Program-made: the position numbers and the translations under genes
Origin: Labilibaculum manganireducens
GTDB taxonomy: Bacteria > Bacteroidota > Bacteroidia > Bacteroidales > Marinifilaceae
DNA: 64,000 nt
Assembly (NCBI RefSeq): GCF_002843385.1
Contig: NZ_MVDE01000009.1
Coordinates: 1 to 64,000 of the forward strand
Direction: 5' to 3'
Part shown: piece after piece, positions 1-64,000 of the stretch
Layout of the letters: each line of letters begins with the position of its first letter
Position numbering within the stretch: the stretch's first letter is position 1
The notes under the pieces: model-generated
What the model was told of the DNA's origin: nothing
The model's input: the letters and a program-made list of their open reading frames with translations, nothing else
Database searches by the model: none

Positions 1-3000
1 ATCAGTTTCATCTTCACCTGTTATAAATCCAGCATAAGTAACAGTAAATCCACTGTATACGGCTCCGTCGTACTCTTTGCTTTTGTTTTCGGCTGTAATG
101 GTCAAGGATTTTTGAGTAATGTCCAATGAACCATCAACAAATGTAATGGCATAATTGGATGAAGTCAATCCGCCCGGAGTGATGACATAGCCGGTTCCAA
201 CATTGGTTGCTGTTGTTGCTGTTCCACTATAAACAAGTGCTCCTCCCAGATCAGTTTCATCTTCTCCACTTATAAATCCAGCGTAAGTAACAGTAAATCC
301 ACTGTATACTGCTCCGTCGTACTCTTTGCTTTTGCCTTCGGCTGTAATGGTCAAGGCTTTTTGAGTGATGCTAAAGTCTTTACTCACAAAAGTTAAATCG
401 TAGTTCAATCCAGCACTCAGGCTTCCCTGAGAAATGGCATAGGTACCTACAGACTCTCCACTTGTTCTTGACAGTGCTCCGCTAAAGGAATCTCCAGCTT
501 CCAATACTGAAGATGCAGTGTAAGTAAATGTCGGATCTGCATCTCCGTAAACTTTCGTCTGACCTGCATCAACTGTTACCGTTATTGCTTTTTGGGTTAT
601 ATCCAATGAACCATCAACAAATGTAATGGCATAATTGGATGAAGTCAATCCGCCCGGAGTGATGACATAGCCGGTTCCAACATTGGTTGCTGTTGTTGCT
701 GTTCCACTATAAACAAGTGTTCCTGATAAATCAGTTTCATCTTCGCCTGTTGCGAAACCGGAATAACTTACCGTAAACGGGCTGTAAACCGCGCCGTCGT
801 AAACTTTGCTTTTGTTTTCGGCTGTAATGGTCAAGGATTTTTTAGTGATGCTAAAGTCTTTACTCACAAAAGTTAAATTGTAATTCGATCCTGCACTCAG
901 TGTTCCCTGTAAAATGGCATAGGAACCTACAGACTCTCCACTTGTTCTTGACAGTGCTCCGCTAAAGGAGTCACCGCTTTCCAATGCGGAAGATGCCGTG
1001 TAAGTAAATGTCGGATCTGAATCTCCGTAAACTTTTGTTTGTAATGCATCTGCAGTAACCGTAATGGATTTTTGAGTGATGCTAAAGTCTTTACTCACAA
1101 AAGTTAAATTGTAATTCGATCCTGCACTCAGTGTTCCCTGTAAAATGGCATAGGAACCTACAGACTCTCCACTTGTTCTTGACAGTGCTCCGCTAAAGGA
1201 ATCGCCGCTTTCCAATGCGGAAGATGCCGTGTAAGTAAATGTCGGATCTGAATCTCCGTAAACTTTTGTTTGTAATGCATCTGCAGTAACCGTAATGGCT
1301 TTTTGAGTGATGCTAAAATCTTTACTCACAAAAGTTAAATCGTAGTTCGATCCGGCAGTCAGTGTTCCCTGTAAAATGGCGTAGGAACCTACAGATTCTC
1401 CACTTGTTCTTGAAAGTACCCCGCTAAATGAGTCACCGCTTTCCAATGTTGCTGACGTGGTGTAAGTGAAAGTCGGATCTGAATCTCCGTAAACTTTTGT
1501 TTGTAATGCATCTGCAGTAACCGTAATGGCTTTTTGAGTGATGTTTAATCCTTGCGAAACCTGGGTTGCCACATCATAAGTGTCGTCACCGGCTTGGTCA
1601 GCATAAATAGTGCATGAACCAACTCCAACAATATGAATCTTTCCGGCCACAATAGTAGCCACAGAAGTATTTGAACTACTATAAGAGACCGTTAAACCAC
1701 TACTTGTCGTAGCTGAAGGATTAAAGTCACTGTCACCATACGCTTTATCTGAAAGAGAATTAAACGTAATGGTTTGAGTTTGTTTGGTTGTAAAACTTTG
1801 CACCCCACCATAGCTCGTTCCAGCACTATTAATTGCATACGCCTGAAAGTTGTAGGTGGTATTGGGAGCAAGTGAACCAATAGTTTCAGTAAAAATTCCA
1901 GTCGCTGCCCCATTTGAATCTTGCGTTACATCTGCTCCTCCTATCTCGGGAGATGCGTTTATCGAAGAATAGACAACCCCGGTTTCGGTTACATCAGCAC
2001 TACCTTTATCTGACATATCACCTCCCATAGTTACTGAGCTTGAAGTGATAGAAGAAACCGCAGATGTAGAAACTGTTGGTGCCACATCATCATCGGTCAG
2101 GGTGATTCCTACGGTTTGATCGGTCAGCGCATCGAAAGTGTCATCACTGGAAACATCCTTCACCGCAACAGTGATTGTTGCCATGTCATCTCTGTCGATA
2201 TCATCATCCACACCTGTTACTATTACTGTCTGCGGCGTGTTCCAATTAGCCGATGTAAAGGTCAGAGTAGCCTTATCTACCGTGGTTTCTTCCGTTTTAT
2301 CACTCGAAATATCAAAAACAACATCACTTGTTGGTTCTGCATTCAAAACTACGGTAAAGCTACCAGTTCCTGCATTTTCGGCAACTGTTAAAGCTGTTTC
2401 GCTAACTATAAAACCAGCTGTATCATCATCGGTCAGGGTGATTCCTACGGTTTGATCGGTCAGCGCATCGAAATGGTCATCGCTGGAAGCATCCTTCACG
2501 GCAACAGTGATTGTTGCCGTGTCATCTCTGTCGATATCGTCATCCAAACCAGTAACTGTCACCGTCTGCGGCGTGTCCCAATTAGCCGATGTAAAGATCA
2601 GTGTTGCCATATCTACCGTGGCTTCTACCGTTTTATCGCTCGTAACATCAAAAACCACGTCGTTGGATGGCTGAACATCTAAAACAACTGTGAACGTACC
2701 TGTTCCTGCATTTTCATCAATTGTTAATGTTGTTTCGCTTACCGTAAAGCCTGGTGTTGTTGATGCAAAGGCTAAATATGCTCCATTATCAGGATTTATC
2801 GAAGCCCAATAATAGGTTCCATCATCAGCTAAATTAACAATATCGTCAGAACTGTTGAATGTTAAGTCATTAGATGCAACCAAAACAGGTATTCCTGAAG
2901 GGAACGTTATCGCTGTTTTTGGTATAGCAAAATATACATTACCCACTATACGGGTCTCATCTACTTTCCAGACACGGTCCGAACGGTTATTGGTGCCACC

Positions 3001-6000
3001 GTTAAAACTTGAAGTAAACGAATTATCCGTGCCGTTGTTGTGTCCCATCATTATAAAGTTCCCATCACCAAGCACCGTTCTGCTTCCATCAAAGTTTGAC
3101 GAAGTAAAATCATTCGTTGTTGCCAGAATAGGGCTGTTACTGTTATTTACTGATTGTGATACCTTTTGATTTAATCCTGAAGCGTCATCCTGACCAATAC
3201 CAAAAATGTCGGTTACATAGCCTGTATTATCGGAAGCTGACCAAATAACGGTACCATCAGAAGTCAGATAATCGCCAGCTGATGTTTGATCCAAAGTAAT
3301 ACCGTATTTAAGTGCAAGGTACGAATCTATCTTTTGTTGATCGGCAATGGAGATATTAGCACTGAATACCACAACCTCAGCAATATTTCCTGTCCAGAAT
3401 TCGCCAGTAACATCTGCGATATCAGCTCCGATGCGCATACGACTATTTACCGTGTTCCAGGTTGGAGGTACACCGTCGGTATCGGTTGTTAACGTTACCC
3501 CGTCAGCCTGAAGATATGTTGTTGATGAGCCATCGAAACCTCCGCCAATAATGTGTGGTTTGTTCAATGTCCAAAAACTACTGCTGGTTATATCGTTTGT
3601 AGCCTCCCATGAACCATAAACAAGACTATTACTATTTACCGAACCCGCTATTACATGAGCTTGATCTTGGGTTGCTGTTCCATGGGCAAAAGGTACATGA
3701 TTTCCTGTAAAAGCTGCTGTTTGACTTGCTACCACGCGCATCAACCGGGCATCAGAACCTGAAGGAAGTCCTGTTAAACTCGCACCATCCATGGCAGTGG
3801 TACCATTAAAATATACCTGCGGATTAAAATTTAAAGAATTTTCCAGATATATTGGTTTTTCCGGATTTACCTGAGTAAAATTGTTCCCATAAGGGCCCTG
3901 GTCACTCCATTGTTCTATTGTATTGTTATTTGTAGCTTCAGTGGCGCCCAAATCAGAAAAAACCTGATCGTTCGCCTTTATCCAAAGCGAAATGCCATTT
4001 GTTACTCCGCCCGGCGCCTTTTGTATCTTAGCTAAGGTAAGGTAATCGCCGTTGCTTAAGGACACATTTGTAATTTCACCATCGGCGTTCAAGGCGCCTA
4101 CGGTGGTTACACCCGAAGAGAAATCTCCGTTAGTAGTAGCAATCAAAGACCAATCATTATCATAGCCATCAAATTTAAGATTTACGTTCTGAGAGAAGTT
4201 GGTGGTGGCATCTACCTTCCATTCTCTTCCTATCCGGACGTTAAAGCCTGAGGCAGCATCCAGTTCGGTGGACTGAGCCGTCAAAGTAGCTCCGTTGTTA
4301 GCAATTACCAAAAACTGTTTGTTGTTGGCATTGTCGGTTGTTCTACCTGCATTATTGGCAGAAGTAAAATCGGGATCTAATGCTATAGTAAGAATTGAAC
4401 CATCATTTGCCGATTTAGATACTTTTTGGTTCAGCCCACTGGCATCGTCACGACCTATTCCAAAAATGTCCATGTTATAGCCGTCACTATCGTCGGTCCA
4501 CATACTCGTAATGCCATCTGAGGCTATGTAATTCCCGGTCAACGATATGCCATATTTAAGAGCAAGATACGACTCAACTTTCTGTCGATCCAAATCGGAC
4601 AATTTTTTACGAAACATGATTACTTCGCCAATATTTCCTTTTAAATGATTGTCGCCATCCTGGGCTTCTGCTCCATCAGCGTCAAGACCGATCATCAGCG
4701 CTCCATTGGCGGCCAATTGTGATCGACCTCCCACGTTTAACACTGTAGCTGCATCCACATAAATTTGGGCAGACGAAGCATTGCTCGTAAATCCAACAAG
4801 ATGAGGGATATCATCAGTCAAAACAGGAGTGGTAAGATTTCCCAGTGACGAATTATTTACTGTGATGTTGAACTGGCTGCCAGTAGTGCTACCGTCTATA
4901 AAAAAAGCGAGATCGTTAGAACCATTGTTGTCATAGTGCCAAGCGGTATGAGAGTACACACCTGAAGCCACCTGCTGTACTGAAAAAACCGACATTTCTG
5001 AAAAATCAAAATCGGCTGCATTAACAGCGGACGCCAATCCTGTGCCCACTCCGTCGAAAGCAATGGTTGAGTTGAAATTATTCGAATTCTCAGCTAAAGT
5101 TGGAGCTACAGTACCAATGCTTGGGGATTGTATTAAACTAACGTTCAACGCCATTTTATTTTGCGACTGGTCTATCCATTCGGCATTAGTCGAACTGGTA
5201 TAAGTAAACCCTTTTTCGGCATTAAGCCAAAGCTCAAGGTTATCGACAATACCACCGGGGGCTTTCGGAAGAACCATATCCAAATTGGTGGTTATTGCCA
5301 GGTTGATATCAGGATCTGAGGGTGTTCCTCCATACTCAACAATATAGCTTAAGCCAGTGGTATTAGCTCCGTCTCCCCATGTTCCCGCTGTGCGGCTTGC
5401 CTTGTACATCAGAAGACAATCCTCACCACCATCGTTATTGGGTTCTCCCGGATACCAGTTTGTATAACCGGTACTTACGTTAGTTCCTTTGTCATAAAAC
5501 TTTGTTCCGGATTCTGTTCCGCCGGTCCATAACCAGCTACCTTCTGTAGTTGCATCACTACCACCAAGCCACACAGCTCCAATATTCGAAGGTATTTTAT
5601 TTTTGATAAATGTATTTTCTTCAGCAGATGTAATAGCAGTCAAATACCCTTGCAAGCCATAATATGTTTTTGCACTGGCTTCTGACGAAGAAGTATTGAA
5701 ACCCTTAGCTGTTAATACAACCTGATAAAAGTGCCCATTCCCCAAACCTTCATCTTGTGAGAAATAATCGCTATTGGCCAATGAAATGGTCATTGTGCGC
5801 TGGTCATAGCTCGCAGAACCGGTGGCAGCATCATTTGAATAGGTAATGCTGCGTACAGCGGCCTGGTAATTAGTGGGTGAGGCATCTCCACTTAATTTAA
5901 GGATTCCGGTATTTTTATCAAAACTTCCGGTTATTCCGCTTTGATTAATAAATGAAAGATTATCCTGGTCGCTGTGATGGCCGGTAGAATTAAAAGATAT

Positions 6001-6207
6001 GGTTAATCCTTTAATATTATCACCTTCAGCATCGGTAATGGTAAAGTTTGGGAATACAGTTACCGGAGTATTTGTTTCGGTATAATACTTTGGAGAAGTA
6101 TCATTTCCATTCATTACTGGTGGATTATCGACTGCATATAACGGGTTTAGCCCCATCAATAAAAATAAAAAACAGATTTTCAAAAGTGAGAAATAGTTAG
6201 GCTTCAT
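1..6207 (-). CDS. Giant secreted repeat protein, C-terminus beyond window
   Basis: An open frame runs from an ATG at 6207 to the window edge (2069 codons); the frame is the same at both ends. Residues 1-24 are a signal peptide ending near LYA. About 170-296 is a C-type-lectin-like domain (WLGG, EPNNDGGEDC and WGD motifs). Two LamG-like regions follow, each opening with an LWLNAEKG/LWIKAND segment (about 320-560 and 733-980). Next come two 112-residue Calx-beta-like repeats, an Fn3-like segment, a bacterial-Ig-like segment, and from about residue 1550 MBG-type repeats with KVYGDSDPTF or KEYDGAVYSG signatures. The stalk-like design suggests a surface adhesin or glycan-binding protein, probably exported with a C-terminal sorting domain that is not visible here. 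Substrate unknown; its place beside an arabinose-glycan locus may be coincidental. Confidence 0.85.
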   Translation of the reverse strand, partial: MKPNYFSLLKICFLFLLMGLNPLYAVDNPPVMNGNDTSPKYYTETNTPVTVFPNFTITDAEGDNIKGLTISFNSTGHHSDQDNLSFINQSGITGSFDKNTGILKLSGDASPTNYQAAVRSITYSNDAATGSASYDQRTMTISLANSDYFSQDEGLGNGHFYQVVLTAKGFNTSSSEASAKTYYGLQGYLTAITSAEENTFIKNKIPSNIGAVWLGGSDATTEGSWLWTGGTESGTKFYDKGTNVSTGYTNWYPGEPNNDGGEDCLLMYKASRTAGTWGDGANTTGLSYIVEYGGTPSDPDINLAITTNLDMVLPKAPGGIVDNLELWLNAEKGFTYTSSTNAEWIDQSQNKMALNVSLIQSPSIGTVAPTLAENSNNFNSTIAFDGVGTGLASAVNAADFDFSEMSVFSVQQVASGVYSHTAWHYDNNGSNDLAFFIDGSTTGSQFNITVNNSSLGNLTTPVLTDDIPHLVGFTSNASSAQIYVDAATVLNVGGRSQLAANGALMIGLDADGAEAQDGDNHLKGNIGEVIMFRKKLSDLDRQKVESYLALKYGISLTGNYIASDGITSMWTDDSDGYNMDIFGIGRDDASGLNQKVSKSANDGSILTIALDPDFTSANNAGRTTDNANNKQFLVIANNGATLTAQSTELDAASGFNVRIGREWKVDATTNFSQNVNLKFDGYDNDWSLIATTNGDFSSGVTTVGALNADGEITNVSLSNGDYLTLAKIQKAPGGVTNGISLWIKANDQVFSDLGATEATNNNTIEQWSDQGPYGNNFTQVNPEKPIYLENSLNFNPQVYFNGTTAMDGASLTGLPSGSDARLMRVVASQTAAFTGNHVPFAHGTATQDQAHVIAGSVNSNSLVYGSWEATNDITSSSFWTLNKPHIIGGGFDGSSTTYLQADGVTLTTDTDGVPPTWNTVNSRMRIGADIADVTGEFWTGNIAEVVVFSANISIADQQKIDSYLALKYGITLDQTSAGDYLTSDGTVIWSASDNTGYVTDIFGIGQDDASGLNQKVSQSVNNSNSPILATTNDFTSSNFDGSRTVLGDGNFIMMGHNNGTDNSFTSSFNGGTNNRSDRVWKVDETRIVGNVYFAIPKTAITFPSGIPVLVASNDLTFNSSDDIVNLADDGTYYWASINPDNGAYLAFASTTPGFTVSETTLTIDENAGTGTFTVVLDVQPSNDVVFDVTSDKTVEATVDMATLIFTSANWDTPQTVTVTGLDDDIDRDDTATITVAVKDASSDDHFDALTDQTVGITLTDDDTAGFIVSETALTVAENAGTGSFTVVLNAEPTSDVVFDISSDKTEETTVDKATLTFTSANWNTPQTVIVTGVDDDIDRDDMATITVAVKDVSSDDTFDALTDQTVGITLTDDDVAPTVSTSAVSSITSSSVTMGGDMSDKGSADVTETGVVYSSINASPEIGGADVTQDSNGAATGIFTETIGSLAPNTTYNFQAYAINSAGTSYGGVQSFTTKQTQTITFNSLSDKAYGDSDFNPSATTSSGLTVSYSSSNTSVATIVAGKIHIVGVGSCTIYADQAGDDTYDVATQVSQGLNITQKAITVTADALQTKVYGDSDPTFTYTTSATLESGDSFSGVLSRTSGESVGSYAILQGTLTAGSNYDLTFVSKDFSITQKAITVTADALQTKVYGDSDPTFTYTASSALESGDSFSGALSRTSGESVGSYAILQGTLSAGSNYNLTFVSKDFSITQKSITVTADALQTKVYGDSDPTFTYTASSALESGDSFSGALSRTSGESVGSYAILQGTLSAGSNYNLTFVSKDFSITKKSLTITAENKSKVYDGAVYSPFTVSYSGFATGEDETDLSGTLVYSGTATTATNVGTGYVITPGGLTSSNYAITFVDGSLDITQKAITVTVDAGQTKVYGDADPTFTYTASSVLEAGDSFSGALSRTSGESVGTYAISQGSLSAGLNYDLTFVSKDFSITQKALTITAEGKSKEYDGAVYSGFTVTYAGFISGEDETDLGGALVYSGTATTATNVGTGYVITPGGLTSSNYAITFVDGSLDITQKSLTITAENKSKEYDGAVYSGFTVTYAGFITGEDETD
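121..1542 (-). repeat. MBG-type tandem DNA repeats (231-bp and 249-bp units)
   Basis: Two unit types alternate inside the giant ORF. Type A is 231 bp (77 residues), with starts at 370, 850, 1081 and 1312. Type B is 249 bp (83 residues), with starts at 121 and 601, and a further B unit is cut by the window edge. An A+B pair therefore recurs with a 480-bp period. The units at 850 and 1081 are almost identical over their full length, and long exact blocks are shared at 184/664. All periods are multiples of three, so unit gain or loss keeps the frame. Confidence 0.9.
2101..2772 (-). repeat. Two 336-bp Calx-beta-like coding repeats
   Basis: The DNA at 2101-2436 recurs at 2437-2772 with a 336-bp period (112 residues). 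Both copies encode a beta-sandwich-like unit with TLTFTSANW, PQTV and DDDIDRDD motifs and a repeated LTDQTVGITLTDDD ending. The acidic DDD runs suggest calcium binding, as in Calx-beta and related domains. The domain assignment is by pattern only. Confidence 0.75.
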
Positions 6208-6372
6208 TATATTGGGTTTTTAATTATGAAATCAATGGTTAAGGTTGTAGATATTATCTTCTATTCGATTGTTGCCTGTTTGGATGAAAGTGAATAAGAC
6301 ACTTACAGATACTGACAAACAATCTCCGAATTAGAACCTATAGACACCGTATTAAAATCAACTTTCTATGTT

Positions 6373-6404
6373 CAAATATACAAGTTGGCCAGAGGTTACA
6401 ACAA
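6373..6404 (-). promoter_or_regulatory. Bacteroidota-type promoter for the giant protein
   Basis: On the minus strand, positions 6380-6373 read TATATTTG, a perfect match to the Bacteroidota -7 consensus TAnnTTTG. TTG triplets at 6399-6401 and 6402-6404 lie 18 and 21 bp upstream and can serve as the -33 element. Transcription would start near 6366 and leave a leader of about 160 nt before the ATG at 6207. Confidence 0.6.
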
Positions 6405-6464
6405 CATAAATCACTGTATTGACAACACAAATCACCGATTTCGCAACACAAAACCACTATTTTG
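6402..6464 (-). repeat. Three 21-bp direct repeats at the promoter
   Basis: Three imperfect copies begin at 6402, 6423 and 6444 on the plus strand, each opening CAACA(T/C)AAA and continuing with a CAC core and a TATT/ATTT tail. The exact 21-bp period is two helical turns, so a protein could bind all three on one DNA face. The last copy touches the -33 region of the promoter at 6373-6404, the usual place for an activator site. The regulator is unknown; the AraC-type protein at 6547-7452 is a neighbouring candidate. Confidence 0.6.
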
Positions 6465-6474
6465 GGAGAATTGG

Positions 6475-6527
6475 AAAAACAAAAGAGGCTGTTATGCTCG
6501 GTTTGCACAACAGCCTCTTTTGTTTTT
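6475..6527 (-). terminator. Rho-independent terminator after AraC-type regulator
   Basis: Arms 6475-6493 and 6509-6527 form a perfect 19-bp stem around a 15-base loop. The core is GAGGCTGTT and the outer arms are A/T runs, so it can act on both strands. It lies 20 bp past the regulator's stop codon. Confidence 0.9.
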
Positions 6528-6546
6528 AAAGATCAACTATGTTATT

Positions 6547-7452
6547 TTATGTCAATTTTCGGTACTCCTGAGGTGTAAGACCTGTTTTTGTTTTAAATAA
6601 GCGACCAAAATAATGCGGATATTTAAATCCCAATGAATATGCAATTTCGGAAACAGAATCCTGAGTAAATAAAAGGCGTGATTTTGCTTTGTCAATTAGA
6701 ACACTATCAATATGATCTTTGGCACTTCTGCCGGTTTCTTTTCTCAATAAGTCACTAAGGTAATTTTGCGAGAGATTTACTTTTTCCGCTATGTATGAAA
6801 CTTTAGGCAACCCATACTTCTCAAGCAACTCTGGTTGCATATATTCTTTTAGTACATTTTCAACTTTCACCAGGATATCTTTATTCTGGATTGCTCTGGA
6901 TTCAAACTGTCTTTCATAAAATCTCAGGCAATAATTTAAGAGCAACTCCAAACATGAAACGATAACTCGTTGACTATGGTTATCAGTACTCAAGCTGCAT
7001 TCTCTTATTATTTTTTGAATACAGTCATTTAATGTTTCCTTTTCATTATCTGATAAATGCAATGCCTCATGAGTATCGTAATTAAAGAATGAATAATTGT
7101 CAATGTTATCACCCAAAGAAGTTCCTCTAATCAGATCCGGATGAAAGAACAACATCCAGCCATGTTCCTGATCAAAATCAGTGGTCGATTTTGCTGCAAT
7201 AACTTGTTGCGGAGCTGTAAATGCCAATACTCCTTTATCAAAATCGTAATCATTTTTCCCATAATGAGAAGCACAATCGGCATTTTTTAACCCGATATAA
7301 TAAAAATCAGCACTAACTTTAACACCGACTAACTCTTCTGTTATTTTCAATTTCGACACATCAATCACACTGATTAAAGGATGCTGGGGAGGGGCAACCG
7401 CTAACATACTATGCAGTTGCGAAATAGAATTTACTTTGATGATTGTTTCCAT
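6547..7452 (-). CDS. AraC-family transcriptional regulator
   Basis: A 301-residue protein with an N-terminal ligand-sensing or dimerisation half and a C-terminal AraC-type double helix-turn-helix (about 200-300). The DNA-binding half shows VNLSQNYLSDLLRKETGRS for the first HTH and SVSEIAYSLGFKYPHYFGRLFK for the second, the usual AraC signature. The N-terminal half has the cupin-like WMLFFHPDLI segment common in Bacteroidota members. It is monocistronic, with terminators on both sides. It may control the giant protein downstream or the peptidase genes upstream; nothing in the sequence decides this. The sensed molecule is unknown, and an arabinose-related role is suggested only by neighbourhood. 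Confidence 0.9.
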   Translation of the reverse strand: METIIKVNSISQLHSMLAVAPPQHPLISVIDVSKLKITEELVGVKVSADFYYIGLKNADCASHYGKNDYDFDKGVLAFTAPQQVIAAKSTTDFDQEHGWMLFFHPDLIRGTSLGDNIDNYSFFNYDTHEALHLSDNEKETLNDCIQKIIRECSLSTDNHSQRVIVSCLELLLNYCLRFYERQFESRAIQNKDILVKVENVLKEYMQPELLEKYGLPKVSYIAEKVNLSQNYLSDLLRKETGRSAKDHIDSVLIDKAKSRLLFTQDSVSEIAYSLGFKYPHYFGRLFKTKTGLTPQEYRKLT

Positions 7453-7659
7453 TTATAAAAGATTTTTATTACAGAATTTAAACAAAAATGTGTAATTTTT
7501 TTTTAACATTTCGTGTAAAAAACAGTATTTTTTTATTTATGCTAAGTCACTTTTTTCCCGTCAAACTACAAAAAACATAAAAAAATAAGCGACTATTCCC
7601 GGTCATATTGTTAGCAACAATGAAATTAAGTTCAACCTTATTCAGCGCCTATTATTTCA

Positions 7660-7698
7660 AATAAAACGCCCACTTCTTTCCATTAAAGCAGTGGGCGT
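7660..7698 (-). terminator. Terminator after DPP-IV-like gene
   Basis: Arms ACGCCCACT (7666-7674) and AGTGGGCGT (7690-7698) pair perfectly, with an extra CTTT/AAAG inner pairing. On the minus strand the stem is followed by TTTTATTT. It lies about 37 bp beyond the peptidase stop codon. Confidence 0.85.
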
Positions 7699-7734
7699 CA
7701 ATTACCTATGATATATATACTAAATAATTACAAT

Positions 7735-10002
7735 TTATTTTTTTATCTCGTAACAATCAGGAGCTTCTTTGTGCCACAAATTCTTCACAAAATAATCCCA
7801 GCGTTTCCTGATGAAATATTTATTGTAATAAAGACTGCTGTGATCGCATTCCGGTACCAACAGCAATTCAAAATCTTTATTGGCTTTTATTAAGGCATCT
7901 GCCATTCGCATGGATGAAGCCGCATTTACGTTGTTGTCCATGTTACCATGCGCCAGCATTAATTTCCCTTGCAGATGATCTACTAAAGACAAATTGGATT
8001 GCTCGTCGTAATGTTTCCCTGCCGGAAAACCCATGTACAATTCGGGCCACCATGCTTTGGCAATTCTGTGATCGTGATTCCCTGCAGAAGAAACGCCAAC
8101 CTTGTAAAAATCAGGATGAGTTAACAGTGCATGTGCCGCATCGTATCCTCCGGCCGAATGACCATAAATTCCAACATTTTCGATATCGATATATGGATAT
8201 TTAACCGCCATTTCCCTGATGGCTTTGATATGATCGGGAGCACCTATATCGCCAAGGTTTTTATAAGAGAAATCATGAAATTTTTTGGACCGGTAAGCAG
8301 AACCCAGTCCATCAACCGTAATCACCACAAAACCGATTTGTGCCAATGACACATCCATACTGTACAAGGCCGAAGTAAATGATTTAGGTGTTCGAATTGT
8401 TTGCGGACCAGAATAAGTTCCATCTATTATCGGATACCTTTTTGTAGAATCCATATTAAAAGGACGATAAATCACTCCATAGATGTCTGTTTTGTTATCT
8501 CTCGCTTTTACTTTGTACATCTCCGGAGCTTTCCATCCCATTGCAACAAGGTCCTCAATATCAAGCTGTGCAATATCCAAAATCTTATTTCCATTTTTCG
8601 CATCTCGAATTAAAAAATGGTTTGGCAAATCAACCCGCGAATAATCATCGAATACATATTTACCATTCGGACTTATTGAACAGGTATGAGTTGCATTTTC
8701 AGGGCTCAGCAATTTCAATCCTGAGCCATCAATGTTGATTGAATACAAATACGTGTAATATGGGTCACCTTTTTCGATACCACAGGCAGTGAAATATATT
8801 TTCCCCTTTTTATCATCCACTTTACAGATTTCGCGGACCACATATTCACCCTTGGTGATTTTATTTATTTGCTTACCGGTTTCATAATCGTACAAATACA
8901 ATTGATTCCATCCTTCTTTCTCCGATGACCAAATAATTTTGTTACTGGTTTTATTTATCCGGTACAAAAGCATATTTACATCCACATAGGTGTCAGCGGT
9001 TTCGGAAATCACGGTTCTGGATTTTCCAGTCTCAACATTTATATCAATTAATTCCCTTGTTTGATACCCTCTTTGGTAGCGAATGATATAAGCATGTTTA
9101 TCAGATTTCCATTCAAAACCACCTTCTAAAAAGCTTGCATATTCAGGAAGGTCACATTCTATTTGTTTACCCGATTCGATATTAAAAATAACATACGAAG
9201 TTTTAGCAAGACATGTATCACCCGCAAGTGCACGTTCATAAGAGTATACTTCGGCCCGCAATCCTTTTTCAGGAGCACTGTGATACATATATAAATTTTG
9301 AGCTTCTTTACGGTTAAATTTGCTGCAAATAAGATATTTTGAGTCAGGAGACCAATACGCACTTATTCCGTATTCTACATCTTGCTTTTTGCTTTCATTT
9401 CGCACAAATTCCCACGGAATGGAATTGCCATAACTAAGTGTTTCACACCCATCTTTACTTAAGGGAACAATATTACTGCCATCTTTGTCTTTCAGATAGA
9501 TATTATAATCCTTTATAAATGCAATTTGTTTGTTGTTTGGAGCAGGCACCTCAGTTATATTTCTTTTTTCGGGATTAACTGCCAATTTTAATTGATAGTT
9601 TTTTAAATTGATTTTAAAACAAGAAGTGTCTACAGTAAACTTTAATGTATCTCTACCCTTTAAACTAAGTCCGGTTAATTTTAAATCATACGCTTTGTAT
9701 TCTTTATGCAAAAAACCGGAAATTTTTTCTGCCAGTTTCTCATGATCAAACAAAGGTGTTTTTTGTTTCTTTTTTAAGTCTGCCAAAAAATACTCATTCC
9801 CTTTTCTTGTTTTGGTTGAATACCATAATGAATCTCCCTTACCAATCCAGTTGGGTTGAATTCCTGCATTATAAACTTTAGCCCGGGAATTATAGTAAAG
9901 CCACTTTTCAGCTTCCTGATAGTCTTTCAACTCTCCCTGTGCAAATATATTTCCTGCGCAAAGCAGTAAAAATATAATGATCGTTATTTTCTGAACTTTC
10001 AT
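7735..10002 (-). CDS. Secreted dipeptidyl peptidase IV-like S9 serine peptidase
   Basis: A 755-residue protein with a signal peptide (cut near IFAQ), an N-terminal beta-propeller (about 100-500, with YWSPDSKYL and SISPNGKYVF blades) and a C-terminal alpha/beta-hydrolase. The triad is visible: Ser616 in GHSAGG, Asp689 in HGNMDNNV and His721 in ECDHSS. Family S9B enzymes remove X-Pro dipeptides from peptide N-termini. The nucleophile motif is GHSAGG rather than the GWSYGG usual for DPP-IV, so the exact specificity is uncertain. It is the last gene of a GH27, metallopeptidase and peptidase run and is followed by a terminator. Export plus its place in a glycan locus suggests digestion of a proline-rich glycoprotein backbone (inference). 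Confidence 0.88.
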   Translation of the reverse strand: MKVQKITIIIFLLLCAGNIFAQGELKDYQEAEKWLYYNSRAKVYNAGIQPNWIGKGDSLWYSTKTRKGNEYFLADLKKKQKTPLFDHEKLAEKISGFLHKEYKAYDLKLTGLSLKGRDTLKFTVDTSCFKINLKNYQLKLAVNPEKRNITEVPAPNNKQIAFIKDYNIYLKDKDGSNIVPLSKDGCETLSYGNSIPWEFVRNESKKQDVEYGISAYWSPDSKYLICSKFNRKEAQNLYMYHSAPEKGLRAEVYSYERALAGDTCLAKTSYVIFNIESGKQIECDLPEYASFLEGGFEWKSDKHAYIIRYQRGYQTRELIDINVETGKSRTVISETADTYVDVNMLLYRINKTSNKIIWSSEKEGWNQLYLYDYETGKQINKITKGEYVVREICKVDDKKGKIYFTACGIEKGDPYYTYLYSINIDGSGLKLLSPENATHTCSISPNGKYVFDDYSRVDLPNHFLIRDAKNGNKILDIAQLDIEDLVAMGWKAPEMYKVKARDNKTDIYGVIYRPFNMDSTKRYPIIDGTYSGPQTIRTPKSFTSALYSMDVSLAQIGFVVITVDGLGSAYRSKKFHDFSYKNLGDIGAPDHIKAIREMAVKYPYIDIENVGIYGHSAGGYDAAHALLTHPDFYKVGVSSAGNHDHRIAKAWWPELYMGFPAGKHYDEQSNLSLVDHLQGKLMLAHGNMDNNVNAASSMRMADALIKANKDFELLLVPECDHSSLYYNKYFIRKRWDYFVKNLWHKEAPDCYEIKK

Positions 10003-10078
10003 TTGTTTTTAATTAATAGTATGATGTAAATTATTAAAGGCTTTCACACTCCTATTCAGCAACCATTTTTTTCTTTTA

Positions 10079-10903
10079 CTATTCCCGATATAAATTGGCT
10101 GTAGAATGACGGGATGGACTTTTTTCGAATTCAGGAAAATACCGCGCAACAATTTCATACAAATCAGGATCGTATTTCTTCATATCTTCCCGGGTATTCA
10201 CCCAATTGTGTTTTCCATCAGGAACCTTAACTTCGGCATTCACATTAAACCAGTTCTGAACTCCTTCGGCCCAGTATTCATATATATTGGTAGCGGCATA
10301 CATTTTTTTGTATTTCCCTTTAGCAATGGCATTATCCAATTTTTCCTGCAGTAAATTGTTGAATGTAGAATCGATTGGTGCAATTCCAATCAAATGAATT
10401 GCATGTGCAAATTCATGAACCAAAATATCTTCAGCATGATATTTATCAATCTGATAAGCAAGCAGATTCTCTTCAGCACAAGATGTTAACGGCAGTTCCA
10501 TATCACCGCCAAGTCCCCGGGCTCTCAAATCCCAGTTCAATGTAGTGTCCTGAGCCAAATGAGCATGTTCCGGAATATCTGTTGTCCCTTCGTAGCGAGC
10601 CATAATTGCAAGCCGGGCATTTTCTTTAACCATCTGATTTAAAACTTCACCCGGCAAACTTTTAGTCATAAAATCGACAATATTACAAGCTACATAAAAA
10701 GCGGAATCAGGAACCTTATTGGAGCTCATAATATGAATTCCATTCACGTTAACATACTTTTTATAGAATGAATCGAATTTAAAACCGGAAGGCGGAGATG
10801 TAATAGTAAATATTTTTTGCCCTGACTGATCCGTTTTTTCATTCTTTGCAGATGCCACGTACAAAGGCATCAAAACCGCGATAAGAATAAGAATTTTTTT
10901 CAT
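10079..10903 (-). CDS. Putative secreted zinc metallopeptidase (HEFAH)
   Basis: A 274-residue protein with a signal peptide (cut near VASA). It shows LVHEFAHAIH with His163, Glu164 and His167, and a downstream YEYWAEGVQNWF segment whose Glu213 is well placed to be the third zinc ligand of a gluzincin. An ASEARCH-free reading suggests a fold like the anthrax lethal factor C-terminal domain, but I cannot confirm that. It lies 15 bp from the GH27 gene and 76 bp from the DPP-IV-like gene, so the three are probably co-transcribed. Substrate unknown; a role in opening the protein core of a plant glycoprotein is inference. It could instead be an inactive or structural member. Confidence 0.7.
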   Translation of the reverse strand: MKKILILIAVLMPLYVASAKNEKTDQSGQKIFTITSPPSGFKFDSFYKKYVNVNGIHIMSSNKVPDSAFYVACNIVDFMTKSLPGEVLNQMVKENARLAIMARYEGTTDIPEHAHLAQDTTLNWDLRARGLGGDMELPLTSCAEENLLAYQIDKYHAEDILVHEFAHAIHLIGIAPIDSTFNNLLQEKLDNAIAKGKYKKMYAATNIYEYWAEGVQNWFNVNAEVKVPDGKHNWVNTREDMKKYDPDLYEIVARYFPEFEKSPSRHSTANLYRE

Positions 10904-10918
10904 TTATAATGTTTTTTA

Positions 10919-12121
10919 TTATTTATTTAACTTCGACAAGCGAACCAACAAGCTTCCATGAGGAGGAATTTCTTTAACAAGATTTTCATTGGTTTTCCCA
11001 ATAATTTTATGTTCCCACAAATCTTTTACATGATATACATTTCGATGGATACTAACATCTGTGGCAAAATACATCGTCTGTTTTTTCCAGTCGTAATCCA
11101 GTTTCCAAACTTTATCAGTACGGTTTAAAAAGCAAACAGCCACTTCTCCGTCAGCAAGAGGTTTTGCCCAGATTTCATATTCGCCCATGTCCATAAATTT
11201 TCTGGCCTGGTGCCCATCTGAATCCTGATCAATTGCTATTACCTCCTCATTCATAAGAATTTCAGCTGTTCCCTTATCCAAATTTCGCAGGTCGTTTCCT
11301 GCCATCAATGGTGCGGCCAACATGGCCCACATCGAAAAGTGTGTTTTATTTTCATCCGGTGTCATGCCTCCATTTCCCACTTCCAGCATATCAGGATCAT
11401 TCCAATGTCCGGGACCTGCAAATTCATATAAATCGGTTTGTTTATCAATGATGTCGAGAATTCCAAGCCCGCCCCAATCAAAAGTACATTGGTAACAATC
11501 CCGAATATCGGCCGTTGTTCTCCACAAATGTCCGATTCCTTTCCCCCACTTCCAAGGCTCACTTTCGCCCCATTCGCAAATCGAAAATACAATTGGTCTT
11601 CCGCATGCCTTTAAAGCATCACTCATTGTTTTGTAGGCGGCTTCGGCTTTTTGTCCCTCATCGAAACACCAGTCGTATTTCAAATAATCTACGCCCCACG
11701 ATGCATAAGTACGCGCATCCTGAAACTGATATCCACGACTGCCCGGACGAGACTGACAGGTCATTGATCCGGCGCAGGAGTAAATGCCAAATTTTAAATC
11801 TTTGCTATGCACATAATCAACAAGTATTTTCATTCCTGACGGAAACCGTTCCGGATCGGCAATAATATTTCCAAGACTGTCGCGGCCAACCTGCCAGCAA
11901 TCATCAATCACCAAATATTCGTAACCAGCCTCCCGCATTCCTCTTTCGGCCATTGCATCAGCCATTTCCATAATCAGACTTTCGCTTACATTACAGCCAA
12001 ATTTATTCCAGCTGTTCCATCCCATTGGAGGCGTAAGTGCTAACTCCTCAAATTTTTGACTGTATCCTTGAAATGCCTGAAAAACAATCAAAATTAAAAA
12101 ATACTTTCTTATCATTTTCAA
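10919..12121 (-). CDS. GH27 alpha-galactosidase / beta-L-arabinopyranosidase-type enzyme
   Basis: A 400-residue secreted GH27 (melibiase-like) enzyme. Residues 1-22 are a signal peptide. The barrel opens with LTPPMGWNSWNKFGC; Asp150 in YLKYDWC is the nucleophile and Asp205 in WRTTADIRD the acid/base. ICEWGESEPW and GHWNDPDMLEVGN are further GH27 hallmarks. A small C-terminal beta domain ends near 395. GH27 retains alpha-galactosidases, alpha-N-acetylgalactosaminidases and beta-L-arabinopyranosidases; the first and last fit this arabinose-rich locus. It is the first gene of a three-gene run with two peptidases and lies behind the second SusC/SusD pair. Removing Ser-linked alpha-galactose of extensins is one possible job (inference). 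Confidence 0.92.
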   Translation of the reverse strand: MKMIRKYFLILIVFQAFQGYSQKFEELALTPPMGWNSWNKFGCNVSESLIMEMADAMAERGMREAGYEYLVIDDCWQVGRDSLGNIIADPERFPSGMKILVDYVHSKDLKFGIYSCAGSMTCQSRPGSRGYQFQDARTYASWGVDYLKYDWCFDEGQKAEAAYKTMSDALKACGRPIVFSICEWGESEPWKWGKGIGHLWRTTADIRDCYQCTFDWGGLGILDIIDKQTDLYEFAGPGHWNDPDMLEVGNGGMTPDENKTHFSMWAMLAAPLMAGNDLRNLDKGTAEILMNEEVIAIDQDSDGHQARKFMDMGEYEIWAKPLADGEVAVCFLNRTDKVWKLDYDWKKQTMYFATDVSIHRNVYHVKDLWEHKIIGKTNENLVKEIPPHGSLLVRLSKLNK

Positions 12122-12201
12122 TATTTTTTCAGTTCGATGAAATTATTTATTTACAGATGAATCCCCTAAGTAAAAAAGATTATAAACCAACTTACAAGAA
12201 A

Positions 12202-12250
12202 ATCGCAAAAACATTCTATGTTCAAAAGAACCTTAAAATGCTTTTGCGAT
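12202..12250 (-). terminator. Terminator-like hairpin after second SusD
   Basis: Arms ATCGCAAAA (12202-12210) and TTTTGCGAT (12242-12250) pair, with a further CATT/AATG after one mismatch and an inner GTTC/GAAC loop stem. On the minus strand it is followed by TTTCTTG. It separates susD from the GH27 run and may be only partly effective. Confidence 0.6.
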
Positions 12251-12273
12251 ATGTTATTCTATTCTAAAGGTCA

Positions 12274-13890
12274 TTAACCTCCGGTATACCCAGGGTTTTG
12301 AACCAAATTTGAATTGGTATTCAGTTCTTCCAGCCCAATTGGAAAAAGGATCGTATGCGCCCCTTGAGGTTCATGATTGTACCAGCTTTTTGTTTGGTAT
12401 ACACCAAATCGAATCATGTCTGTTCTACGTCTGAATTCAGCAGCAAACTCCCAACCCAATTCATCTAAAAACCGACCATACAATACAGCAGACTGATCTC
12501 CGGGAGAATCGATTGTTCCATCTTCGGCCAATGTTCCATATTGAATGGTTGTATTTCCCAACAATTCAGCTCCGGTTACCTTTGCATCGTTAATATCGTC
12601 AAAATCACGGGTTCTCACCTCACTAACCAAAACTGCTGCCTCATCACTTTTTCCTGTACGAAGTAAGCATTCAGCCTTCATGAGTAATACATCTGCATAT
12701 CTAAAATAAGGCAAATCATTACTCATGTTACTTTTACATCCAGCTTCAATTTCATATTTACAAACACGATAACCTTCCTCAAATTCGCAATCATAAATAC
12801 TAGGCATTTTGTTGACTAAAGTCATTACAACACTCCCATTAGTCGCATTAAGCTGATCACCATGTAACCATGTCGCATCAAATCGCTTATCCTGAGGATC
12901 ATAACTATTAATAAACTGAGGATTTGCACTTGAACCACCCCATGGTTGCGCTGTCATATTAAAAACATCACGATGTGCAGGCAGCAGCTGTTTCATGTGC
13001 GCATTCCAGCCAGTTCCATTTTTATTGTCATAAGGAACAGCAAAAACTATTTCATCAGAATCTTCGTTATCAACTTTAAAAATATCCTTATAATTTGATT
13101 CAAGATCATATTTCTCACAAGCAATCACTTTGTTACAAGCAAGAATACATTTCTCCCATTCTGCAGTGCCACTATACACTTCTGCATTTAGATACATCCT
13201 GGCCAATAGCTGATAAGCAGCCCATTTTGTGATACGCCCGTATGTCGTTTGATCTACAACTTCGGTTAAATTCTCAATAACATCAGTATCAGTTAACTCA
13301 TCAATGATAAATTTATAAATATCTGCCCTTGAAGATTGTTTAGGCAATTCATCATTATAAGCAATAACAAGAGGAACATTTCCGTGAGTATCACAAAGAA
13401 TTGAATACCACAATGCACGCAATGCACGCAACTCTGCTAATACTTTTACTGATTGTTCTTCTTCAATTGGAAGTGATCCACTTTGAATTTGAGACATCAC
13501 CCGATTTACATTATTTATCGCCTCATAACAGGTCAGCCAGGTGTTTCGGCATTGCCATTGTTCGTTATCCCATGTATGAAAGTGCATTCGTTTATAAGTT
13601 CCCCCATCATCCCATCCATTTGGTCTTGTTGGAGTAATAATAATATCACCAGGTTCCTCCTGAATATCAAATAAGCCCTGCCACCCCATAATGTAACGAA
13701 GCGGGGTATAACCAGAAGCGATTAATGCTGTTACATCAGCTTCGGTTGCCGTAAAAGTTTCTTCCAATACTTCAGAATAAACTTCCTCATCCAATTTAAC
13801 ACAGCCTCCAAACAAAATTGCAAGCAATAAAATAAAACCAGTAAATGCCGGCTTTACATATATACGTTCTTTTTTATATATTAATTTCAT
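12274..13890 (-). CDS. SusD/RagB-family glycan-binding lipoprotein (pair 1)
   Basis: A 538-residue lipoprotein with a lipobox Cys at 30 (LFGGC). It shows SusD traits: TPR-like helices, a RALRALWYSILCDTHGNVPL segment, PYFRYADVLLMKAECLLRTG, an EFAAEFRRRTDMIRFG motif near the C-terminus and the terminal NPGY. SusD proteins sit on the outer membrane as lids over SusC and hold oligosaccharides for import. It starts 10 bp after its SusC partner. It resembles the SusD at 30461-32152 in sequence and layout, so the two pairs look like paralogues. The ligand cannot be read from sequence; an arabinofuranose-containing glycan is implied by the neighbours. Confidence 0.95.
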   Translation of the reverse strand: MKLIYKKERIYVKPAFTGFILLLAILFGGCVKLDEEVYSEVLEETFTATEADVTALIASGYTPLRYIMGWQGLFDIQEEPGDIIITPTRPNGWDDGGTYKRMHFHTWDNEQWQCRNTWLTCYEAINNVNRVMSQIQSGSLPIEEEQSVKVLAELRALRALWYSILCDTHGNVPLVIAYNDELPKQSSRADIYKFIIDELTDTDVIENLTEVVDQTTYGRITKWAAYQLLARMYLNAEVYSGTAEWEKCILACNKVIACEKYDLESNYKDIFKVDNEDSDEIVFAVPYDNKNGTGWNAHMKQLLPAHRDVFNMTAQPWGGSSANPQFINSYDPQDKRFDATWLHGDQLNATNGSVVMTLVNKMPSIYDCEFEEGYRVCKYEIEAGCKSNMSNDLPYFRYADVLLMKAECLLRTGKSDEAAVLVSEVRTRDFDDINDAKVTGAELLGNTTIQYGTLAEDGTIDSPGDQSAVLYGRFLDELGWEFAAEFRRRTDMIRFGVYQTKSWYNHEPQGAHTILFPIGLEELNTNSNLVQNPGYTGG

Positions 13891-13900
13891 GATTCCAAGT

Positions 13901-16900
13901 TTAAAAGGTTACGTTAACACCAAATGTAAATGTTCTTGTAGTAGGATACTTGTCTCGTTCATCATTACCCGGAGCTAAACCTGTTTGTTTCACCTCAGGA
14001 TCAATCCCTTTGTAACCAGTAAAAGTGTGTAAATTCAATCCTGATACGTAAACCCTTAGATTTTTGAAAACATCTTTATTTTTAAGATTTACAGTATATC
14101 CCAAGGTAATATTATCAATTTTCCAATAATCACCATCCTCAACATAATAACTTACATAACGCTGATCATCATTCAATACAGCTTTTCCATAAACTTTATC
14201 ATAAGCAGAATTTAAGGTGTTGTATGCAATCTTTGGATTTTCATAAAACATCCGAGAAAAATTTAAAATTTGATAAGAAAATGCTCCTCTCATGTTTATG
14301 TTCAAATCAAAGTTTTTGTATCGAAAGCTATTGTTCCAGCTGGCATAGTATTTTGGAATTCCATTCCCCAATACCTGACGATCATCTGTTGATGATTCTG
14401 CTGCAGAAATTCTTTCACCATTAGGTTTTTCTATTATCCAAATGCCATCATCTGAGATATCAACACTCTTTAATCCATAGAAATTTCCTATTTCACCTCC
14501 TATTTTCACAATATGAGTTGTTGTTTGAATCGGCTCGCCGGTATAACCATCTTCCGGATAGAAAAAATCATTTGTGGTTTTAAACTTGTCATTTGATAAA
14601 GAAACCAATTCATTTTTGTTGGTTGAAAAGGTCATATTAGCTTTCCACTCAAAGTTTGGTGTTTTAATAGGAGTCACATTAATCAAAGCTTCAAAACCCT
14701 GATTTTTAATTTCTCCCACATTTGTCATGATGCTGCCATACAGGTATGGTGGTGTTGGAACATCGTAATTCCATAAAGCATCTTTGGTTTTTCTGTTATA
14801 AAAATCAAAAGCTCCGCTAACTCTACCATTTAATAATCCAAAATCAAGTCCTATATTAATTTCCTCTTTTTTCTCCCAACGCAAATCAGGATTATCATTT
14901 CGGGCAGGAACTAACTTTCGAACCCATTCTTTATTGGAATAAAAATAATCGCTATAATTTAAACTACTTAAAGAATTGTAAGAATCTGCCACATTAGTAC
15001 CGGTAACACCAAAACCAGCACGTAATTTTAAGTTATCAATCCAGTTAATTTCTTTAACAAAATCTTCTTCAGACATTCTCCATCCTAAAGAAACTCCAGG
15101 GAAATTTCCCCATTTATGATCCTTACCAAACCGGGAAGAACCTTCTCTACGAAGACTTGCCATGAATAAATACTTATTGGCAAAAGAATAACTTACTCTG
15201 GAAAAGAAAGCAATCAATTTATCAGAGTATTTATAACTATCCATACCGGCTTCTCCTTTGGTCAAACCACTTCCAATTTCTAGATTATTGTACGTATATC
15301 CATCAGTAGGAAAGTATTTGTTGTTGGCCCAGAATCCTTCCGTCATGTTGTCTTCATAATTATAACCAGCAAGAACAGATAAATTATGATCCCCGGCTAT
15401 CACTTTCTTATAATTTACAGTTAGCTCTGTATAGTTACCCAAATAATTTTCGGTACCACGGGAAGCAAAACCTTCTGACCCATACTTAGTGGTTGATACA
15501 TGATTTTTAGTTTCATAATATCCGCGAATGTTTGAATTGCTTTTTCTGGTGTACATTCCCTTTACATTAAGCCCTTCAAATAATTTATAAGTTAAACTGG
15601 CCTTAAATCTCACATTACGGTACTTGTTTTCACCATCAGATTCTTTCAGGTATGCCACTGGATTATCGTAAAAATATACATCGCGCTCATACCAACGACC
15701 ATCTTCATTTTTAATTGGTTCAGTCGGATTTCGGATTAATGCCTGTCGGTAAACATATTTATTAAAACTATATCCATCTCCACCAGTCCAGTAATTTTGT
15801 TCGCTGATTATAGTCCCGATATCTGCAGTTAATTTACCATCAAACATGCTGTGACTAACATCAATACGACCGGTATATTTTTCATTATCTGTTTTAATAA
15901 AAACACCTTGATTATTTTTATAATTAAGTGAGGCTGTTAAACTTGTATTTTTAGTGCCACCTCTAAAAACAACATTATGAACATGGCTGACAGCTTTTCT
16001 TGTAATTTCATCCAGCCAATCTGTATTGGCTCCATAATCTTCCAAATTAGCTCCTGTAAACGAATAACCTTCATTCCACTTTGCTCTTAAGTCTTCAGCA
16101 TTCATAAAATCGAGCTTTCGGCTGATAGATGCAATTGAGACATAACCATCGTAGGAAATGGTAGGTTCCATACCTTTAGTGCTTCTTTTTGTTGTAATAA
16201 TGATAACTCCATTTGTTCCCCGGGTACCATATATTGCCGAAGCCGATCCATCTTTTAATACATCGATAGATTCAATATCTTCCGGAGCAACAGATTCAAG
16301 GCTTCCCGGAACACCGTCAACCAACACCAAAGGAGCAGAACTTCCTAACAATGAGGAATTTCCCCGCAACATGATTGCCGCTCCTTCTGTTGGATCTCCT
16401 GAAGGTGTTGCAATGGTTAAACCTGCAACTTTTCCTTGAATCAATTGAGCAGCATCTTTTACAGCTCCCTTAATAAAATCATCAGACTTAACGGATGCAA
16501 TAGCACTGGTAACATCACCTTTTTTAACACTACCATAACCGATTGCAACAACTTCATCCAGTCCAAAAACATCCGGACTCATAACAATGCTTAATACCTG
16601 ATCAGTATACTCAACCTTCTGATCTTTAAATCCAATAAATGAGAAATGAATTACATCTCCAGCAGATGCCTGAATCATAAATTTACCATCGATATCGGAC
16701 ACTGTGCCAACGGTTGTTCCATCAATAAATACAGAAACACCCGGTAATGGAACTCCAGAATCATCGACGACAGAACCTTGAGCAAGTTTTTGGGAGAAAA
16801 CCTGCCCAGATAAGCACATAAAAATCACTAAAACAAGTAAAAACCTTAAACAGCTGTTTTTATTACCAAGCTGTTGAGGGGGGATGACAATTTTTTTCAT
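13901..16900 (-). CDS. SusC-family TonB-dependent receptor (pair 1)
   Basis: A 999-residue outer-membrane importer. After a signal peptide (FSQ) comes a carboxypeptidase-D-like regulatory domain (about 40-115), the SusC signature LDEVVAIGYGS, a plug domain with the conserved SAIYGTRGTNGVIIITTK block, and a long beta-barrel ending in an aromatic strand (FTFGVNVTF). It imports oligosaccharides captured by the SusD encoded 10 bp downstream. No STN domain is present, so anti-sigma control is unlikely. No regulator is adjacent; the HTCS at 35572-39609 is the nearest in the locus. A strong terminator at 17035-17078 separates it from the upstream GH146 gene, so it probably has its own promoter within 16901-17034. 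Confidence 0.96.
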   Translation of the reverse strand: MKKIVIPPQQLGNKNSCLRFLLVLVIFMCLSGQVFSQKLAQGSVVDDSGVPLPGVSVFIDGTTVGTVSDIDGKFMIQASAGDVIHFSFIGFKDQKVEYTDQVLSIVMSPDVFGLDEVVAIGYGSVKKGDVTSAIASVKSDDFIKGAVKDAAQLIQGKVAGLTIATPSGDPTEGAAIMLRGNSSLLGSSAPLVLVDGVPGSLESVAPEDIESIDVLKDGSASAIYGTRGTNGVIIITTKRSTKGMEPTISYDGYVSIASISRKLDFMNAEDLRAKWNEGYSFTGANLEDYGANTDWLDEITRKAVSHVHNVVFRGGTKNTSLTASLNYKNNQGVFIKTDNEKYTGRIDVSHSMFDGKLTADIGTIISEQNYWTGGDGYSFNKYVYRQALIRNPTEPIKNEDGRWYERDVYFYDNPVAYLKESDGENKYRNVRFKASLTYKLFEGLNVKGMYTRKSNSNIRGYYETKNHVSTTKYGSEGFASRGTENYLGNYTELTVNYKKVIAGDHNLSVLAGYNYEDNMTEGFWANNKYFPTDGYTYNNLEIGSGLTKGEAGMDSYKYSDKLIAFFSRVSYSFANKYLFMASLRREGSSRFGKDHKWGNFPGVSLGWRMSEEDFVKEINWIDNLKLRAGFGVTGTNVADSYNSLSSLNYSDYFYSNKEWVRKLVPARNDNPDLRWEKKEEINIGLDFGLLNGRVSGAFDFYNRKTKDALWNYDVPTPPYLYGSIMTNVGEIKNQGFEALINVTPIKTPNFEWKANMTFSTNKNELVSLSNDKFKTTNDFFYPEDGYTGEPIQTTTHIVKIGGEIGNFYGLKSVDISDDGIWIIEKPNGERISAAESSTDDRQVLGNGIPKYYASWNNSFRYKNFDLNINMRGAFSYQILNFSRMFYENPKIAYNTLNSAYDKVYGKAVLNDDQRYVSYYVEDGDYWKIDNITLGYTVNLKNKDVFKNLRVYVSGLNLHTFTGYKGIDPEVKQTGLAPGNDERDKYPTTRTFTFGVNVTF

Positions 16901-17034
16901 AAATGTTATTTTTGGGTTAAAAAATATGACTCAAATCTGTCTATTCTTTAGGCTTTGGACTATCACTATTGTTTAAAAAAGTAACAAGCATGTGTTATAA
17001 GTCATTTTATTGAAAAAAAATATCCTCTCACAGA

Positions 17035-17078
17035 CAAAAAAAAAAACTGCAAATCTCTCTTTTGAGATTTGCAGTTTT
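17035..17078 (-). terminator. Rho-independent terminator after the GH127/GH146 genes
   Basis: Arms 17043-17057 and 17064-17078 form a perfect 15-bp stem (core CTGCAAATCTC) with a six-base loop. On the minus strand it is followed by a run of about 12 T. It closes the enzyme operon ending at 17126. Confidence 0.93.
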
Positions 17079-17125
17079 CAGAACTATCCACCATTAAAAA
17101 ACTAACTAAAATATTCTTTCCTTAT

Positions 17126-19489
17126 TTATTGCTTAACAGTTCTTACACCAAATACCGGTCCTGCTCTATGCCCTTCGTGAGGTTTAAATGTAACCAACAC
17201 TTTATCTTTGGTCATGCAAATATCATCGGGCAATTGGTATAAGATATCAACGAATTCACCCGGCTTTTTATCTGCGATATTTTCTGTAGCAAGTAATTTT
17301 CCGTCAATCAAGATATCAAATGTTTTAGCACCGGTACTTCCGCCCCAATATTCAACAGCCAAAGCCAATCGATTTCCTTTCATCAATCCCATTTCGAAGG
17401 ACATTACACCACCTCTGTTAACAACACGGGATCTTTTATTTTTTATCACATCAACGGATGATTTTTCGCTTGTAAAATTATGATCCCGTTCGGGCTGCAT
17501 TTCTCCTGGTTGGAAAAAGTCAACTGTCATTTCTTCCAATTTCTTTTTCTGTGCTTGTTTAGCTTGGTATTCCTTTTGGTATTTCGCCCATGATTCCTGG
17601 TTGAAAATATCAAAATATACAGAATACCTTACATCATGCACTTTATAGAATGGCTTCAAAACAAAATCATGCAAATATCCAACCGAGTCGGTTTTGAATG
17701 TATTTACTTCTCCTTCAACAGAACTCAACCAATTCGAAGGATCTCTATCTTCTGTCATAATTACAGGCACATACATTGCATCAGTTGCTTTTGGATCGTC
17801 TTCCGGGCCCAATTCACCAGCCATTACCATCGGACCATACATAACCGCAACACGGTTGCTGTCATCAGGCATGGTTTCCAAACGAAGTGAAAAAGGCATC
17901 TTATATTCCAATACATCTCCATTTTTCCAGGTTCTTTCAATGGAAATAAAACTTTGCGGCTTTTGATCAACAGATATCTTTTCCTTATTGATATAAATCT
18001 CCACACCATTTTCTGCCCATTTTGGGTAGCGTAACTTAAGTACAAATTTGCTTGGTTTTTCGCAGTTAAACTCCAATTTTGTTCCTTGTTCTTCTGGGTA
18101 AACAGTTGTCTGTTTTACAATCACACCTTTGCTTTTCCAGTTTAATTGAGAACCAATAAATTGAGTCACATATAATTCATTATTGTTGTGAAAATAAATG
18201 TTTGCTCCATATTTTGAATGATTCTCCATTCCTGTGCCCACACAACATGTAAACCAATACGGATCCTGATATACCTTATGACCACCCATTTCCAATGACA
18301 AATTATAGATCACCCGACCATCAACAGGGTGCTGAGAGGATAAAATATGATTGAATAATGCTCTTTCATAGAAATCGGCAACTTCAGGAGCGGCATCCCA
18401 CTCAAAAAGATGACGGGACAGCTTCAACATATTGTACACATTACATGTTTCAGTGGTATTTTGACTAAGGCGGTTGCGCAAATGATCCGACTCCCCAAAA
18501 TACTCATGATTGCAATTACCTCCTGTAACATAGGAGTGATGATTTACAACACGATCCCAGAAAAACTCAGCCGATTCTCTATCAGACAAATCCCCGGTAA
18601 GCTCATAACGACGTGCACATCCAACTAATTTTGGAATTTGTGTATTCGCGTGTATTCCCGGCAAAATATCAACATGATGAGCCAAAGAATCAAGCACCTT
18701 TTTGTGATGAAAAACCTTAGACAGCTGCAGATATTTCTCATTCTTGGTTAATCCATAAAGATCAGCCAACGACTCATTAATTCCTCCATGCTCACAATCC
18801 AGCATGTTCTGAATTTGTTCATCATTTAAGTCTTTTACAATGGTTATTAACCAATCTGCAAATTTTATATTGATTTGTAAAGCCTTCTTATTCCCGCATA
18901 AATTATAAGCATCAGTCAAACCAGCCATCACTTTATGCTCGGTATAATAGGGCACCCAAATTCCATTCAAATCAAATCCTTTCGAACGTATATCTCCTTT
19001 TGCTACTTCTTCTTCAAGAATATGCTTTCCGTCAGGGAAAGCACCTATATATCCCTCACCATCAGCATTCTGACAAGCTTCCAATTCATCAACAATGTAG
19101 TTAACCCGGTCAAGAAAACGCTTGTCGTTTGTTGAATTATACATTAAGGCACAGGCACTTAAATAATGCCCTAAGCTATGTCCTGCTATTGTATTTGCCT
19201 CCCAGCCATCATAATGCTCTGCTTTAGGCTGAAGACCTGCTTCGATCCGAAATTTTGCCAGCAATCTGTCTGGTTCATAATTCAACAAGCTCTGCACATT
19301 TAATTCCATGGCCTTTTCGAAAGGTCCATCAAGCAATTTAACATCCTTTAAATCAAATGGCAGTACTTTAAATTCAACCACTTCAGGACCGTTCGTGCTT
19401 ATCCGATTATCTTCGATACCTGAGCAAGAAGATAATCCAACTCCAATACAAATTGAAAAGAATAAAGCACTACAAAAATCGAATCTCAT
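17126..19489 (-). CDS. GH146-type beta-L-arabinofuranosidase lipoprotein
   Basis: A 787-residue lipoprotein (lipobox Cys22, LSSC) of the DUF1680 superfamily. The block LLAKFRIEAGLQPKAE, the segment GHSLGHYLSACALMYN, TETCNVYNML and WFTCCVGTGMENHSKYG are typical of the GH146 branch. Predicted zinc and catalytic residues are Glu347, Cys349, Cys415 and Cys416, equivalent to Glu338, Cys340, Cys417 and Cys418 of HypBA1. The retaining cysteine glycosidase would cut terminal beta-L-arabinofuranosyl bonds. A C-terminal beta domain (about 650-787) follows. It is the third of three DUF1680 enzymes in one operon and starts 41 bp after the second, just before a strong terminator. The GH146 versus GH127 call is by motif resemblance. 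Confidence 0.9.
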   Translation of the reverse strand: MRFDFCSALFFSICIGVGLSSCSGIEDNRISTNGPEVVEFKVLPFDLKDVKLLDGPFEKAMELNVQSLLNYEPDRLLAKFRIEAGLQPKAEHYDGWEANTIAGHSLGHYLSACALMYNSTNDKRFLDRVNYIVDELEACQNADGEGYIGAFPDGKHILEEEVAKGDIRSKGFDLNGIWVPYYTEHKVMAGLTDAYNLCGNKKALQINIKFADWLITIVKDLNDEQIQNMLDCEHGGINESLADLYGLTKNEKYLQLSKVFHHKKVLDSLAHHVDILPGIHANTQIPKLVGCARRYELTGDLSDRESAEFFWDRVVNHHSYVTGGNCNHEYFGESDHLRNRLSQNTTETCNVYNMLKLSRHLFEWDAAPEVADFYERALFNHILSSQHPVDGRVIYNLSLEMGGHKVYQDPYWFTCCVGTGMENHSKYGANIYFHNNNELYVTQFIGSQLNWKSKGVIVKQTTVYPEEQGTKLEFNCEKPSKFVLKLRYPKWAENGVEIYINKEKISVDQKPQSFISIERTWKNGDVLEYKMPFSLRLETMPDDSNRVAVMYGPMVMAGELGPEDDPKATDAMYVPVIMTEDRDPSNWLSSVEGEVNTFKTDSVGYLHDFVLKPFYKVHDVRYSVYFDIFNQESWAKYQKEYQAKQAQKKKLEEMTVDFFQPGEMQPERDHNFTSEKSSVDVIKNKRSRVVNRGGVMSFEMGLMKGNRLALAVEYWGGSTGAKTFDILIDGKLLATENIADKKPGEFVDILYQLPDDICMTKDKVLVTFKPHEGHRAGPVFGVRTVKQ

Positions 19490-19530
19490 ATTTTAATAAT
19501 TATATAGTTATCAGAAAATTACAGTCTCAA

Positions 19531-21936
19531 TTATTTTACTTTCCATTCCAAAATACCACCCGACTCGTCTTTTTGCAGTTGAGCCGTAATTCGAAGTGCT
19601 TTTGTTTTTACAGGCTTAAAATTCACTGTATTGTATTTATCAAGTTCCACTGTAAAAGCATCGCTTGTTTCAACAGGAACCCATTTCCCCTTGCTGTCTT
19701 TGTATAATAATGACCATTTTTCGGGCACCTTATAATTGCCGTCGTAGTGATCCATATTAAGCCAATAAACCGATGACTGAGACAATACAACAGGTTCTTT
19801 AAATTCATAATCAACAGTTTCCTCCGATCCTTCTTTCTGCCACCAGTAGAAATATGATTTATCGGTATCACCTGAATTCTTAGGTGTAAACCCATCATTC
19901 AAACCCGGAGCCCAATCTGTTGATGAAAATGCCTTGGCCGAATCTGCAGGTGAATAAGCTGGTTTTACGATAACCGATTCTTCAGCGGAAGGCAGCCAAA
20001 CCAACATATTTGCTGTTCCCCGATTGTTCCATGCATAATATGGAATGGCTTTAAGATTTGCAGGTTCAATTGTTTTTGCATCTCCCGATTGACTTACCCT
20101 GCTTGCTTTCATTGTAAGTGTTACCACCCCACCTAAAAGGTTTTCTTCAAATTGAGAACTCACCTTTGCATCCGGCGATACAAACTCATCGAATAAATAC
20201 GCATTATTGTTGTCTTTATCCTCGAAGCAATACATTATTGGACCACGTTGGTAAGCCAATTTGTTATGATCATTGATCACCTTTTCACTGGCTTTAATTT
20301 TGCGCACAGGCATTGGAAATTCAACTTCTATCTGATCTCCCGCATCCCACTTTTCTCTCAAAATGGCATAACCATTCACCATTTCGGGTGATTTCTTCTT
20401 TCCATTTACTTTAATGGTATAAGTATCAGTACTATTTTCAACAAAGTGATACAAATCAGATGGTACAGGTTGATTTTGTGCCCATCCCGGAATGCGAATT
20501 TTCAGACCAATACGTTCATTTGTCTTTTTATCAACTGAAATTGTAAGCTTACCACTCCAAGGGTATTGTGTTTTTTGTGACAGACTCAGGGTATCCTTTC
20601 CTACCGCAATGTCAGCATGACCTTCAGAAAATAAATTTACATACACAGAATGTTCATCAGTAGTATAAACATAACCTGGTATCGAGGCCATAAACCGGGT
20701 GATATTGCCCGGACAACAAGCACATCCAAACCAAGGTGCACGATCATGATTATGAACAGATTCAAGAGGATTATCGTAGAAAAATTTATCGCCGCTTAAG
20801 GATACACCCGAAATCACTCCGTTGTACAACACACGTTCAAGTACATCGTAGTATTTTGAATTTCCATCATTCAGAAACAAACGGTAGTTCCAGTAAACAT
20901 TTGATATCGAAGCACAAGTCTCACAATAATCAGTCATGTTAGGCAATTCGTAATTCGGGCCAAAGCCTTCACCTTGAGCACGGGAACCAATTCCACCAGT
21001 AATGTATAATTTTTTCGAAACCACATTTTCCCAAACACATTTGGTGGCTTCCATCAATTGCTTATCGTGCATCAAGGAAGCAACATCAGTTACACCTGAG
21101 TAGAGATATCCCAAACGAACAGCATGACCAACTGCTTCATCCTGTTCCACAATTGGTTTGTGGTCCTGACTGTATTCGCTCAATTTGTGACCGTCGGTAC
21201 CCTTACCTGTTTCGTCGATAAAAAATCGTGCCAGTTTAAGGTATTTTTCATCATTTGTAACCCGATATAATTTTACCAAAGCCATCTCCACAATCGGATG
21301 CCCTGATGGAACTTTCTTTTGTCCTTCGCCCGGGCCGAAAACCTGATTCACCAAATCAGCATTTTTAATCGCAATAGTAAGTAAGGAACGTTTTCCTGTT
21401 GCCTGATAATGAGCAACTGCAGCTTCGTACAAGTGACCACAGTTATAAAGTTCGTGACTGTTTAACCGATCCCAGCGCCCTTTTCCGTACCAGCCTTTTA
21501 AACGCTCACATTTGTTGGTTAAGCAAGTGTACAGGTAACCATCCTCTTCTTGTCCTGCTCCAATTAAAGTAATCAGGCTGTCCAAATAATGGTCTAATTT
21601 AGCATCGTACTCTACAGCCAGCGTATATGAAGCTCCTTCCAGCACCTTATAAACATCCGTATCATCAAATGGAAAATCACCTTGGTGTTCTCCTTTGATC
21701 AAACCTCCGGCAAGAGCAAAATTATCCATTCGCCCGGTCTCTTCACACTTTTTAAATGCTGATGGAATTGACACCGTTCTGTTAATTTCAATTTTAGGAG
21801 CCCAAAACTGATCATTTAAATGAACAGAGGTAAAGGGAACCGGATTTAAATGTCCTACAGTTTCATTCTCCTTTTTAGCACAAGAAAATGCAAGAAAACC
21901 AAACAATATCAGGAAACTATAATATCTTAATTTCAT
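19531..21936 (-). CDS. GH127 beta-L-arabinofuranosidase lipoprotein (copy 2)
   Basis: I chose the ATG at 21936 (801 residues) because it opens a lipoprotein signal (lipobox Cys19, AFSC); the longer frame to 21990 adds 18 residues and overlaps the previous gene. The catalytic alpha/alpha barrel shows FPFDDTDVYKVLEGAS, a YCETCASI motif (Glu339, Cys341) and FGCACCPGN (Cys407, Cys408), the zinc and nucleophile set of GH127. Beta domains follow, and the last 100 residues resemble a discoidin-like carbohydrate-binding module (VYWLNMDHYDG). It would release beta-L-arabinofuranose at the periplasm or cell surface. It is closely related to the gene just upstream, so a tandem duplication is likely. Confidence 0.94.
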   Translation of the reverse strand: MKLRYYSFLILFGFLAFSCAKKENETVGHLNPVPFTSVHLNDQFWAPKIEINRTVSIPSAFKKCEETGRMDNFALAGGLIKGEHQGDFPFDDTDVYKVLEGASYTLAVEYDAKLDHYLDSLITLIGAGQEEDGYLYTCLTNKCERLKGWYGKGRWDRLNSHELYNCGHLYEAAVAHYQATGKRSLLTIAIKNADLVNQVFGPGEGQKKVPSGHPIVEMALVKLYRVTNDEKYLKLARFFIDETGKGTDGHKLSEYSQDHKPIVEQDEAVGHAVRLGYLYSGVTDVASLMHDKQLMEATKCVWENVVSKKLYITGGIGSRAQGEGFGPNYELPNMTDYCETCASISNVYWNYRLFLNDGNSKYYDVLERVLYNGVISGVSLSGDKFFYDNPLESVHNHDRAPWFGCACCPGNITRFMASIPGYVYTTDEHSVYVNLFSEGHADIAVGKDTLSLSQKTQYPWSGKLTISVDKKTNERIGLKIRIPGWAQNQPVPSDLYHFVENSTDTYTIKVNGKKKSPEMVNGYAILREKWDAGDQIEVEFPMPVRKIKASEKVINDHNKLAYQRGPIMYCFEDKDNNNAYLFDEFVSPDAKVSSQFEENLLGGVVTLTMKASRVSQSGDAKTIEPANLKAIPYYAWNNRGTANMLVWLPSAEESVIVKPAYSPADSAKAFSSTDWAPGLNDGFTPKNSGDTDKSYFYWWQKEGSEETVDYEFKEPVVLSQSSVYWLNMDHYDGNYKVPEKWSLLYKDSKGKWVPVETSDAFTVELDKYNTVNFKPVKTKALRITAQLQKDESGGILEWKVK

Positions 21937-21974
21937 TATATATCTATATTTAGTATGAAAATTCGGTATCGGAA

Positions 21975-24386
21975 CTATTCCAATTCCCATTCGAAAATTC
22001 CTGACGCGTTTTTTTCAGGCAATTTCACTTCAAGTTTTATTGCAGTGGTCTTCACTGCTTTGAATGAAACTTTGCTGGGAACATCTTTTGTTACAGTGTA
22101 GGGTTCATTATTCTCAACAGGCATCCACTCACTGTCTTTATTTTTATAGTAGATTTTCCACTCTTTTGGAATACGGCAACCGCCCCAAGGAGCATCATCA
22201 TACCAATAAACTGTTGAACCACTTACAGTTTCCTCACCGTCAAATTCGTATGAAATCCATTCTGTGGTTCCTTCTTTAGGCCACCAATGGTAATAAGGTA
22301 CAGCTTGAGCCTTACCATTTTTAGGGATGAGTTGGTCGTTAACCGCACTAATTGCTTTCACCAAATGCGAGGCATTAACTTTACTTTCGGAAGCAAGAGT
22401 GGGTTGCTGCATGGGACGACTTGTACTTAAATCGTTGGAAAGCCAGACTGTCATTTCACCGCTTCCACGATGAGCCCAGGCATAGTAAGGAATCATGTTC
22501 AATTGAACATCTTTTACTTCGATTTTACCTTGTTTGTTGTAATTAAGTACCTGAGCATCGGTATGAATCATATTGATGCCATAAAGCAAGTCTTGTTTGT
22601 TTTCAACAGTAAATACCGGTTTTTGTGGAATAACAGCACTCAATACACTATAATCATTATCAGGCCACTCAGCACAATAAACTACCGGACCGCACTCAAT
22701 TGCAACTCTGCCCTGATCTGCCTCTACCAATGGATGGGCTTTTACGGTACGCGGTTCCATATCGAAATGAACTTCAACCTTGTCGCCTTTACGCCAAGTA
22801 CGACAGATGGTGAAATAACCATTTTTAAGTTGACTTGTAACAGACTGCCCGTTTACTTTAACTGAATATGATAATTTTTTGTTATCGGTGAAAGTATATA
22901 AATCACTTGGTACTACCTGACCTAACACCCATCCCGGAATACGGATTTTAAGGTTGAAGTTTTGTTTTTTCTTTGGATTTACATCCAGATTAATATCACC
23001 AACCCAAGGATAATTGGTTGTTTGTTTCAATACTACCGGTTTTCCATCTACCTTAATTTCCGAATTATTTGACATGAACAGATTTACATACAAATCACTT
23101 TTATGCACTGCATAAATATATCCGGGAACAGAAGGAATAAAGCGGCAAATATTTGACGGACAACAGGCACAGCCAAACCATGGCCGGCGTTGGTGCTGAC
23201 CAATTGATTCAAGAGGATTTGGATAGAAAAATCCATCGCCTTCCAATGAAACACCACTAATCAACCCATTATAAAGAGTGCGTTCCAGTACATCGTAGTA
23301 TTTTGATTCGCCATGAAGCAGAAATAATCTGTAATTGAGATAAACATTTCCGATGGCAGCACAGGTTTCACAATACGCCGACATATTAGGCAACTGATAA
23401 TTTTCACCAAAAGCCTCACCATGCCCTGTAGCACCAATACCTCCTGTGATGTATAATTTTTTGCCCACAATGTTTTCCCAAATTCTATCGATGGCGTTTA
23501 CATAGGTAGTATCACCGGTAAGTGCAGCCACATCGGCCATGCCGGTATACATATAGGCAGCACGAACGGCATGCCCAACAGCTTCGTCCTGTTCCAAAAC
23601 GGGTTTGTGCGACTGGCTGTATTCACTTTTTATTGTGGTGTAACCACGCTTATCGAGCAGGAACTTTGCAAAGTCCAGATATTTCTGTTCGCCCGTTGCA
23701 ACATATAGTTTTGATAAAGCCATTTCTGCAATCTGATGACCTGGAACTACTGTTACCTGTCCGGGTTTATCGCCAACTTCCCTTACGGCACAATCGGCAT
23801 ACTTTTTCGCGATATCTAAAAAATTTGTTTTCCCAGTTGCCTGATAATGTGCCAATGCACCCTCAACCATATGTCCCAGATTGTACAACTCATGGCTAAG
23901 GTCTTCCTCTTTTTCCCAACGTTTGGTTCCTGCCCATTCATGCGGATGTGCAGGGTTCATTGTCCGGGAAGTGTATAAGTATCCATCTGCCTCCTGCGCA
24001 GCGGCCACAATTGTCAGCACACTGTCAATATATTTGTCTAATTTTTTATCCGGAAAAGTCTGCATTGAATAGCTTGCTCCTTCAATGGTTTTATACACAT
24101 CGGTATCATCAAATGAAAAGCCTTCCACTTTAATCGTATCACTTGGATGTGCTGCCTTAATAAAGTTTTCATATCGACCCGTTTCTTCACACTTACTAAA
24201 AGCCAATGGAATAGTCACTTCACGACTTGCTTTCAGTCTTTGTCCCCAAAACGAATCTGTAACTTTTACTGAAGTAAAAGGAACAGGAGAAATGGGATAT
24301 CCACCTGTTTTATTTTTTTCCTGAGCATTTGCAGCAAAACACAAAATGCAAAGTGCAAGTGTTAAAACTCTTTTAATTGTTGTCAT
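21975..24386 (-). CDS. GH127 beta-L-arabinofuranosidase (copy 1)
   Basis: An 803-residue secreted enzyme with signal peptide cut near ANAQ. It has the same order as the downstream copy: N-terminal VPFTSVKVTDSFWGQRL, DTDVYKTIEGAS, YCETCAAIGN (Glu340, Cys342), FGCACCPSN (Cys408, Cys409), beta domains, and a C-terminal discoidin-like module with VYWYDDAPWGG and the ending GIFEWELE. The four residues match the zinc site of the known family member HypBA1, whose nucleophile is the first cysteine of the CC pair. Here the signal peptide lacks a lipobox, so this copy may be periplasmic or free while copy 2 is lipid-anchored. It heads the GH127-GH127-GH146 run, 38 bp before copy 2. Confidence 0.94.
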   Translation of the reverse strand: MTTIKRVLTLALCILCFAANAQEKNKTGGYPISPVPFTSVKVTDSFWGQRLKASREVTIPLAFSKCEETGRYENFIKAAHPSDTIKVEGFSFDDTDVYKTIEGASYSMQTFPDKKLDKYIDSVLTIVAAAQEADGYLYTSRTMNPAHPHEWAGTKRWEKEEDLSHELYNLGHMVEGALAHYQATGKTNFLDIAKKYADCAVREVGDKPGQVTVVPGHQIAEMALSKLYVATGEQKYLDFAKFLLDKRGYTTIKSEYSQSHKPVLEQDEAVGHAVRAAYMYTGMADVAALTGDTTYVNAIDRIWENIVGKKLYITGGIGATGHGEAFGENYQLPNMSAYCETCAAIGNVYLNYRLFLLHGESKYYDVLERTLYNGLISGVSLEGDGFFYPNPLESIGQHQRRPWFGCACCPSNICRFIPSVPGYIYAVHKSDLYVNLFMSNNSEIKVDGKPVVLKQTTNYPWVGDINLDVNPKKKQNFNLKIRIPGWVLGQVVPSDLYTFTDNKKLSYSVKVNGQSVTSQLKNGYFTICRTWRKGDKVEVHFDMEPRTVKAHPLVEADQGRVAIECGPVVYCAEWPDNDYSVLSAVIPQKPVFTVENKQDLLYGINMIHTDAQVLNYNKQGKIEVKDVQLNMIPYYAWAHRGSGEMTVWLSNDLSTSRPMQQPTLASESKVNASHLVKAISAVNDQLIPKNGKAQAVPYYHWWPKEGTTEWISYEFDGEETVSGSTVYWYDDAPWGGCRIPKEWKIYYKNKDSEWMPVENNEPYTVTKDVPSKVSFKAVKTTAIKLEVKLPEKNASGIFEWELE

Positions 24387-24435
24387 TGTTATATCCTGTT
24401 TTTTAATATTACTATTTCAGAAATTAATTACTTTT

Positions 24436-24443
24436 CAAATGTA
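24436..24443 (-). promoter_or_regulatory. Candidate -7 box for the GH127/GH146 operon
   Basis: The minus strand reads TACATTTG, an exact TAnnTTTG match, 50 bp before the GH127 start codon. No good TTG -33 box lies 19-21 bp upstream, which is what an activator-dependent promoter would look like. The rest of the 241-bp gap (24387-24627) shows nothing I recognise. Confidence 0.45.
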
Positions 24444-24627
24444 AAATTGTATCGAAATGCTCACATTAAGTTGTCGGTTTGTTCAAAATAATAGTACAAA
24501 TGTTTTTAATTCTTCAATTACATCGATTTATCAAGGCTTTATCCACTCCATTCATAAGAGTAAATATTTTCGCCTTTAATTTTACTGGATTTAACTTATT
24601 GCCGAAAAATAAACTGATTAATGAATA

Positions 24628-26766
24628 TTATTTATCCGGAGATGTAATCTTCATTAATTCAATAATTTCCTGCACGGTTAATGCTTTGTTAAAAAGCTGG
24701 GAATTTGAAATATAACCTGTATAATTCTCTGCGTATGAACCACTTGCGCCAATCAGAATATCACTGTTTTTAACAAATAGATTAATTGGTTGTTGAGTAT
24801 TTATAACACCATCAACATATACCGATTCAACCATTCCATCAAAGCTCAGTGCTATGTGATGCCATTTTGATGCTTCGGGGATTTCTTTATAGGCTAAATC
24901 AACAGATCCATCTCCATGAGCCACAGCTCCAAAATTACTTTTACCATACATTAATGCTGAATAGGAGCCTTGCAGCATATTTTCACGACTATTCCAGGTT
25001 ATCAGGCATTCTCCATCTCCAATTTCAGGATTAAACACCCACGAAGATACAGTATACGGTGAGTTCCAGCTTAAACTGTTAGGAGCAGGTTCACTTAATT
25101 TAAAAAAGCTTTCTCCATCAAAAGAAATTGCTTTTACATTGTCTATATACTTTATTTCGGGAGCACCTTCTTTCATAAAATATCCCCCTAAACTTCCTGA
25201 ATTTTTGAAGGAATAATCAAATGAGTCCATTACGAAATTTTCGACGTCAAAATTCATTAATAAATGATCATCCGTTAAAAGATTATCCTTAGAAGTTTTC
25301 GACAGCAAGGCCAATTCAGGAATTTCAAATAAATCAGGATAAACTTTTAAATTCCATATTGCAGGAAACAATCCTCCTTTTTCAGCTCCGGTTACTGTCA
25401 ATTTAACATAGCGGGTATTTGTATTGTTATCATCAATCATTGGTGACCCACTTTGCCTGTTATTTGTTCTGTCTGAAAATAAAAACCAATTAATGCTGTC
25501 AGAAGAACATTCAATTCTATACTGATAGTAAAAAGTTGAATACTCAAACTGAGTCATTACTCTGGCAACTTTCACTTTTTTGCCCAAATCAATAACCAAT
25601 GATTGAGGGTATGTACTTGATGCCGCCTTCCACATCGTTCCGTTATTATTATCTGTGGCATATTCAGGCAGATATTTATAATCAACCGGGCTATTTGTAT
25701 ATTTTGTTGCCGGTGATTCCAAATGATAATAAGATGTAGCTGTTGTTTTGGCTTTAAAGGCCAAATCTTTTTCAGGGATCTGGTTTTTTCTCAAATAACC
25801 AATTCCTTTATGCGTTGGAATTACCGGAAGAATAGTACTGTCATTCAGGAAATCAAGTCTATCAGCGCAAACTTGTCTGAACTCACCACCAGTACTATGT
25901 GGATTATCATGACGATGATACAGGATATAATAATCACCGCCATCTTTTAAAACCGAATGATGCCCGGGACTATCAATACTTCCGTCCTGATTTGTTTTCA
26001 GTATTGGAGAATTATCTCCGTAGTTAAAGGGACCTACCGGAGAATCAGAATAAGAGTAATGAACTGCATAGCTGCTCAACCTGCAATCGCCTGACGAATA
26101 CATCAGAATATACTTTTCATTGTGTTTTAATAAATAAGCGGCTTCAAATACTTCAGGAATTTGAGTGATTGGAATTGATCCGCTTTCCAATATTGTACAA
26201 TGATCTTTGGGATCAATTTTAGCCCAGCCAAGTCCACCGAAACTAGAACACCAAGTCCCGAAATAGGAATAGATTGATCCATCATCATCCAAAAAATACT
26301 GAGCATCCAAAGCAGGTAACCCCTTAATCGCTGTTCCCACAGGAATAACAGCCTGTCCATTTTTCAGACTTTTCCATGGCCCGATTGGTGAATCAGAAAC
26401 ATAGGCATAAATATTACAGCCATGTTCACAATTCCCCATAAAATAGTAATACTTTCCATCCTTCCCTTTCATCACATCAGGAGCCCAACAATTGGTTAAG
26501 CCATCCGGTAACTCAATATCCATTTCGGTGTTGTACCAATTCACAAAATCTTTACTTACCCAAACCTGTGGTTCTCCCGAAGCCAATTTAATTCCATCGG
26601 TAGTGGAATACAGATAGAAGGTTTCCCCAAATTTTTTAATGGTTGGATCGGCAAAGTAGCCTGGTAGTAATGGGTTATCTATCCCCTTAATTTTATGTCC
26701 TGTTTCCTGTCCATTTAAGCAGAACGGAAATATCAATAGTAAAAGATACAAGCCTTTTTTGAGCAT
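24628..26766 (-). CDS. Modular GH43 glycosidase with discoidin and LamG domains
   Basis: A 712-residue secreted protein (signal peptide ending LNGQ). Residues about 28-320 form a GH43 five-blade propeller: Asp40 in YFADPTI (base), Asp154 in ALDAQYF (pKa modulator) and Glu208 in VFEAAYLL (acid). About 350-475 is an F5/8 discoidin-like module (SLVIDLGKKVKVARV). About 520-705 is a LamG-like domain (SWNSPYTVSSWVFNP, HHIALSFDG). GH43 enzymes remove alpha-L-arabinofuranose, beta-xylose or beta-galactofuranose; alpha-L-arabinofuranosidase is the best fit beside three beta-L-arabinofuranosidases. It would trim alpha-linked caps so that the GH127/GH146 enzymes can act (inference). It lies between a hairpin at 26833-26864 and the GH127 promoter region. 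Confidence 0.9.
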   Translation of the reverse strand: MLKKGLYLLLLIFPFCLNGQETGHKIKGIDNPLLPGYFADPTIKKFGETFYLYSTTDGIKLASGEPQVWVSKDFVNWYNTEMDIELPDGLTNCWAPDVMKGKDGKYYYFMGNCEHGCNIYAYVSDSPIGPWKSLKNGQAVIPVGTAIKGLPALDAQYFLDDDGSIYSYFGTWCSSFGGLGWAKIDPKDHCTILESGSIPITQIPEVFEAAYLLKHNEKYILMYSSGDCRLSSYAVHYSYSDSPVGPFNYGDNSPILKTNQDGSIDSPGHHSVLKDGGDYYILYHRHDNPHSTGGEFRQVCADRLDFLNDSTILPVIPTHKGIGYLRKNQIPEKDLAFKAKTTATSYYHLESPATKYTNSPVDYKYLPEYATDNNNGTMWKAASSTYPQSLVIDLGKKVKVARVMTQFEYSTFYYQYRIECSSDSINWFLFSDRTNNRQSGSPMIDDNNTNTRYVKLTVTGAEKGGLFPAIWNLKVYPDLFEIPELALLSKTSKDNLLTDDHLLMNFDVENFVMDSFDYSFKNSGSLGGYFMKEGAPEIKYIDNVKAISFDGESFFKLSEPAPNSLSWNSPYTVSSWVFNPEIGDGECLITWNSRENMLQGSYSALMYGKSNFGAVAHGDGSVDLAYKEIPEASKWHHIALSFDGMVESVYVDGVINTQQPINLFVKNSDILIGASGSYAENYTGYISNSQLFNKALTVQEIIELMKITSPDK

Positions 26767-26832
26767 GATAATAAATTTTCATCATAAAAAAATAAATACA
26801 AAAGAAATGATAATTCTCTTTTGGAAATAATT

Positions 26833-26864
26833 AGACAGGCGCAGCCAAATGGCTACGCCTGTCT
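26833..26864 (-). terminator. Strong hairpin after the DUF6055-like gene
   Basis: Arms AGACAGGCG (26833-26841) and CGCCTGTCT (26856-26864) pair perfectly, and AGCC/GGCT pairs inside. The following minus-strand sequence AATTATTT is only a weak U-tract. It may end the SusCD-SGBP transcript or lower expression of the downstream GH43. Confidence 0.65.
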
Positions 26865-26883
26865 GTATAGTCTATTATGTATA

Positions 26884-28893
26884 TTACTTAATTGTAATAT
26901 TCATTACAAAAGTAACCTGATATTGTGTACCATCCTTGGTGTAAATAAGTGCTTCCTTAACAGTATAAGTGTTACCTACTGCACTTTTCCCTGGATATTG
27001 TCCGATGTTCAATTCAAAACTACTTGAAGAAAACTCGGAAAATAATTTACTGTCATTCTCACTACCCCAGCCGATTACACCTCCAACACTATCGAACCAA
27101 AAACCATATCCGTTAGCTGTGGTCTCGTAATTTAGTGATCCGTCAGACTCAACAGCGGCGAAGGCAATTTTACCCTCCGAAGGCGTTTCTTTCGCGCCAA
27201 GCATATTACTTGAAATGGCAGAAGGTTGCATTACAAAAGCCTGAGCCACCTTATTAATATCACCATTAGCATTAAGGTTTACAGTAGCTCCTGAATAATC
27301 ATCAGCCGCAGCAAATGAAATATCATAGGTTAATGTCAAATCTTCGGGCGCAGCATTTGGATCAATAGTTATATTACCCAAAATATCAGTGTTGGAAAAT
27401 TTCAACTTATAAGGCCACTGATCATCGTTGCTTTCTTTTTCGTCCCAAGGATGAGCTTCATAAGTAGACGGTGCTCCCAATACTACAAACCATAAATTTA
27501 CACATCCTTCCGGTACAGTAAATTCAACCGATCCAGCTGTCTTCCTGTTCATTTCTCCATAAACACGCTGACCATTGTCTAGCAGTGCAACGTACCCATA
27601 ACGCCAACCTGCCCTTGTAAGGGAACTACTATTGTAATTTGTTGCAGTACCCGGATCTCCCGTGGCCAGCGCCGAACCAGGTGTTAAAGCTGTAAAACTT
27701 GTCGTAATAACAGTTCCAACAGTAGGTACATTTAATGGAATTACATTGTATCCAGTAGAACTGGGACATTTACTGTATGCCACCTGATAACTTCCATCGG
27801 TAAGTTGATAAAACTTATAGGTATGCTTACCAATATAGTTTTCGCCAAGCGAACGAAGAGCATCAAGATCCCAAGTAACAAACTTGGTCGCAGCCTCATA
27901 CAATTCTGCGTTTAATCCATCCACTGTTAATCCGTTTATACGCATATAAGCTTGAATTGGATCTTCTGGTTCTTTAGCCTCACGCCAAATTTTTCCGATC
28001 ATGTCTTTCCCATGCTTTTCAGCCCAGTAATAGTGAATAAAATAACTGGCATAACGATAGTTCTCATGCAAAACATGTCGATGATAATTATCACAATACA
28101 CTGGGTAATGATAGCCCTCAAAAATTTCTTCAGGATAACTTTGCATAGCCTGCCATTGGGCAGTTTGTTCCCAAAAGGCATTGCCTCCATTTCCTCCAAA
28201 ACCATAACGTAATCCTGCACCATTACCTAGATCACAGAAAACCTGATATTGAAAACTGTGACCAATTTCATGTGCAATTACTGATCCCACCGGATGAACA
28301 GTAGCCGGATTTATCCACAATGCACCAATAACATCATCATAACCTGATCCATACGCCATCCATTCGTCTGTATAGAACAGATAAATTTGCATTTTGTAGT
28401 CATCAAGATTAGATTTACCTACTCCCACTTCCGCAAACTTTAACGTGTTAATATTTAAATCGTAGAACGATTCGGCTTTCAAAAGTAAATCGTCAATATC
28501 TACACGATAAAATTCAGGTACACTACTAGCATTGGGATCAAGCCCAAAATCAGGTTCCCAAAAAACAATAAAATGATCCGATTGCTTACTTCGGACAAAC
28601 GACCATTTACTATCACCTCGCAACATATCAAGGCTCTTGTGTTCTTCCGGCTTATAAAATCGATCATAATCAGGTACATCTGATTCTGTAAGGATTGTTA
28701 CGGCAGATGTAGTATCTACCATAGCTGTTGTATCTACAGGAGTAGGTTCCGGACGAGTTTCAGGAATGTCACTTTTACCACATCCACTAGTATAAACAGA
28801 TGTAACAATAACAAACAAAACAAGTAAAAAGCAATTGTATAAGCCGGAAAAACCCGACTTATACAATTTAAAATAGGATTTATTTTCTTTCAT
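26884..28893 (-). CDS. DUF6055-like HEIGH lipoprotein with C-terminal DUF4859-like domain
   Basis: A 669-residue lipoprotein (Cys38, TSGC). Residues about 75-390 match my recollection of DUF6055 proteins: KSDHFIVFWE-like opening, then IAHEIGHSFQYQVF with His208, Glu209 and His212, and WEQTAQW with Glu242 as a possible third zinc ligand. A beta-rich middle domain is followed by a C-terminal DUF4859-like domain (about 555-669) with NGYGFWFDS and LNIGQYPGKS. A zinc metallopeptidase acting at the cell surface is plausible but unproven. It starts 7 bp after the DUF4859 triple-repeat gene, in the position usually held by SusE/F-like surface glycan-binding proteins. The shared DUF4859-like unit suggests both proteins bind the same ligand. 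Confidence 0.8.
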   Translation of the reverse strand: MKENKSYFKLYKSGFSGLYNCFLLVLFVIVTSVYTSGCGKSDIPETRPEPTPVDTTAMVDTTSAVTILTESDVPDYDRFYKPEEHKSLDMLRGDSKWSFVRSKQSDHFIVFWEPDFGLDPNASSVPEFYRVDIDDLLLKAESFYDLNINTLKFAEVGVGKSNLDDYKMQIYLFYTDEWMAYGSGYDDVIGALWINPATVHPVGSVIAHEIGHSFQYQVFCDLGNGAGLRYGFGGNGGNAFWEQTAQWQAMQSYPEEIFEGYHYPVYCDNYHRHVLHENYRYASYFIHYYWAEKHGKDMIGKIWREAKEPEDPIQAYMRINGLTVDGLNAELYEAATKFVTWDLDALRSLGENYIGKHTYKFYQLTDGSYQVAYSKCPSSTGYNVIPLNVPTVGTVITTSFTALTPGSALATGDPGTATNYNSSSLTRAGWRYGYVALLDNGQRVYGEMNRKTAGSVEFTVPEGCVNLWFVVLGAPSTYEAHPWDEKESNDDQWPYKLKFSNTDILGNITIDPNAAPEDLTLTYDISFAAADDYSGATVNLNANGDINKVAQAFVMQPSAISSNMLGAKETPSEGKIAFAAVESDGSLNYETTANGYGFWFDSVGGVIGWGSENDSKLFSEFSSSSFELNIGQYPGKSAVGNTYTVKEALIYTKDGTQYQVTFVMNITIK

Positions 28894-28900
28894 TTCTGAG

Positions 28901-30352
28901 TTATTCTACGTTGTAAGTGATATTAAGAGTAACAGTCACGCCATTGTAAGCAGCTATCAATTTTGTACTTACAGTATCTCCAGAAACAGCATTATCAGGA
29001 TGATTACCTCCATATAGATATAGTTCGGTTTCGTTATGTCCAATACTTAAATAAATCAAACCTTCGGCCCATTCACCCGTTGTTCCGTCGGCTTTAATCC
29101 AATAACCCGGTACATCTGAAGTGTAAACAGGATCTGTATCACCAACAGAACCCTCATATAATTTCAGATCACCAGAAATAATTGCCTGATAAATCTGATA
29201 GGTTGTCTTCTTAAATGCATTACGCAATATTTCTTTAACATCATATTGTATACTTGCATAATCGTCACTGTAAGCTTTACCCAGCTCAACATCCATTACA
29301 ACGTCTTCCGGATCACCGGCAGGAGCAGTTTCAGGATCCTCATAAGCAATTACATTAACCGTAACATTCAACATCACAATTTTGCTATTGGCAAGCAAGC
29401 CGTATTTAATAACAAATGTCTGTCCTGCAGTTAAATGTCCCGGGTATTGTCCAAGACTAATTTTGTCAGCAGAAAAATCGCCATAATCACTATATACACT
29501 CGCATTATCACCATATTCTCCTACAAAACCATTCATATCGTACCAAAAACCATTCCCGGTAACAATTTCCTGATTATAAGAACCATCTTCATTGACTCCA
29601 ACAAAACCAACCTCATCCATTGAACTTACTCCCAGATCAATTAACGCCTGAGTCAGATTAAACTGAAGCGAATCAGGATCATAACTGCTTTTAGGAATAA
29701 TATTAATAGCAAGATCCTGAGTACTAACCACAGTTGCGCTTAATTGTCCTGGTGCAGCAACATTAATTGTAATAACAACTGCCACACGTTGTTCATTGTA
29801 CTTTAAACATTCAATAATTTTAATTGTCTGACCATCGGTTAAATGCCCTGGGTATTGCCCCACATTGAAAACACTGGTTTCAGTATCAAATTCAGCAAAA
29901 ACCATGGCGTTCTCACCCCATTCTGAAAGATCACCATTAGCATCCCACCAATGACCCCAAGGAGCATTTGTATTCGTTATACTTCCAGCATCTGCATGTG
30001 TGGTACCTTCAATGGCAAAACCCTTAATTTCCGGAGCTCCGCTTTCACCGTTAATACCAGCAAGAACTTCTTCTTCCGAAATACCAAAAAGTTCAGCAAT
30101 TTTATCAATTTCGACTGTTGCAGGGGCACCATCATATAATGATTTACTCGTGGTTATTTCTACAGAATATTCAAGTACCAAATCCGCATTGATCTTCTCT
30201 TTCTGAGCTTGCAGAATTGAATCCTGACGCGCTATTTCAGCTATTTCATCAGCAGTCATCTCATGTACGCTGCTAAAATCTTCATTATCGGCACAACTAA
30301 ACAATCCTGCAATCAGCATGGACAGAATAATATATATATGTATTTTTTTCAT
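28901..30352 (-). CDS. Surface lipoprotein with three DUF4859-like domains
   Basis: A 483-residue lipoprotein (Cys20, LFSC). After a short linker come three homologous domains of about 125-140 residues. Domains one and two carry the motif (V/L)GQYPGHLT followed by GQT and a beta strand ending VTINV or VTVNV; the third has YGGNHPDNAVSGDTV and ends NITYNVE. The same unit recurs once in the next gene. These features resemble DUF4859, which is common beside SusC/SusD. Position directly after SusD, lipid anchor and tandem binding-like domains argue for a surface glycan-binding protein (SusE/F-like role). No catalytic motif is visible. An inverted repeat at 30382-30431 separates it from susD. Confidence 0.82.
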   Translation of the reverse strand: MKKIHIYIILSMLIAGLFSCADNEDFSSVHEMTADEIAEIARQDSILQAQKEKINADLVLEYSVEITTSKSLYDGAPATVEIDKIAELFGISEEEVLAGINGESGAPEIKGFAIEGTTHADAGSITNTNAPWGHWWDANGDLSEWGENAMVFAEFDTETSVFNVGQYPGHLTDGQTIKIIECLKYNEQRVAVVITINVAAPGQLSATVVSTQDLAINIIPKSSYDPDSLQFNLTQALIDLGVSSMDEVGFVGVNEDGSYNQEIVTGNGFWYDMNGFVGEYGDNASVYSDYGDFSADKISLGQYPGHLTAGQTFVIKYGLLANSKIVMLNVTVNVIAYEDPETAPAGDPEDVVMDVELGKAYSDDYASIQYDVKEILRNAFKKTTYQIYQAIISGDLKLYEGSVGDTDPVYTSDVPGYWIKADGTTGEWAEGLIYLSIGHNETELYLYGGNHPDNAVSGDTVSTKLIAAYNGVTVTLNITYNVE

Positions 30353-30381
30353 CTGTGTATAATTTATTTTACGATACTTAC

Positions 30382-30431
30382 TGCCTGTTGCTTAACTCTA
30401 AATTCACATAATTTACGGCAAACAACAGGCA
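30382..30431 (-). repeat. Inverted repeat between susD and the DUF4859 gene
   Basis: TGCCTGTTG (30382-30390) and CAACAGGCA (30423-30431) pair as a 9-bp stem with a 32-base loop. There is no T-run after it on the minus strand, so an mRNA-processing or partial attenuation role is more likely than full termination. Confidence 0.5.
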
Positions 30432-30460
30432 ACTAAATTCATCACTTTATTCGAAGAACT

Positions 30461-32152
30461 TTAGTATCCTTCATTTTGAATGAGAGAAATATTCGCATCT
30501 ATAGCCGATTTAGGAATCGGAAAATAGTTCCAGTGAGTCTCTGAAGTCGCATCTTTACAAAACCACGACTTACCATTAAAGACATTTCTGCCATCTGCCA
30601 TCTTGAATCGGATAAGATCCTGACGACGATGATGTTCACCTACAAACTCCCAGCCCAGATCATCAAGCAAGCCACCTAACTCAATATCGGCTCCACCTTC
30701 GCTTGTTGTTACATAAGTATCCCAGTTAGCAAAACCTTCGCTGGTATATTCGCGATGTCCGTAATCGTAAATACTACCTCCTTTTAATTGAGCAATAGTA
30801 CGTGTAGCTTTCGCAACCGACTCTAACGAACGCATACGTATATCTGTAATCAAATCCGCTGCAATTTGTTCATCGCGTCCAAGACGCAACAGACATTCTG
30901 CTTTTATAAACATTGCATCCGCTAAGCGGAAAAAAGGTACGTCGTCGCCCCCGGTTCCACCGTCGCCAGCCACAATTTCATATTTAACAAAACGGTAACC
31001 TTCTTGTTGATAAGCACCAGGGTTATCAATAGAGTGAACTTGCTGAGAATAATTCAAAACGCCCTGACCAGCCCAATCATCAGTGCTGAAAGCAATTGGG
31101 TCACCCGATTGAGGTATTGTGTTACCCGATGCATCTTCAGTTGCCTGATATTGTATACCACCAGCCCATGTATAAGCCAAACGATTATCACCGTCTTCGT
31201 AACTTTCAATAAATTGAGGAACTGCACAACTACCATTCCAAGGAGAACCATCGAATCCGTATGCCGCAGCACCTGCCCCTACCAAACATTTATTAACTAA
31301 GTAATTATGACTCGCATTCTTCTTATCAAGAGGCAGGGCAAAAATTACTTCCGGTGAAGTAGAGATATCCTCTTTAAAATTATCAAGGTAGTTTGTAGCA
31401 AGAGAATATCCACCATTACTGATAATATCTTCTACTTCAGTTAGGGCTTTGTCATAATATGTATCATCATTTGTTTCAAAATATACATTGTGATTCAAAT
31501 ACAACTTTGCCAATACCATATCCGCCGCATATCTGTTAGGATAGCCATGTACTTTGGCTGTTCCCAGATCGTCCTTAATGGCCTCCAATTCACTCACACA
31601 AAAATCGTAAATAACGTCAGCAGTAACCTGCTCCGGCAAATATCCCGCTTCAAATTCCTGAGTTGTTTCCAAAGGTACATTTCTAAAGGCATCAAGTAAT
31701 ACATAGTAGTTGAGTGCACGTAAAAAACGCATCTGTGCCTGTTCCGAACCTGTATCCGGTAATACATCCAAAGTTTTATTGGCATATCCTATACCAACAT
31801 AGGCATAATACCACAAACCTTCTGAATGTCCTTGACCCGAATTCCAGCTATGTTTATGCATATTGACGTACAAATCGCCCCAACCAACACCAATACGTTT
31901 GGGTGTCATATAAGTATCGCTGCACTCCTCATTGAAGTCAAAATAGCCATTCCATCCCCAATACAAAAATCGAAACTGGGCATAAGCTTCTCCCATCATA
32001 GATCCTACGACTTCGGAATCGGTTACATCAACAGTTTCATCAGTAAGTTTATCATAAACACTTTCGTCCAAATCAGTGCATGCTCCTGATATCAATAAAG
32101 AGCTTACAGCAAGACTAATAAATATATATTTAATGAGTTTCATAATTCTCAA
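30461..32152 (-). CDS. SusD/RagB-family glycan-binding lipoprotein (pair 2)
   Basis: A 563-residue lipoprotein. The ATG at 32143 (MKLIKYIF) opens a cleaner signal than the one at 32152 and may be the true start. Lipobox Cys is in LISGAC. SusD features include the ALNYYVLLDAFRNVPLETT segment, PFFRLADAMFIKAECLLRLG, EFVGEHHRRQDLIRFK and the terminal IQNEGY. It starts 3 bp after its SusC partner. It parallels the SusD at 12274-13890 closely, even in the N-terminal WGWNGYFDFNEE and MHKHSWN-type segments, so both pairs probably capture related glycans. It is followed by the two DUF4859-bearing lipoproteins, which would complete the surface complex. Confidence 0.95.
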   Translation of the reverse strand: MRIMKLIKYIFISLAVSSLLISGACTDLDESVYDKLTDETVDVTDSEVVGSMMGEAYAQFRFLYWGWNGYFDFNEECSDTYMTPKRIGVGWGDLYVNMHKHSWNSGQGHSEGLWYYAYVGIGYANKTLDVLPDTGSEQAQMRFLRALNYYVLLDAFRNVPLETTQEFEAGYLPEQVTADVIYDFCVSELEAIKDDLGTAKVHGYPNRYAADMVLAKLYLNHNVYFETNDDTYYDKALTEVEDIISNGGYSLATNYLDNFKEDISTSPEVIFALPLDKKNASHNYLVNKCLVGAGAAAYGFDGSPWNGSCAVPQFIESYEDGDNRLAYTWAGGIQYQATEDASGNTIPQSGDPIAFSTDDWAGQGVLNYSQQVHSIDNPGAYQQEGYRFVKYEIVAGDGGTGGDDVPFFRLADAMFIKAECLLRLGRDEQIAADLITDIRMRSLESVAKATRTIAQLKGGSIYDYGHREYTSEGFANWDTYVTTSEGGADIELGGLLDDLGWEFVGEHHRRQDLIRFKMADGRNVFNGKSWFCKDATSETHWNYFPIPKSAIDANISLIQNEGY

Positions 32153-32155
32153 ATT

Positions 32156-35100
32156 TTAAAAGTTAACAGAAAGTCCAATTGTGTATGAACGTACAGTAGG
32201 ATACTTATCACGACCATCAATACCTGGAGCTAAGAAATTGTTATCAACTTCTGGATCCAGACCGGAATAACCTGTGATACAGAAAAGGTTTTGACCCGAT
32301 ACATAAACACGGAGGTTATTCACATAACTTTTCGCTTTAGCTGAAAGAGGAATGGTATAACCCAAAGTTGCGTTAGATAGTTTTACAAAATCACCATTTT
32401 CAATATGATCGCTCCATACACCTTGCGACATAGAATTGGTCAAGCCTACCTGCAGCTGACTGCCTGTTTCGGGATTAATAACCGCTGCACCGGCAGCATC
32501 AACTGCACCATACAAATTGGCCGCCGACTTTAAACGGTTGTAGGCAATAGAGTTATTTTCATAAAAACTACGCTGAGAATTCAGAATCTGATATCCGAAC
32601 TGACCGGTAAACTGAAGATTAAGATCGAAACCTTTGTAACGGAAAGTATTGCTCCATCCGGCATAAATTTGCGGTAGACCATTTCCCAAACGCTGACGGT
32701 TTTTTTCTTCGTTGTATTTGGTGTCAAATTCCTTAACACTCCAAGTGTCATCATCATTCTTCACTTGAACCAGCACAACACCGTCCTTACTTACTCCAAC
32801 AGATCTTAATCCCCAGAAATCACCAAGACGATGACCTATCTCCATTGCATGAGTTGCTACAGAAATTGGATCACCAACCCCTCCAACTTCAGAGAAATTA
32901 TCAGTTTCGTACAAATCATTTGATAAACTCAAGAGCTTATTCTCATTATGAGAAAGAGTTAGGGTAGAATTCCATTCAAATTCGCTTGTTTTAACAGGAA
33001 TTGCATTTACCATTACCTCAATACCATTATTACGCATTTGACCAACGTTAGCTGTCGTAACATCATACATATTAGGAGGCACAGGAACAGCGTAATCATA
33101 AAGTAAGTCAACCGTTTTCTTTGTATACACATCAATGGCTCCACTCAATCGTGAATCAAGAACAGCCCAGTCTAAACCGATATTCCATTCGCTGGTTTTT
33201 TCCCATTTAAGATCGGGATTCGGATTTTGAGCTACTTTCAATGAAGGTGTCCACTTACCGTCTGTATTTAAATGTTTACCATATGCGTCATAGTCGAATG
33301 TGGTAAGAGACAAATAAGAATCAGTTGGAATAACACCGGTTACACCATAACCCGTGCGAAGTTTTAAATTTGTTAACCACGAAATGGATTTCATGAAATT
33401 TTCGTTACTAACTGTCCATCCTAATGATGCTGCCGGAAAATTACCCCATTTATTATTTTCACCAAATTTTGACGAACCTTCACGACGAAAACTTACCATT
33501 GCATTAAAACGATTGTCATAACCATAAGTTGCACGTCCGAAAAAACCAACTAATTTATCGTCTCTCTTGTCAGAAGCCATGCCTGCCACATGGTCTTCAT
33601 CTGACAGATAAGTACCTTGTCCTAAATTATTATACAAATAAGATTCTGAAGGAAAATTAGAGTTCGATGCGCTAAATCCATCGTGAACGTTATATAAATA
33701 GCTATAACCTACAATTGCACTTATACGACTCTTTTCAATTGAAAAATCGTAGCTGGTAGTAAGTTCCAGATTATCACTAACATCGTTACCCGATGATTTT
33801 GAAGCAGAACCTTTTATACCACCTGTAGCCTGAGTATAATACTGGCTGGTATAGTATGTTTCACCAGTTGTTTCTATTTCTTTTTTTGACAACATCAGAT
33901 TGGTTTTCCAGCCTTTAATCGGCTCAAAAGTGATATTACCGGTTACACGCGCATATTTAGTACGGGTATCTCCAATCATTTCATTTTGAATGGCAACCGG
34001 ATTAAAATATTGAAAACGACTAAATTCTTCGAAATAAGTGCCATCTTCATTGTAAACAGGTGAGGAAGGATTACGTATTAAAGCCTGACGATACACGTAA
34101 TTATTGTTGTTATTTGTGTTCTTATGAGTCGTGTAAAGTACATTAATATTGAACTTCAGAATGTCATTCATCGCATATTGACTAAAGTCCATCTGGGCTT
34201 TAATGTCATTGCTATCACTCTTACGCATTATTCCTTCTTCGTCCGAAAACGTAATGCTAGCAGCGTATGTCGAAGATTTAGTACCACCTGTCAAACTCAG
34301 CGAATGATTTTGCGTATAGCCTGCTTTTCTGCTAACAGCCTCCAACCAGTCTGTATCATAACCTCCATATTCGAAATTAGTGCGACCATAAATAATATCA
34401 TTAGTATCCATAAAATCGAGAGTCTTGTACCATTCTGATAATGAGACATAAGCAGAATAAGTCGCGGTTGCCTGAGAATCGCGTTTACCCGATTTAGTAC
34501 TAATAATAATTACTCCGTTGGCACCACGCGTACCATAAATAGCTGCAGCCGAAGCATCTTTTAAAACGTCGATTGAAGCAATATTTTCGGGTGCTACTGT
34601 AGTTAACGACCCCTCAATTCCATCTACCAATACAAGTGGTTGAACACTACCTTTAATCGTAGTAATACCACGAAGCATTATGCTTGATGTTGCATTCGGA
34701 TCACCTGAAGATTTAGTAATGCTCAAACCGGCAATTTTTCCTTTTACAAGCTCGGCGGCATCACCAATTTTACCAACAATAAAATCTTCTGATTTTACAC
34801 TGGTTATCGCACTAGTTACATCCCCTTTTCGCTGGGTTCCATAACCAATTGCCACAACCTCTTCCAAGCCAACAAAATCAGCTTCTAAATGCACTTCCTG
34901 CTTTGGCATTTCTTTTACTACATTAATATCATAAGTTTTATATCCAATAAAAGATATACTTACAATATCACCCACTTTTGCATCAAGATTAAAATATCCT
35001 TCAGAGTTAGTAATGGTACCAATTGTTGTACTTTTAATAAGAACAGTAACTCCAGGTAAAGGAGAACCTATTTCATCCAAAACAATTCCTTCAACTTTTT

Positions 35101-35212
35101 CCTGGGCTAAGCCAATAGTTGAGGAACAAAACACAACACTTAGAAATAATAAAAACATCAACTGATAATGTTTTAAATTACTTCTACTCTTTTGTTCTAG
35201 TTTTTTTCTCAT
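32156..35212 (-). CDS. SusC-family TonB-dependent receptor (pair 2)
   Basis: A 1018-residue outer-membrane receptor with an N-terminal carboxypeptidase-like domain after the signal peptide (GLAQ), the SusC signature LEEVVAIGYGT, the plug block AAIYGTRGANGVIIISTK, and a barrel ending TIGLSVNF. It imports oligosaccharides together with the SusD encoded 3 bp downstream. It shares the YRQALIRNP segment and many barrel motifs with the SusC at 13901-16900, showing common descent. It lies 359 bp downstream of the HTCS gene on the same strand, and this gap holds nested palindromes that may be its operator. It is probably the main HTCS-controlled transcript. Confidence 0.96.
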   Translation of the reverse strand: MRKKLEQKSRSNLKHYQLMFLLFLSVVFCSSTIGLAQEKVEGIVLDEIGSPLPGVTVLIKSTTIGTITNSEGYFNLDAKVGDIVSISFIGYKTYDINVVKEMPKQEVHLEADFVGLEEVVAIGYGTQRKGDVTSAITSVKSEDFIVGKIGDAAELVKGKIAGLSITKSSGDPNATSSIMLRGITTIKGSVQPLVLVDGIEGSLTTVAPENIASIDVLKDASAAAIYGTRGANGVIIISTKSGKRDSQATATYSAYVSLSEWYKTLDFMDTNDIIYGRTNFEYGGYDTDWLEAVSRKAGYTQNHSLSLTGGTKSSTYAASITFSDEEGIMRKSDSNDIKAQMDFSQYAMNDILKFNINVLYTTHKNTNNNNNYVYRQALIRNPSSPVYNEDGTYFEEFSRFQYFNPVAIQNEMIGDTRTKYARVTGNITFEPIKGWKTNLMLSKKEIETTGETYYTSQYYTQATGGIKGSASKSSGNDVSDNLELTTSYDFSIEKSRISAIVGYSYLYNVHDGFSASNSNFPSESYLYNNLGQGTYLSDEDHVAGMASDKRDDKLVGFFGRATYGYDNRFNAMVSFRREGSSKFGENNKWGNFPAASLGWTVSNENFMKSISWLTNLKLRTGYGVTGVIPTDSYLSLTTFDYDAYGKHLNTDGKWTPSLKVAQNPNPDLKWEKTSEWNIGLDWAVLDSRLSGAIDVYTKKTVDLLYDYAVPVPPNMYDVTTANVGQMRNNGIEVMVNAIPVKTSEFEWNSTLTLSHNENKLLSLSNDLYETDNFSEVGGVGDPISVATHAMEIGHRLGDFWGLRSVGVSKDGVVLVQVKNDDDTWSVKEFDTKYNEEKNRQRLGNGLPQIYAGWSNTFRYKGFDLNLQFTGQFGYQILNSQRSFYENNSIAYNRLKSAANLYGAVDAAGAAVINPETGSQLQVGLTNSMSQGVWSDHIENGDFVKLSNATLGYTIPLSAKAKSYVNNLRVYVSGQNLFCITGYSGLDPEVDNNFLAPGIDGRDKYPTVRSYTIGLSVNF

Positions 35213-35571
35213 ACGTTTCTAATTTTATAAATAGATTTAGGATCATTTTGATATTTCAAAGATGTATTTACAATGACAAAAGTGCATGCACGTATGTTGA
35301 AATAACATACACACATGTGTAATTGAAAGTAATACGACAATAAATACTACTGAATATCAATATCTTGACCAATAAAACTATGAGCTTTCGAGATATTACA
35401 ATATGGAAGATAAATGTCTGACAAAGACAGAAGATGAAATTCATTGAAATCGATTCCGAAAAAATAGAAATTATGCAGTTCAAACTTCAATTGAGAAAAA
35501 AAATCAATAATAAAAACTCAGAATTTTAATGATGCAGGAAGTCTCTTGTCAAAAAATAAGGAAAATGAAAA
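35213..35571. other. Intergenic region upstream of SusC pair 2
   Basis: This 359-bp gap has no credible gene; a minus-strand open frame at 35268-35483 has low-complexity hydrophobic content and no start context. Its main content is the palindrome cluster at 35282-35320. A CATCTTTG near the SusC start resembles a -7 box with one mismatch. The rest (35321-35571) is AT-rich and shows nothing I recognise. Confidence 0.6.
35282..35320 (-). promoter_or_regulatory. Nested palindrome cluster upstream of SusC
   Basis: Two perfect 10-bp palindromes, GTGCATGCAC (35282-35291) and ACACATGTGT (35311-35320), flank a hairpin with arms GTATGTT and AACATAC around GAAAT. The two sides are also partly complementary across about 16 bp. 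It lies 70-108 bp before the SusC start, a fitting place for an HTCS binding site. Confidence 0.45.
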
Positions 35572-38500
35572 CTAAATTTCAAAATAATCACGCGGAGATT
35601 TCCCGAAAAATTCTTTAAATCTTCGGCTAAAATAGGCAGGATTGGAAAATCCTGTTCGATAAGCAGCTTCAGAGATATTACATTTCCCATCAGAAATTAA
35701 TTTCACAGCCTCTCTTAACCGAACAGTACGAACAAATTCAGTTGCCGAACAATCCGTTATTCTTTTCAATTTAATATGCAAAAGAGATCTGCTAATCCCC
35801 ATTTCCTTTGTGATAAAAGAAACATCCATTGAAGATTGATCTAAATTTTCAATGATAAGAGAAGTAAGACTCTGAACAAACTCACGATCCGATTCAGAAT
35901 GAGTTATGTCAGCAGGTGCAATAAAGGCATCTTTCTTAAATCGCTCAATAACATTTCTTCTGGTATTTAATATATTACAAATATTCTGACTTAATATCTG
36001 TGGGTAAAAAGGCTTCTCAATAAATAAATCAGCACCCGTTTTTAAACCGATGTATTCATTATTAGTTCCTCCTTTTGCAGTTAATAAAATTATTGGAATG
36101 TGCGATGTTTCAATATTGGTTTTTATTCTTTTCGTTAGTTCCAAACCGTCAATTCCCGGCATCATAACATCACTAATAATGAGTTCCGGAGCACATTCAG
36201 CAATTCGGATCAGCCCCTCTTCACCATTTGAAGCCGTTGTTACATTATAATCTTCCTGAAGACTTTCACGAATAAATTCAAGCAATTCCAGATTATCATC
36301 AATGACCAAAATGGACGGCGAATTTTTTATTTGTTCCGGTTTATCTGCCAAAGCATAACTCTTATGATCGTCTTCCACTTCAATATCCTCAAGAATACTT
36401 CTCCTGCCGCAACAGTCTGTCAATTCATCATCAGAGTAATCCGATTCAGATACTGGTAGTGAAATCGTAAATTTAGTCCCCTCCTGAAGTTTACTTTCTA
36501 CAACTATACTTCCTTTATGAAGAGTAACCAATCCCTTTACAAATGCCAATCCAATTCCCGATCCTGAATAAACTTTGACCTTATCTTCGGCTTGAAAATA
36601 CCTGTCAAAAATTTTATCAAGCTTATTGGATTCTATTCCATGTCCAGTATCCAACACCGACAACACAAGAGTCTGTTTCAATTCTTTATCTAAACAAATT
36701 TCGTTTTGCACCTTTCCGGTCAGTCTGATTGAATCACCCTTGTCTGTAAAGTTGAAAGCATTGGATAATAAATTAACAAGCACCTTTTCCATTTTAGAAT
36801 AATCAAACCATACTTCGGAATCAGAACCTTCTGTATCAAGGATAAGATCAACACCTTTCATTTCAGCTGTAGTCGAAAATGATTCCTTCAAGTCCTGTAA
36901 AAGAGTATTGATATTGTTTTTGCTGACCTGTAATGTTTCTTTTCCCCGCTCTACCTTTCTAAAATCAAGCATTTCATTTACAAGCCGTAATAACCTTTTT
37001 ACATTTTTTTCAATCCCAATAAATTTCTGTTTTACCGAAAAACTGATATTCTCATTTTCAATCATATTCGAAAGAGGACCAATAATTAATGATAAAGGAG
37101 TTCTGAATTCATGTGAAATATTAGTGAAAAATTCAAGTTTTGCCTGATTCAACTCTACGGCATATTCTTTCTCACGTCTTTCCAGATTAGCAATAGCCTT
37201 AGATTTTTGAATGCGGGAACCAACAAAATAAATACCTGTAAATATGAAACAAACAATAAAAAAATAAATTAGATAACCCCATATGGACAGATAAAATGGC
37301 GGTTTAACATGGATATTGATTGATCGTTGATGATCGCTCCATTCCGATTTATCGGTAGAAGCCTTAACATGAAGAGTATAATTTCCCGGACTAAGATTGG
37401 TATAGGTAGCAAACCCCCTGTTTCCAACGTAATTCCATGATTTATCAAAATTCTCAAGATAATAAGCATACTGACACTTACCTTGATTTTCATAGTTTAG
37501 TGCAGTATAACCTATTGTAAAAACATTTTCTTTATATTTTAAGTTGATTTCAGATGATCTGTTCAGTGATTTTTTAAGCGGTGAATTAACACCAGGAACT
37601 ACAGCTTTATTGAATAGCTGCATTTCGGTAAACACAACATCCAGAGGTTTAGATTTAACTTCTTCTCCCGATTCATAAAATGAAACCATCCCATTATTTC
37701 CACCAAAATATATGTTCCCACGACTATCCTTATACGAAGCTCTGTAATTGAATTGTTCAAAAGGAATGCCTGAATCAAGATCAAATAAAGTGTATTTCTT
37801 TGATTCAGGATTGAATTTAACCAAGCCCTTATCACTGCTGGCCCAAAAATCACCATTTTCTTCTTCTTCCAAACCAAAAATCCACGAAACAGGAAATCCA
37901 TTATCATTATTGAATCGAACCACTTTATCATTCGCTTCATCGTAATAACAAAGTGCCTCATAAGAGTCACCTATCCAAACTCGTCTTTTTGAATCTATTT
38001 TTACAAAATTTATTCCTTTCATAAAAGGAATCTTATCAAATTTTGACAGCGTTTGATCCTGCACGTTATAACGATACACACCTGTAAATGATGAAAGCCA
38101 GATGTATTCACCGGCATCACACATATATTCGATTTGCACTCCGCCCAATATTTCTTTAAAAAATGGAGATATCGACTTGCTTATTGTATTAAAAACTGCA
38201 ACACCACTACTTGTTGAAATATAGATCAGATTTCCCTTTTTCAAAAAATGATAAATATTATCGGAGGGTAATAAAGGGTGATTTTTTGTTGTTATGTATT
38301 CAAACCGACCTGTTTTAGTATTTAAAATATTAATCCCATGGGTATAGGTTCCAATCCATAATCTTTCGGGGGATTCAAAAATTAGACAGTGCAAATTATT
38401 AAAATTCAAGCCATTACCCTCTACGCAACTTTGGAATTTCGTTATCTCTCCAGTTGAAATATTCATTTTATTCAACCCCATATCTTCAAGGCCAATCCAT

Positions 38501-39609
38501 AGATCTCCTTTCTGATCTTCAACCAAACAACTAACTACATTACCTGATAAATCTCTTGTACCAGTTCCGGCCTTCCATTTCTTAAAAAACCTTGAATTAG
38601 AACACCATAGATTTATCCCCCCAAAATAGGATCCAAACCAAATATTTCCACTACTGTCCTTAAAAGCATTATATATCGGATTGGTATTGATTCCATCAGG
38701 ATTGGTCAGATCAAACTGCTGATAGGTGAATTTCTCTGTGGCTGGTGACCAAACACACAGTCCGTTTTCGGTCCCCATCCAAACCCTTCCAATCGAATCT
38801 TCAGCCAAACAATGCACCATATTGTGCAATATATGGCGCGAACCTTTTTGTTCTTCTGAAAAATGAATGTATTGCCCATTCTCTATATTAATCCGGCAAA
38901 TACCGGTATTAGAGGTTGCCAGCCAGATCTTATTGCTGCTATCTAAAAAAAATCCCAAAAAGGATTCTCCTTTCGCCTCTGGGGGTAAGTCTATCCCCTT
39001 CACAAATCTCTTATCAAGATCTATAACATATATGATCGAATTCTCTGTTAAAGCAACAATTTTATTGTTTTTTTCCCTAACATCAACAATTTTCGTATCC
39101 TTAGGTAAGACCGCAAATTTAATTTTATCTTCCAGATTTATACATTGACCACTTTCACCGTCAAAATATTTTAATTGCTGCTGAACACATAACCATGCAC
39201 CTCCTTCAGTTGGAACAATAATCTCCAGCCCCTTTATTTCATTTAATGGTTCATAGGGTTTAAAATATTCATTATTAAAATCAAATTGATAAAACTTTCC
39301 TTTAATTGTTCTACACACTAAAATTGTATCACACAATACAAAAATTTTATCACTCTGTATATCCGAATACTTACCATCATCAATGCATTGAAAATTTTCA
39401 AATTTATTTCCATCAAACCGACATACAGAGCTTCTTGTTGCAGCCCAGATAAAACCATCCTGATCTTGTGTTATACTCTTCACATAGGATGATGGCAATC
39501 CATCCACATTTGTATAATGAACAAATTTTAAGAAATCATTATCCGCTTGAGCTAAATTTCCCAAAGTTGAGCAAACGAAAGCAAAAACAATTAAAATCAT
39601 TCTATTCAT
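35572..39609 (-). CDS. Hybrid two-component sensor/response regulator (HTCS)
   Basis: A 1345-residue one-protein two-component system. A signal peptide (1-22) precedes Reg_prop beta-propeller repeats (about 25-680; many IWxGT/IWLAT-type blades), a Y_Y_Y domain (about 690-770, ending VKPPFYLS), a membrane helix (about 775-800), a HisKA domain with phospho-acceptor His833 in NISHEFRTP, an HATPase domain (GSGIGLAFVKG), a receiver with Asp1147 in ISDVMMPG, and a C-terminal AraC-type HTH. Such proteins bind a periplasmic oligosaccharide and switch on the neighbouring locus. It lies just upstream of SusC pair 2 and diverges from the M24 peptidase gene. The inducer is probably an oligosaccharide from the locus substrate and is not readable here. 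Confidence 0.96.
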   Translation of the reverse strand: MNRMILIVFAFVCSTLGNLAQADNDFLKFVHYTNVDGLPSSYVKSITQDQDGFIWAATRSSVCRFDGNKFENFQCIDDGKYSDIQSDKIFVLCDTILVCRTIKGKFYQFDFNNEYFKPYEPLNEIKGLEIIVPTEGGAWLCVQQQLKYFDGESGQCINLEDKIKFAVLPKDTKIVDVREKNNKIVALTENSIIYVIDLDKRFVKGIDLPPEAKGESFLGFFLDSSNKIWLATSNTGICRINIENGQYIHFSEEQKGSRHILHNMVHCLAEDSIGRVWMGTENGLCVWSPATEKFTYQQFDLTNPDGINTNPIYNAFKDSSGNIWFGSYFGGINLWCSNSRFFKKWKAGTGTRDLSGNVVSCLVEDQKGDLWIGLEDMGLNKMNISTGEITKFQSCVEGNGLNFNNLHCLIFESPERLWIGTYTHGINILNTKTGRFEYITTKNHPLLPSDNIYHFLKKGNLIYISTSSGVAVFNTISKSISPFFKEILGGVQIEYMCDAGEYIWLSSFTGVYRYNVQDQTLSKFDKIPFMKGINFVKIDSKRRVWIGDSYEALCYYDEANDKVVRFNNDNGFPVSWIFGLEEEENGDFWASSDKGLVKFNPESKKYTLFDLDSGIPFEQFNYRASYKDSRGNIYFGGNNGMVSFYESGEEVKSKPLDVVFTEMQLFNKAVVPGVNSPLKKSLNRSSEINLKYKENVFTIGYTALNYENQGKCQYAYYLENFDKSWNYVGNRGFATYTNLSPGNYTLHVKASTDKSEWSDHQRSINIHVKPPFYLSIWGYLIYFFIVCFIFTGIYFVGSRIQKSKAIANLERREKEYAVELNQAKLEFFTNISHEFRTPLSLIIGPLSNMIENENISFSVKQKFIGIEKNVKRLLRLVNEMLDFRKVERGKETLQVSKNNINTLLQDLKESFSTTAEMKGVDLILDTEGSDSEVWFDYSKMEKVLVNLLSNAFNFTDKGDSIRLTGKVQNEICLDKELKQTLVLSVLDTGHGIESNKLDKIFDRYFQAEDKVKVYSGSGIGLAFVKGLVTLHKGSIVVESKLQEGTKFTISLPVSESDYSDDELTDCCGRRSILEDIEVEDDHKSYALADKPEQIKNSPSILVIDDNLELLEFIRESLQEDYNVTTASNGEEGLIRIAECAPELIISDVMMPGIDGLELTKRIKTNIETSHIPIILLTAKGGTNNEYIGLKTGADLFIEKPFYPQILSQNICNILNTRRNVIERFKKDAFIAPADITHSESDREFVQSLTSLIIENLDQSSMDVSFITKEMGISRSLLHIKLKRITDCSATEFVRTVRLREAVKLISDGKCNISEAAYRTGFSNPAYFSRRFKEFFGKSPRDYFEI

Positions 39610-39790
39610 ACAAATAAATATTATTTTAATAAAAGCCCTAACACCCCATATAACTACCTAAACACAAGACTTTAAATTGGAATTTAAAGGTACTAAATAC
39701 GTTTTAAAACATCGTAATTTTCTTGAATCTTTTACTCTCTGTTTCTAATATAGATATATTCTTTCTACAGCGGAAAATAAAACACCTATA

Positions 39791-39798
39791 TAAGTTTG
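39791..39798 (+). promoter_or_regulatory. Candidate -7 box for the M24 peptidase gene
   Basis: The plus strand reads TAAGTTTG, an exact TAnnTTTG match, 90 bp before the preferred ATG at 39881. A clear TTG -33 element is missing. The rest of the 271-bp divergent gap (39610-39880) shows no other signal I can name. Confidence 0.4.
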
Positions 39799-39880
39799 GT
39801 ACACATTTGTTGCAGTTGTGAATTTGAATTTTTATTTACTTTACATAGAATCTACATCAAGCTCATTTGAAAATATAAAC

Positions 39881-40939
39881 ATGGAAAGAATACAAAAAGC
39901 ACTTCAGCTATTAAAAGAACAGGATATTGATGCTTTACTGGTTACCTCCGAATCAAATGTTACCTATTTATCGGGTTTCACAGGAGATTCATCACGCTTG
40001 CTCATAGCAAATCAATCCTGTTATCTGATAACAGACCCCAGATATACTGAACAGGCCAAAAATGAATGCTATAAGGATATAACTGTATTTGAATGGATTA
40101 ACGACAAGAGATACAATTCTTTAACTTATGATTTTCTCATTAAATCCTTACTCATTCAAAGAATTGGGTTTGAAAGTAATCATATCACATTTCAGGAATA
40201 TTCTGAAATTAATGGTGAAAAAGTTCCTACTCAAAATTTAGTGGAACAGATTCGTATTATAAAATCCAAAGATGAAATTGAAAATCTGAGAAAAGCCAGC
40301 CAAATTTCCGATAAGGCACTTGAAAACACACTCTCTTTAATAAAAGAAGGAGTTATGGAAATTGATATCGTTGCTGAACTTGAATACAACCTTAAAAAGT
40401 GCGGCGCAGATAATCTTTCTTTTGAAACGATGGTGTTGTCAGGAAAAAGAACTTCCCTGTTACATGGGAAACCAGGTAAAAAACGTGTCGAAAATGGTGA
40501 TTTAATCCTGTTCGATTTTGGTGCTTTATACAATGGCTATCATGCAGATATAAGCCGAAGTTTTGTTCTTGGACAAGTAAACGATCAGCAAAGAGAAATT
40601 TACGATTGTATAAATAATGCCGGCCAACTAGCCATCAATTCAATAAGGGAGGGAGTTGAGGGAAAAGAAATTGCTGAGATGGTGCGAAAACAAATACCTT
40701 CTAAATATTTAGAATATTATTATCCGGGAATTGGTCATGGAGTTGGATTGGACATACATGAACCCCCTTTTATCAGAGACGATGCATCATTTACATTTCA
40801 ATCGGGCATGGTGATCACAATGGAACCTGGAATCTATATCCCCGAATGGGGTGGTTTGCGTATCGAAGACTCTCTATTGGTAACAAAGGATGGATGCGAA
40901 CCTCTCAATTTATTCGAACGAAATTTAATTGAATTGTAA
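39881..40939 (+). CDS. M24B Xaa-Pro peptidase (prolidase / aminopeptidase P family)
   Basis: A 352-residue cytosolic metallopeptidase; I prefer the ATG at 39881 (MERIQKAL), where family similarity begins, over the in-frame ATG at 39818. An N-terminal creatinase-like domain (about 1-125) with SNVTYLSGFTGDSSRL precedes the pita-bread domain. All five metal ligands are visible: Asp212, Asp223, His286 in GIGHGVG, Glu315 in MEPGIYIP and Glu329 in RIEDS. Family enzymes release or split X-Pro peptides. No signal peptide, so it would finish imported proline-rich peptides. It diverges from the HTCS and converges on the epimerase gene, from which a hairpin at 40964-40998 separates it. It may be a housekeeping gene that is here by chance. 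Confidence 0.92.
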   Translation: MERIQKALQLLKEQDIDALLVTSESNVTYLSGFTGDSSRLLIANQSCYLITDPRYTEQAKNECYKDITVFEWINDKRYNSLTYDFLIKSLLIQRIGFESNHITFQEYSEINGEKVPTQNLVEQIRIIKSKDEIENLRKASQISDKALENTLSLIKEGVMEIDIVAELEYNLKKCGADNLSFETMVLSGKRTSLLHGKPGKKRVENGDLILFDFGALYNGYHADISRSFVLGQVNDQQREIYDCINNAGQLAINSIREGVEGKEIAEMVRKQIPSKYLEYYYPGIGHGVGLDIHEPPFIRDDASFTFQSGMVITMEPGIYIPEWGGLRIEDSLLVTKDGCEPLNLFERNLIEL

Positions 40940-40963
40940 ACTCTTTTACTCGCAATAGAAATA

Positions 40964-40998
40964 AAACAGGCTGAATCCATTACAGATTCAGCCTGTTT
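40964..40998. terminator. Bidirectional terminator between convergent genes
   Basis: Arms AAACAGGCTGAATC (40964-40977) and GATTCAGCCTGTTT (40985-40998) form a perfect 14-bp stem with a seven-base loop. It lies between the M24 peptidase stop (40939) and the epimerase stop (41018) and can serve both. Confidence 0.9.
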
Positions 40999-41017
40999 CA
41001 CTTACACTAACTAAAAA

Positions 41018-42139
41018 TTATTTGCTTGAAAATTTGTAAATACAAATTGAATAATACTCTTCTCCCGGTGTAACTGTCACATCAGGAAAGTTTGCCTGAT
41101 TTGGGCTGTCTGGGAAATGTTGTGTTTCCAAACAAAATGCAGTTCGAAAATCATATTTCTTATTCCCTTTACCAACAACTCCATCTAAAAAATTACCACC
41201 ATAAAACTGAATTCCAGGTTCATTGGTATAAACTTCCAGAATTCTTCCCGATGATGGCTCAACCACTTTTGCTGCTAAAGTCAGCTTTTCGTCTGATTGA
41301 TTCAACACCCAATTGTGGTCGTAACCTTTACCATAGCTTAACTGCGTTTCATCATTATCAACACGTTCGCCAATAGCAGTCAAATTATTAAAATCGAATG
41401 CTGTTCCTTTTACAGGTAAAATTTCACCTGTTGGAATTAAACCGGCATCAACGGGAGTGAAAGAATCAGCATTGATCATTAACTGATGATCGTTAATTGT
41501 TCCTGCTCCTGCTCCTTTAAGATTAAAATAAGTATGATTGGTAAGATTTAAAACCGTAAGCTTATCTGTTGTTCCAAAGTATTCGATTTTTAATTCGTTA
41601 TCATCTGTGAACTGATATCTTACTTTTACATCAACATTACCAGGGTATCCTCCGTCCATATCGGCTGAATGAAGGCTAAACTCCAAAGTTTGCTTATCAA
41701 TTTGATTCACATCCCAAATTTGTCGGTAAAAACCATTTGATCCACCATGCAAATGATTCTCTCCATTGTTTGCTTCAAGCTGATATTCGATTCCATCCAG
41801 AGTGAATTTAGCCTGACCAATTCGGTTTCCATAACGACCTATTGTTCCCCCAAAAAAATATTCTTTTTTATCTATAAAATCCTTTCCTGTTCCATATCCA
41901 ACAGCAACATCAGCAAAATTTCCGTTTTTATCCGGCACCCATAAACTAACAACTCTTGCTCCAAAATTTGTTAACTGACAAACCAGACCATTCTTATTAG
42001 TTAATGTAAAAAGTTCAACCTTTTTTCCATTATAATCACAAGAAAAATCTGTTTCAGAAATCAATTCCTTTTTTTGTGGCTTCTGACAACTCATCATAAC
42101 AGGAATAATTACAACACATAACACATTTAATAGTTTCAT
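41018..42139 (-). CDS. Aldose 1-epimerase lipoprotein (GalM-type)
   Basis: A 373-residue mutarotase with a lipoprotein signal (Cys18, VMMSC). It interconverts alpha and beta anomers of free sugars; family hallmarks are GRYGNRIGQAKF, NLTNHTYFNL with catalytic His202, GYDHNWVL and FCLETQHFPDSPN with catalytic Glu338. The lipid anchor places it outside the cytoplasm, so it would act on sugars such as L-arabinose or galactose as they are released. It follows araB with 178 bp between them, and the araB terminator lies in that gap, so it likely has its own promoter within 42140-42261. GalM and arabinose-specific mutarotase functions cannot be told apart here. Confidence 0.93.
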   Translation of the reverse strand: MKLLNVLCVVIIPVMMSCQKPQKKELISETDFSCDYNGKKVELFTLTNKNGLVCQLTNFGARVVSLWVPDKNGNFADVAVGYGTGKDFIDKKEYFFGGTIGRYGNRIGQAKFTLDGIEYQLEANNGENHLHGGSNGFYRQIWDVNQIDKQTLEFSLHSADMDGGYPGNVDVKVRYQFTDDNELKIEYFGTTDKLTVLNLTNHTYFNLKGAGAGTINDHQLMINADSFTPVDAGLIPTGEILPVKGTAFDFNNLTAIGERVDNDETQLSYGKGYDHNWVLNQSDEKLTLAAKVVEPSSGRILEVYTNEPGIQFYGGNFLDGVVGKGNKKYDFRTAFCLETQHFPDSPNQANFPDVTVTPGEEYYSICIYKFSSK

Positions 42140-42261
42140 AATATTTAGTTTATTGTTATCAATTTCTTCTCATTGCATAAATCCTGAAAAGATCAATATT
42201 AATCGATTCTAAATTCACCACTAATTTTTAAATGAAGCTTGCATAAACTCCGAAATGTTAC

Positions 42262-42304
42262 AAAAAAACCGAGGGAATGAAACTTAACATTTCCCCCTCG
42301 GTTT
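42262..42304 (-). terminator. Terminator of the ara operon
   Basis: Arms AAACCGAGGG (42266-42275) and CCCTCGGTTT (42295-42304) pair perfectly, with AATG/CATT pairing inside. The minus strand continues with a T-run (42268-42262). It lies just past the araB stop at 42318. Confidence 0.92.
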
Positions 42305-42317
42305 CCCGCTAACTAAT

Positions 42318-44030
42318 CTAACTAATTTGTCCTGTTGTTTCAACTATTTTATCTTTTCCAAACAATTCCTGCTCGGTGAAAGTTCCTAATTTCACATACT
42401 TTTCGTAAATCTCCAGATACTTTTTAGCGTGATCCGGATTAGGTATGTATTCCATATCAAAACCTTGCCCCATTGCTTTTTGAGCTTCTCCTACTGTTTT
42501 ATAAACTCCGGCAGCAACAGCGGCAAACATTGCTGCACCGCAAGCACATGTTTGCTCGGTACGCGCAATTTTTATCGGCATATTCAACACATCGGCTAAA
42601 GTCTGCATCACAAAAGGTGACTTCTTAGCTACTCCACCTAAACCAATTATTCCTTTAATCTCAACACCTTCACGAACAAAACGATCGACAATAGCTTTTG
42701 ACCCAAAAGCAGTTGCTTCCACCAATGCTCTAAAAATACGAGGTGCCGATGAACCCAAAGTTAAACCAGCAATAGAACCAGTTACTTCCTGACTTGCATC
42801 TGGAGTGCGTCGTCCGTTCATCCAATCAACAGCCACAATTGTAGATTCTTCGATTGAAATTTTTTCAGCTTCTTTGCTTAACTCCGGAATAATCTTCGAA
42901 ATAGCTTCATCAATCAATTTTTCACGGGTTTCCTCATCAATCAAAGTCGTTTTTGAAAGGATATTTTCGATTGGCCAGGCAACAACATTTTTAAACCATG
43001 CATACAAATCACCAAAAGCTGATTGTCCTGCTTCCAACCCAACATAACCAGGAATTACCGAACCATCTACTTGTCCGCAAATACCAGGAATCAATTTATC
43101 ACCAATCTGATCGTAAGAAGCGATCATGATATCGCAGGTTGAAGTTCCTATTGCCCGTGCCAATACGTTTGGAGTTACCTCGCCCCCAACAGCACCCATG
43201 TGGCAATCAAATGCTCCAACTCCAACAGCTACGTCGGTGCTTATACCCAAACGTTCAGCCCATTCTGGAGAAATTTTCCCCACAGAAACATCACTCGTAT
43301 AAGTTTCTTTATATAACTGATCGCGGTAACCCTTTAATAAAGGATCGAGACTGGTCAGAAATTCCTCTGAAGGCAATCCATTCCATGACTCATGCCACAT
43401 TGCTTTATGACCTGCTGAACAGCGGCTGCGCACCACTTCTGTTGGCTTCAGTTTTCCTGTTAATACCGCCGACATCCAATCGCAATGCTCTATCCAGGAA
43501 ACTGCTTTATCCCGTATGGATTCATCATCACGCAATACGTGCAGCATTTTTGCCCACACCCATTCCGAAGAATATATTCCACCTTCATATTGAGAATAAT
43601 CAACATCCCATTTTTTCACCAATTCGTTAATTTCGGCAGCTTCCTTAACTGCAGTATGATCCTTCCACAATACAAACATTGCATTCGGATTTTCTGCATA
43701 TTCAGGCAATAAAGCCAAAGGAGTGCCATTTTCATCCGTCAACACAGGAGTACTTCCTGTTGTATCAAATGAAAGCCCCACCAGACTTCCGGCAACCCCT
43801 TTTGGCGATTTTTCCAGAGCATCTTTAATCAGATACTCCATAACTTCTATATAATCCAATGGATGTTGGCGATATTGATTCTTTACAGGATCACAATACT
43901 TACCTTCCATCCATCGGGGATAATTCATAACCGACGATGCAATTTCTTCTCCGGTAGCAACATCTACTACAACAGCCCTTCCTGAATCTGAACCATAATC
44001 AAGACCTATTACATATTTCTTTGCACTCAT
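42318..44030 (-). CDS. araB: L-ribulokinase
   Basis: A 570-residue FGGY-family kinase that phosphorylates L-ribulose to L-ribulose 5-phosphate with ATP. It opens with GLDYGSDSGRAVVVD, the phosphate-binding motif with the SDSGR variant typical of ribulokinases. The middle has WIEHCDWMSAVLTG and RSRCSAGHKAMWH, and the C-terminal domain has GLGGVAKKSPFVMQTLADVL and ACGAAMFAAVAAG for nucleotide binding. Length matches E. coli AraB (566). It is the last gene of araA, symporter, araD, araB, 38 bp after araD, and a strong terminator follows. Confidence 0.97.
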   Translation of the reverse strand: MSAKKYVIGLDYGSDSGRAVVVDVATGEEIASSVMNYPRWMEGKYCDPVKNQYRQHPLDYIEVMEYLIKDALEKSPKGVAGSLVGLSFDTTGSTPVLTDENGTPLALLPEYAENPNAMFVLWKDHTAVKEAAEINELVKKWDVDYSQYEGGIYSSEWVWAKMLHVLRDDESIRDKAVSWIEHCDWMSAVLTGKLKPTEVVRSRCSAGHKAMWHESWNGLPSEEFLTSLDPLLKGYRDQLYKETYTSDVSVGKISPEWAERLGISTDVAVGVGAFDCHMGAVGGEVTPNVLARAIGTSTCDIMIASYDQIGDKLIPGICGQVDGSVIPGYVGLEAGQSAFGDLYAWFKNVVAWPIENILSKTTLIDEETREKLIDEAISKIIPELSKEAEKISIEESTIVAVDWMNGRRTPDASQEVTGSIAGLTLGSSAPRIFRALVEATAFGSKAIVDRFVREGVEIKGIIGLGGVAKKSPFVMQTLADVLNMPIKIARTEQTCACGAAMFAAVAAGVYKTVGEAQKAMGQGFDMEYIPNPDHAKKYLEIYEKYVKLGTFTEQELFGKDKIVETTGQIS

Positions 44031-44068
44031 AAACTGTATTTTTAATCATTAAATCAAAGCAGTTTTAC

Positions 44069-44755
44069 CTACTGACCGTAATATGAATCTTTACCATGTT
44101 TGCGACTAAAATGCTTATCAGTCAGAAGAGAATTCATTGAGGCATTTGGCTGAATGGTTTTTGCTATGAAAGCCATTTTGGCCAGCTCCTCTAAAACAAC
44201 ACTATTGTGAACAGCATCATTTGCATTTTTCCCCCAGGTAAACGGACCATGATTTTTAACAATCACACCAGGAACATGCATCGGATTCAATTCTTTAAAT
44301 GCTTCAATTATAACGGTGCCTGTTTCTTTTTCATAAGCTCCCTTTACCTCAGCTTCATTCATATCCCGTGTACAAGGAATTTGTCCGTTAAAATAATCAG
44401 CATGTGTAGTTCCCAGTATTGGAATCCCAATTCCTGCTTGTGACCATCCGGTTGCATAAGTTGAATGAGTATGAACAATTCCGCCAATCTCTTTAAAACT
44501 TTTATACAGCTCAAGATGAGTAGGCGTATCTGATGAAGGACGTAATTTGCCTTCCACAACATTCCCGTCCAAATCAACCACAACCATGTCTTCACTCTTC
44601 ATTTCGGAATAGGAAACACCACTTGGTTTTATTACAACCAAACCATTTTCCCGGTCAACAGCACTTACATTTCCCCATGTAAAGAGTACCAATCCGTATT
44701 GCACCAATTCAAGATTGGCTTTAAAAACCTCTTCTTTTAACTTATTTAAGTCCAT
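44069..44755 (-). CDS. araD: L-ribulose-5-phosphate 4-epimerase
   Basis: A 228-residue class II aldolase-fold epimerase making D-xylulose 5-phosphate from L-ribulose 5-phosphate. Zinc ligands His95 and His97 ([10 protein letters not shown]) and His169 (KNHGPFTWG) are present, as is Asp76 in [16 protein letters not shown] and KPSGVSY bind the phosphate. Length and residue numbering match E. coli AraD almost exactly. It lies between the symporter gene and araB, and a long hairpin at 44770-44824 ends 14 bp before its start codon. Confidence 0.97.
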
Positions 44756-44769
44756 TATTTGAATTTTAA

Positions 44770-44824
44770 AAATTGCCTGATAGTTATTAACCTTACCATA
44801 TTTAACTCAACTACCAGGCAATTT
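44770..44824 (-). repeat. Intercistronic hairpin before araD
   Basis: AAATTGCCTG (44770-44779) and CAGGCAATTT (44815-44824) pair perfectly; after one mismatch TAGTT/AACTA extends the stem. On the minus strand TTTTTAAAA follows. It lies between the symporter stop (44847) and the araD start (44755), so it may partly terminate or protect the upstream mRNA. Confidence 0.65.
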
Positions 44825-44846
44825 AATTCACACCTATTATATTATT

Positions 44847-46703
44847 TTACCAGAAATAAGCATATAATGCAACAATAATCACAACAATACCCATTGCACT
44901 AATAAAGAATGTTTTATCTGTCTGGAAAAGTTCAGGATCGAAAGAGTACGCCTTGCCATCCTGTTTCTTGGAATTTGCATTGGTAAACATGATTACGGCC
45001 AAAAAGGCCATCATAAATGTCATCATGAAAATTGAATGAAAACCTAGATGAGCTAAACTAACACCAAACAAATCAGTACCCCAAACAATACCTGCAACTA
45101 AAGTAATAATTGTTAATCCAGTAAATAGTTTACCACCCAAAAGCAACTTCTCACGATTTTTTTCTGAAATTTTTTCAGCTTCTATTTTATGACTATCAGT
45201 AAGAACCAGAATTACTGCCAAAGAAATTAAAGCCATACAAACATATCCCATGCGAATAATAAATGGCAATTCCGGCAATAACATTTTCATAAAAATCCCC
45301 ATTGGTAAAGTAGCAATAGTAGTCCAAAGAGCTGCTCTGTTGGTTGCTCGTTTCCAAAGAATTCCCATTCCAAATACAACAACTACCCCAGGATAAATAA
45401 ATCCGGTGTATTCCTGAATGTACTGAAATGCCTGATCCAATCCTCCCAACAATGGTTTCGCAGAAACGATAGCGATTATTAAGGCAAAAACGGCAGTAAG
45501 ACGCCCCACCAATACCAATTTCTTTTCGGATGCATTTTTATTAATATGCTCTTTATAAATATCAAGAGTGAAAATTGTTGCTGTTGAATTCAGCATCGAA
45601 GCTAAAGACGATACAACTGCCGCGGCAAGTGCTGCAAACCCTAAACCTCGAATCCCTTCAGGAGCAAAATTACGAAGCAACCAAGGATACGCCTGATCCG
45701 GTCTGTCAATAGCACCTGATAATCCATCAATAGCTCCTCTTAAATCAGGATGATTAAACATTACGTAAGCAGTAATACCTGGTACGATAACAATAATCGG
45801 AATTAGAATTTTTAAATATCCTGCAAAAAGAAGTCCTCTTTTTGCTTCTTTCAAATTTTTAGCCGCTAATCCTTTTTGAATAATGTACTGATTAAAACCC
45901 CAGTATCCAATATTGGTAAGCCACATAGCTCCAAAAATAACAGCAAGACCAGGTAAATCTTTGAAGACTGTCGCATCTATATTTTCATCAATAATCATAT
46001 TGAAATGAACATCTCCGGGAACTTCTCTAACTTTACTAAGAACCAGCAAAAAACCATCTATTGCAGAACCATCACCTGCTACTGCATCCAAAGCAAACCA
46101 TGCAGTTATTAATCCTCCTCCAACAAGGAAGACAACCTGCACAACATCAGTCCAGGCAACAGCTTTAAGACCGCCGTAAACAGAATATATACCAGCAAAA
46201 AGAAGTAAAGCCGGCACTCCATATTCCATTGGGAATCCAAGAATTTGATCCATTGCAATAGCTCCTAACCAAGCAACAGAAGTAAGATTTACAAAAACGT
46301 AAACCAATAACCAGAAAAATGAGAAAAAGAAACTGACTCCGCTGCCATATCTTTCCTTGGCAAACTGAGGCATTGTGTAAATTTTCTTATCGATCATTTG
46401 CGGCAATAGAAACTTTGCAACTAAAATAAGAGTAATCGCAGCAATCCACTCATAAGCTGCAATTCCCAAACCAACAACAAAGCCAGAACCAGACATACCA
46501 ATAAATTGTTCAGCAGAAATATTTGCTGCAATTAAAGATGCTCCAATAGCCCACCAGGAAAGTGTACCTCCAGCTAAAAAATAATCTTTAGAACTTTCCT
46601 CTACACCTTTTTTTCCTCGGGAAATCCATAAACCGAGACTTACAATTAATATTGCATAAGCAATAAAAACAGCATAATCAATGGCCGTAAAACCTGCATT
46701 CAT
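44847..46703 (-). CDS. Sodium:solute symporter, probably arabinose uptake
   Basis: A 618-residue SSS-family (SGLT-like) transporter. I prefer the ATG at 46703 (MNAGFTAIDYAVF) because the one at 46733 lies inside a hairpin and adds an unlikely N-terminus. About 14 hydrophobic helices are visible. SSS traits include KDYFLAGGTLSWWAIGASLIAANISAEQFIGMSGSGF near the start (quoted in parts: FLAGG, SLIAANISAEQFIG) and the long VYVFVNLTSVAWLGA helix. It imports a sugar with sodium across the inner membrane. Its place between araA and araD makes L-arabinose the likely cargo, though close SSS relatives carry glucose, galactose or xylose. Confidence 0.92.
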   Translation of the reverse strand: MNAGFTAIDYAVFIAYAILIVSLGLWISRGKKGVEESSKDYFLAGGTLSWWAIGASLIAANISAEQFIGMSGSGFVVGLGIAAYEWIAAITLILVAKFLLPQMIDKKIYTMPQFAKERYGSGVSFFFSFFWLLVYVFVNLTSVAWLGAIAMDQILGFPMEYGVPALLLFAGIYSVYGGLKAVAWTDVVQVVFLVGGGLITAWFALDAVAGDGSAIDGFLLVLSKVREVPGDVHFNMIIDENIDATVFKDLPGLAVIFGAMWLTNIGYWGFNQYIIQKGLAAKNLKEAKRGLLFAGYLKILIPIIVIVPGITAYVMFNHPDLRGAIDGLSGAIDRPDQAYPWLLRNFAPEGIRGLGFAALAAAVVSSLASMLNSTATIFTLDIYKEHINKNASEKKLVLVGRLTAVFALIIAIVSAKPLLGGLDQAFQYIQEYTGFIYPGVVVVFGMGILWKRATNRAALWTTIATLPMGIFMKMLLPELPFIIRMGYVCMALISLAVILVLTDSHKIEAEKISEKNREKLLLGGKLFTGLTIITLVAGIVWGTDLFGVSLAHLGFHSIFMMTFMMAFLAVIMFTNANSKKQDGKAYSFDPELFQTDKTFFISAMGIVVIIVALYAYFW

Positions 46704-46718
46704 AGTGATTAGTTTTAT

Positions 46719-46750
46719 AAATACTCTCAGCAAAAAAGCCGAGAGTATTT
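46719..46750 (-). repeat. Intercistronic hairpin before the symporter gene
   Basis: AAATACTCTC (46719-46728) and GAGAGTATTT (46741-46750) form a perfect 10-bp stem, with an inner GC/GC pair around a six-base A-run. It ends 15 bp before the symporter ATG at 46703, the same geometry as the hairpin before araD. Confidence 0.7.
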
Positions 46751-46785
46751 TGAATTAGTATTGTTTAAATGATATTTGATATACG

Positions 46786-48270
46786 CTACAATCCCTTCGC
46801 TAAATGGTAATATAAATCATTCCATTTTAGCTCTTTTTTAAAATCTGAAATTGTTGTTGTATTTTCAATCGTTACGAATTCAACACCAACCATTTCGGCA
46901 AAGTCTTCAAGACATTCTTTGTTTAATGCCATGCTAAAACTAGTGTGATGAGCACCTCCGGCAAGAATCCATGCAGCAGCACCAATTTCCAGATTTGGTT
47001 GTGGAACCCATAGGGCACGGGCAACAGGAAGTTTTGGCAATGCTTTAGGTGTAATAACTGTCACAGGATTAACAATCATTCGCATACGTCCTCCCATATC
47101 AACAAGAGTTGCATTTATTCCCTCCCCTTCAGGCACATCGAATACAAAACGGGCAGGAGCATCTTTTCCGCCTATGCCAAGTGGATGAACTTCGATACTT
47201 GGAGTTTCTTTAGCAATTGAAGGACAAATCTCAAGCATGTGTGCACTTAATACTGAAGGACAAGCTGGATCAAGATGGTAAGTATAATCTTCCATAAAAG
47301 AACATCCGCCTTTCATACCAGCCGACATTACTTTCATGATTCTTACCAAAGCAGATTGTTTCCAGTCTCCTTCAGCTCCAAAACCGTAACCTTGTTCCAT
47401 TAATCGTTGAGAAGCCAATCCCGGAAGTTGTTTCAACCCATGCAAGTCTTCAAAATTGGTAGTAAAAGCCTTATATCCATTTGCATCCAGGAATTTCTTC
47501 ATTCCCAATTCTATCTTAGCCTGATAACGAATGTTTGAATTTGTTTTATCTGCCAATTTGTATTCGACAGCATAAACATCCATTAAAGAATCAATTTCTT
47601 GCTCTGTTATCGAATCCATACTAACAACAAGATCACCAACCCCGTGATAATTTACTTGCCAGCCCAATATTTTCTGAGCTTCAACTTTATCGCCTTCTGT
47701 TACGGCAACATGACGCATATTATCGCCAAAACGACAAATTTTTAAATTTTTGGATTCATTATATCCAACAGCAGATCTTGTCCAGCTTCCTAAGGTTTTG
47801 CGAACTTTTTCATCTTTCCAATGACCTACAATCACCTTACGGTTTAATCGCAATCGTGTGCAGATAAATCCAAACTCACGGCCGCCATGTGCTGATTGAT
47901 TCAAATTCATGAAATCCATATCAATCTCACTCCATGGAATATCTCTGTTGTACTGAGTATGTAAATGTGCAAATGGTTTGCTCAATATACTTAAACCTTG
48001 TATCCACATTTTAGATGGGGAAAAAGTATGCATCCATGTAATCAATCCAATACAGTTGTTGTCTGTATTTGCCTCAAGACAACAATTATAAATTTCGTCA
48101 GGAGTTGTTAATACCGATTTAAAAACAATTTTTACAGGAATTGCGTCTGATGCATTAAGCCCTTCAGCAATTTCTTCTGAATTATCTTTTACTTGTTTTA
48201 GTGTCTCGGGACCATACAAGTGTTGACTTCCGGTTACAAACCAAATCTCTTTTTCTTTTAGCTCTTTCAT
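46786..48270 (-). CDS. araA: L-arabinose isomerase
   Basis: A 494-residue enzyme that converts L-arabinose to L-ribulose in the cytosol with Mn2+. Conserved catalytic and metal residues are visible: Glu300 in GFGAEGDWK, Glu327 in SFMEDYTYH, His344 in LSAHMLE and His441/442 in GGAHHTSFS. The opening WFVTGSQHLYG and LITWMHTFSPSKMWI are AraA hallmarks, and length matches E. coli AraA (500). It heads the ara operon and its start is 166 bp from the Nudix-regulator stop. A perfect palindrome at 48282-48294 lies just before the start codon. Confidence 0.98.
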   Translation of the reverse strand: MKELKEKEIWFVTGSQHLYGPETLKQVKDNSEEIAEGLNASDAIPVKIVFKSVLTTPDEIYNCCLEANTDNNCIGLITWMHTFSPSKMWIQGLSILSKPFAHLHTQYNRDIPWSEIDMDFMNLNQSAHGGREFGFICTRLRLNRKVIVGHWKDEKVRKTLGSWTRSAVGYNESKNLKICRFGDNMRHVAVTEGDKVEAQKILGWQVNYHGVGDLVVSMDSITEQEIDSLMDVYAVEYKLADKTNSNIRYQAKIELGMKKFLDANGYKAFTTNFEDLHGLKQLPGLASQRLMEQGYGFGAEGDWKQSALVRIMKVMSAGMKGGCSFMEDYTYHLDPACPSVLSAHMLEICPSIAKETPSIEVHPLGIGGKDAPARFVFDVPEGEGINATLVDMGGRMRMIVNPVTVITPKALPKLPVARALWVPQPNLEIGAAAWILAGGAHHTSFSMALNKECLEDFAEMVGVEFVTIENTTTISDFKKELKWNDLYYHLAKGL

Positions 48271-48281
48271 TTTATTCTTAT

Positions 48282-48294
48282 AGTATTTTATACT
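48282..48294 (-). promoter_or_regulatory. Candidate AraR operator before araA
   Basis: AGTATTTTATACT is a 13-bp palindrome (arms AGTAT/ATACT) ending 11 bp before araA. Related sequences occur at 48378-48394 (TACTT...AAGTA with an inner TATACT), before the Nudix regulator (AGTATTTTTGACT, 49146-49158) and as AAGTATACTT at 49333-49342 before the HTCS. The recurrence near arabinose genes suggests a common site; the DNA is AT-rich, so chance is possible. Confidence 0.4.
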
Positions 48295-48404
48295 TTTTTA
48301 TTAAATACAATTAATCTTCACATTAATAACAATAAGATTTACCAGCAGATTCAAATAAGTATTTTATCAGTACTTTCTACTTTTATACTAAGTAAAAAAA
48401 GCAA

Positions 48405-48422
48405 AAAAATGCTTCTTTAGTT
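48405..48422 (-). terminator. Weak terminator after the Nudix regulator
   Basis: AAGCA and TGCTT pair as a 5-bp stem around an A-run, and on the minus strand a TTTTTTT tract follows. The stem is short, so read-through into araA is possible. Confidence 0.4.
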
Positions 48423-48436
48423 TAAATTATCAAGCT

Positions 48437-49117
48437 TTAAAATTTAACGACTCTATCAAATGTTTTTTCAATATCTCCTTTAATCGCCCGATAATAAAAT
48501 GCCCCTTTCTTGGATTCTGTAGTATTTTTAACATTCAATTTTTCCAGTCGCCCTAAGGATAAAACCTTTTTTCTAAAATTTCCCGGATCAAACTCCCTCT
48601 GAAAAATTGCCTGGTATAAATTTCGTAATTGCAGGAGTGTAAACATCTCTGAAAGCAATTCCTCTCCTATTAAATCAAAACTTGCTTTTTTCTGGAGTCT
48701 GTCCAACGCTTCGTGAACCATATTTTCATGATCAAAAATCATAGTAGGAAGCTTACTTATTGGCCACCAATGCGCTCCATTTTCGCGAACCAAATCCGTA
48801 TCGTACTTATCAATTCGAATTAATGCATAGTATGCTAACGAAATAACACGCGTAGCCTCATCTCTTGACGGATCTGAGAACGATTGCACTTGTTCTAAGT
48901 AAATATCACTCAGCCCTGTTGTTTTCTTAAGCACTCTGCGGGCAGCCATATCAGCTGACTCATCTTCCTGAACAAATCCTCCTAACAAAGACCATCTTCC
49001 CATCGCTGGCTCAAATCCTCTTGGATAAAGTAATAATTTCAGTTCCCCTTCATGATAACCGAAGATCACACAATCGACAGCAACATGATATTTTGGGTGT
49101 TTATATTGTGGATTCAT
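48437..49117 (-). CDS. araR: Nudix-family transcriptional regulator, AraR type
   Basis: A 226-residue protein with an N-terminal Nudix fold (about 8-145) and a C-terminal winged helix (about 150-226, FRKKVLSLGRLEKLN). The Nudix box at about 47-69 keeps the leading Gly and first Glu, but the catalytic REUxEE is replaced by RVLKKT, so pyrophosphatase activity should be lost, as in NrtR-type regulators. In Bacteroides thetaiotaomicron the Nudix-type AraR senses L-arabinose and controls arabinose genes; position directly upstream of araA supports the same role here. It diverges from the arabinan HTCS. The symbol is assigned by context and architecture, not by alignment. Confidence 0.85.
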   Translation of the reverse strand: MNPQYKHPKYHVAVDCVIFGYHEGELKLLLYPRGFEPAMGRWSLLGGFVQEDESADMAARRVLKKTTGLSDIYLEQVQSFSDPSRDEATRVISLAYYALIRIDKYDTDLVRENGAHWWPISKLPTMIFDHENMVHEALDRLQKKASFDLIGEELLSEMFTLLQLRNLYQAIFQREFDPGNFRKKVLSLGRLEKLNVKNTTESKKGAFYYRAIKGDIEKTFDRVVKF

Positions 49118-49134
49118 AATATTAATTTTCTCCT

Positions 49135-49142
49135 CAAATATA
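49135..49142 (-). promoter_or_regulatory. Candidate -7 box for the Nudix regulator
   Basis: The minus strand reads TATATTTG, an exact TAnnTTTG match, 17 bp before the start codon. No clear -33 TTG is present. The AGTATTTTTGACT sequence at 49146-49158 lies just upstream, where bound repressor could block polymerase (autoregulation, inference). Confidence 0.4.
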
Positions 49143-49408
49143 TAAAGTATTTTTGACTTTTATTATTTTCTTGTAAAAAAAAATAAATTTCCGACGAAAT
49201 TTACAAAAAAATAATATTAAACTCTTAAGCAATAACAAGCATTAATTTATTTTAAGGTTAATTTATTCCTGTCGGAATCAACAATAAATGATGCAAATTA
49301 CGAATTCTTGGTTTTGCACATTCAAAGAATGTAAGTATACTTGTACAAATACCACATTTTGATAGTTCGATACACTCTTAATTTAAAATTATAAAAATAC
49401 AGTATATC

Positions 49409-52400
49409 ATGCGGCGATGTATTTTTTCCAGTTTCTTTATCCTTCTTTGTTTTTGCAGCAATACACTTATTGGAGAAACTCAAAAATCGCCAATTTCGCA
49501 TATTCGTTTCCATTACTTAAATAACAACAACGGGTTAGCGCAAAACACAGTAGATTGTATCTTGCAAGACAGCCGGGGATTTATGTGGTTTGGAACGTGG
49601 AACGGACTGTGCCGTTACGATGGTTACACTTTTACGACCTATAACAAAACAAAGGATCTTAGCGGTATTCCTGACAACTTTATTCAATCGATGAGTGAAG
49701 ACAGCAAAGGAAATATCTGGATTGGAACAAAAAATGGGTTAACCAGATTCCTTTTTAATGAGAATCGCTTTTCACTGCCTGAGAATATCAAGTCGAATCT
49801 AAACGGACACTCCATACCTCATATATCGATTGATAAACAAAATAAGATCTGGGTAGCGACAGAAGATGACGGAGTTTGGCTTATTGAGGAAGATAAAACA
49901 GACTCATATTCAGCTAAGAAGATTACTGAAATTGTTTTGCCAAACCAACACATCAGTCACATTTTAATTCATGAAGAAAATATTTTAATTGGAACCGAGA
50001 ACGGTTTGGTGATTGTTAACAAGATAAATTTCCAAAACGATACTACATTAAACAAACTAATTAAATCCGTAGCAAACCTTGTTGTAAATTGCATTTTTGT
50101 TGACACAAAAGAAAATGTTTGGATCGGAACCTCTAATGGCTTATATCAATATGAGCCAGACAATAAACAAATCTATTTTTACACGCATCAGCCACAGAAT
50201 TCATCTGGTTTAAACCACATAGCAATTACAGAAATTGTTGAAGACAATTCAGGCACAATCATCGTTGGTACTTTGGCCGGACTAAACTTTTTTGATCCAA
50301 GTTCGCACTCTTTTTATCATTTAGGTGATGATTTCAAAGAAGATCAAAAATTAAACAACCCCTTCATTAATTCATTATTAGCTGATAAACAGGGGAATGT
50401 ATGGATAGGTACCGATAAAGGAGGTGTTAATTTTTACAACATTTATCAAAAGCCTTTTTATTCGATCACTCATACTCCATTAAACCCTAAAAGCATAAGT
50501 CACAATACAATCAACTCAATTTTAAGTGAAAAAAACATTCTTTGGATAGGAACCGCTGGCGGTGGTTTAAACAGAATCGTTAATAATGGAGAAAATGTTG
50601 ACCATTTTAATCTTAGCAATTCACCTCAAGAACAAATTGGCGCGAACTTTATTACTTCAATATATAGAAACAGCAGTAAACAACTTTGGTTAGGTACATG
50701 GGGAGACGGTTTAAAAAGACTAAAATCAGTAATCACCAAAAATATTGATACCTATCGTAATAACTTTGAAGTTTCGAACAGTCTCTGTTCGAATTTCGTT
50801 TCCTCAATAACAGAATTAGATAAAGACCAATTGCTGATTGGAACATTAAAAGGACTCGATTTATTTAATATCAAGCTGAACACATTTACCCATATCGACA
50901 AGAAAATGAAACTGTTAAACCCTCTTGAGGTTGGATGTGTTTTAAGTGATCAGCAAAATAAGGTTTGGATTGGTACCCGTAATGGATTATTCCGCATTCC
51001 AAAAGATGAATTAAATCAACTTGATCAAAAAACAAGCATTAAATATGATGCCTTTTTCAATCAGCAGGATAACTCATTCTCTCTTCCTGGAAATTACATC
51101 ATTTCCTTGTTTGAATCGAAAGACGGTACCGTATGGATTGGTACCTACGGAAGTGGAATCTGTAAATACACTATTGATAATAGCGGTAAGTTTCAATTTA
51201 TAACTTATAATGACCAAAATGGTTTGTGCAATAATGTAGCCTATGCCATAGAAGAAGACAAACAAGGCAATTTATGGATCAGTACGGACAATGGTCTTTC
51301 TAAATTTAATCCGAAAACTGAATCTTTTCAAAATTACTTTGTAAAAGATGGACTTTTAAGTAACCAATTTTATTGGTCAGCATCAGATGTTGATGAAAAT
51401 GGCAAACTTTATTTTGGGGGAATAGCTGGATTGAACTATTTTATGCCGGAAAATGTTGAATCTTACCAAGAAGCATCCAAACCTGTTTTTACTGAATTCT
51501 CAGTATTCAACAGACCCGTTGAAATTGGACAAGAATATCATTCCAATGTAATTTTAAATAAATCCATATCTGAAACAAACTCTATTGAGCTCTCCTACAA
51601 AGACGCAGTTTTCTCGATAGAATTCTCAGCTCTTGATTATTTTTTACCTGAAAAAATAAAATATTCATACCAAATGGAAGGTGTTGATAAGGATTGGGTT
51701 AATGTTCCTTCGAGCAGAAGATTTGCCAATTACACAAATCTTTCGGGAGGAGAATACAAATTCATGGTTAAAGCCTCTAACAGCGATGGTATGTGGTCAG
51801 ACAAGATTGCAGAATTAAAAATAAAAGTTCATCCACCTTTTTGGCAAACAATGTGGTTTAAATTTATACTCCTGATTGCAATCGTTTTAATAATAATCAG
51901 CTACATTCAATACAGAACACGTTTTTTAAAAGAGCAAAAAAAGAAGTTAGAGAATCAGGTACTGGAACGAACTGAAAAAATTGAAGAACAAAAAGACAAA
52001 CTAAGACACCAGGCTGAGTATTTACAACAAACAAATCAGGAATTAGCTGACAGGCAACTGTTAATTGGCGGACAAAAACTTGAACTTGAAATTCAAAATA
52101 AAAAGATTGCCCAACAGCGCGACAAGATGATTGAATTAAACAAGGAAGTGAAACAGGTAAACCAACTTCGATTGCGTTTTTTCACGAATATCTCGCACGA
52201 ATTTAGAACTCCGCTTACCCTAATTATTGATCCTCTGGAACAATTAATGAAAAAATTAAGCGATGATCAAAGCACAATCAGCACTTTAAAAATTATTGAC
52301 CGAAATGCCAAACGACTGCTTCATCTGATCAACCGTCTTATTTATTTCCGGCAAATCGAAAACGAAAAAATGGATCTGCTTGTGAGTAAAGGCAATTTAA

Positions 52401-53761
52401 ATGAATTCTTACATGATATTTTTGAATCATTTGAAAATTTGGCTCAACACATGCAAATGAAGTACCATTTTGAAGCACAGCAAACAAATTCAGAAACATG
52501 GTTTGATGCTGAAAAGCTCGAAAATATTTTTTACAATTTGTTATCCAATGCTTTTAAATACACACCTGAAAATGGTGAAATTACAATGAAAGTTAAATTT
52601 GTAGAGAAAGATGCTGATAATATTTTCCCTGCACCTTATGCTTACATTGAAGTTACTGATAACGGAAAAGGCATTGCAAAAGAACATCTGCCATATATTT
52701 TTGAACGGTTTTACCATGTTGAATCCGAAAGAGAATTAGACAAGAATAACTCTGGTATTGGCTTAGCTTTAACCTCTGAGATTATTAAAATATTACACGG
52801 TAAAATTCAAGTTCAAAGTGAAATCAAAAAAGGAAGCTGTTTTCAAGTCTATTTGCCATATACAACCGATCGTTATAATGAAAAAGATTTAGACCGCAAC
52901 AACACCCAGGCTGAGGTGAAATTAAAAGCCCGTGTTGATACCTTAGTTCATAACATGGTTAACCCAGAATCAAATTTAGGATTTGAAAATACTGGAAAAC
53001 AGGACAAATCAAAACCATTGGTACTGATTGTTGAAGACAATTTTGATTTGCGTACCTTTCTAATGCAAACCTTAAAAGAGGACTATAGAATACTGGGAGC
53101 CGAAAACGGTAACATTGGCTTTGCGATGGCTAAAAAGCATTCTCCCGATTTAGTCATCTCTGATGTGATGATGCCGGTGCTTAGCGGCATTGAACTGTGT
53201 AAATGTATGAAAAAGGAGATTCAGACAAGCCATATTCCTATTATCCTGTTAACAGCAAAGAATATGGTTGAAAACTGGGTTGAAGGACTTGAAACCGGTG
53301 CTGATGATTACATTTCAAAACCTTTCAATCTGCAACTGTTACAGATTAGAATGAAAAATCTGATTGAAAGCAGAATGAAATTAAAACGAATGTTCAATTC
53401 GTCGCAAAACATTTCTGCGGAAAACATTACATCAAACCCTGTTGACGAAGAATTCATTAATAAAGTATATCGAATACTGGAAAAAAACTACACCAATCCC
53501 GACTTCACAATCAATCAGTTTGCCGGCGAAATGTTTGTAAGCAGCAGTTTGTTATACAAAAAATTGAAAGCAATAACAGACTTAAACATTACAAATTTTA
53601 TTAACGCATTCAAATTAAAAAAAGCGATGGAGTTGATACAGGAAAACAAACTCCCAATTTCTGATATTGCATTTGCCGTTGGATTCAATGACCCTAAATA
53701 TTTTAGCAGAGTATTCCGCAAACATTATGGAATGAGCCCCTCCGACTTTACACACAACTAA
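49409..53761 (+). CDS. Hybrid two-component sensor/response regulator (arabinan HTCS)
   Basis: A 1450-residue HTCS. Signal peptide (1-23), Reg_prop propeller repeats (about 30-700, with IWIGTKNGL and VWIGTRNGL blades), Y_Y_Y domain (about 725-810), membrane helix (about 815-835), a coiled-coil linker rich in Lys, Glu and Gln (about 845-915), HisKA with His930 in NISHEFRTP, HATPase (NSGIGLALTSE), receiver with Asp1252 in ISDVMMP, and C-terminal AraC-type HTH (SPSDFTHN end). It lies directly upstream of SusC/SusD and the arabinanases on the same strand and should activate them when it binds arabino-oligosaccharides. It has a longer linker than the HTCS at 35572-39609. It diverges from araR. Confidence 0.96.
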   Translation: MRRCIFSSFFILLCFCSNTLIGETQKSPISHIRFHYLNNNNGLAQNTVDCILQDSRGFMWFGTWNGLCRYDGYTFTTYNKTKDLSGIPDNFIQSMSEDSKGNIWIGTKNGLTRFLFNENRFSLPENIKSNLNGHSIPHISIDKQNKIWVATEDDGVWLIEEDKTDSYSAKKITEIVLPNQHISHILIHEENILIGTENGLVIVNKINFQNDTTLNKLIKSVANLVVNCIFVDTKENVWIGTSNGLYQYEPDNKQIYFYTHQPQNSSGLNHIAITEIVEDNSGTIIVGTLAGLNFFDPSSHSFYHLGDDFKEDQKLNNPFINSLLADKQGNVWIGTDKGGVNFYNIYQKPFYSITHTPLNPKSISHNTINSILSEKNILWIGTAGGGLNRIVNNGENVDHFNLSNSPQEQIGANFITSIYRNSSKQLWLGTWGDGLKRLKSVITKNIDTYRNNFEVSNSLCSNFVSSITELDKDQLLIGTLKGLDLFNIKLNTFTHIDKKMKLLNPLEVGCVLSDQQNKVWIGTRNGLFRIPKDELNQLDQKTSIKYDAFFNQQDNSFSLPGNYIISLFESKDGTVWIGTYGSGICKYTIDNSGKFQFITYNDQNGLCNNVAYAIEEDKQGNLWISTDNGLSKFNPKTESFQNYFVKDGLLSNQFYWSASDVDENGKLYFGGIAGLNYFMPENVESYQEASKPVFTEFSVFNRPVEIGQEYHSNVILNKSISETNSIELSYKDAVFSIEFSALDYFLPEKIKYSYQMEGVDKDWVNVPSSRRFANYTNLSGGEYKFMVKASNSDGMWSDKIAELKIKVHPPFWQTMWFKFILLIAIVLIIISYIQYRTRFLKEQKKKLENQVLERTEKIEEQKDKLRHQAEYLQQTNQELADRQLLIGGQKLELEIQNKKIAQQRDKMIELNKEVKQVNQLRLRFFTNISHEFRTPLTLIIDPLEQLMKKLSDDQSTISTLKIIDRNAKRLLHLINRLIYFRQIENEKMDLLVSKGNLNEFLHDIFESFENLAQHMQMKYHFEAQQTNSETWFDAEKLENIFYNLLSNAFKYTPENGEITMKVKFVEKDADNIFPAPYAYIEVTDNGKGIAKEHLPYIFERFYHVESERELDKNNSGIGLALTSEIIKILHGKIQVQSEIKKGSCFQVYLPYTTDRYNEKDLDRNNTQAEVKLKARVDTLVHNMVNPESNLGFENTGKQDKSKPLVLIVEDNFDLRTFLMQTLKEDYRILGAENGNIGFAMAKKHSPDLVISDVMMPVLSGIELCKCMKKEIQTSHIPIILLTAKNMVENWVEGLETGADDYISKPFNLQLLQIRMKNLIESRMKLKRMFNSSQNISAENITSNPVDEEFINKVYRILEKNYTNPDFTINQFAGEMFVSSSLLYKKLKAITDLNITNFINAFKLKKAMELIQENKLPISDIAFAVGFNDPKYFSRVFRKHYGMSPSDFTHN

Positions 53762-53916
53762 CTCAAAAACAATAAGTAACACACATTCTCCAATAAGCAC
53801 ACTTCTTCATTTTCCGAAATCATCCACCCCAATTGTGTAATTGTCCACCTCTTTGAAGAGCTATCGACTTACATTGCAAACGTTATAAACGATAAGTAAC
53901 ATTTAATTTCTATTCT

Positions 53917-56900
53917 ATGAAAAAAATATTTTTAGGCGGATTTTTGTTCTGCTTCCTGATTCTTTCAGGAGTAAGTCAAGCTCAAATTACCGTTAAAGGT
54001 GTTGTTTTTGAAACTACCGGCAATACAACACTCCCAGGAGTTAATGTTGTTCAAAAAGGAACAACAAATGGAACAATAACGGATATTAACGGAAACTATT
54101 CCCTAACCATTCAAGATCCAAATGCAAGTTTGATTTATTCCTTTGTAGGATATTTATCACAGGAAATTCCAATAAATAATCAAACATCAATCAATGTTAC
54201 CTTACAAGAAGATGTATCAAAGCTTGATGAAGTTGTTGTTATTGGATATGGCACACAAAAAAAATCGGATTTAACAGGTGCTGTTAGTGTTATTGATACC
54301 GATGATGCTAAAAAAACAGTGACTTATGATGTAGCCAAAATGCTGCAGGGGCAAGCTCCCGGAGTTACCGTTCAATCTTCGGGTGAGCCAGGAGGATCGG
54401 TGAATATTAAAATCCGAGGCATTACTTCTTTTAATAATAACAACCCATTATTTGTAATCGATGGAATGATTGTTGACAATCCTAATGATTTCGCTCCCGG
54501 CGATATCGAATCAATGCAAGTACTAAAAGATGCTTCTTCCGCTGCCATTTATGGTGTGAGAGGTGCAAATGGTGTTGTAATCATCACCACAAAAAAAGGA
54601 GTTCAAAATGGAGATTTAAAAGTAAAACTCAAATCTCTTTTTGGCATACAGAATGTTGCCAGGAAAATTTCACTTACCGACAGAGAAGGATATCAAAAAA
54701 TTACCAATGCTGCATACTTGAATTCAGGACAAGCGATACTTCCAGGCAACGATCCTACCAGCGAGTATTATATTGACAACGTAAATACCGACTGGCAGGA
54801 TGCAGCTTTCAAAACAGGTATCATCCAAAATCATACAATATCATTTAATGGAGGTTCTGAAAATTTCGGTTACAATTTTAATACAGATTATTACAAAAAC
54901 TCAAGTTATATAGATACTCCTCAGGATTATGAACGAATCTCAACCAGCTTAAATTTGAATGGAAAAAAAGGCAAATTTAAATATGGTGCTAAACTGGGTT
55001 ATACAAAATCAGATAAAGAAAGTTTTAACGAATACAATGTAGGTACCTCATCGGTAATAAACCTGCTTCAATCAATCCCAACAATGCCTGTTTATGACGA
55101 AAACAGACTAGGTGGTTACGGAGGTACTGATAACCTGACTCAAAAGGCAATCACTTTAAATGTGATTGGATTCAACAACCTGATTGATAATCAAGCTGAA
55201 AGAAACAGATTTATTGGTAATATCTGGGGTGAGATTGAAATTGTAAAAGGCTTAAAATATAAAATTAGTGCCAGTGCTGATCAACTGGATACTCACACAA
55301 GATATTTTGTTCCACCAAGTGATTTAGGATGGTATTATATTACTACAAATTCGGAATCTTCGCTTGACATTAACGATAGCCGTAAAACCTTTACTTCGCT
55401 GGACAACCTGCTTACTTACAACATTGAAATAAACAAACATAAGTTGGATGCACTTGTAGGATGGGTTCAGGAAAAAACAAATTATTACAATCACTGGTCA
55501 AGAGGAGTTGGATTTGAAGACAATGAAATCAGTCATCTGGAATATGCTGACGACACCTCTACAGGTGAATACGAAAGTACAATAACCGGCATATCCTATT
55601 TAAGCAGAATTAATTACAATTTTGATAACAAATACTTTTTAACAGCAAATTACAGACAAGACAAAACATCTCTTTTTGCCAAGCAAAATAATACAGGAGA
55701 TTACTTCTCTGTTTCCGGAGCCTGGAAATTGCACAACGAAAGTTTTATCACTCTTCCACAGTGGATGAATACTGCGAAGTTAAGAGGAGGTTATGGTACT
55801 TTAGGAAACAATACTGCAGGAGTATATGCCTACACTCCTACAACCAATAGTTTTGCAAGCTATCTTTTTGGAAATACATTAGCACCAGGTACAATTGTTG
55901 TTGATGCAACGGATCCTAATCTTAAATGGGAAGATACTGAAACTGTAAATGCGGCAGTAGAATTAGGAATGTTTGATAACAAACTACAGTTTACGGCTGA
56001 ATATTACGAGAAAAAATCGACAGATCTGTTAGCCAGAGTTCCACTACCTCTTTCTACCGGAACAATTAGCAACGACTGGTCATCATCAGTTATGACAAAT
56101 GCAGCGGCAGTAAAAAACACAGGCTTTGAATTCTTATTGAGTTATAACAACTCCTCAAAAGAGTTTAAGTACAATATTTCGGCAAATGTTGGAACACTAA
56201 AAAACAGAGTATTAAAAATAGGAACAGATGATACTCCAATTAATGGGACGAACTCAAGAACCGAAGTAGGACGGTCTATTGGTGAACTTTATGTGTACGA
56301 AACAGAAGATCTTTTTCAGAGTCAGGCAGATGTTGATTCTCATGCAACTCAGCCGGGAGCTGTTGCAGGTGATGTTAAGTTTAAAGATGTAAATAAAGAT
56401 GGTTTAATTACCGATGAAGACAGAACTTACCAAGGCGTTTCAATTCCTAAAATTAGCTATGGTTTAAACTTAAACGGATCTTACAAAAACTGGGAATTCT
56501 CAATGTTCTGGCAAGGTAGTGCAGGTAATAAAATCTACAATGGAACTTACAATAGTTTGATGATTGGCGGGCTTGTAAATCATCATACAGACATGTTGAA
56601 TTACTGGACTCCAACCAATACAGATACAAACATTCCACGTCCTGATCAATTGGAAACCAATCAAAATGCAAGAGCATCTGACCGATTTATCCAGAGCGGA
56701 AACTATATCAAACTACAAAATGCCCAGCTGGCCTATAATATTCCATTAAAAGCAAATAATATAGTGGAACATGCAAAAGTTTATGTTTCAGGACAAAATT
56801 TGTTGACCATTAGTAAATACAAAGGCTATGATCCTGACTTTATGAGTGATGGATTATTCTCCAGAGGTTTCGATTACGGGTCTTTTCCAAATCCAAGAAC

Positions 56901-56931
56901 TTTTATTTTAGGTGTAGAGATTGACTTTTAA
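53917..56931 (+). CDS. SusC-family TonB-dependent receptor (arabinan locus)
   Basis: A 1004-residue outer-membrane receptor: signal peptide (SQAQ), carboxypeptidase-like domain, the SusC signature LDEVVVIGYGTQ, plug with the block AAIYGVRGANGVVIITTK, and a barrel ending ILGVEIDF. It would import arabino-oligosaccharides made at the cell surface. It starts 155 bp after the HTCS stop and its SusD follows 25 bp later. It is more distant from the two SusC proteins of the other locus than those are from each other. Confidence 0.96.
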   Translation: MKKIFLGGFLFCFLILSGVSQAQITVKGVVFETTGNTTLPGVNVVQKGTTNGTITDINGNYSLTIQDPNASLIYSFVGYLSQEIPINNQTSINVTLQEDVSKLDEVVVIGYGTQKKSDLTGAVSVIDTDDAKKTVTYDVAKMLQGQAPGVTVQSSGEPGGSVNIKIRGITSFNNNNPLFVIDGMIVDNPNDFAPGDIESMQVLKDASSAAIYGVRGANGVVIITTKKGVQNGDLKVKLKSLFGIQNVARKISLTDREGYQKITNAAYLNSGQAILPGNDPTSEYYIDNVNTDWQDAAFKTGIIQNHTISFNGGSENFGYNFNTDYYKNSSYIDTPQDYERISTSLNLNGKKGKFKYGAKLGYTKSDKESFNEYNVGTSSVINLLQSIPTMPVYDENRLGGYGGTDNLTQKAITLNVIGFNNLIDNQAERNRFIGNIWGEIEIVKGLKYKISASADQLDTHTRYFVPPSDLGWYYITTNSESSLDINDSRKTFTSLDNLLTYNIEINKHKLDALVGWVQEKTNYYNHWSRGVGFEDNEISHLEYADDTSTGEYESTITGISYLSRINYNFDNKYFLTANYRQDKTSLFAKQNNTGDYFSVSGAWKLHNESFITLPQWMNTAKLRGGYGTLGNNTAGVYAYTPTTNSFASYLFGNTLAPGTIVVDATDPNLKWEDTETVNAAVELGMFDNKLQFTAEYYEKKSTDLLARVPLPLSTGTISNDWSSSVMTNAAAVKNTGFEFLLSYNNSSKEFKYNISANVGTLKNRVLKIGTDDTPINGTNSRTEVGRSIGELYVYETEDLFQSQADVDSHATQPGAVAGDVKFKDVNKDGLITDEDRTYQGVSIPKISYGLNLNGSYKNWEFSMFWQGSAGNKIYNGTYNSLMIGGLVNHHTDMLNYWTPTNTDTNIPRPDQLETNQNARASDRFIQSGNYIKLQNAQLAYNIPLKANNIVEHAKVYVSGQNLLTISKYKGYDPDFMSDGLFSRGFDYGSFPNPRTFILGVEIDF

Positions 56932-56956
56932 AATGCTTAAATAAAACAGAAATAAA

Positions 56957-58534
56957 ATGAAATATAAAAATATTTACAGTATAGCTATTTTGTTTGCGCT
57001 GACCAGTTTGGTTTCAAGTTGTGTTAGTGAGGACGATTTAGTACAGATAGATCCAAATGTTGATACGGAAGAAGCATTTTGGAAGACAGATAACGATGCG
57101 CTTAAAGGAATTAATTCAGTGTATGGCAGTATGCTAATAGACGGCAGTTACATGAGAAGCACTCCTATGATGCTGGATTTAAAGGATGATGCAACCAGAA
57201 GTAACAGCCCTTGGACCGCAATGTCCGTTATCGGCAAATTCAACTCGAGTATTGCAAATCCAGATATTTACAGTTGGGCGTATCGTGATTTTTATCAGGG
57301 AATTTACCGCGCAAATCAGGTATTGGATAATGTGCCGTCCATTGAAATGGAAGATAGCAATTTGAAAGACCGTGTTCTGGGGCAGGCTTATTTTCTAAGA
57401 GGCTTGTATTTTTTCCACATGGTAAACATGTTTAAAAATGTTCCGTTGCCATTATCCAACAGTGAATTATATCACCAACAAAAAACAAATGAAGAAGGCT
57501 GGGCTCAGGTAATTTCTGATTTAGAAATGGCTGTCGGTTTATTGCCTGTTTCCTACGATGATGTATCCGGACTGGACGCAGGGCAAATAGGAAGAGCAAC
57601 AAAAGGTGCAGCTTTGGCCTATATAGGAAAAGCACAATTGTTTACAAAAGACTTCGAATCTGCAAAAGTGACATTTAAGAAAGTTCTCGATTTGAAAGTG
57701 TACTCTTTAGTTGCTGATTACCGTGATAATTTCACCGTAACAAACGAAAACAATTCAGAATCTGTATTTGAAGTACAATTTAGCAGAGAAGCTGGTGGCG
57801 TAGATCTAAGCTGGGGAGGAACGCCTGCACCTGGTTGGGGAAGAACCTCAGGAAGAGCAATTACATATGGTGCTGCGGGCTTTGGATATGCAGATTTACA
57901 ACCTACCTGGGCATTGTTTAATGAATACAGAGAAGAATTAACAGTTGATGGAGAAGTAGATCCGCGGTTAGACGCAACAATATTCTACAATAAAAATGCA
58001 TACGACGGTGTTGGAATGTCATTATACGGTCAGGATTTCGCAACATTTTATGCAGCTAACGAATCCAATCTAAATGATTTATACTGCAGAAAGTATGAAA
58101 ATTCTGATGGCGATTTTGCAAACGAGTATGATTGGAGATCTGGAATTAACGAACGCATCATGCGTTATGCAGATGTGCTGTTAATGTATGCGGAATGTTT
58201 AAACGAGACCGGAGCCACCAATGATGCCTATCAGTACATACAAATGGTGAGGGATCGTGTAAACCTGCCTGATTTAGCAACCGTTAAACCAAACATGACA
58301 CAAACCGCAATGAGAGAGCAAATTGCCCATGAACGGTTTTTAGAACTTTCTTTGGAAGGACACCGTTTTGATGACATCCGCCGCTGGGGATGGTTAGAAG
58401 ATGCATCTAAATTAGCCTGGCTAAAATCAAGGGATGCTGAATTCAACACCTATACTCCTGGCCGTGAATATTTCCCAATCCCTCAATCCGAAATGGATAC
58501 AAACAAGGGAATGGTACAGAATGATGGCTACTAA
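56957..58534 (+). CDS. SusD/RagB-family glycan-binding lipoprotein (arabinan locus)
   Basis: A 525-residue lipoprotein (SSC lipobox, Cys22) with SusD features: AYFLRGLYFFHMVNMFKNVP, IMRYADVLLMYAECLNETG, ERFLELSLEGHRFDDIRRWG and the terminal NDGY. It would hold arabinan chains over the SusC pore. It follows SusC by 25 bp. Two hairpins (58557-58581 and 58701-58740) lie between it and the first GH43 gene and may set a lower level of enzyme mRNA than of susCD mRNA. Confidence 0.95.
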   Translation: MKYKNIYSIAILFALTSLVSSCVSEDDLVQIDPNVDTEEAFWKTDNDALKGINSVYGSMLIDGSYMRSTPMMLDLKDDATRSNSPWTAMSVIGKFNSSIANPDIYSWAYRDFYQGIYRANQVLDNVPSIEMEDSNLKDRVLGQAYFLRGLYFFHMVNMFKNVPLPLSNSELYHQQKTNEEGWAQVISDLEMAVGLLPVSYDDVSGLDAGQIGRATKGAALAYIGKAQLFTKDFESAKVTFKKVLDLKVYSLVADYRDNFTVTNENNSESVFEVQFSREAGGVDLSWGGTPAPGWGRTSGRAITYGAAGFGYADLQPTWALFNEYREELTVDGEVDPRLDATIFYNKNAYDGVGMSLYGQDFATFYAANESNLNDLYCRKYENSDGDFANEYDWRSGINERIMRYADVLLMYAECLNETGATNDAYQYIQMVRDRVNLPDLATVKPNMTQTAMREQIAHERFLELSLEGHRFDDIRRWGWLEDASKLAWLKSRDAEFNTYTPGREYFPIPQSEMDTNKGMVQNDGY

Positions 58535-58556
58535 GCCAATTCAGACCTAATTTTGA

Positions 58557-58581
58557 GGATGTCCACTTTTTGTGGACATCC
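58557..58581 (+). terminator. Terminator-like hairpin after susD
   Basis: GGATGTCCAC (58557-58566) and GTGGACATCC (58572-58581) form a perfect 10-bp stem with a five-T loop. The tail CCTTATTTA is a weak U-tract, so partial termination is likely. Confidence 0.65.
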
Positions 58582-58700
58582 CCTTATTTAATCATCAGAT
58601 CACGAAGAATACTTTGGTATTACTGACCCTATAGATCTGTTTTGGTGATGAAATCATCAAATTCAATCCCTAAAATAAAGGACAAAAAAGTAGTATTAAT

Positions 58701-58740
58701 AGAGTTATTTAGAACAGAAATTATAATCCTAAATAACTCT
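58701..58740 (+). repeat. Perfect 12-bp inverted repeat before the first GH43 gene
   Basis: AGAGTTATTTAG (58701-58712) and CTAAATAACTCT (58729-58740) pair with a 16-base loop, ending 17 bp before the GH43 start codon. A TTATTTTATAAAA stretch follows. It may be a 5'-end stabiliser, an attenuator or an operator. Confidence 0.6.
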
Positions 58741-58757
58741 TATTTTATAAAAAACAG

Positions 58758-60371
58758 ATGATGAGATTTATTTCTTCAGCAGCGTTCGTGATTTTTCTAA
58801 TGACTGCAGGCTGTTCCAGTAATGATAATATTATTGATCCCGAAGAACCGGATCCGGTAGTAGAAAATCCTCCGGCGGATGATTTTTCCGGTCCTGAATA
58901 TGCTGATGATTATTCAGCCATATCAGGTTGGGACAATCGGACTTTCTGGAATTTGGCCAATGTTCATGACCCTTCTGTAGTATATGATGGAGAGTATTAT
59001 TACATGTACGGAACAGATGCTTCCTATGGGAATGCACACGAGGGGCACGGACATTTTCTTTATCGCAGATCAAAGGATTTGGTTGACTGGGAATTTCGTG
59101 GAATGGCAATGACCGAAACTCCTTCATGGGTAAAAGACACACTCAACAGTATGAGAATTCAGGCAGGGCTTGATATTATAGACTCTCCTGTTTATGGACA
59201 CTGGGCTCCGGTTGTTCGGAAAGTTGGAAACAAGTACCGAATGTATTACAGCATTGTAATTGACAATTACATTGAATCAGGAAAAGCCAATACTCCTGCA
59301 AACTTTGATGGTTCCTGGACAGAACATGCTTTTATCGGTCTTATGGAATCGGATGACTTAAGCAGTAATACCTGGGTGGATAAAGGAATGGTAGTTAGTT
59401 CTGTTTCGGACAGAGAAAACAACTGGACGCGTTCAAATACTGGCGATTGGAATGCCTATTTTAAATGGAATGCAATAGATCCGACTTTTATTATTACCCC
59501 GGAAGGAAATCACTGGCTGATTTATGGTTCGTGGCATTCAGGCATTGTCGCATTACAGGTGAATCCTTCAACAGGAAAACCCGATAAACTGGCATCAATT
59601 GAAGACTACGGAACTCTTATTGCACGCCGTCAAAACAGCGAACTTAATCGTTGGCAGGCACAGGAAGGTCCTGAAATTATTTACAATGAAAAAACAGGAT
59701 TCTATTATCTGTTCCTGGCTTACGATGAACTGTCAGTTGCCTACAATACCAGAGTATGCCGATCAACAAGTATCACAGGTCCTTATTTTGGTATTAATGG
59801 AACCAATATTACCGAAGGAGGCGAATGCTGGCCCATGTTAACACATCCGTACAAGTTCAACAATCATTCAGGCTGGGTGGGAATTTCGCACTGTGCTGTT
59901 TTCAAAAACGAAGAAACAAACGAATGGTTCTACAGCTCGCAAGCCCGCTTGCCTGCCAATACAAATGGAAATGCCTACAGCAATGCCATTATGATGGGGA
60001 ATATTCGAAAAATTGCATGGACAGAAGACGGCTGGCCGGTTGTTATGCCTGAACGTTATGCAGGTGTGCCACAACCAAGCATCAGCGAAAGCGATTTAAC
60101 AGGTACGTGGGAAAACATATCAATGAATTACGAATATAAGGTTCAGCAAAAATCATCTCAACTGATTCTTTCGTCCAACATGACAGCATCCGGGGCATTA
60201 AGTGGTACCTGGTCTTACGATCAGGACAAAAAGATTCTTACCATTGGTGAGCAACAGCTCAATCTGGAAAAAGGATGGGATTGGGAAGCATCACCCCGGA
60301 CAACAACTTTTACCTACTCAGGCTTAACAGCCGGAGGAAGACCTGTTTGGGGTAAAAAAACAACAAAATAA
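58758..60371 (+). CDS. GH43 endo-arabinanase-type lipoprotein
   Basis: A 537-residue lipoprotein (Cys19, TAGC). The five-blade GH43 domain spans about 60-440: Asp71 in NVHDPSVV (base), Asp241 in NAIDPTF (modulator) and Glu303 in AQEGPEII (acid). A GHWAPVV segment fits the arabinanase branch. A C-terminal beta domain (about 445-537) resembles that of the extracellular Abn2-type arabinanases. Such enzymes cut internal alpha-1,5-L-arabinan bonds. The lipid anchor suggests a surface location, making oligosaccharides for the neighbouring SusC/SusD. It is 23 bp from the next GH43. Exact GH43 subfamily is not assigned. Confidence 0.92.
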   Translation: MMRFISSAAFVIFLMTAGCSSNDNIIDPEEPDPVVENPPADDFSGPEYADDYSAISGWDNRTFWNLANVHDPSVVYDGEYYYMYGTDASYGNAHEGHGHFLYRRSKDLVDWEFRGMAMTETPSWVKDTLNSMRIQAGLDIIDSPVYGHWAPVVRKVGNKYRMYYSIVIDNYIESGKANTPANFDGSWTEHAFIGLMESDDLSSNTWVDKGMVVSSVSDRENNWTRSNTGDWNAYFKWNAIDPTFIITPEGNHWLIYGSWHSGIVALQVNPSTGKPDKLASIEDYGTLIARRQNSELNRWQAQEGPEIIYNEKTGFYYLFLAYDELSVAYNTRVCRSTSITGPYFGINGTNITEGGECWPMLTHPYKFNNHSGWVGISHCAVFKNEETNEWFYSSQARLPANTNGNAYSNAIMMGNIRKIAWTEDGWPVVMPERYAGVPQPSISESDLTGTWENISMNYEYKVQQKSSQLILSSNMTASGALSGTWSYDQDKKILTIGEQQLNLEKGWDWEASPRTTTFTYSGLTAGGRPVWGKKTTK

Positions 60372-60393
60372 TAGTTACAAAATCTATATTACA

Positions 60394-61428
60394 ATGCAAA
60401 AATCATCTATAAAAATTAGTGAAACGCTTGTGAAGTTGTTCTTTTTTGCAAGTTTATTATTGTTCACTCAAATATCTGTTGGGCAAAATAAAATTTCCGT
60501 TCATGATCCTGTGATGATCCGCGAGAATGATACGTTCTACTTGTTTTGTACTGGATGGGGAATCAATGTTTGGTCCTCAACAGATATGAAAAATTGGACA
60601 GATGAGAAACCTGTATTTGACAATCCTCCAAAATGGGCTGTTGAAGCTGTTGATGGTTTTAAAGGTCATATTTGGGCTCCGGACATCTCTTTTTTTAACG
60701 GACAGTATTATTTATACTATTCCATTTCGGCCTTTGGAAAAAACACTTCTTGTATTGGCTTGGCAACCAACAAAACACTAAACGCAAACGATCCTGATTT
60801 TAAATGGGTTGATCATGGCAAAATCATCCAATCTTTTCCAAACAAAACAAATTGGAATGCTATTGATCCCAATCTAATCGTAGATGAACAAGGTCAGGCA
60901 TACCTGAGTTTTGGTTCTTTTTGGGATGGAATCAAATTGGTGAAACTTTCCGATGATGCAATGTCGGTAGATGATGATTTAACCGAAATTCCAACCATAG
61001 CCTCTCGTAAAGAAGATTCCCGTTTACCCAATCCTCCGGCAATTGACAACAATCCTGTCGATGCAGGAGGAAATGCCATAGAAGCTCCCTTTATATTTAA
61101 AAAAGACGGGTACTACTACCTTTTCGCATCTATTGATTATTGCTGTAAAGGCGTAAACAGCAACTATAAAATGATTATTGGCCGATCAAAGAATGTAAAT
61201 GGCCCCTATCTGGATAGAGACAACAAGCCAATGAACACAGGAGGTGGTACCATTCTTTTAGCAGGAAATAAGGATTGGTACGGACTTGGACACAATGCAA
61301 CTGTAAGTTTTGATGGAACCGACTATTTAATTTTCCATGCTTATGATGCTTCTGATAATGGCATTCCAAAACTCTTAATTAAAGAAATTACCTGGGATAA
61401 AGATCAGTGGCCAACCGTTAAATTATAA
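60394..61428 (+). CDS. GH43 arabinanase (single-domain)
   Basis: A 344-residue secreted GH43 with signal peptide (SVGQ). Active-site residues are Asp38 in SVHDPVM (base), Asp158 in NAIDPNL (modulator) and Glu230 in AIEAPF (acid), with GLGHNA supplying the calcium- or chloride-site histidine seen in arabinanases. The propeller blades GHIWAPDISF and GSFWDGIKL match alpha-1,5-L-arabinanases such as Arb43A/AbnA. It has no lipobox, so it probably works in the periplasm on imported oligosaccharides, while the preceding gene works outside. Endo versus exo action cannot be decided from sequence. Confidence 0.93.
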   Translation: MQKSSIKISETLVKLFFFASLLLFTQISVGQNKISVHDPVMIRENDTFYLFCTGWGINVWSSTDMKNWTDEKPVFDNPPKWAVEAVDGFKGHIWAPDISFFNGQYYLYYSISAFGKNTSCIGLATNKTLNANDPDFKWVDHGKIIQSFPNKTNWNAIDPNLIVDEQGQAYLSFGSFWDGIKLVKLSDDAMSVDDDLTEIPTIASRKEDSRLPNPPAIDNNPVDAGGNAIEAPFIFKKDGYYYLFASIDYCCKGVNSNYKMIIGRSKNVNGPYLDRDNKPMNTGGGTILLAGNKDWYGLGHNATVSFDGTDYLIFHAYDASDNGIPKLLIKEITWDKDQWPTVKL

Positions 61429-61455
61429 AACACAATACAAAATAAAGCTGTAAAT

Positions 61456-63063
61456 ATGAAGATTATAAAATCAAAAAAATATGCAATTGCTGTTCTAAGC
61501 TCGCTGACAATTCTGGTGGGTATGCAAACATTATCGGCACAAAATGCACGCATCAAAATTGATGTTGACCGAACTATTGGTGAGGTAGATAAAAATATCT
61601 ACGGAAATTTCGTAGAGCATTTGGGTCGTTGTGTATACGGAGGTATTTACGAAGAAAATTCTCCTCTTTCCGATGAAAACGGAATTCGTTTGGATGTACT
61701 GGATGCTGTAAAAGAACTGAATGTCTCGATTACCCGTTACCCGGGAGGAAACTTTGTATCCAATTACAATTGGAAAGATGGCATTGGTCCAAAAGATGAT
61801 CGTCCTGCCAGAATGGAATTGGCTTGGTCGCGTTTGGAAAGCAACCACTTTGGAACGGATGAATTTATGGCTTATGCCAAAAGAATGGGAACAGAACCTT
61901 ATTTTTCTGTAAACATGGGAACAGGAACAATAAAGGAAGCCCAGGAATGGGTAGAGTATTGCAACGTTAAAAGCGGTCCTTACTATGCCGAACTCCGGAA
62001 AAAGAATGGTCACGAAGAGCCATACAACATTAAATACTGGAGTCTGGGAAATGAAATGGATGGATTTTGGCAGATGGGTCATCTAAATGCTGAAGATTAC
62101 AGCAAAAAAGCAAGAGAGGCAGCCAAATTGATGAAACTAACATCTCCGGAAATTAAGCTGATAGCAGCCGGTTCGTCAAATTACCGTCCCAATGCAGATC
62201 CCAACGAATGGAACGAAAAAGTACTTCACGAATTGCGTGATGTTATTGATTATTTAGCCTTGCATATGTATGTTGGCAATGTTGAAAACAATTATTACAA
62301 TTTCGTTTCCTCTCCTTTAGTTCTGGAAGAACGAACCCGTGTTGTAAAAGGTTTGATTGACCGCGAAATGGAAAATGCAGACCGGGGAAACCGCCCGCCA
62401 ATTTATATCGCCTGGGATGAATACAACATTTGGTATCGTGCCCGAGGAGAAGAAACTATGGCAGGTACCAAAGCGCTCGAAGAACGCTACAATTTAGAAG
62501 ATGCACTGGTAATTTCTGGCTTTTTAAATGCATTTATCCGGAATGCAGATATCGTGAAAATGGCGAATATGGCACAACTTGTGAACGTTATTGCGCCTAT
62601 ATTCACATCCGAAAAAGGAATGTTTAAGCAAACCATCTTCTATCCTATTCAGTTATTTGCCAACAATGTAAAAGGAACCTCTCTGGATGTTCATGTTGAT
62701 TGTGAGACGTATGATACCGGCGAATTTTTCATAGGATTGGGCGAATCAACAACCATTCAAAAAGACGTTCCATTTTTGGATGTTTCGGCTACCTATAATA
62801 ACGGCGAAGTAATTGTTTGCGTAATGAACCGTAATAAAGACAAGGCAATTACAACAGACTTACTTTGTCAGGAAGGAATTTTTGACGGCGAATTTGAGGT
62901 GTACGAAATAAATGGTTCTGACATTAAATCTGAAAATGACTTCGGGAAAACAAGTGTCGAGACAAAGAAAAAGTCTTCTTTAAAAGTGAAGAAAACAGAT
63001 AAAATCACTTACGATTTTCCGGCACATTCTTTTACCATGATAAAAGGCTCGATAGTTAAGTAA
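61456..63063 (+). CDS. GH51 alpha-L-arabinofuranosidase
   Basis: A 535-residue secreted enzyme (signal peptide ending LSAQ). The GH51 barrel shows ITRYPGGNFVSNYNW, acid/base Glu200 in WSLGNEMDG and nucleophile Glu322 in AWDEYNIWY; a C-terminal beta domain carries the FPAHSFTMIKG ending. It releases terminal alpha-L-arabinofuranose from arabino-oligosaccharides, giving L-arabinose for AraABD. Many GH51 enzymes are cytosolic; this one has an export signal, so it is probably periplasmic. It follows the GH43 gene by 27 bp and is the last gene before a strong terminator. Confidence 0.96.
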   Translation: MKIIKSKKYAIAVLSSLTILVGMQTLSAQNARIKIDVDRTIGEVDKNIYGNFVEHLGRCVYGGIYEENSPLSDENGIRLDVLDAVKELNVSITRYPGGNFVSNYNWKDGIGPKDDRPARMELAWSRLESNHFGTDEFMAYAKRMGTEPYFSVNMGTGTIKEAQEWVEYCNVKSGPYYAELRKKNGHEEPYNIKYWSLGNEMDGFWQMGHLNAEDYSKKAREAAKLMKLTSPEIKLIAAGSSNYRPNADPNEWNEKVLHELRDVIDYLALHMYVGNVENNYYNFVSSPLVLEERTRVVKGLIDREMENADRGNRPPIYIAWDEYNIWYRARGEETMAGTKALEERYNLEDALVISGFLNAFIRNADIVKMANMAQLVNVIAPIFTSEKGMFKQTIFYPIQLFANNVKGTSLDVHVDCETYDTGEFFIGLGESTTIQKDVPFLDVSATYNNGEVIVCVMNRNKDKAITTDLLCQEGIFDGEFEVYEINGSDIKSENDFGKTSVETKKKSSLKVKKTDKITYDFPAHSFTMIKGSIVK

Positions 63064-63089
63064 ATACATTTGTTCAAAGTTTGTAGTTA

Positions 63090-63127
63090 GAGATGAGAAT
63101 TAATTCTAATTCTCATCTCTTTTTTTT
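63090..63127 (+). terminator. Rho-independent terminator of the arabinan locus
   Basis: GAGATGAGAATTA (63090-63102) and TAATTCTCATCTC (63107-63119) form a perfect 13-bp stem with an ATTC loop, followed by eight T (63120-63127). It is 26 bp past the GH51 stop. Confidence 0.95.
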
Positions 63128-63132
63128 ATGTG

Positions 63133-63140
63133 TATTTTTG
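63133..63140 (+). promoter_or_regulatory. Candidate -7 box downstream of the terminator
   Basis: TATTTTTG matches TAnnTTTG exactly and continues as TATTTTTGCAA, a common Bacteroidota promoter pattern. No TTG lies 19-21 bp upstream. It would drive the carboxylesterase with a long leader, or the small open frame between them. Confidence 0.4.
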
Positions 63141-63187
63141 CAACTAATCCTGAACACCGTTCTTTATTTTACATGCAGCAATTTGGC

Positions 63188-63349
63188 ATGGAAAGAATTA
63201 AAAACGGGCATCAATATTTCTATAACAGAGAAGCAAATTCAATCTTTTTAATTAAAAAATTGAATTTGGAGTGCGATCATTGCACCAGCAAATGCAGCAT
63301 TTCCACAAATACAGACATTGAATACTTTAAGAAACCAACTTTAAAATAG
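63188..63349 (+). CDS. Possible small protein with a CxxCxxxC motif
   Basis: A 53-residue open frame from the ATG at 63188 (MERIKNGH) to 63349; the frame can begin earlier at 63128, but that is before the likely transcription start. It has CDHCTSKC at about residue 31 and no signal peptide. It follows a candidate -7 box. I do not recognise it; it may be non-coding. Confidence 0.25.
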   Translation: MERIKNGHQYFYNREANSIFLIKKLNLECDHCTSKCSISTNTDIEYFKKPTLK

Positions 63350-63383
63350 AATGCGGAATTTTCTAAATCATTAAATTATAAAA

Positions 63384-64000
63384 ATGAAAAACTTCAATTA
63401 TTTTACTGCTTTACTGCTCCTGTTTATTACAGGTGCCTGTTCCACACTTCCTCCGGAACAGGTAAAAGTTGAACAAGGTATTGTTCAAGGTACAATGGAA
63501 AACGGACTAAGAGTTTTTAAAGGAATCCCTTTTGCTACACCTCCTGTTGGCGAATTACGTTGGAAATCCCCTCAACCTGCAGAAAAGTGGAAAGGAATTA
63601 AACAAACAACAGAGTATGCACCTGCCCCGATGCAGGGAGTCACCCCAAGTTCAGGGATAAGTGAAGATTGTTTGTACTTAAATGTTTGGACACCCGCAAT
63701 GTCATCCGATGAAAAACTACCGGTATTGGTTTGGATTTATGGCGGCGGATTTAGTTTTGGCACCACCAATGATCCTGCTTGTAATGGTGAAAATCTGGCA
63801 AAAAAAGGTGTGATTGTCGTTAGCATCGCCTACCGTGTTGGCCAATTAGGTTTCTTGGCTCATCCTGAATTAAGTGCAGAGAGCCCTAATCATGTATCGG
63901 GGAATTATGGTTTATTCGATCAGATTGCCGGTTTGAAATGGATACAGAAGAATATAGCCAATTTTGGCGGCGATCCTCAAAAGGTAACCATATTTGGCGA
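63384..64000 (+). CDS. Carboxylesterase type B lipoprotein, truncated by window end
   Basis: The first 205 residues of a type-B carboxylesterase (alpha/beta hydrolase). A lipoprotein signal ends at Cys19 (ITGAC). Family motifs are GIPFATPPVGELRW, EDCLYLNVW and the oxyanion-hole IYGGGFSFG; the frame ends at VTIFG, just before the expected GESAG nucleophile elbow, which is outside the window. Such enzymes remove acyl esters. Beside an arabinan locus it may remove acetyl or feruloyl groups from pectic arabinan (inference). It is separated from GH51 by a strong terminator, so it is probably regulated on its own. Confidence 0.88.
   Translation, partial: MKNFNYFTALLLLFITGACSTLPPEQVKVEQGIVQGTMENGLRVFKGIPFATPPVGELRWKSPQPAEKWKGIKQTTEYAPAPMQGVTPSSGISEDCLYLNVWTPAMSSDEKLPVLVWIYGGGFSFGTTNDPACNGENLAKKGVIVVSIAYRVGQLGFLAHPELSAESPNHVSGNYGLFDQIAGLKWIQKNIANFGGDPQKVTIFG

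Follow-up and report, generated by a model that had tools for sequence, protein, structure and literature searches.

Two adjacent lipoprotein genes of Labilibaculum manganireducens, P0001 and P0002, probably (probability about 0.6) serve as the surface module that captures and cuts the substrate in a locus for the use of hydroxyproline-rich glycoproteins (HRGPs) of the extensin type. Judged by sequence, predicted structure and gene neighbourhood, both genes look like parts of such a system. Extensins, which give plant cell walls their stiffness, are rigid, glycosylated, cross-linked proteins rich in hydroxyproline. The window, i.e., the whole stretch of DNA that was analysed, was 64,000 nt long (GCF_002843385.1, NZ_MVDE01000009.1, positions 1-64,000), and coordinates are given as window positions.

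Gene content of the locus

The P0001 and P0002 reading frames were recovered on the minus strand as first annotated, and the P0001 ATG follows the P0002 stop after 7 bp. The gene order SusC, SusD, P0002, P0001 agreed with the SusE/F position claimed for the pair. The features of the locus were as follows:

39818-40939 (+): M24 Xaa-Pro-type peptidase (Creatinase_N and Peptidase_M24), outside the strand run
32156-35212 (-): SusC/RagA TonB-dependent receptor of the core unit (705.6 bits against an NCBIfam cut-off of 368)
30461-32152 (-): SusD of the core unit (SusD_RagB, 83.0 bits against a Pfam cut-off of 23.1)
28901-30352 (-): P0002, a 483 aa lipoprotein with three DUF4859 units, in the SusE/F position
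29756-30181 (-): P0002 DUF4859 unit 1, residues 58-199 by profile; GQYPG at 29846-29860
29348-29731 (-): P0002 DUF4859 unit 2, residues 208-335; GQYPG at 29438-29452
28904-29305 (-): P0002 DUF4859 unit 3, residues 350-483; GGNHP replaces GQYPG
26884-28893 (-): P0001, a 669 aa DUF6055 (Svx-related) gluzincin-type metallopeptidase lipoprotein with a C-terminal DUF4859
28833-28868 (-): 16-bp hairpin within the P0001 signal-peptide codons
27382-28668 (-): P0001 DUF6055 region, residues 76-504 (Pfam)
28258-28272 (-): P0001 HEIGH zinc-binding motif, residues 208-212, invariant in 67 of 67 rows (P0001 included)
28168-28170 (-): P0001 E242, presumed third zinc ligand, within WEQTAQW (241-247)
26887-27339 (-): P0001 C-terminal DUF4859, residues 519-669; GQYPG at 26989-27003
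26833-26864 (-): terminator-like hairpin 3' of P0001
24628-26766 (-): GH43 enzyme with F5/8C and laminin-G-like domains
21975-24386 (-): GH127-type enzyme, probable beta-L-arabinofuranosidase
19531-21990 (-): GH127-type enzyme, probable beta-L-arabinofuranosidase
17126-19489 (-): GH146-type enzyme, probable beta-L-arabinofuranosidase, closest solved structure 5opj
10919-12121 (-): GH27-type alpha-galactosidase (Melibiase_2)
10079-10903 (-): small HEFAH metallopeptidase-like protein without a Pfam match
7735-10002 (-): DPP-IV-type S9 prolyl peptidase

An adjacent SusC/SusD pair together with degradative enzymes (GH43, GH127-family and GH27) identified the region as a polysaccharide utilisation locus. 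Relatives of the HEFAH protein were weakly ATLF/M90-like and in some loci were fused to GH27, GH97 or DPP-IV. A 1345-aa protein at 35572-39609 looks, by eye, like a hybrid two-component regulator. No Rfam match exceeded the cut-offs between positions 24000 and 36000. The hairpin alignment (A5) omits one locus with a longer loop (L015) and every locus without such a stem.

The DUF6055 peptidase and the DUF4859 units

P0001 belonged to DUF6055 (PF19527; residues 76-504, E 5.1e-167, 556.5 bits against a cut-off of 27) and to DUF4859 (residues 532-654, E 8.4e-30, 103.6 bits against 22.6); no further Pfam domain was found in it at E up to 1. HEIGH and the downstream WEQTAQW were both present as initially described, giving HExxH-X29-E242. 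H208, E209, H212 and E242 were invariant in the 67 rows of P0001 and its relatives, and C38, the lipoprotein cysteine, was conserved in at least 90% of them. This alignment (A1) held P0001 and 66 of 76 relatives of 580-760 aa, the ten left out being mostly near-duplicates. The corresponding cysteine of P0002, C20, was invariant in 16 rows (P0002 and relatives), in keeping with the annotation of both proteins as lipoproteins.

The P0001 model places HExxH on one helix (204-222) and E242 on a second (239-252), a gluzincin arrangement. The model thus gave no sign of the HExxH buried or far from Glu242 that the initial annotation had named as evidence against its proposal, a reading that concerns the placement of the two motifs on gluzincin-like helices. 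Matches of the model included M1 aminopeptidases and the M30 peptidase lugdulysin (Z 16.5, rmsd 4.0, 267 aligned); the Foldseek list for P0001 consisted mostly of unrelated beta-sandwiches and was set aside. With HExxH, a downstream Glu on a second helix and a gluzincin fold, P0001 is a gluzincin-type metallopeptidase by sequence and model, and zinc binding and peptidase activity are predicted. Its HExxH-to-Glu spacing of 29 is slightly over the 8-28 given for gluzincins (PMC9266454). A fungal M106 protein with DUF6055 is named in PMC11241649.

Every one of the 67 aligned rows, that of P0001 among them, matched the NCBIfam Svx/AvrXca model with an E of 0.001 or lower. P0001 scored 64.9 bits against the equivalog cut-off of 625 (NF040510), i.e., it is a homologue and not a member. 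Residues 367-504 of P0001 aligned with Svx positions 309-446 of 601, so that DUF4859 stands at the place of the Svx C-terminus; the left-handed beta-helix (hexapeptide) domain of Svx is not found there. Svx W136 and G137 are predicted to hold alpha-galactose (PMC9266454). Counted from the zinc ligands (for W136 and G137 from the first zinc His), W136, G137 and N171 correspond to S204, V205 and Q246 in P0001, so the predicted galactose site is not conserved.

P0002 matched DUF4859 (PF16151) in three stretches (E 2e-44, 150.8 bits against a Pfam cut-off of 22.6). The DUF4859 matches in both proteins were far over the cut-off and are therefore not due to chance. Three tandem domains with GQYPG motifs had been annotated in P0002: the three domains were confirmed, while the motif occurred only in unit 1 (residue 165) and unit 2 (residue 301), as well as in the P0001 unit. 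Unit 3, with GGNHP at residue 448, was still recognised as DUF4859 (E 1.3e-21 with a dedicated profile; Pfam 34.8 bits against 22.6). Neither Pfam nor NCBIfam gave P0002 a match to a SusE/F family at E up to 1. The genome as a whole contained four DUF4859 matches, all at P0001/P0002, and three DUF6055 matches.

With the window included, 81 of 92 peptidase ORFs carried a single DUF4859 and other DUF4859 proteins carried one to five. Of the 131 rows of the DUF4859 alignment, 126 had W81 and 119 had W91, and G111 and P114 were conserved (unit-1 model numbering); this alignment (A3) was thinned at 80% identity, which kept 127 of the 160 near-complete units, and includes the window's four as well.

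A single DUF4859 unit (P0002 residues 55-205, unit 1) was modelled by AlphaFold2 with pLDDT 95.0. The structure prediction and fold search proposed for such a unit returned middling matches only, the best having E 2.5e-3 in Foldseek and Z 6.1 in VIA, and they support no family placement. Peptide-binding adhesin domains reached Z 6.0 in VIA. The weak VIA matches to generic Ig/cadherin-like beta-sandwiches and to the N-terminal domain of DUF1735 proteins (8w01, Z 5.2; 6t8l, Z 4.6) are not diagnostic. No close solved fold for DUF4859 was found by Foldseek, VIA or profile search of solved structures. Sequence searches of solved structures with P0001 and P0002, alone or as profiles, found no relative; the best matches (none; E 0.023; 0.62; 0.0089) were short and were taken as chance.

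Conservation of the locus and hydroxyproline dehydratase

Among 80 related Bacteroidota loci, 40 contained a further DUF4859 protein, 30 a GH127/146-type enzyme and 18 a DPP-IV. In 30 genomes, the loci contained 26 GH127/146 genes where 0.74 would be expected and 12 DPP-IV genes where the expectation was 0.76; these genomes were chosen by hand and favour loci with GH127/146 (16 of 30, against 30 of 80 overall). All 80 loci together held 47 GH127/146 and 18 DPP-IV genes against about two of each when the 30-genome background is scaled up, counts that overstate the enrichment since the loci are not independent lineages. GH127/146 was counted by the catalytic region only; cross-hits beyond the catalytic domain would give 28 genes in the 30 loci and 33 of 80 loci. 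Within the L. manganireducens genome itself, three of the four GH127-catalytic matches fell in the P0001/P0002 locus.

A multi-unit DUF4859 protein went with GH127/146 in 18 of 21 loci, against 12 of the 59 others. GH127/146 was absent from the stretches of 50 of the 80 loci, some of them incomplete and many from Sphingobacterium, Pedobacter, Chitinophaga or Flavobacteriia. Alpha-galactosidase-type families varied: GH27 occurred in seven and GH97 in two of the 80 loci; GH97 was also present in genome G222 and GH36 in G202. GH97 also includes alpha-glucosidases. Related DUF6055 peptidase loci without DUF4859 exist. In one lineage (G310/G322) DUF4859 occurred in lipoproteins unrelated to the peptidase, with BACON and FGE-sulfatase domains, so its ligand need not be a single one. 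In a Sphingobacterium locus a 322-aa protein is encoded between the peptidase and the DUF4859 protein; it was considered as a hidden DUF4859 and rejected, having neither similarity nor a Pfam match.

Hydroxyproline dehydratase (HypD) was encoded elsewhere in the L. manganireducens genome (1181.7 bits against a cut-off of 1100), where contig C8 carries in a row: M61 peptidase, HypD, HypD-activase-like protein, GH97, and DUF6055. In Thermophagus (L014 and L185) one strand encoded SusC, SusD, DUF4859x3, DUF6055-DUF4859, GH43, DUF5695, GH27, HEFAH, GH127/146-type enzyme, DPP-IV, radical-SAM activase, and HypD. In Proteiniphilum HypD was on the same contig as the locus. HypD exceeded the cut-off in all six close relatives that carry the fusion and in 10 of the 30 loci genomes, but in none of 20 genomes without DUF6055. 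It was under the cut-off in the remaining 20 loci genomes (among them Phocaeicola plebeius and Bacteroides mediterraneensis, whose loci L027 and L067 closely resemble this one), in 18 of 18 strong-DUF6055 genomes taken as DUF4859-free, and in G261 despite the fusion. Neither DUF6055 nor DPP-IV was near HypD in seven of 16 HypD genomes. Common ancestry and the mostly anaerobic life of these HypD carriers may account for part of the HypD link.

Proposed function, alternatives and known systems

The substrate of the locus is likely to be an HRGP. Extensin in particular, a ligand considered in the initial annotation, is pointed to indirectly by the beta-arabinofuranosidases, alpha-galactosidase-type enzymes, prolyl peptidases and hydroxyproline dehydratase. 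The three P0002 units and the single DUF4859 of P0001 would hold an arabinosylated glycoprotein at the cell surface beside SusC/SusD, and the DUF6055 gluzincin domain would cut its backbone, with DUF4859 playing for P0001 the part of the left-handed beta-helix domain in Svx. Glycopeptides would be imported through SusC/SusD. Hyp-linked arabinosides would then be stripped by the GH43 and GH127/GH146-type enzymes, Ser-linked galactose removed by the alpha-galactosidase, and the Pro/Hyp-rich peptide taken apart by DPP-IV, the M24 peptidase and the HEFAH protein, leaving hydroxyproline for the dehydratase. Domain content, homology, the gluzincin-type fold and the conservation and enrichment of the locus are computed results; substrate, cutting site, surface location and ligand binding by DUF4859 are inferred from them. 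Several observations tell against this reading: the P0001 score far under the Svx equivalog cut-off, the unconserved galactose-site residues of Svx, the aceric acid hydrolase match of the GH127-type enzymes, and the many loci in which GH127/146 or HypD was not found.

DUF4859 had initially been read as the binding module that ties the peptidase to the ligand of the complex. That it binds a ligand is probable: it recurs both in the SusE/F slot (one to five copies) and at the peptidase C-terminus, the place of the extensin-recognition domain of Svx (PMC13164431). Its lack of a close solved fold, the peptidase loci without it and its occurrence in unrelated lipoproteins of one lineage tell against that reading. 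The generic beta-sandwich and DUF1735 N-domain matches, the assorted DUF4859 proteins of the G310/G322 lineage and the single unit in most of the peptidases would also fit a role in assembly or spacing, with DUF4859 docking the peptidase and the protein in the SusE/F slot onto SusC/SusD or onto one another and not binding substrate. We regard docking as rather unlikely, because multi-unit DUF4859 proteins accompany beta-arabinofuranosidases, tandem copies would not obviously be needed, and the conserved aromatic and Gly-rich positions (W81, W91, G111, P114) suit a binding site, even if they could equally belong to the core.

A locus that degrades arabinan, arabinogalactan protein (AGP) or RG-II side chains, with the peptidases and alpha-galactosidase as passengers, appears improbable. 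GH146 members are also active on arabinan and AGP (PMC10850190), and in NCBIfam both GH127-type enzymes score best against aceric acid hydrolase, which acts on RG-II, though their 475 and 477 bits stay below the cut-off of 950. The window also holds an arabinan-type unit (GH43, GH43 and a GH51-type C-terminal domain) and genes named AraB, AraD and AraA from their sequences. DPP-IV enrichment, the recurrence of alpha-galactosidase types from different families (GH27, GH97, GH36) and HypD, clustered in Thermophagus and next to DUF6055 in the L. manganireducens genome, speak against such a locus, since none of the three is needed for arabinan. Still less credible, and in our view very improbable, is P0001 as a mucin-type surface O-glycopeptidase or general scavenging protease. 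The glycopeptidase AM0627 (7yx8) was among its fold matches (Z 8.4, rmsd 6.1, 238 aligned), but mucin would offer beta-arabinofuranosidases and HypD no obvious task, and the homologue Svx leaves gastric mucin uncut (PMC13164431).

A broader claim built on the HRGP reading is tentative, at somewhat under even odds. It holds that dedicated Bacteroidota loci eat whole plant HRGPs, that DUF4859 is a new module family reading arabinosylated hydroxyproline, that a DUF4859-guided Svx-type peptidase cuts the rod-like backbone, and that in Marinilabiliales and Bacteroidales relatives the freed hydroxyproline feeds the glycyl-radical hydroxyproline dehydratase of the same cluster or genome. If true, two families of unknown function (DUF4859 and DUF6055) would gain a role, a plant-disease peptidase type would occur in a nutritional setting in Bacteroidota, hydroxyproline dehydratase would gain a plausible plant-derived substrate source, and plant extensin would be one source of hydroxyproline for anaerobes.

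In the openly licensed PMC literature no bacterial nutrient locus for extensins was found described, and pairing extensin with Bacteroid polysaccharide utilization loci gave no such locus in titles or the starts of abstracts. The same literature yielded no mention of DUF4859, a single paper with DUF6055, only plant-pathogen Svx for Svx with extensin, nothing for hydroxyproline dehydratase with extensin or with Bacteroid and plant cell wall, and nothing for proline-proline endopeptidase with hydroxyproline.

P0002 shares with the SusE/SusF surface glycan-binding lipoproteins the post-SusD gene slot, tandem beta-rich domains and a lipoprotein signal, and differs from them in being built of DUF4859 units and in having no SusE/F family match. 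The known GH127/GH146 Hyp-arabinoside system (PMC7263609, PMC10850190) likewise uses GH127/GH146-type enzymes for Hyp-linked arabinosides; there sugars enter through an ABC transporter, in contrast to SusC/SusD here, and the present locus brings in peptidases and an alpha-galactosidase as well, joined in some genomes by hydroxyproline dehydratase. M60-like O-glycopeptidases (AM0627; ZmpB of C. perfringens) are, like P0001, gluzincin-type and glycoprotein-acting, but are mucin-directed and carry other accessory domains. Svx was shown in 2026 to cleave plant extensin, for which its C-terminal domain is required, though not for azocasein (PMC13164431). P0001 and Svx/AvrXca of Pectobacterium, Dickeya and Xanthomonas (NF040510; PMC9266454, PMC10815107, PMC13164431) have homologous peptidase domains of the gluzincin type, each with an accessory domain at the equivalent C-terminal place, and share a plant glycoprotein context. 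They differ in that P0001 is a lipoprotein within a SusC/SusD locus and Svx a secreted virulence factor, in the accessory domain (DUF4859 against a left-handed beta-helix) and in the spacing from HExxH to Glu (X29 against X22).

Gene pair and predicted folds

The two lipoprotein genes were found on the minus strand with the coordinates and the 7 bp spacing (P0002 stop to P0001 ATG) reported in the initial annotation.

Features of the window
28901-30352, minus: P0002, lipoprotein with three DUF4859 units (Pfam and own unit profile)
26884-28893, minus: P0001, lipoprotein with DUF6055 (residues 76-504), then DUF4859 (residues 519-669) (Pfam)
10079-10903, minus: HEFAH metallopeptidase-like protein, 274 aa

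SusC and SusD genes lay upstream of the pair and a strong terminator-like hairpin downstream of P0001. Three GQYPG domains had been described for P0002; it did contain three DUF4859 units, but GQYPG occurred in two of them and the third carried GGNHP. A fourth unit, claimed for the P0001 C-terminus, was located there. Among sequence-based gene names in the window, a second SusC/SusD pair (12274-16900, minus) sat in the same strand run between GH146-type and GH27 genes. The 41018-63063 interval held L-arabinose genes (mutarotase, AraB, AraD, transporter, AraA; names likewise from sequence), a NUDIX/NrtR-type regulator and another SusC/SusD unit, also named from sequence, with two GH43 and a GH51-type enzyme, which is probably for arabinan.

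DUF4859 and DUF6055 scores in the window proteins were far above the Pfam cut-offs. DUF4859 was rare, occurring in 3 of 296 Bacteroidota genomes (one barely passing, 22.7 bits against 22.6) and, when the own genome is counted, in seven of the 59 close relatives. DUF6055 exceeded its cut-off in 34 of the 296 genomes, with a strong match in nine of these.

The initial annotation had proposed structure prediction and a fold search for a single DUF4859 unit. AlphaFold2, with an alignment of 131 units, gave a confident, mainly beta model with two helices (pLDDT 95.0, pTM 0.89), but sequence and fold searches of solved structures returned no close relative. The most conserved positions of this alignment were Y19, G79, W81, G86, W91, G111, P114 and G120, Trp being kept at W81 in 126 and at W91 in 119 of the 131 rows. 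The P0001 model had a pLDDT of 88.8. Its peptidase part best matched lugdulysin, an M30 zinc peptidase (Z 16.5, rmsd 4.0, 267 aligned), followed by M1 aminopeptidases and then the O-glycopeptidase AM0627 (Z 8.4). H208, E209, H212 and E242 were invariant in all 67 rows (P0001 and 66 relatives); the HExxH-to-E spacing was 29 in 46 of the 67, ranging from 28 to 37.

A 16-bp hairpin was present in the signal-peptide codons of the peptidase gene (+26 to +61; 28833-28868, minus), its pattern occurring once in the own genome. It recurred at a similar place in L008, L009, L011-L017, L019, L021, L030 and L083, while L020, L067, L086 and L087 had a strong stem 5' of the start instead. Across the 80 related loci described below, a strong hairpin beginning at +10 to +70 was found at 14 of 88 peptidase-class ORF starts vs 5 of 850 other gene starts, and also in the window. 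An alignment of 13 copies showed changes on both sides at 11 of the 16 pairs, a figure biased toward pairing as copies were picked as best stems. The hairpin may act in attenuation or in mRNA stabilisation and be translated as well.

Conservation of the locus

One scan yielded 184 related loci, and gene content was counted over the best 80, all apparently Bacteroidota; several end at contig ends, so the counts are lower bounds. In these 80, 81 of 92 peptidase ORFs carried one DUF4859 (window and fragments counted). The 46 other DUF4859 proteins, window counted, contained one (23), two (7), three (14), four (1) or five (1) units. The five-unit protein, in the SusE/F slot of L011 (8081-10465), has apparently grown through tandem copying. 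A separate DUF4859 protein was found in at least 40 of the 80 loci, SusD in at least 53 and both in at least 37; the DUF4859 protein was the next upstream same-strand gene of the peptidase in 27. GH127/146-catalytic genes occurred in at least 30 loci, DPP-IV in at least 18 (either strand), the HEFAH domain in at least 12, GH27 in at least seven, M24 in at least six, GH97 in at least two and GH36 in none. GH127/146 genes were present in 18 of the 21 loci with multi-unit DUF4859 proteins vs 12 of the other 59. Two further proteins recurred: one of ~900 aa near GH43 in L014, L015, L165 and L166 (DUF5695 by Pfam, checked in L014), and one of ~430 aa 3' of the peptidase in L017, L024 and L030 (CotH kinase by Pfam, checked in L017).

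Thirty of the 80 loci genomes, hand-picked with and without glycosidases nearby, served as background. GH127-catalytic and DPP-IV_N each had 172 genome-wide matches; in-locus, 26 were found vs 0.74 expected by length and 12 vs 0.76, respectively, the expectations being raised because the genome-wide Pfam matches count some genes twice (in-locus counts came from our own profiles). This sample was richer than the full set (GH127/146 in 16/30 vs 30/80; DPP-IV in 12/30 vs 18/80). Scaling this background up to the 80 best loci gave an expectation of ~2 for each; 47 GH127/146 and 18 DPP-IV genes were found. Since loci share ancestry, no probabilities are offered as evidence.

Enzyme neighbors partly persisted without DUF4859. 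DUF6055 neighbors included DPP-IV, M24, GH97, GH43 and a GH127-like piece in G222, and M24, GH43, GH36 and a GH127-like piece in G202; the G238 cluster read GH127/146-type, SusC, SusD, DUF6055, GH97-HEFAH, GH43, GH127/146-type. By our own profiles, the DUF6055 gene on contig C4 of the own genome (L154), after a SusC/SusD pair, had no such enzymes adjoining, and those of G136 and G144 had no labelled neighbors. Substrate class therefore seems tied to some peptidase branches, with DUF4859 an optional but recurrent add-on. Elsewhere, G310 and G322 (L140-L150) had 10 and 9 matches to DUF4859, spread over diverse proteins of which some bore BACON or FGE-sulfatase domains. A multi-unit DUF4859 protein in L143 adjoined, perhaps by chance, a gene for pyrroline-5-carboxylate reductase, which also acts downstream of hydroxyproline dehydratase.

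HEFAH domains were fused to GH97 in L027, L153 and, judging from length and profile, L067; to GH27 in L021, where the locus end clips the protein; and to DPP-IV in L022. HEFAH relatives were weakly similar to ATLF (5/14 members) and M90 (9/14), with E up to 0.1. The ATLF family includes Pro-Pro endopeptidases, so the HEFAH protein may cut a Pro/Hyp backbone.

Hydroxyproline dehydratase

The own genome encoded a trans-4-hydroxy-L-proline dehydratase (HypD; 1181.6 bits, NCBIfam cut-off 1100) on contig C8 (window on C9), 3 kb from another DUF6055 gene.

Gene orders around HypD
L155 (own genome, G000:C8:11000-30000), 9088-18233, same strand: M61 peptidase, HypD, HypD-activase-like protein, GH97, DUF6055
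Thermophagus (L014 and L185, which overlap on a single contig), one strand: SusC, SusD, DUF4859x3, DUF6055-DUF4859, GH43, DUF5695, GH27, HEFAH, GH127/146-type enzyme, DPP-IV, radical-SAM activase, HypD

In the C8 row, the activase-like protein scored 330 bits (under the cut-off of 425) and the GH97 714 bits with its best model, retaining alpha-galactosidase (under 800). The glycosidase and the activase-HypD pair of Proteiniphilum (L020 and L186) had a large opposite-strand gene between them.

HypD exceeded the cut-off in 16 of 75 genomes searched: all six close relatives with DUF6055-DUF4859 and 10 of 30 loci genomes (L009, L011, L013, L014, L016, L020, L021, L030, L051, L083). None exceeded it in the one further fusion genome (G261), in 18 genomes with strong DUF6055 taken as DUF4859-free (protein checked in 16; G493 and G481 excepted), or in 20 genomes lacking DUF6055, which were taken from the top of the list rather than at random. 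As G297 and G371 are apparently one genome, 15 distinct HypD genomes remain, 16 with the own. DUF6055 was near HypD in 7 of these 16, at ~3 kb (own genome, G297/G371, G302, G310, G322), ~14 kb (G357) or ~17 kb (G360). In two more (G312, G361) HypD was near a DPP-IV gene, and in seven neither was near within the stretch taken. At a density of three DUF6055 genes per 5 Mb, ~0.19 pairs within 10 kb would be expected; five were found, but all from two genera. Two DUF6055 proteins ~3 kb from HypD had an N-terminal fimbrillin-like (Mfa_like_1) domain (L191:1694-4045, L192:6799-9108).

Proposed substrate and relationship to Svx

The locus arrangement is real, conserved and biologically coherent. What is new is most likely a SusC/SusD utilisation locus directed at a glycoprotein, beyond glycan alone. 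The glycoprotein would be captured by DUF4859, whose presumed binding role is the weakest link, and its backbone cut by the gluzincin domain of P0001, a putative activity assigned from fold and motif. Uptake would proceed via SusC/SusD, pairs with an established import role. GH43, GH127/146 and alpha-galactosidase would remove sugars, DPP-IV and M24 would take the peptide apart, each in its known family role, and HypD, identified by its NCBIfam equivalog, would use the hydroxyproline.

As a substrate, RG-II or arabinan is the chief alternative, favored by the two GH127-type enzymes, which scored half the cut-off of their nearest NCBIfam model, aceric acid hydrolase. The partial persistence of the enzymes without DUF4859 supports a hydroxyproline-rich glycoprotein and weakens an essential role for DUF4859. 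Activity on Hyp-linked sugars is described for GH127/146 members (PMC10850190). Extensin has the features that this enzyme set would act on: a Ser-Hyp4 backbone bearing oligo-arabinosides on Hyp and alpha-galactose on Ser (PMC9266454, PMC13164431).

All 67 peptidase rows, P0001 included, matched the NCBIfam Svx/AvrXca model, P0001 far below the equivalog cut-off. Svx relatives are recorded in Gamma-, Alpha- and Deltaproteobacteria (PMC9266454; a further Svx paper is PMC10815107). The galactose-site residues proposed for Svx (PMC9266454) were, judged by position, not conserved in P0001, so its cutting site may differ from that of Svx. According to PMC13164431, Svx cleaves carrot extensin and not mucin or concanavalin A, and without its left-handed beta-helix domain loses extensin cleavage and keeps azocasein cleavage. 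P0001 residues 367-504 aligned with Svx positions 309-446 (of 601); therefore, where Svx has a C-terminal left-handed beta-helix, P0001 has DUF4859.
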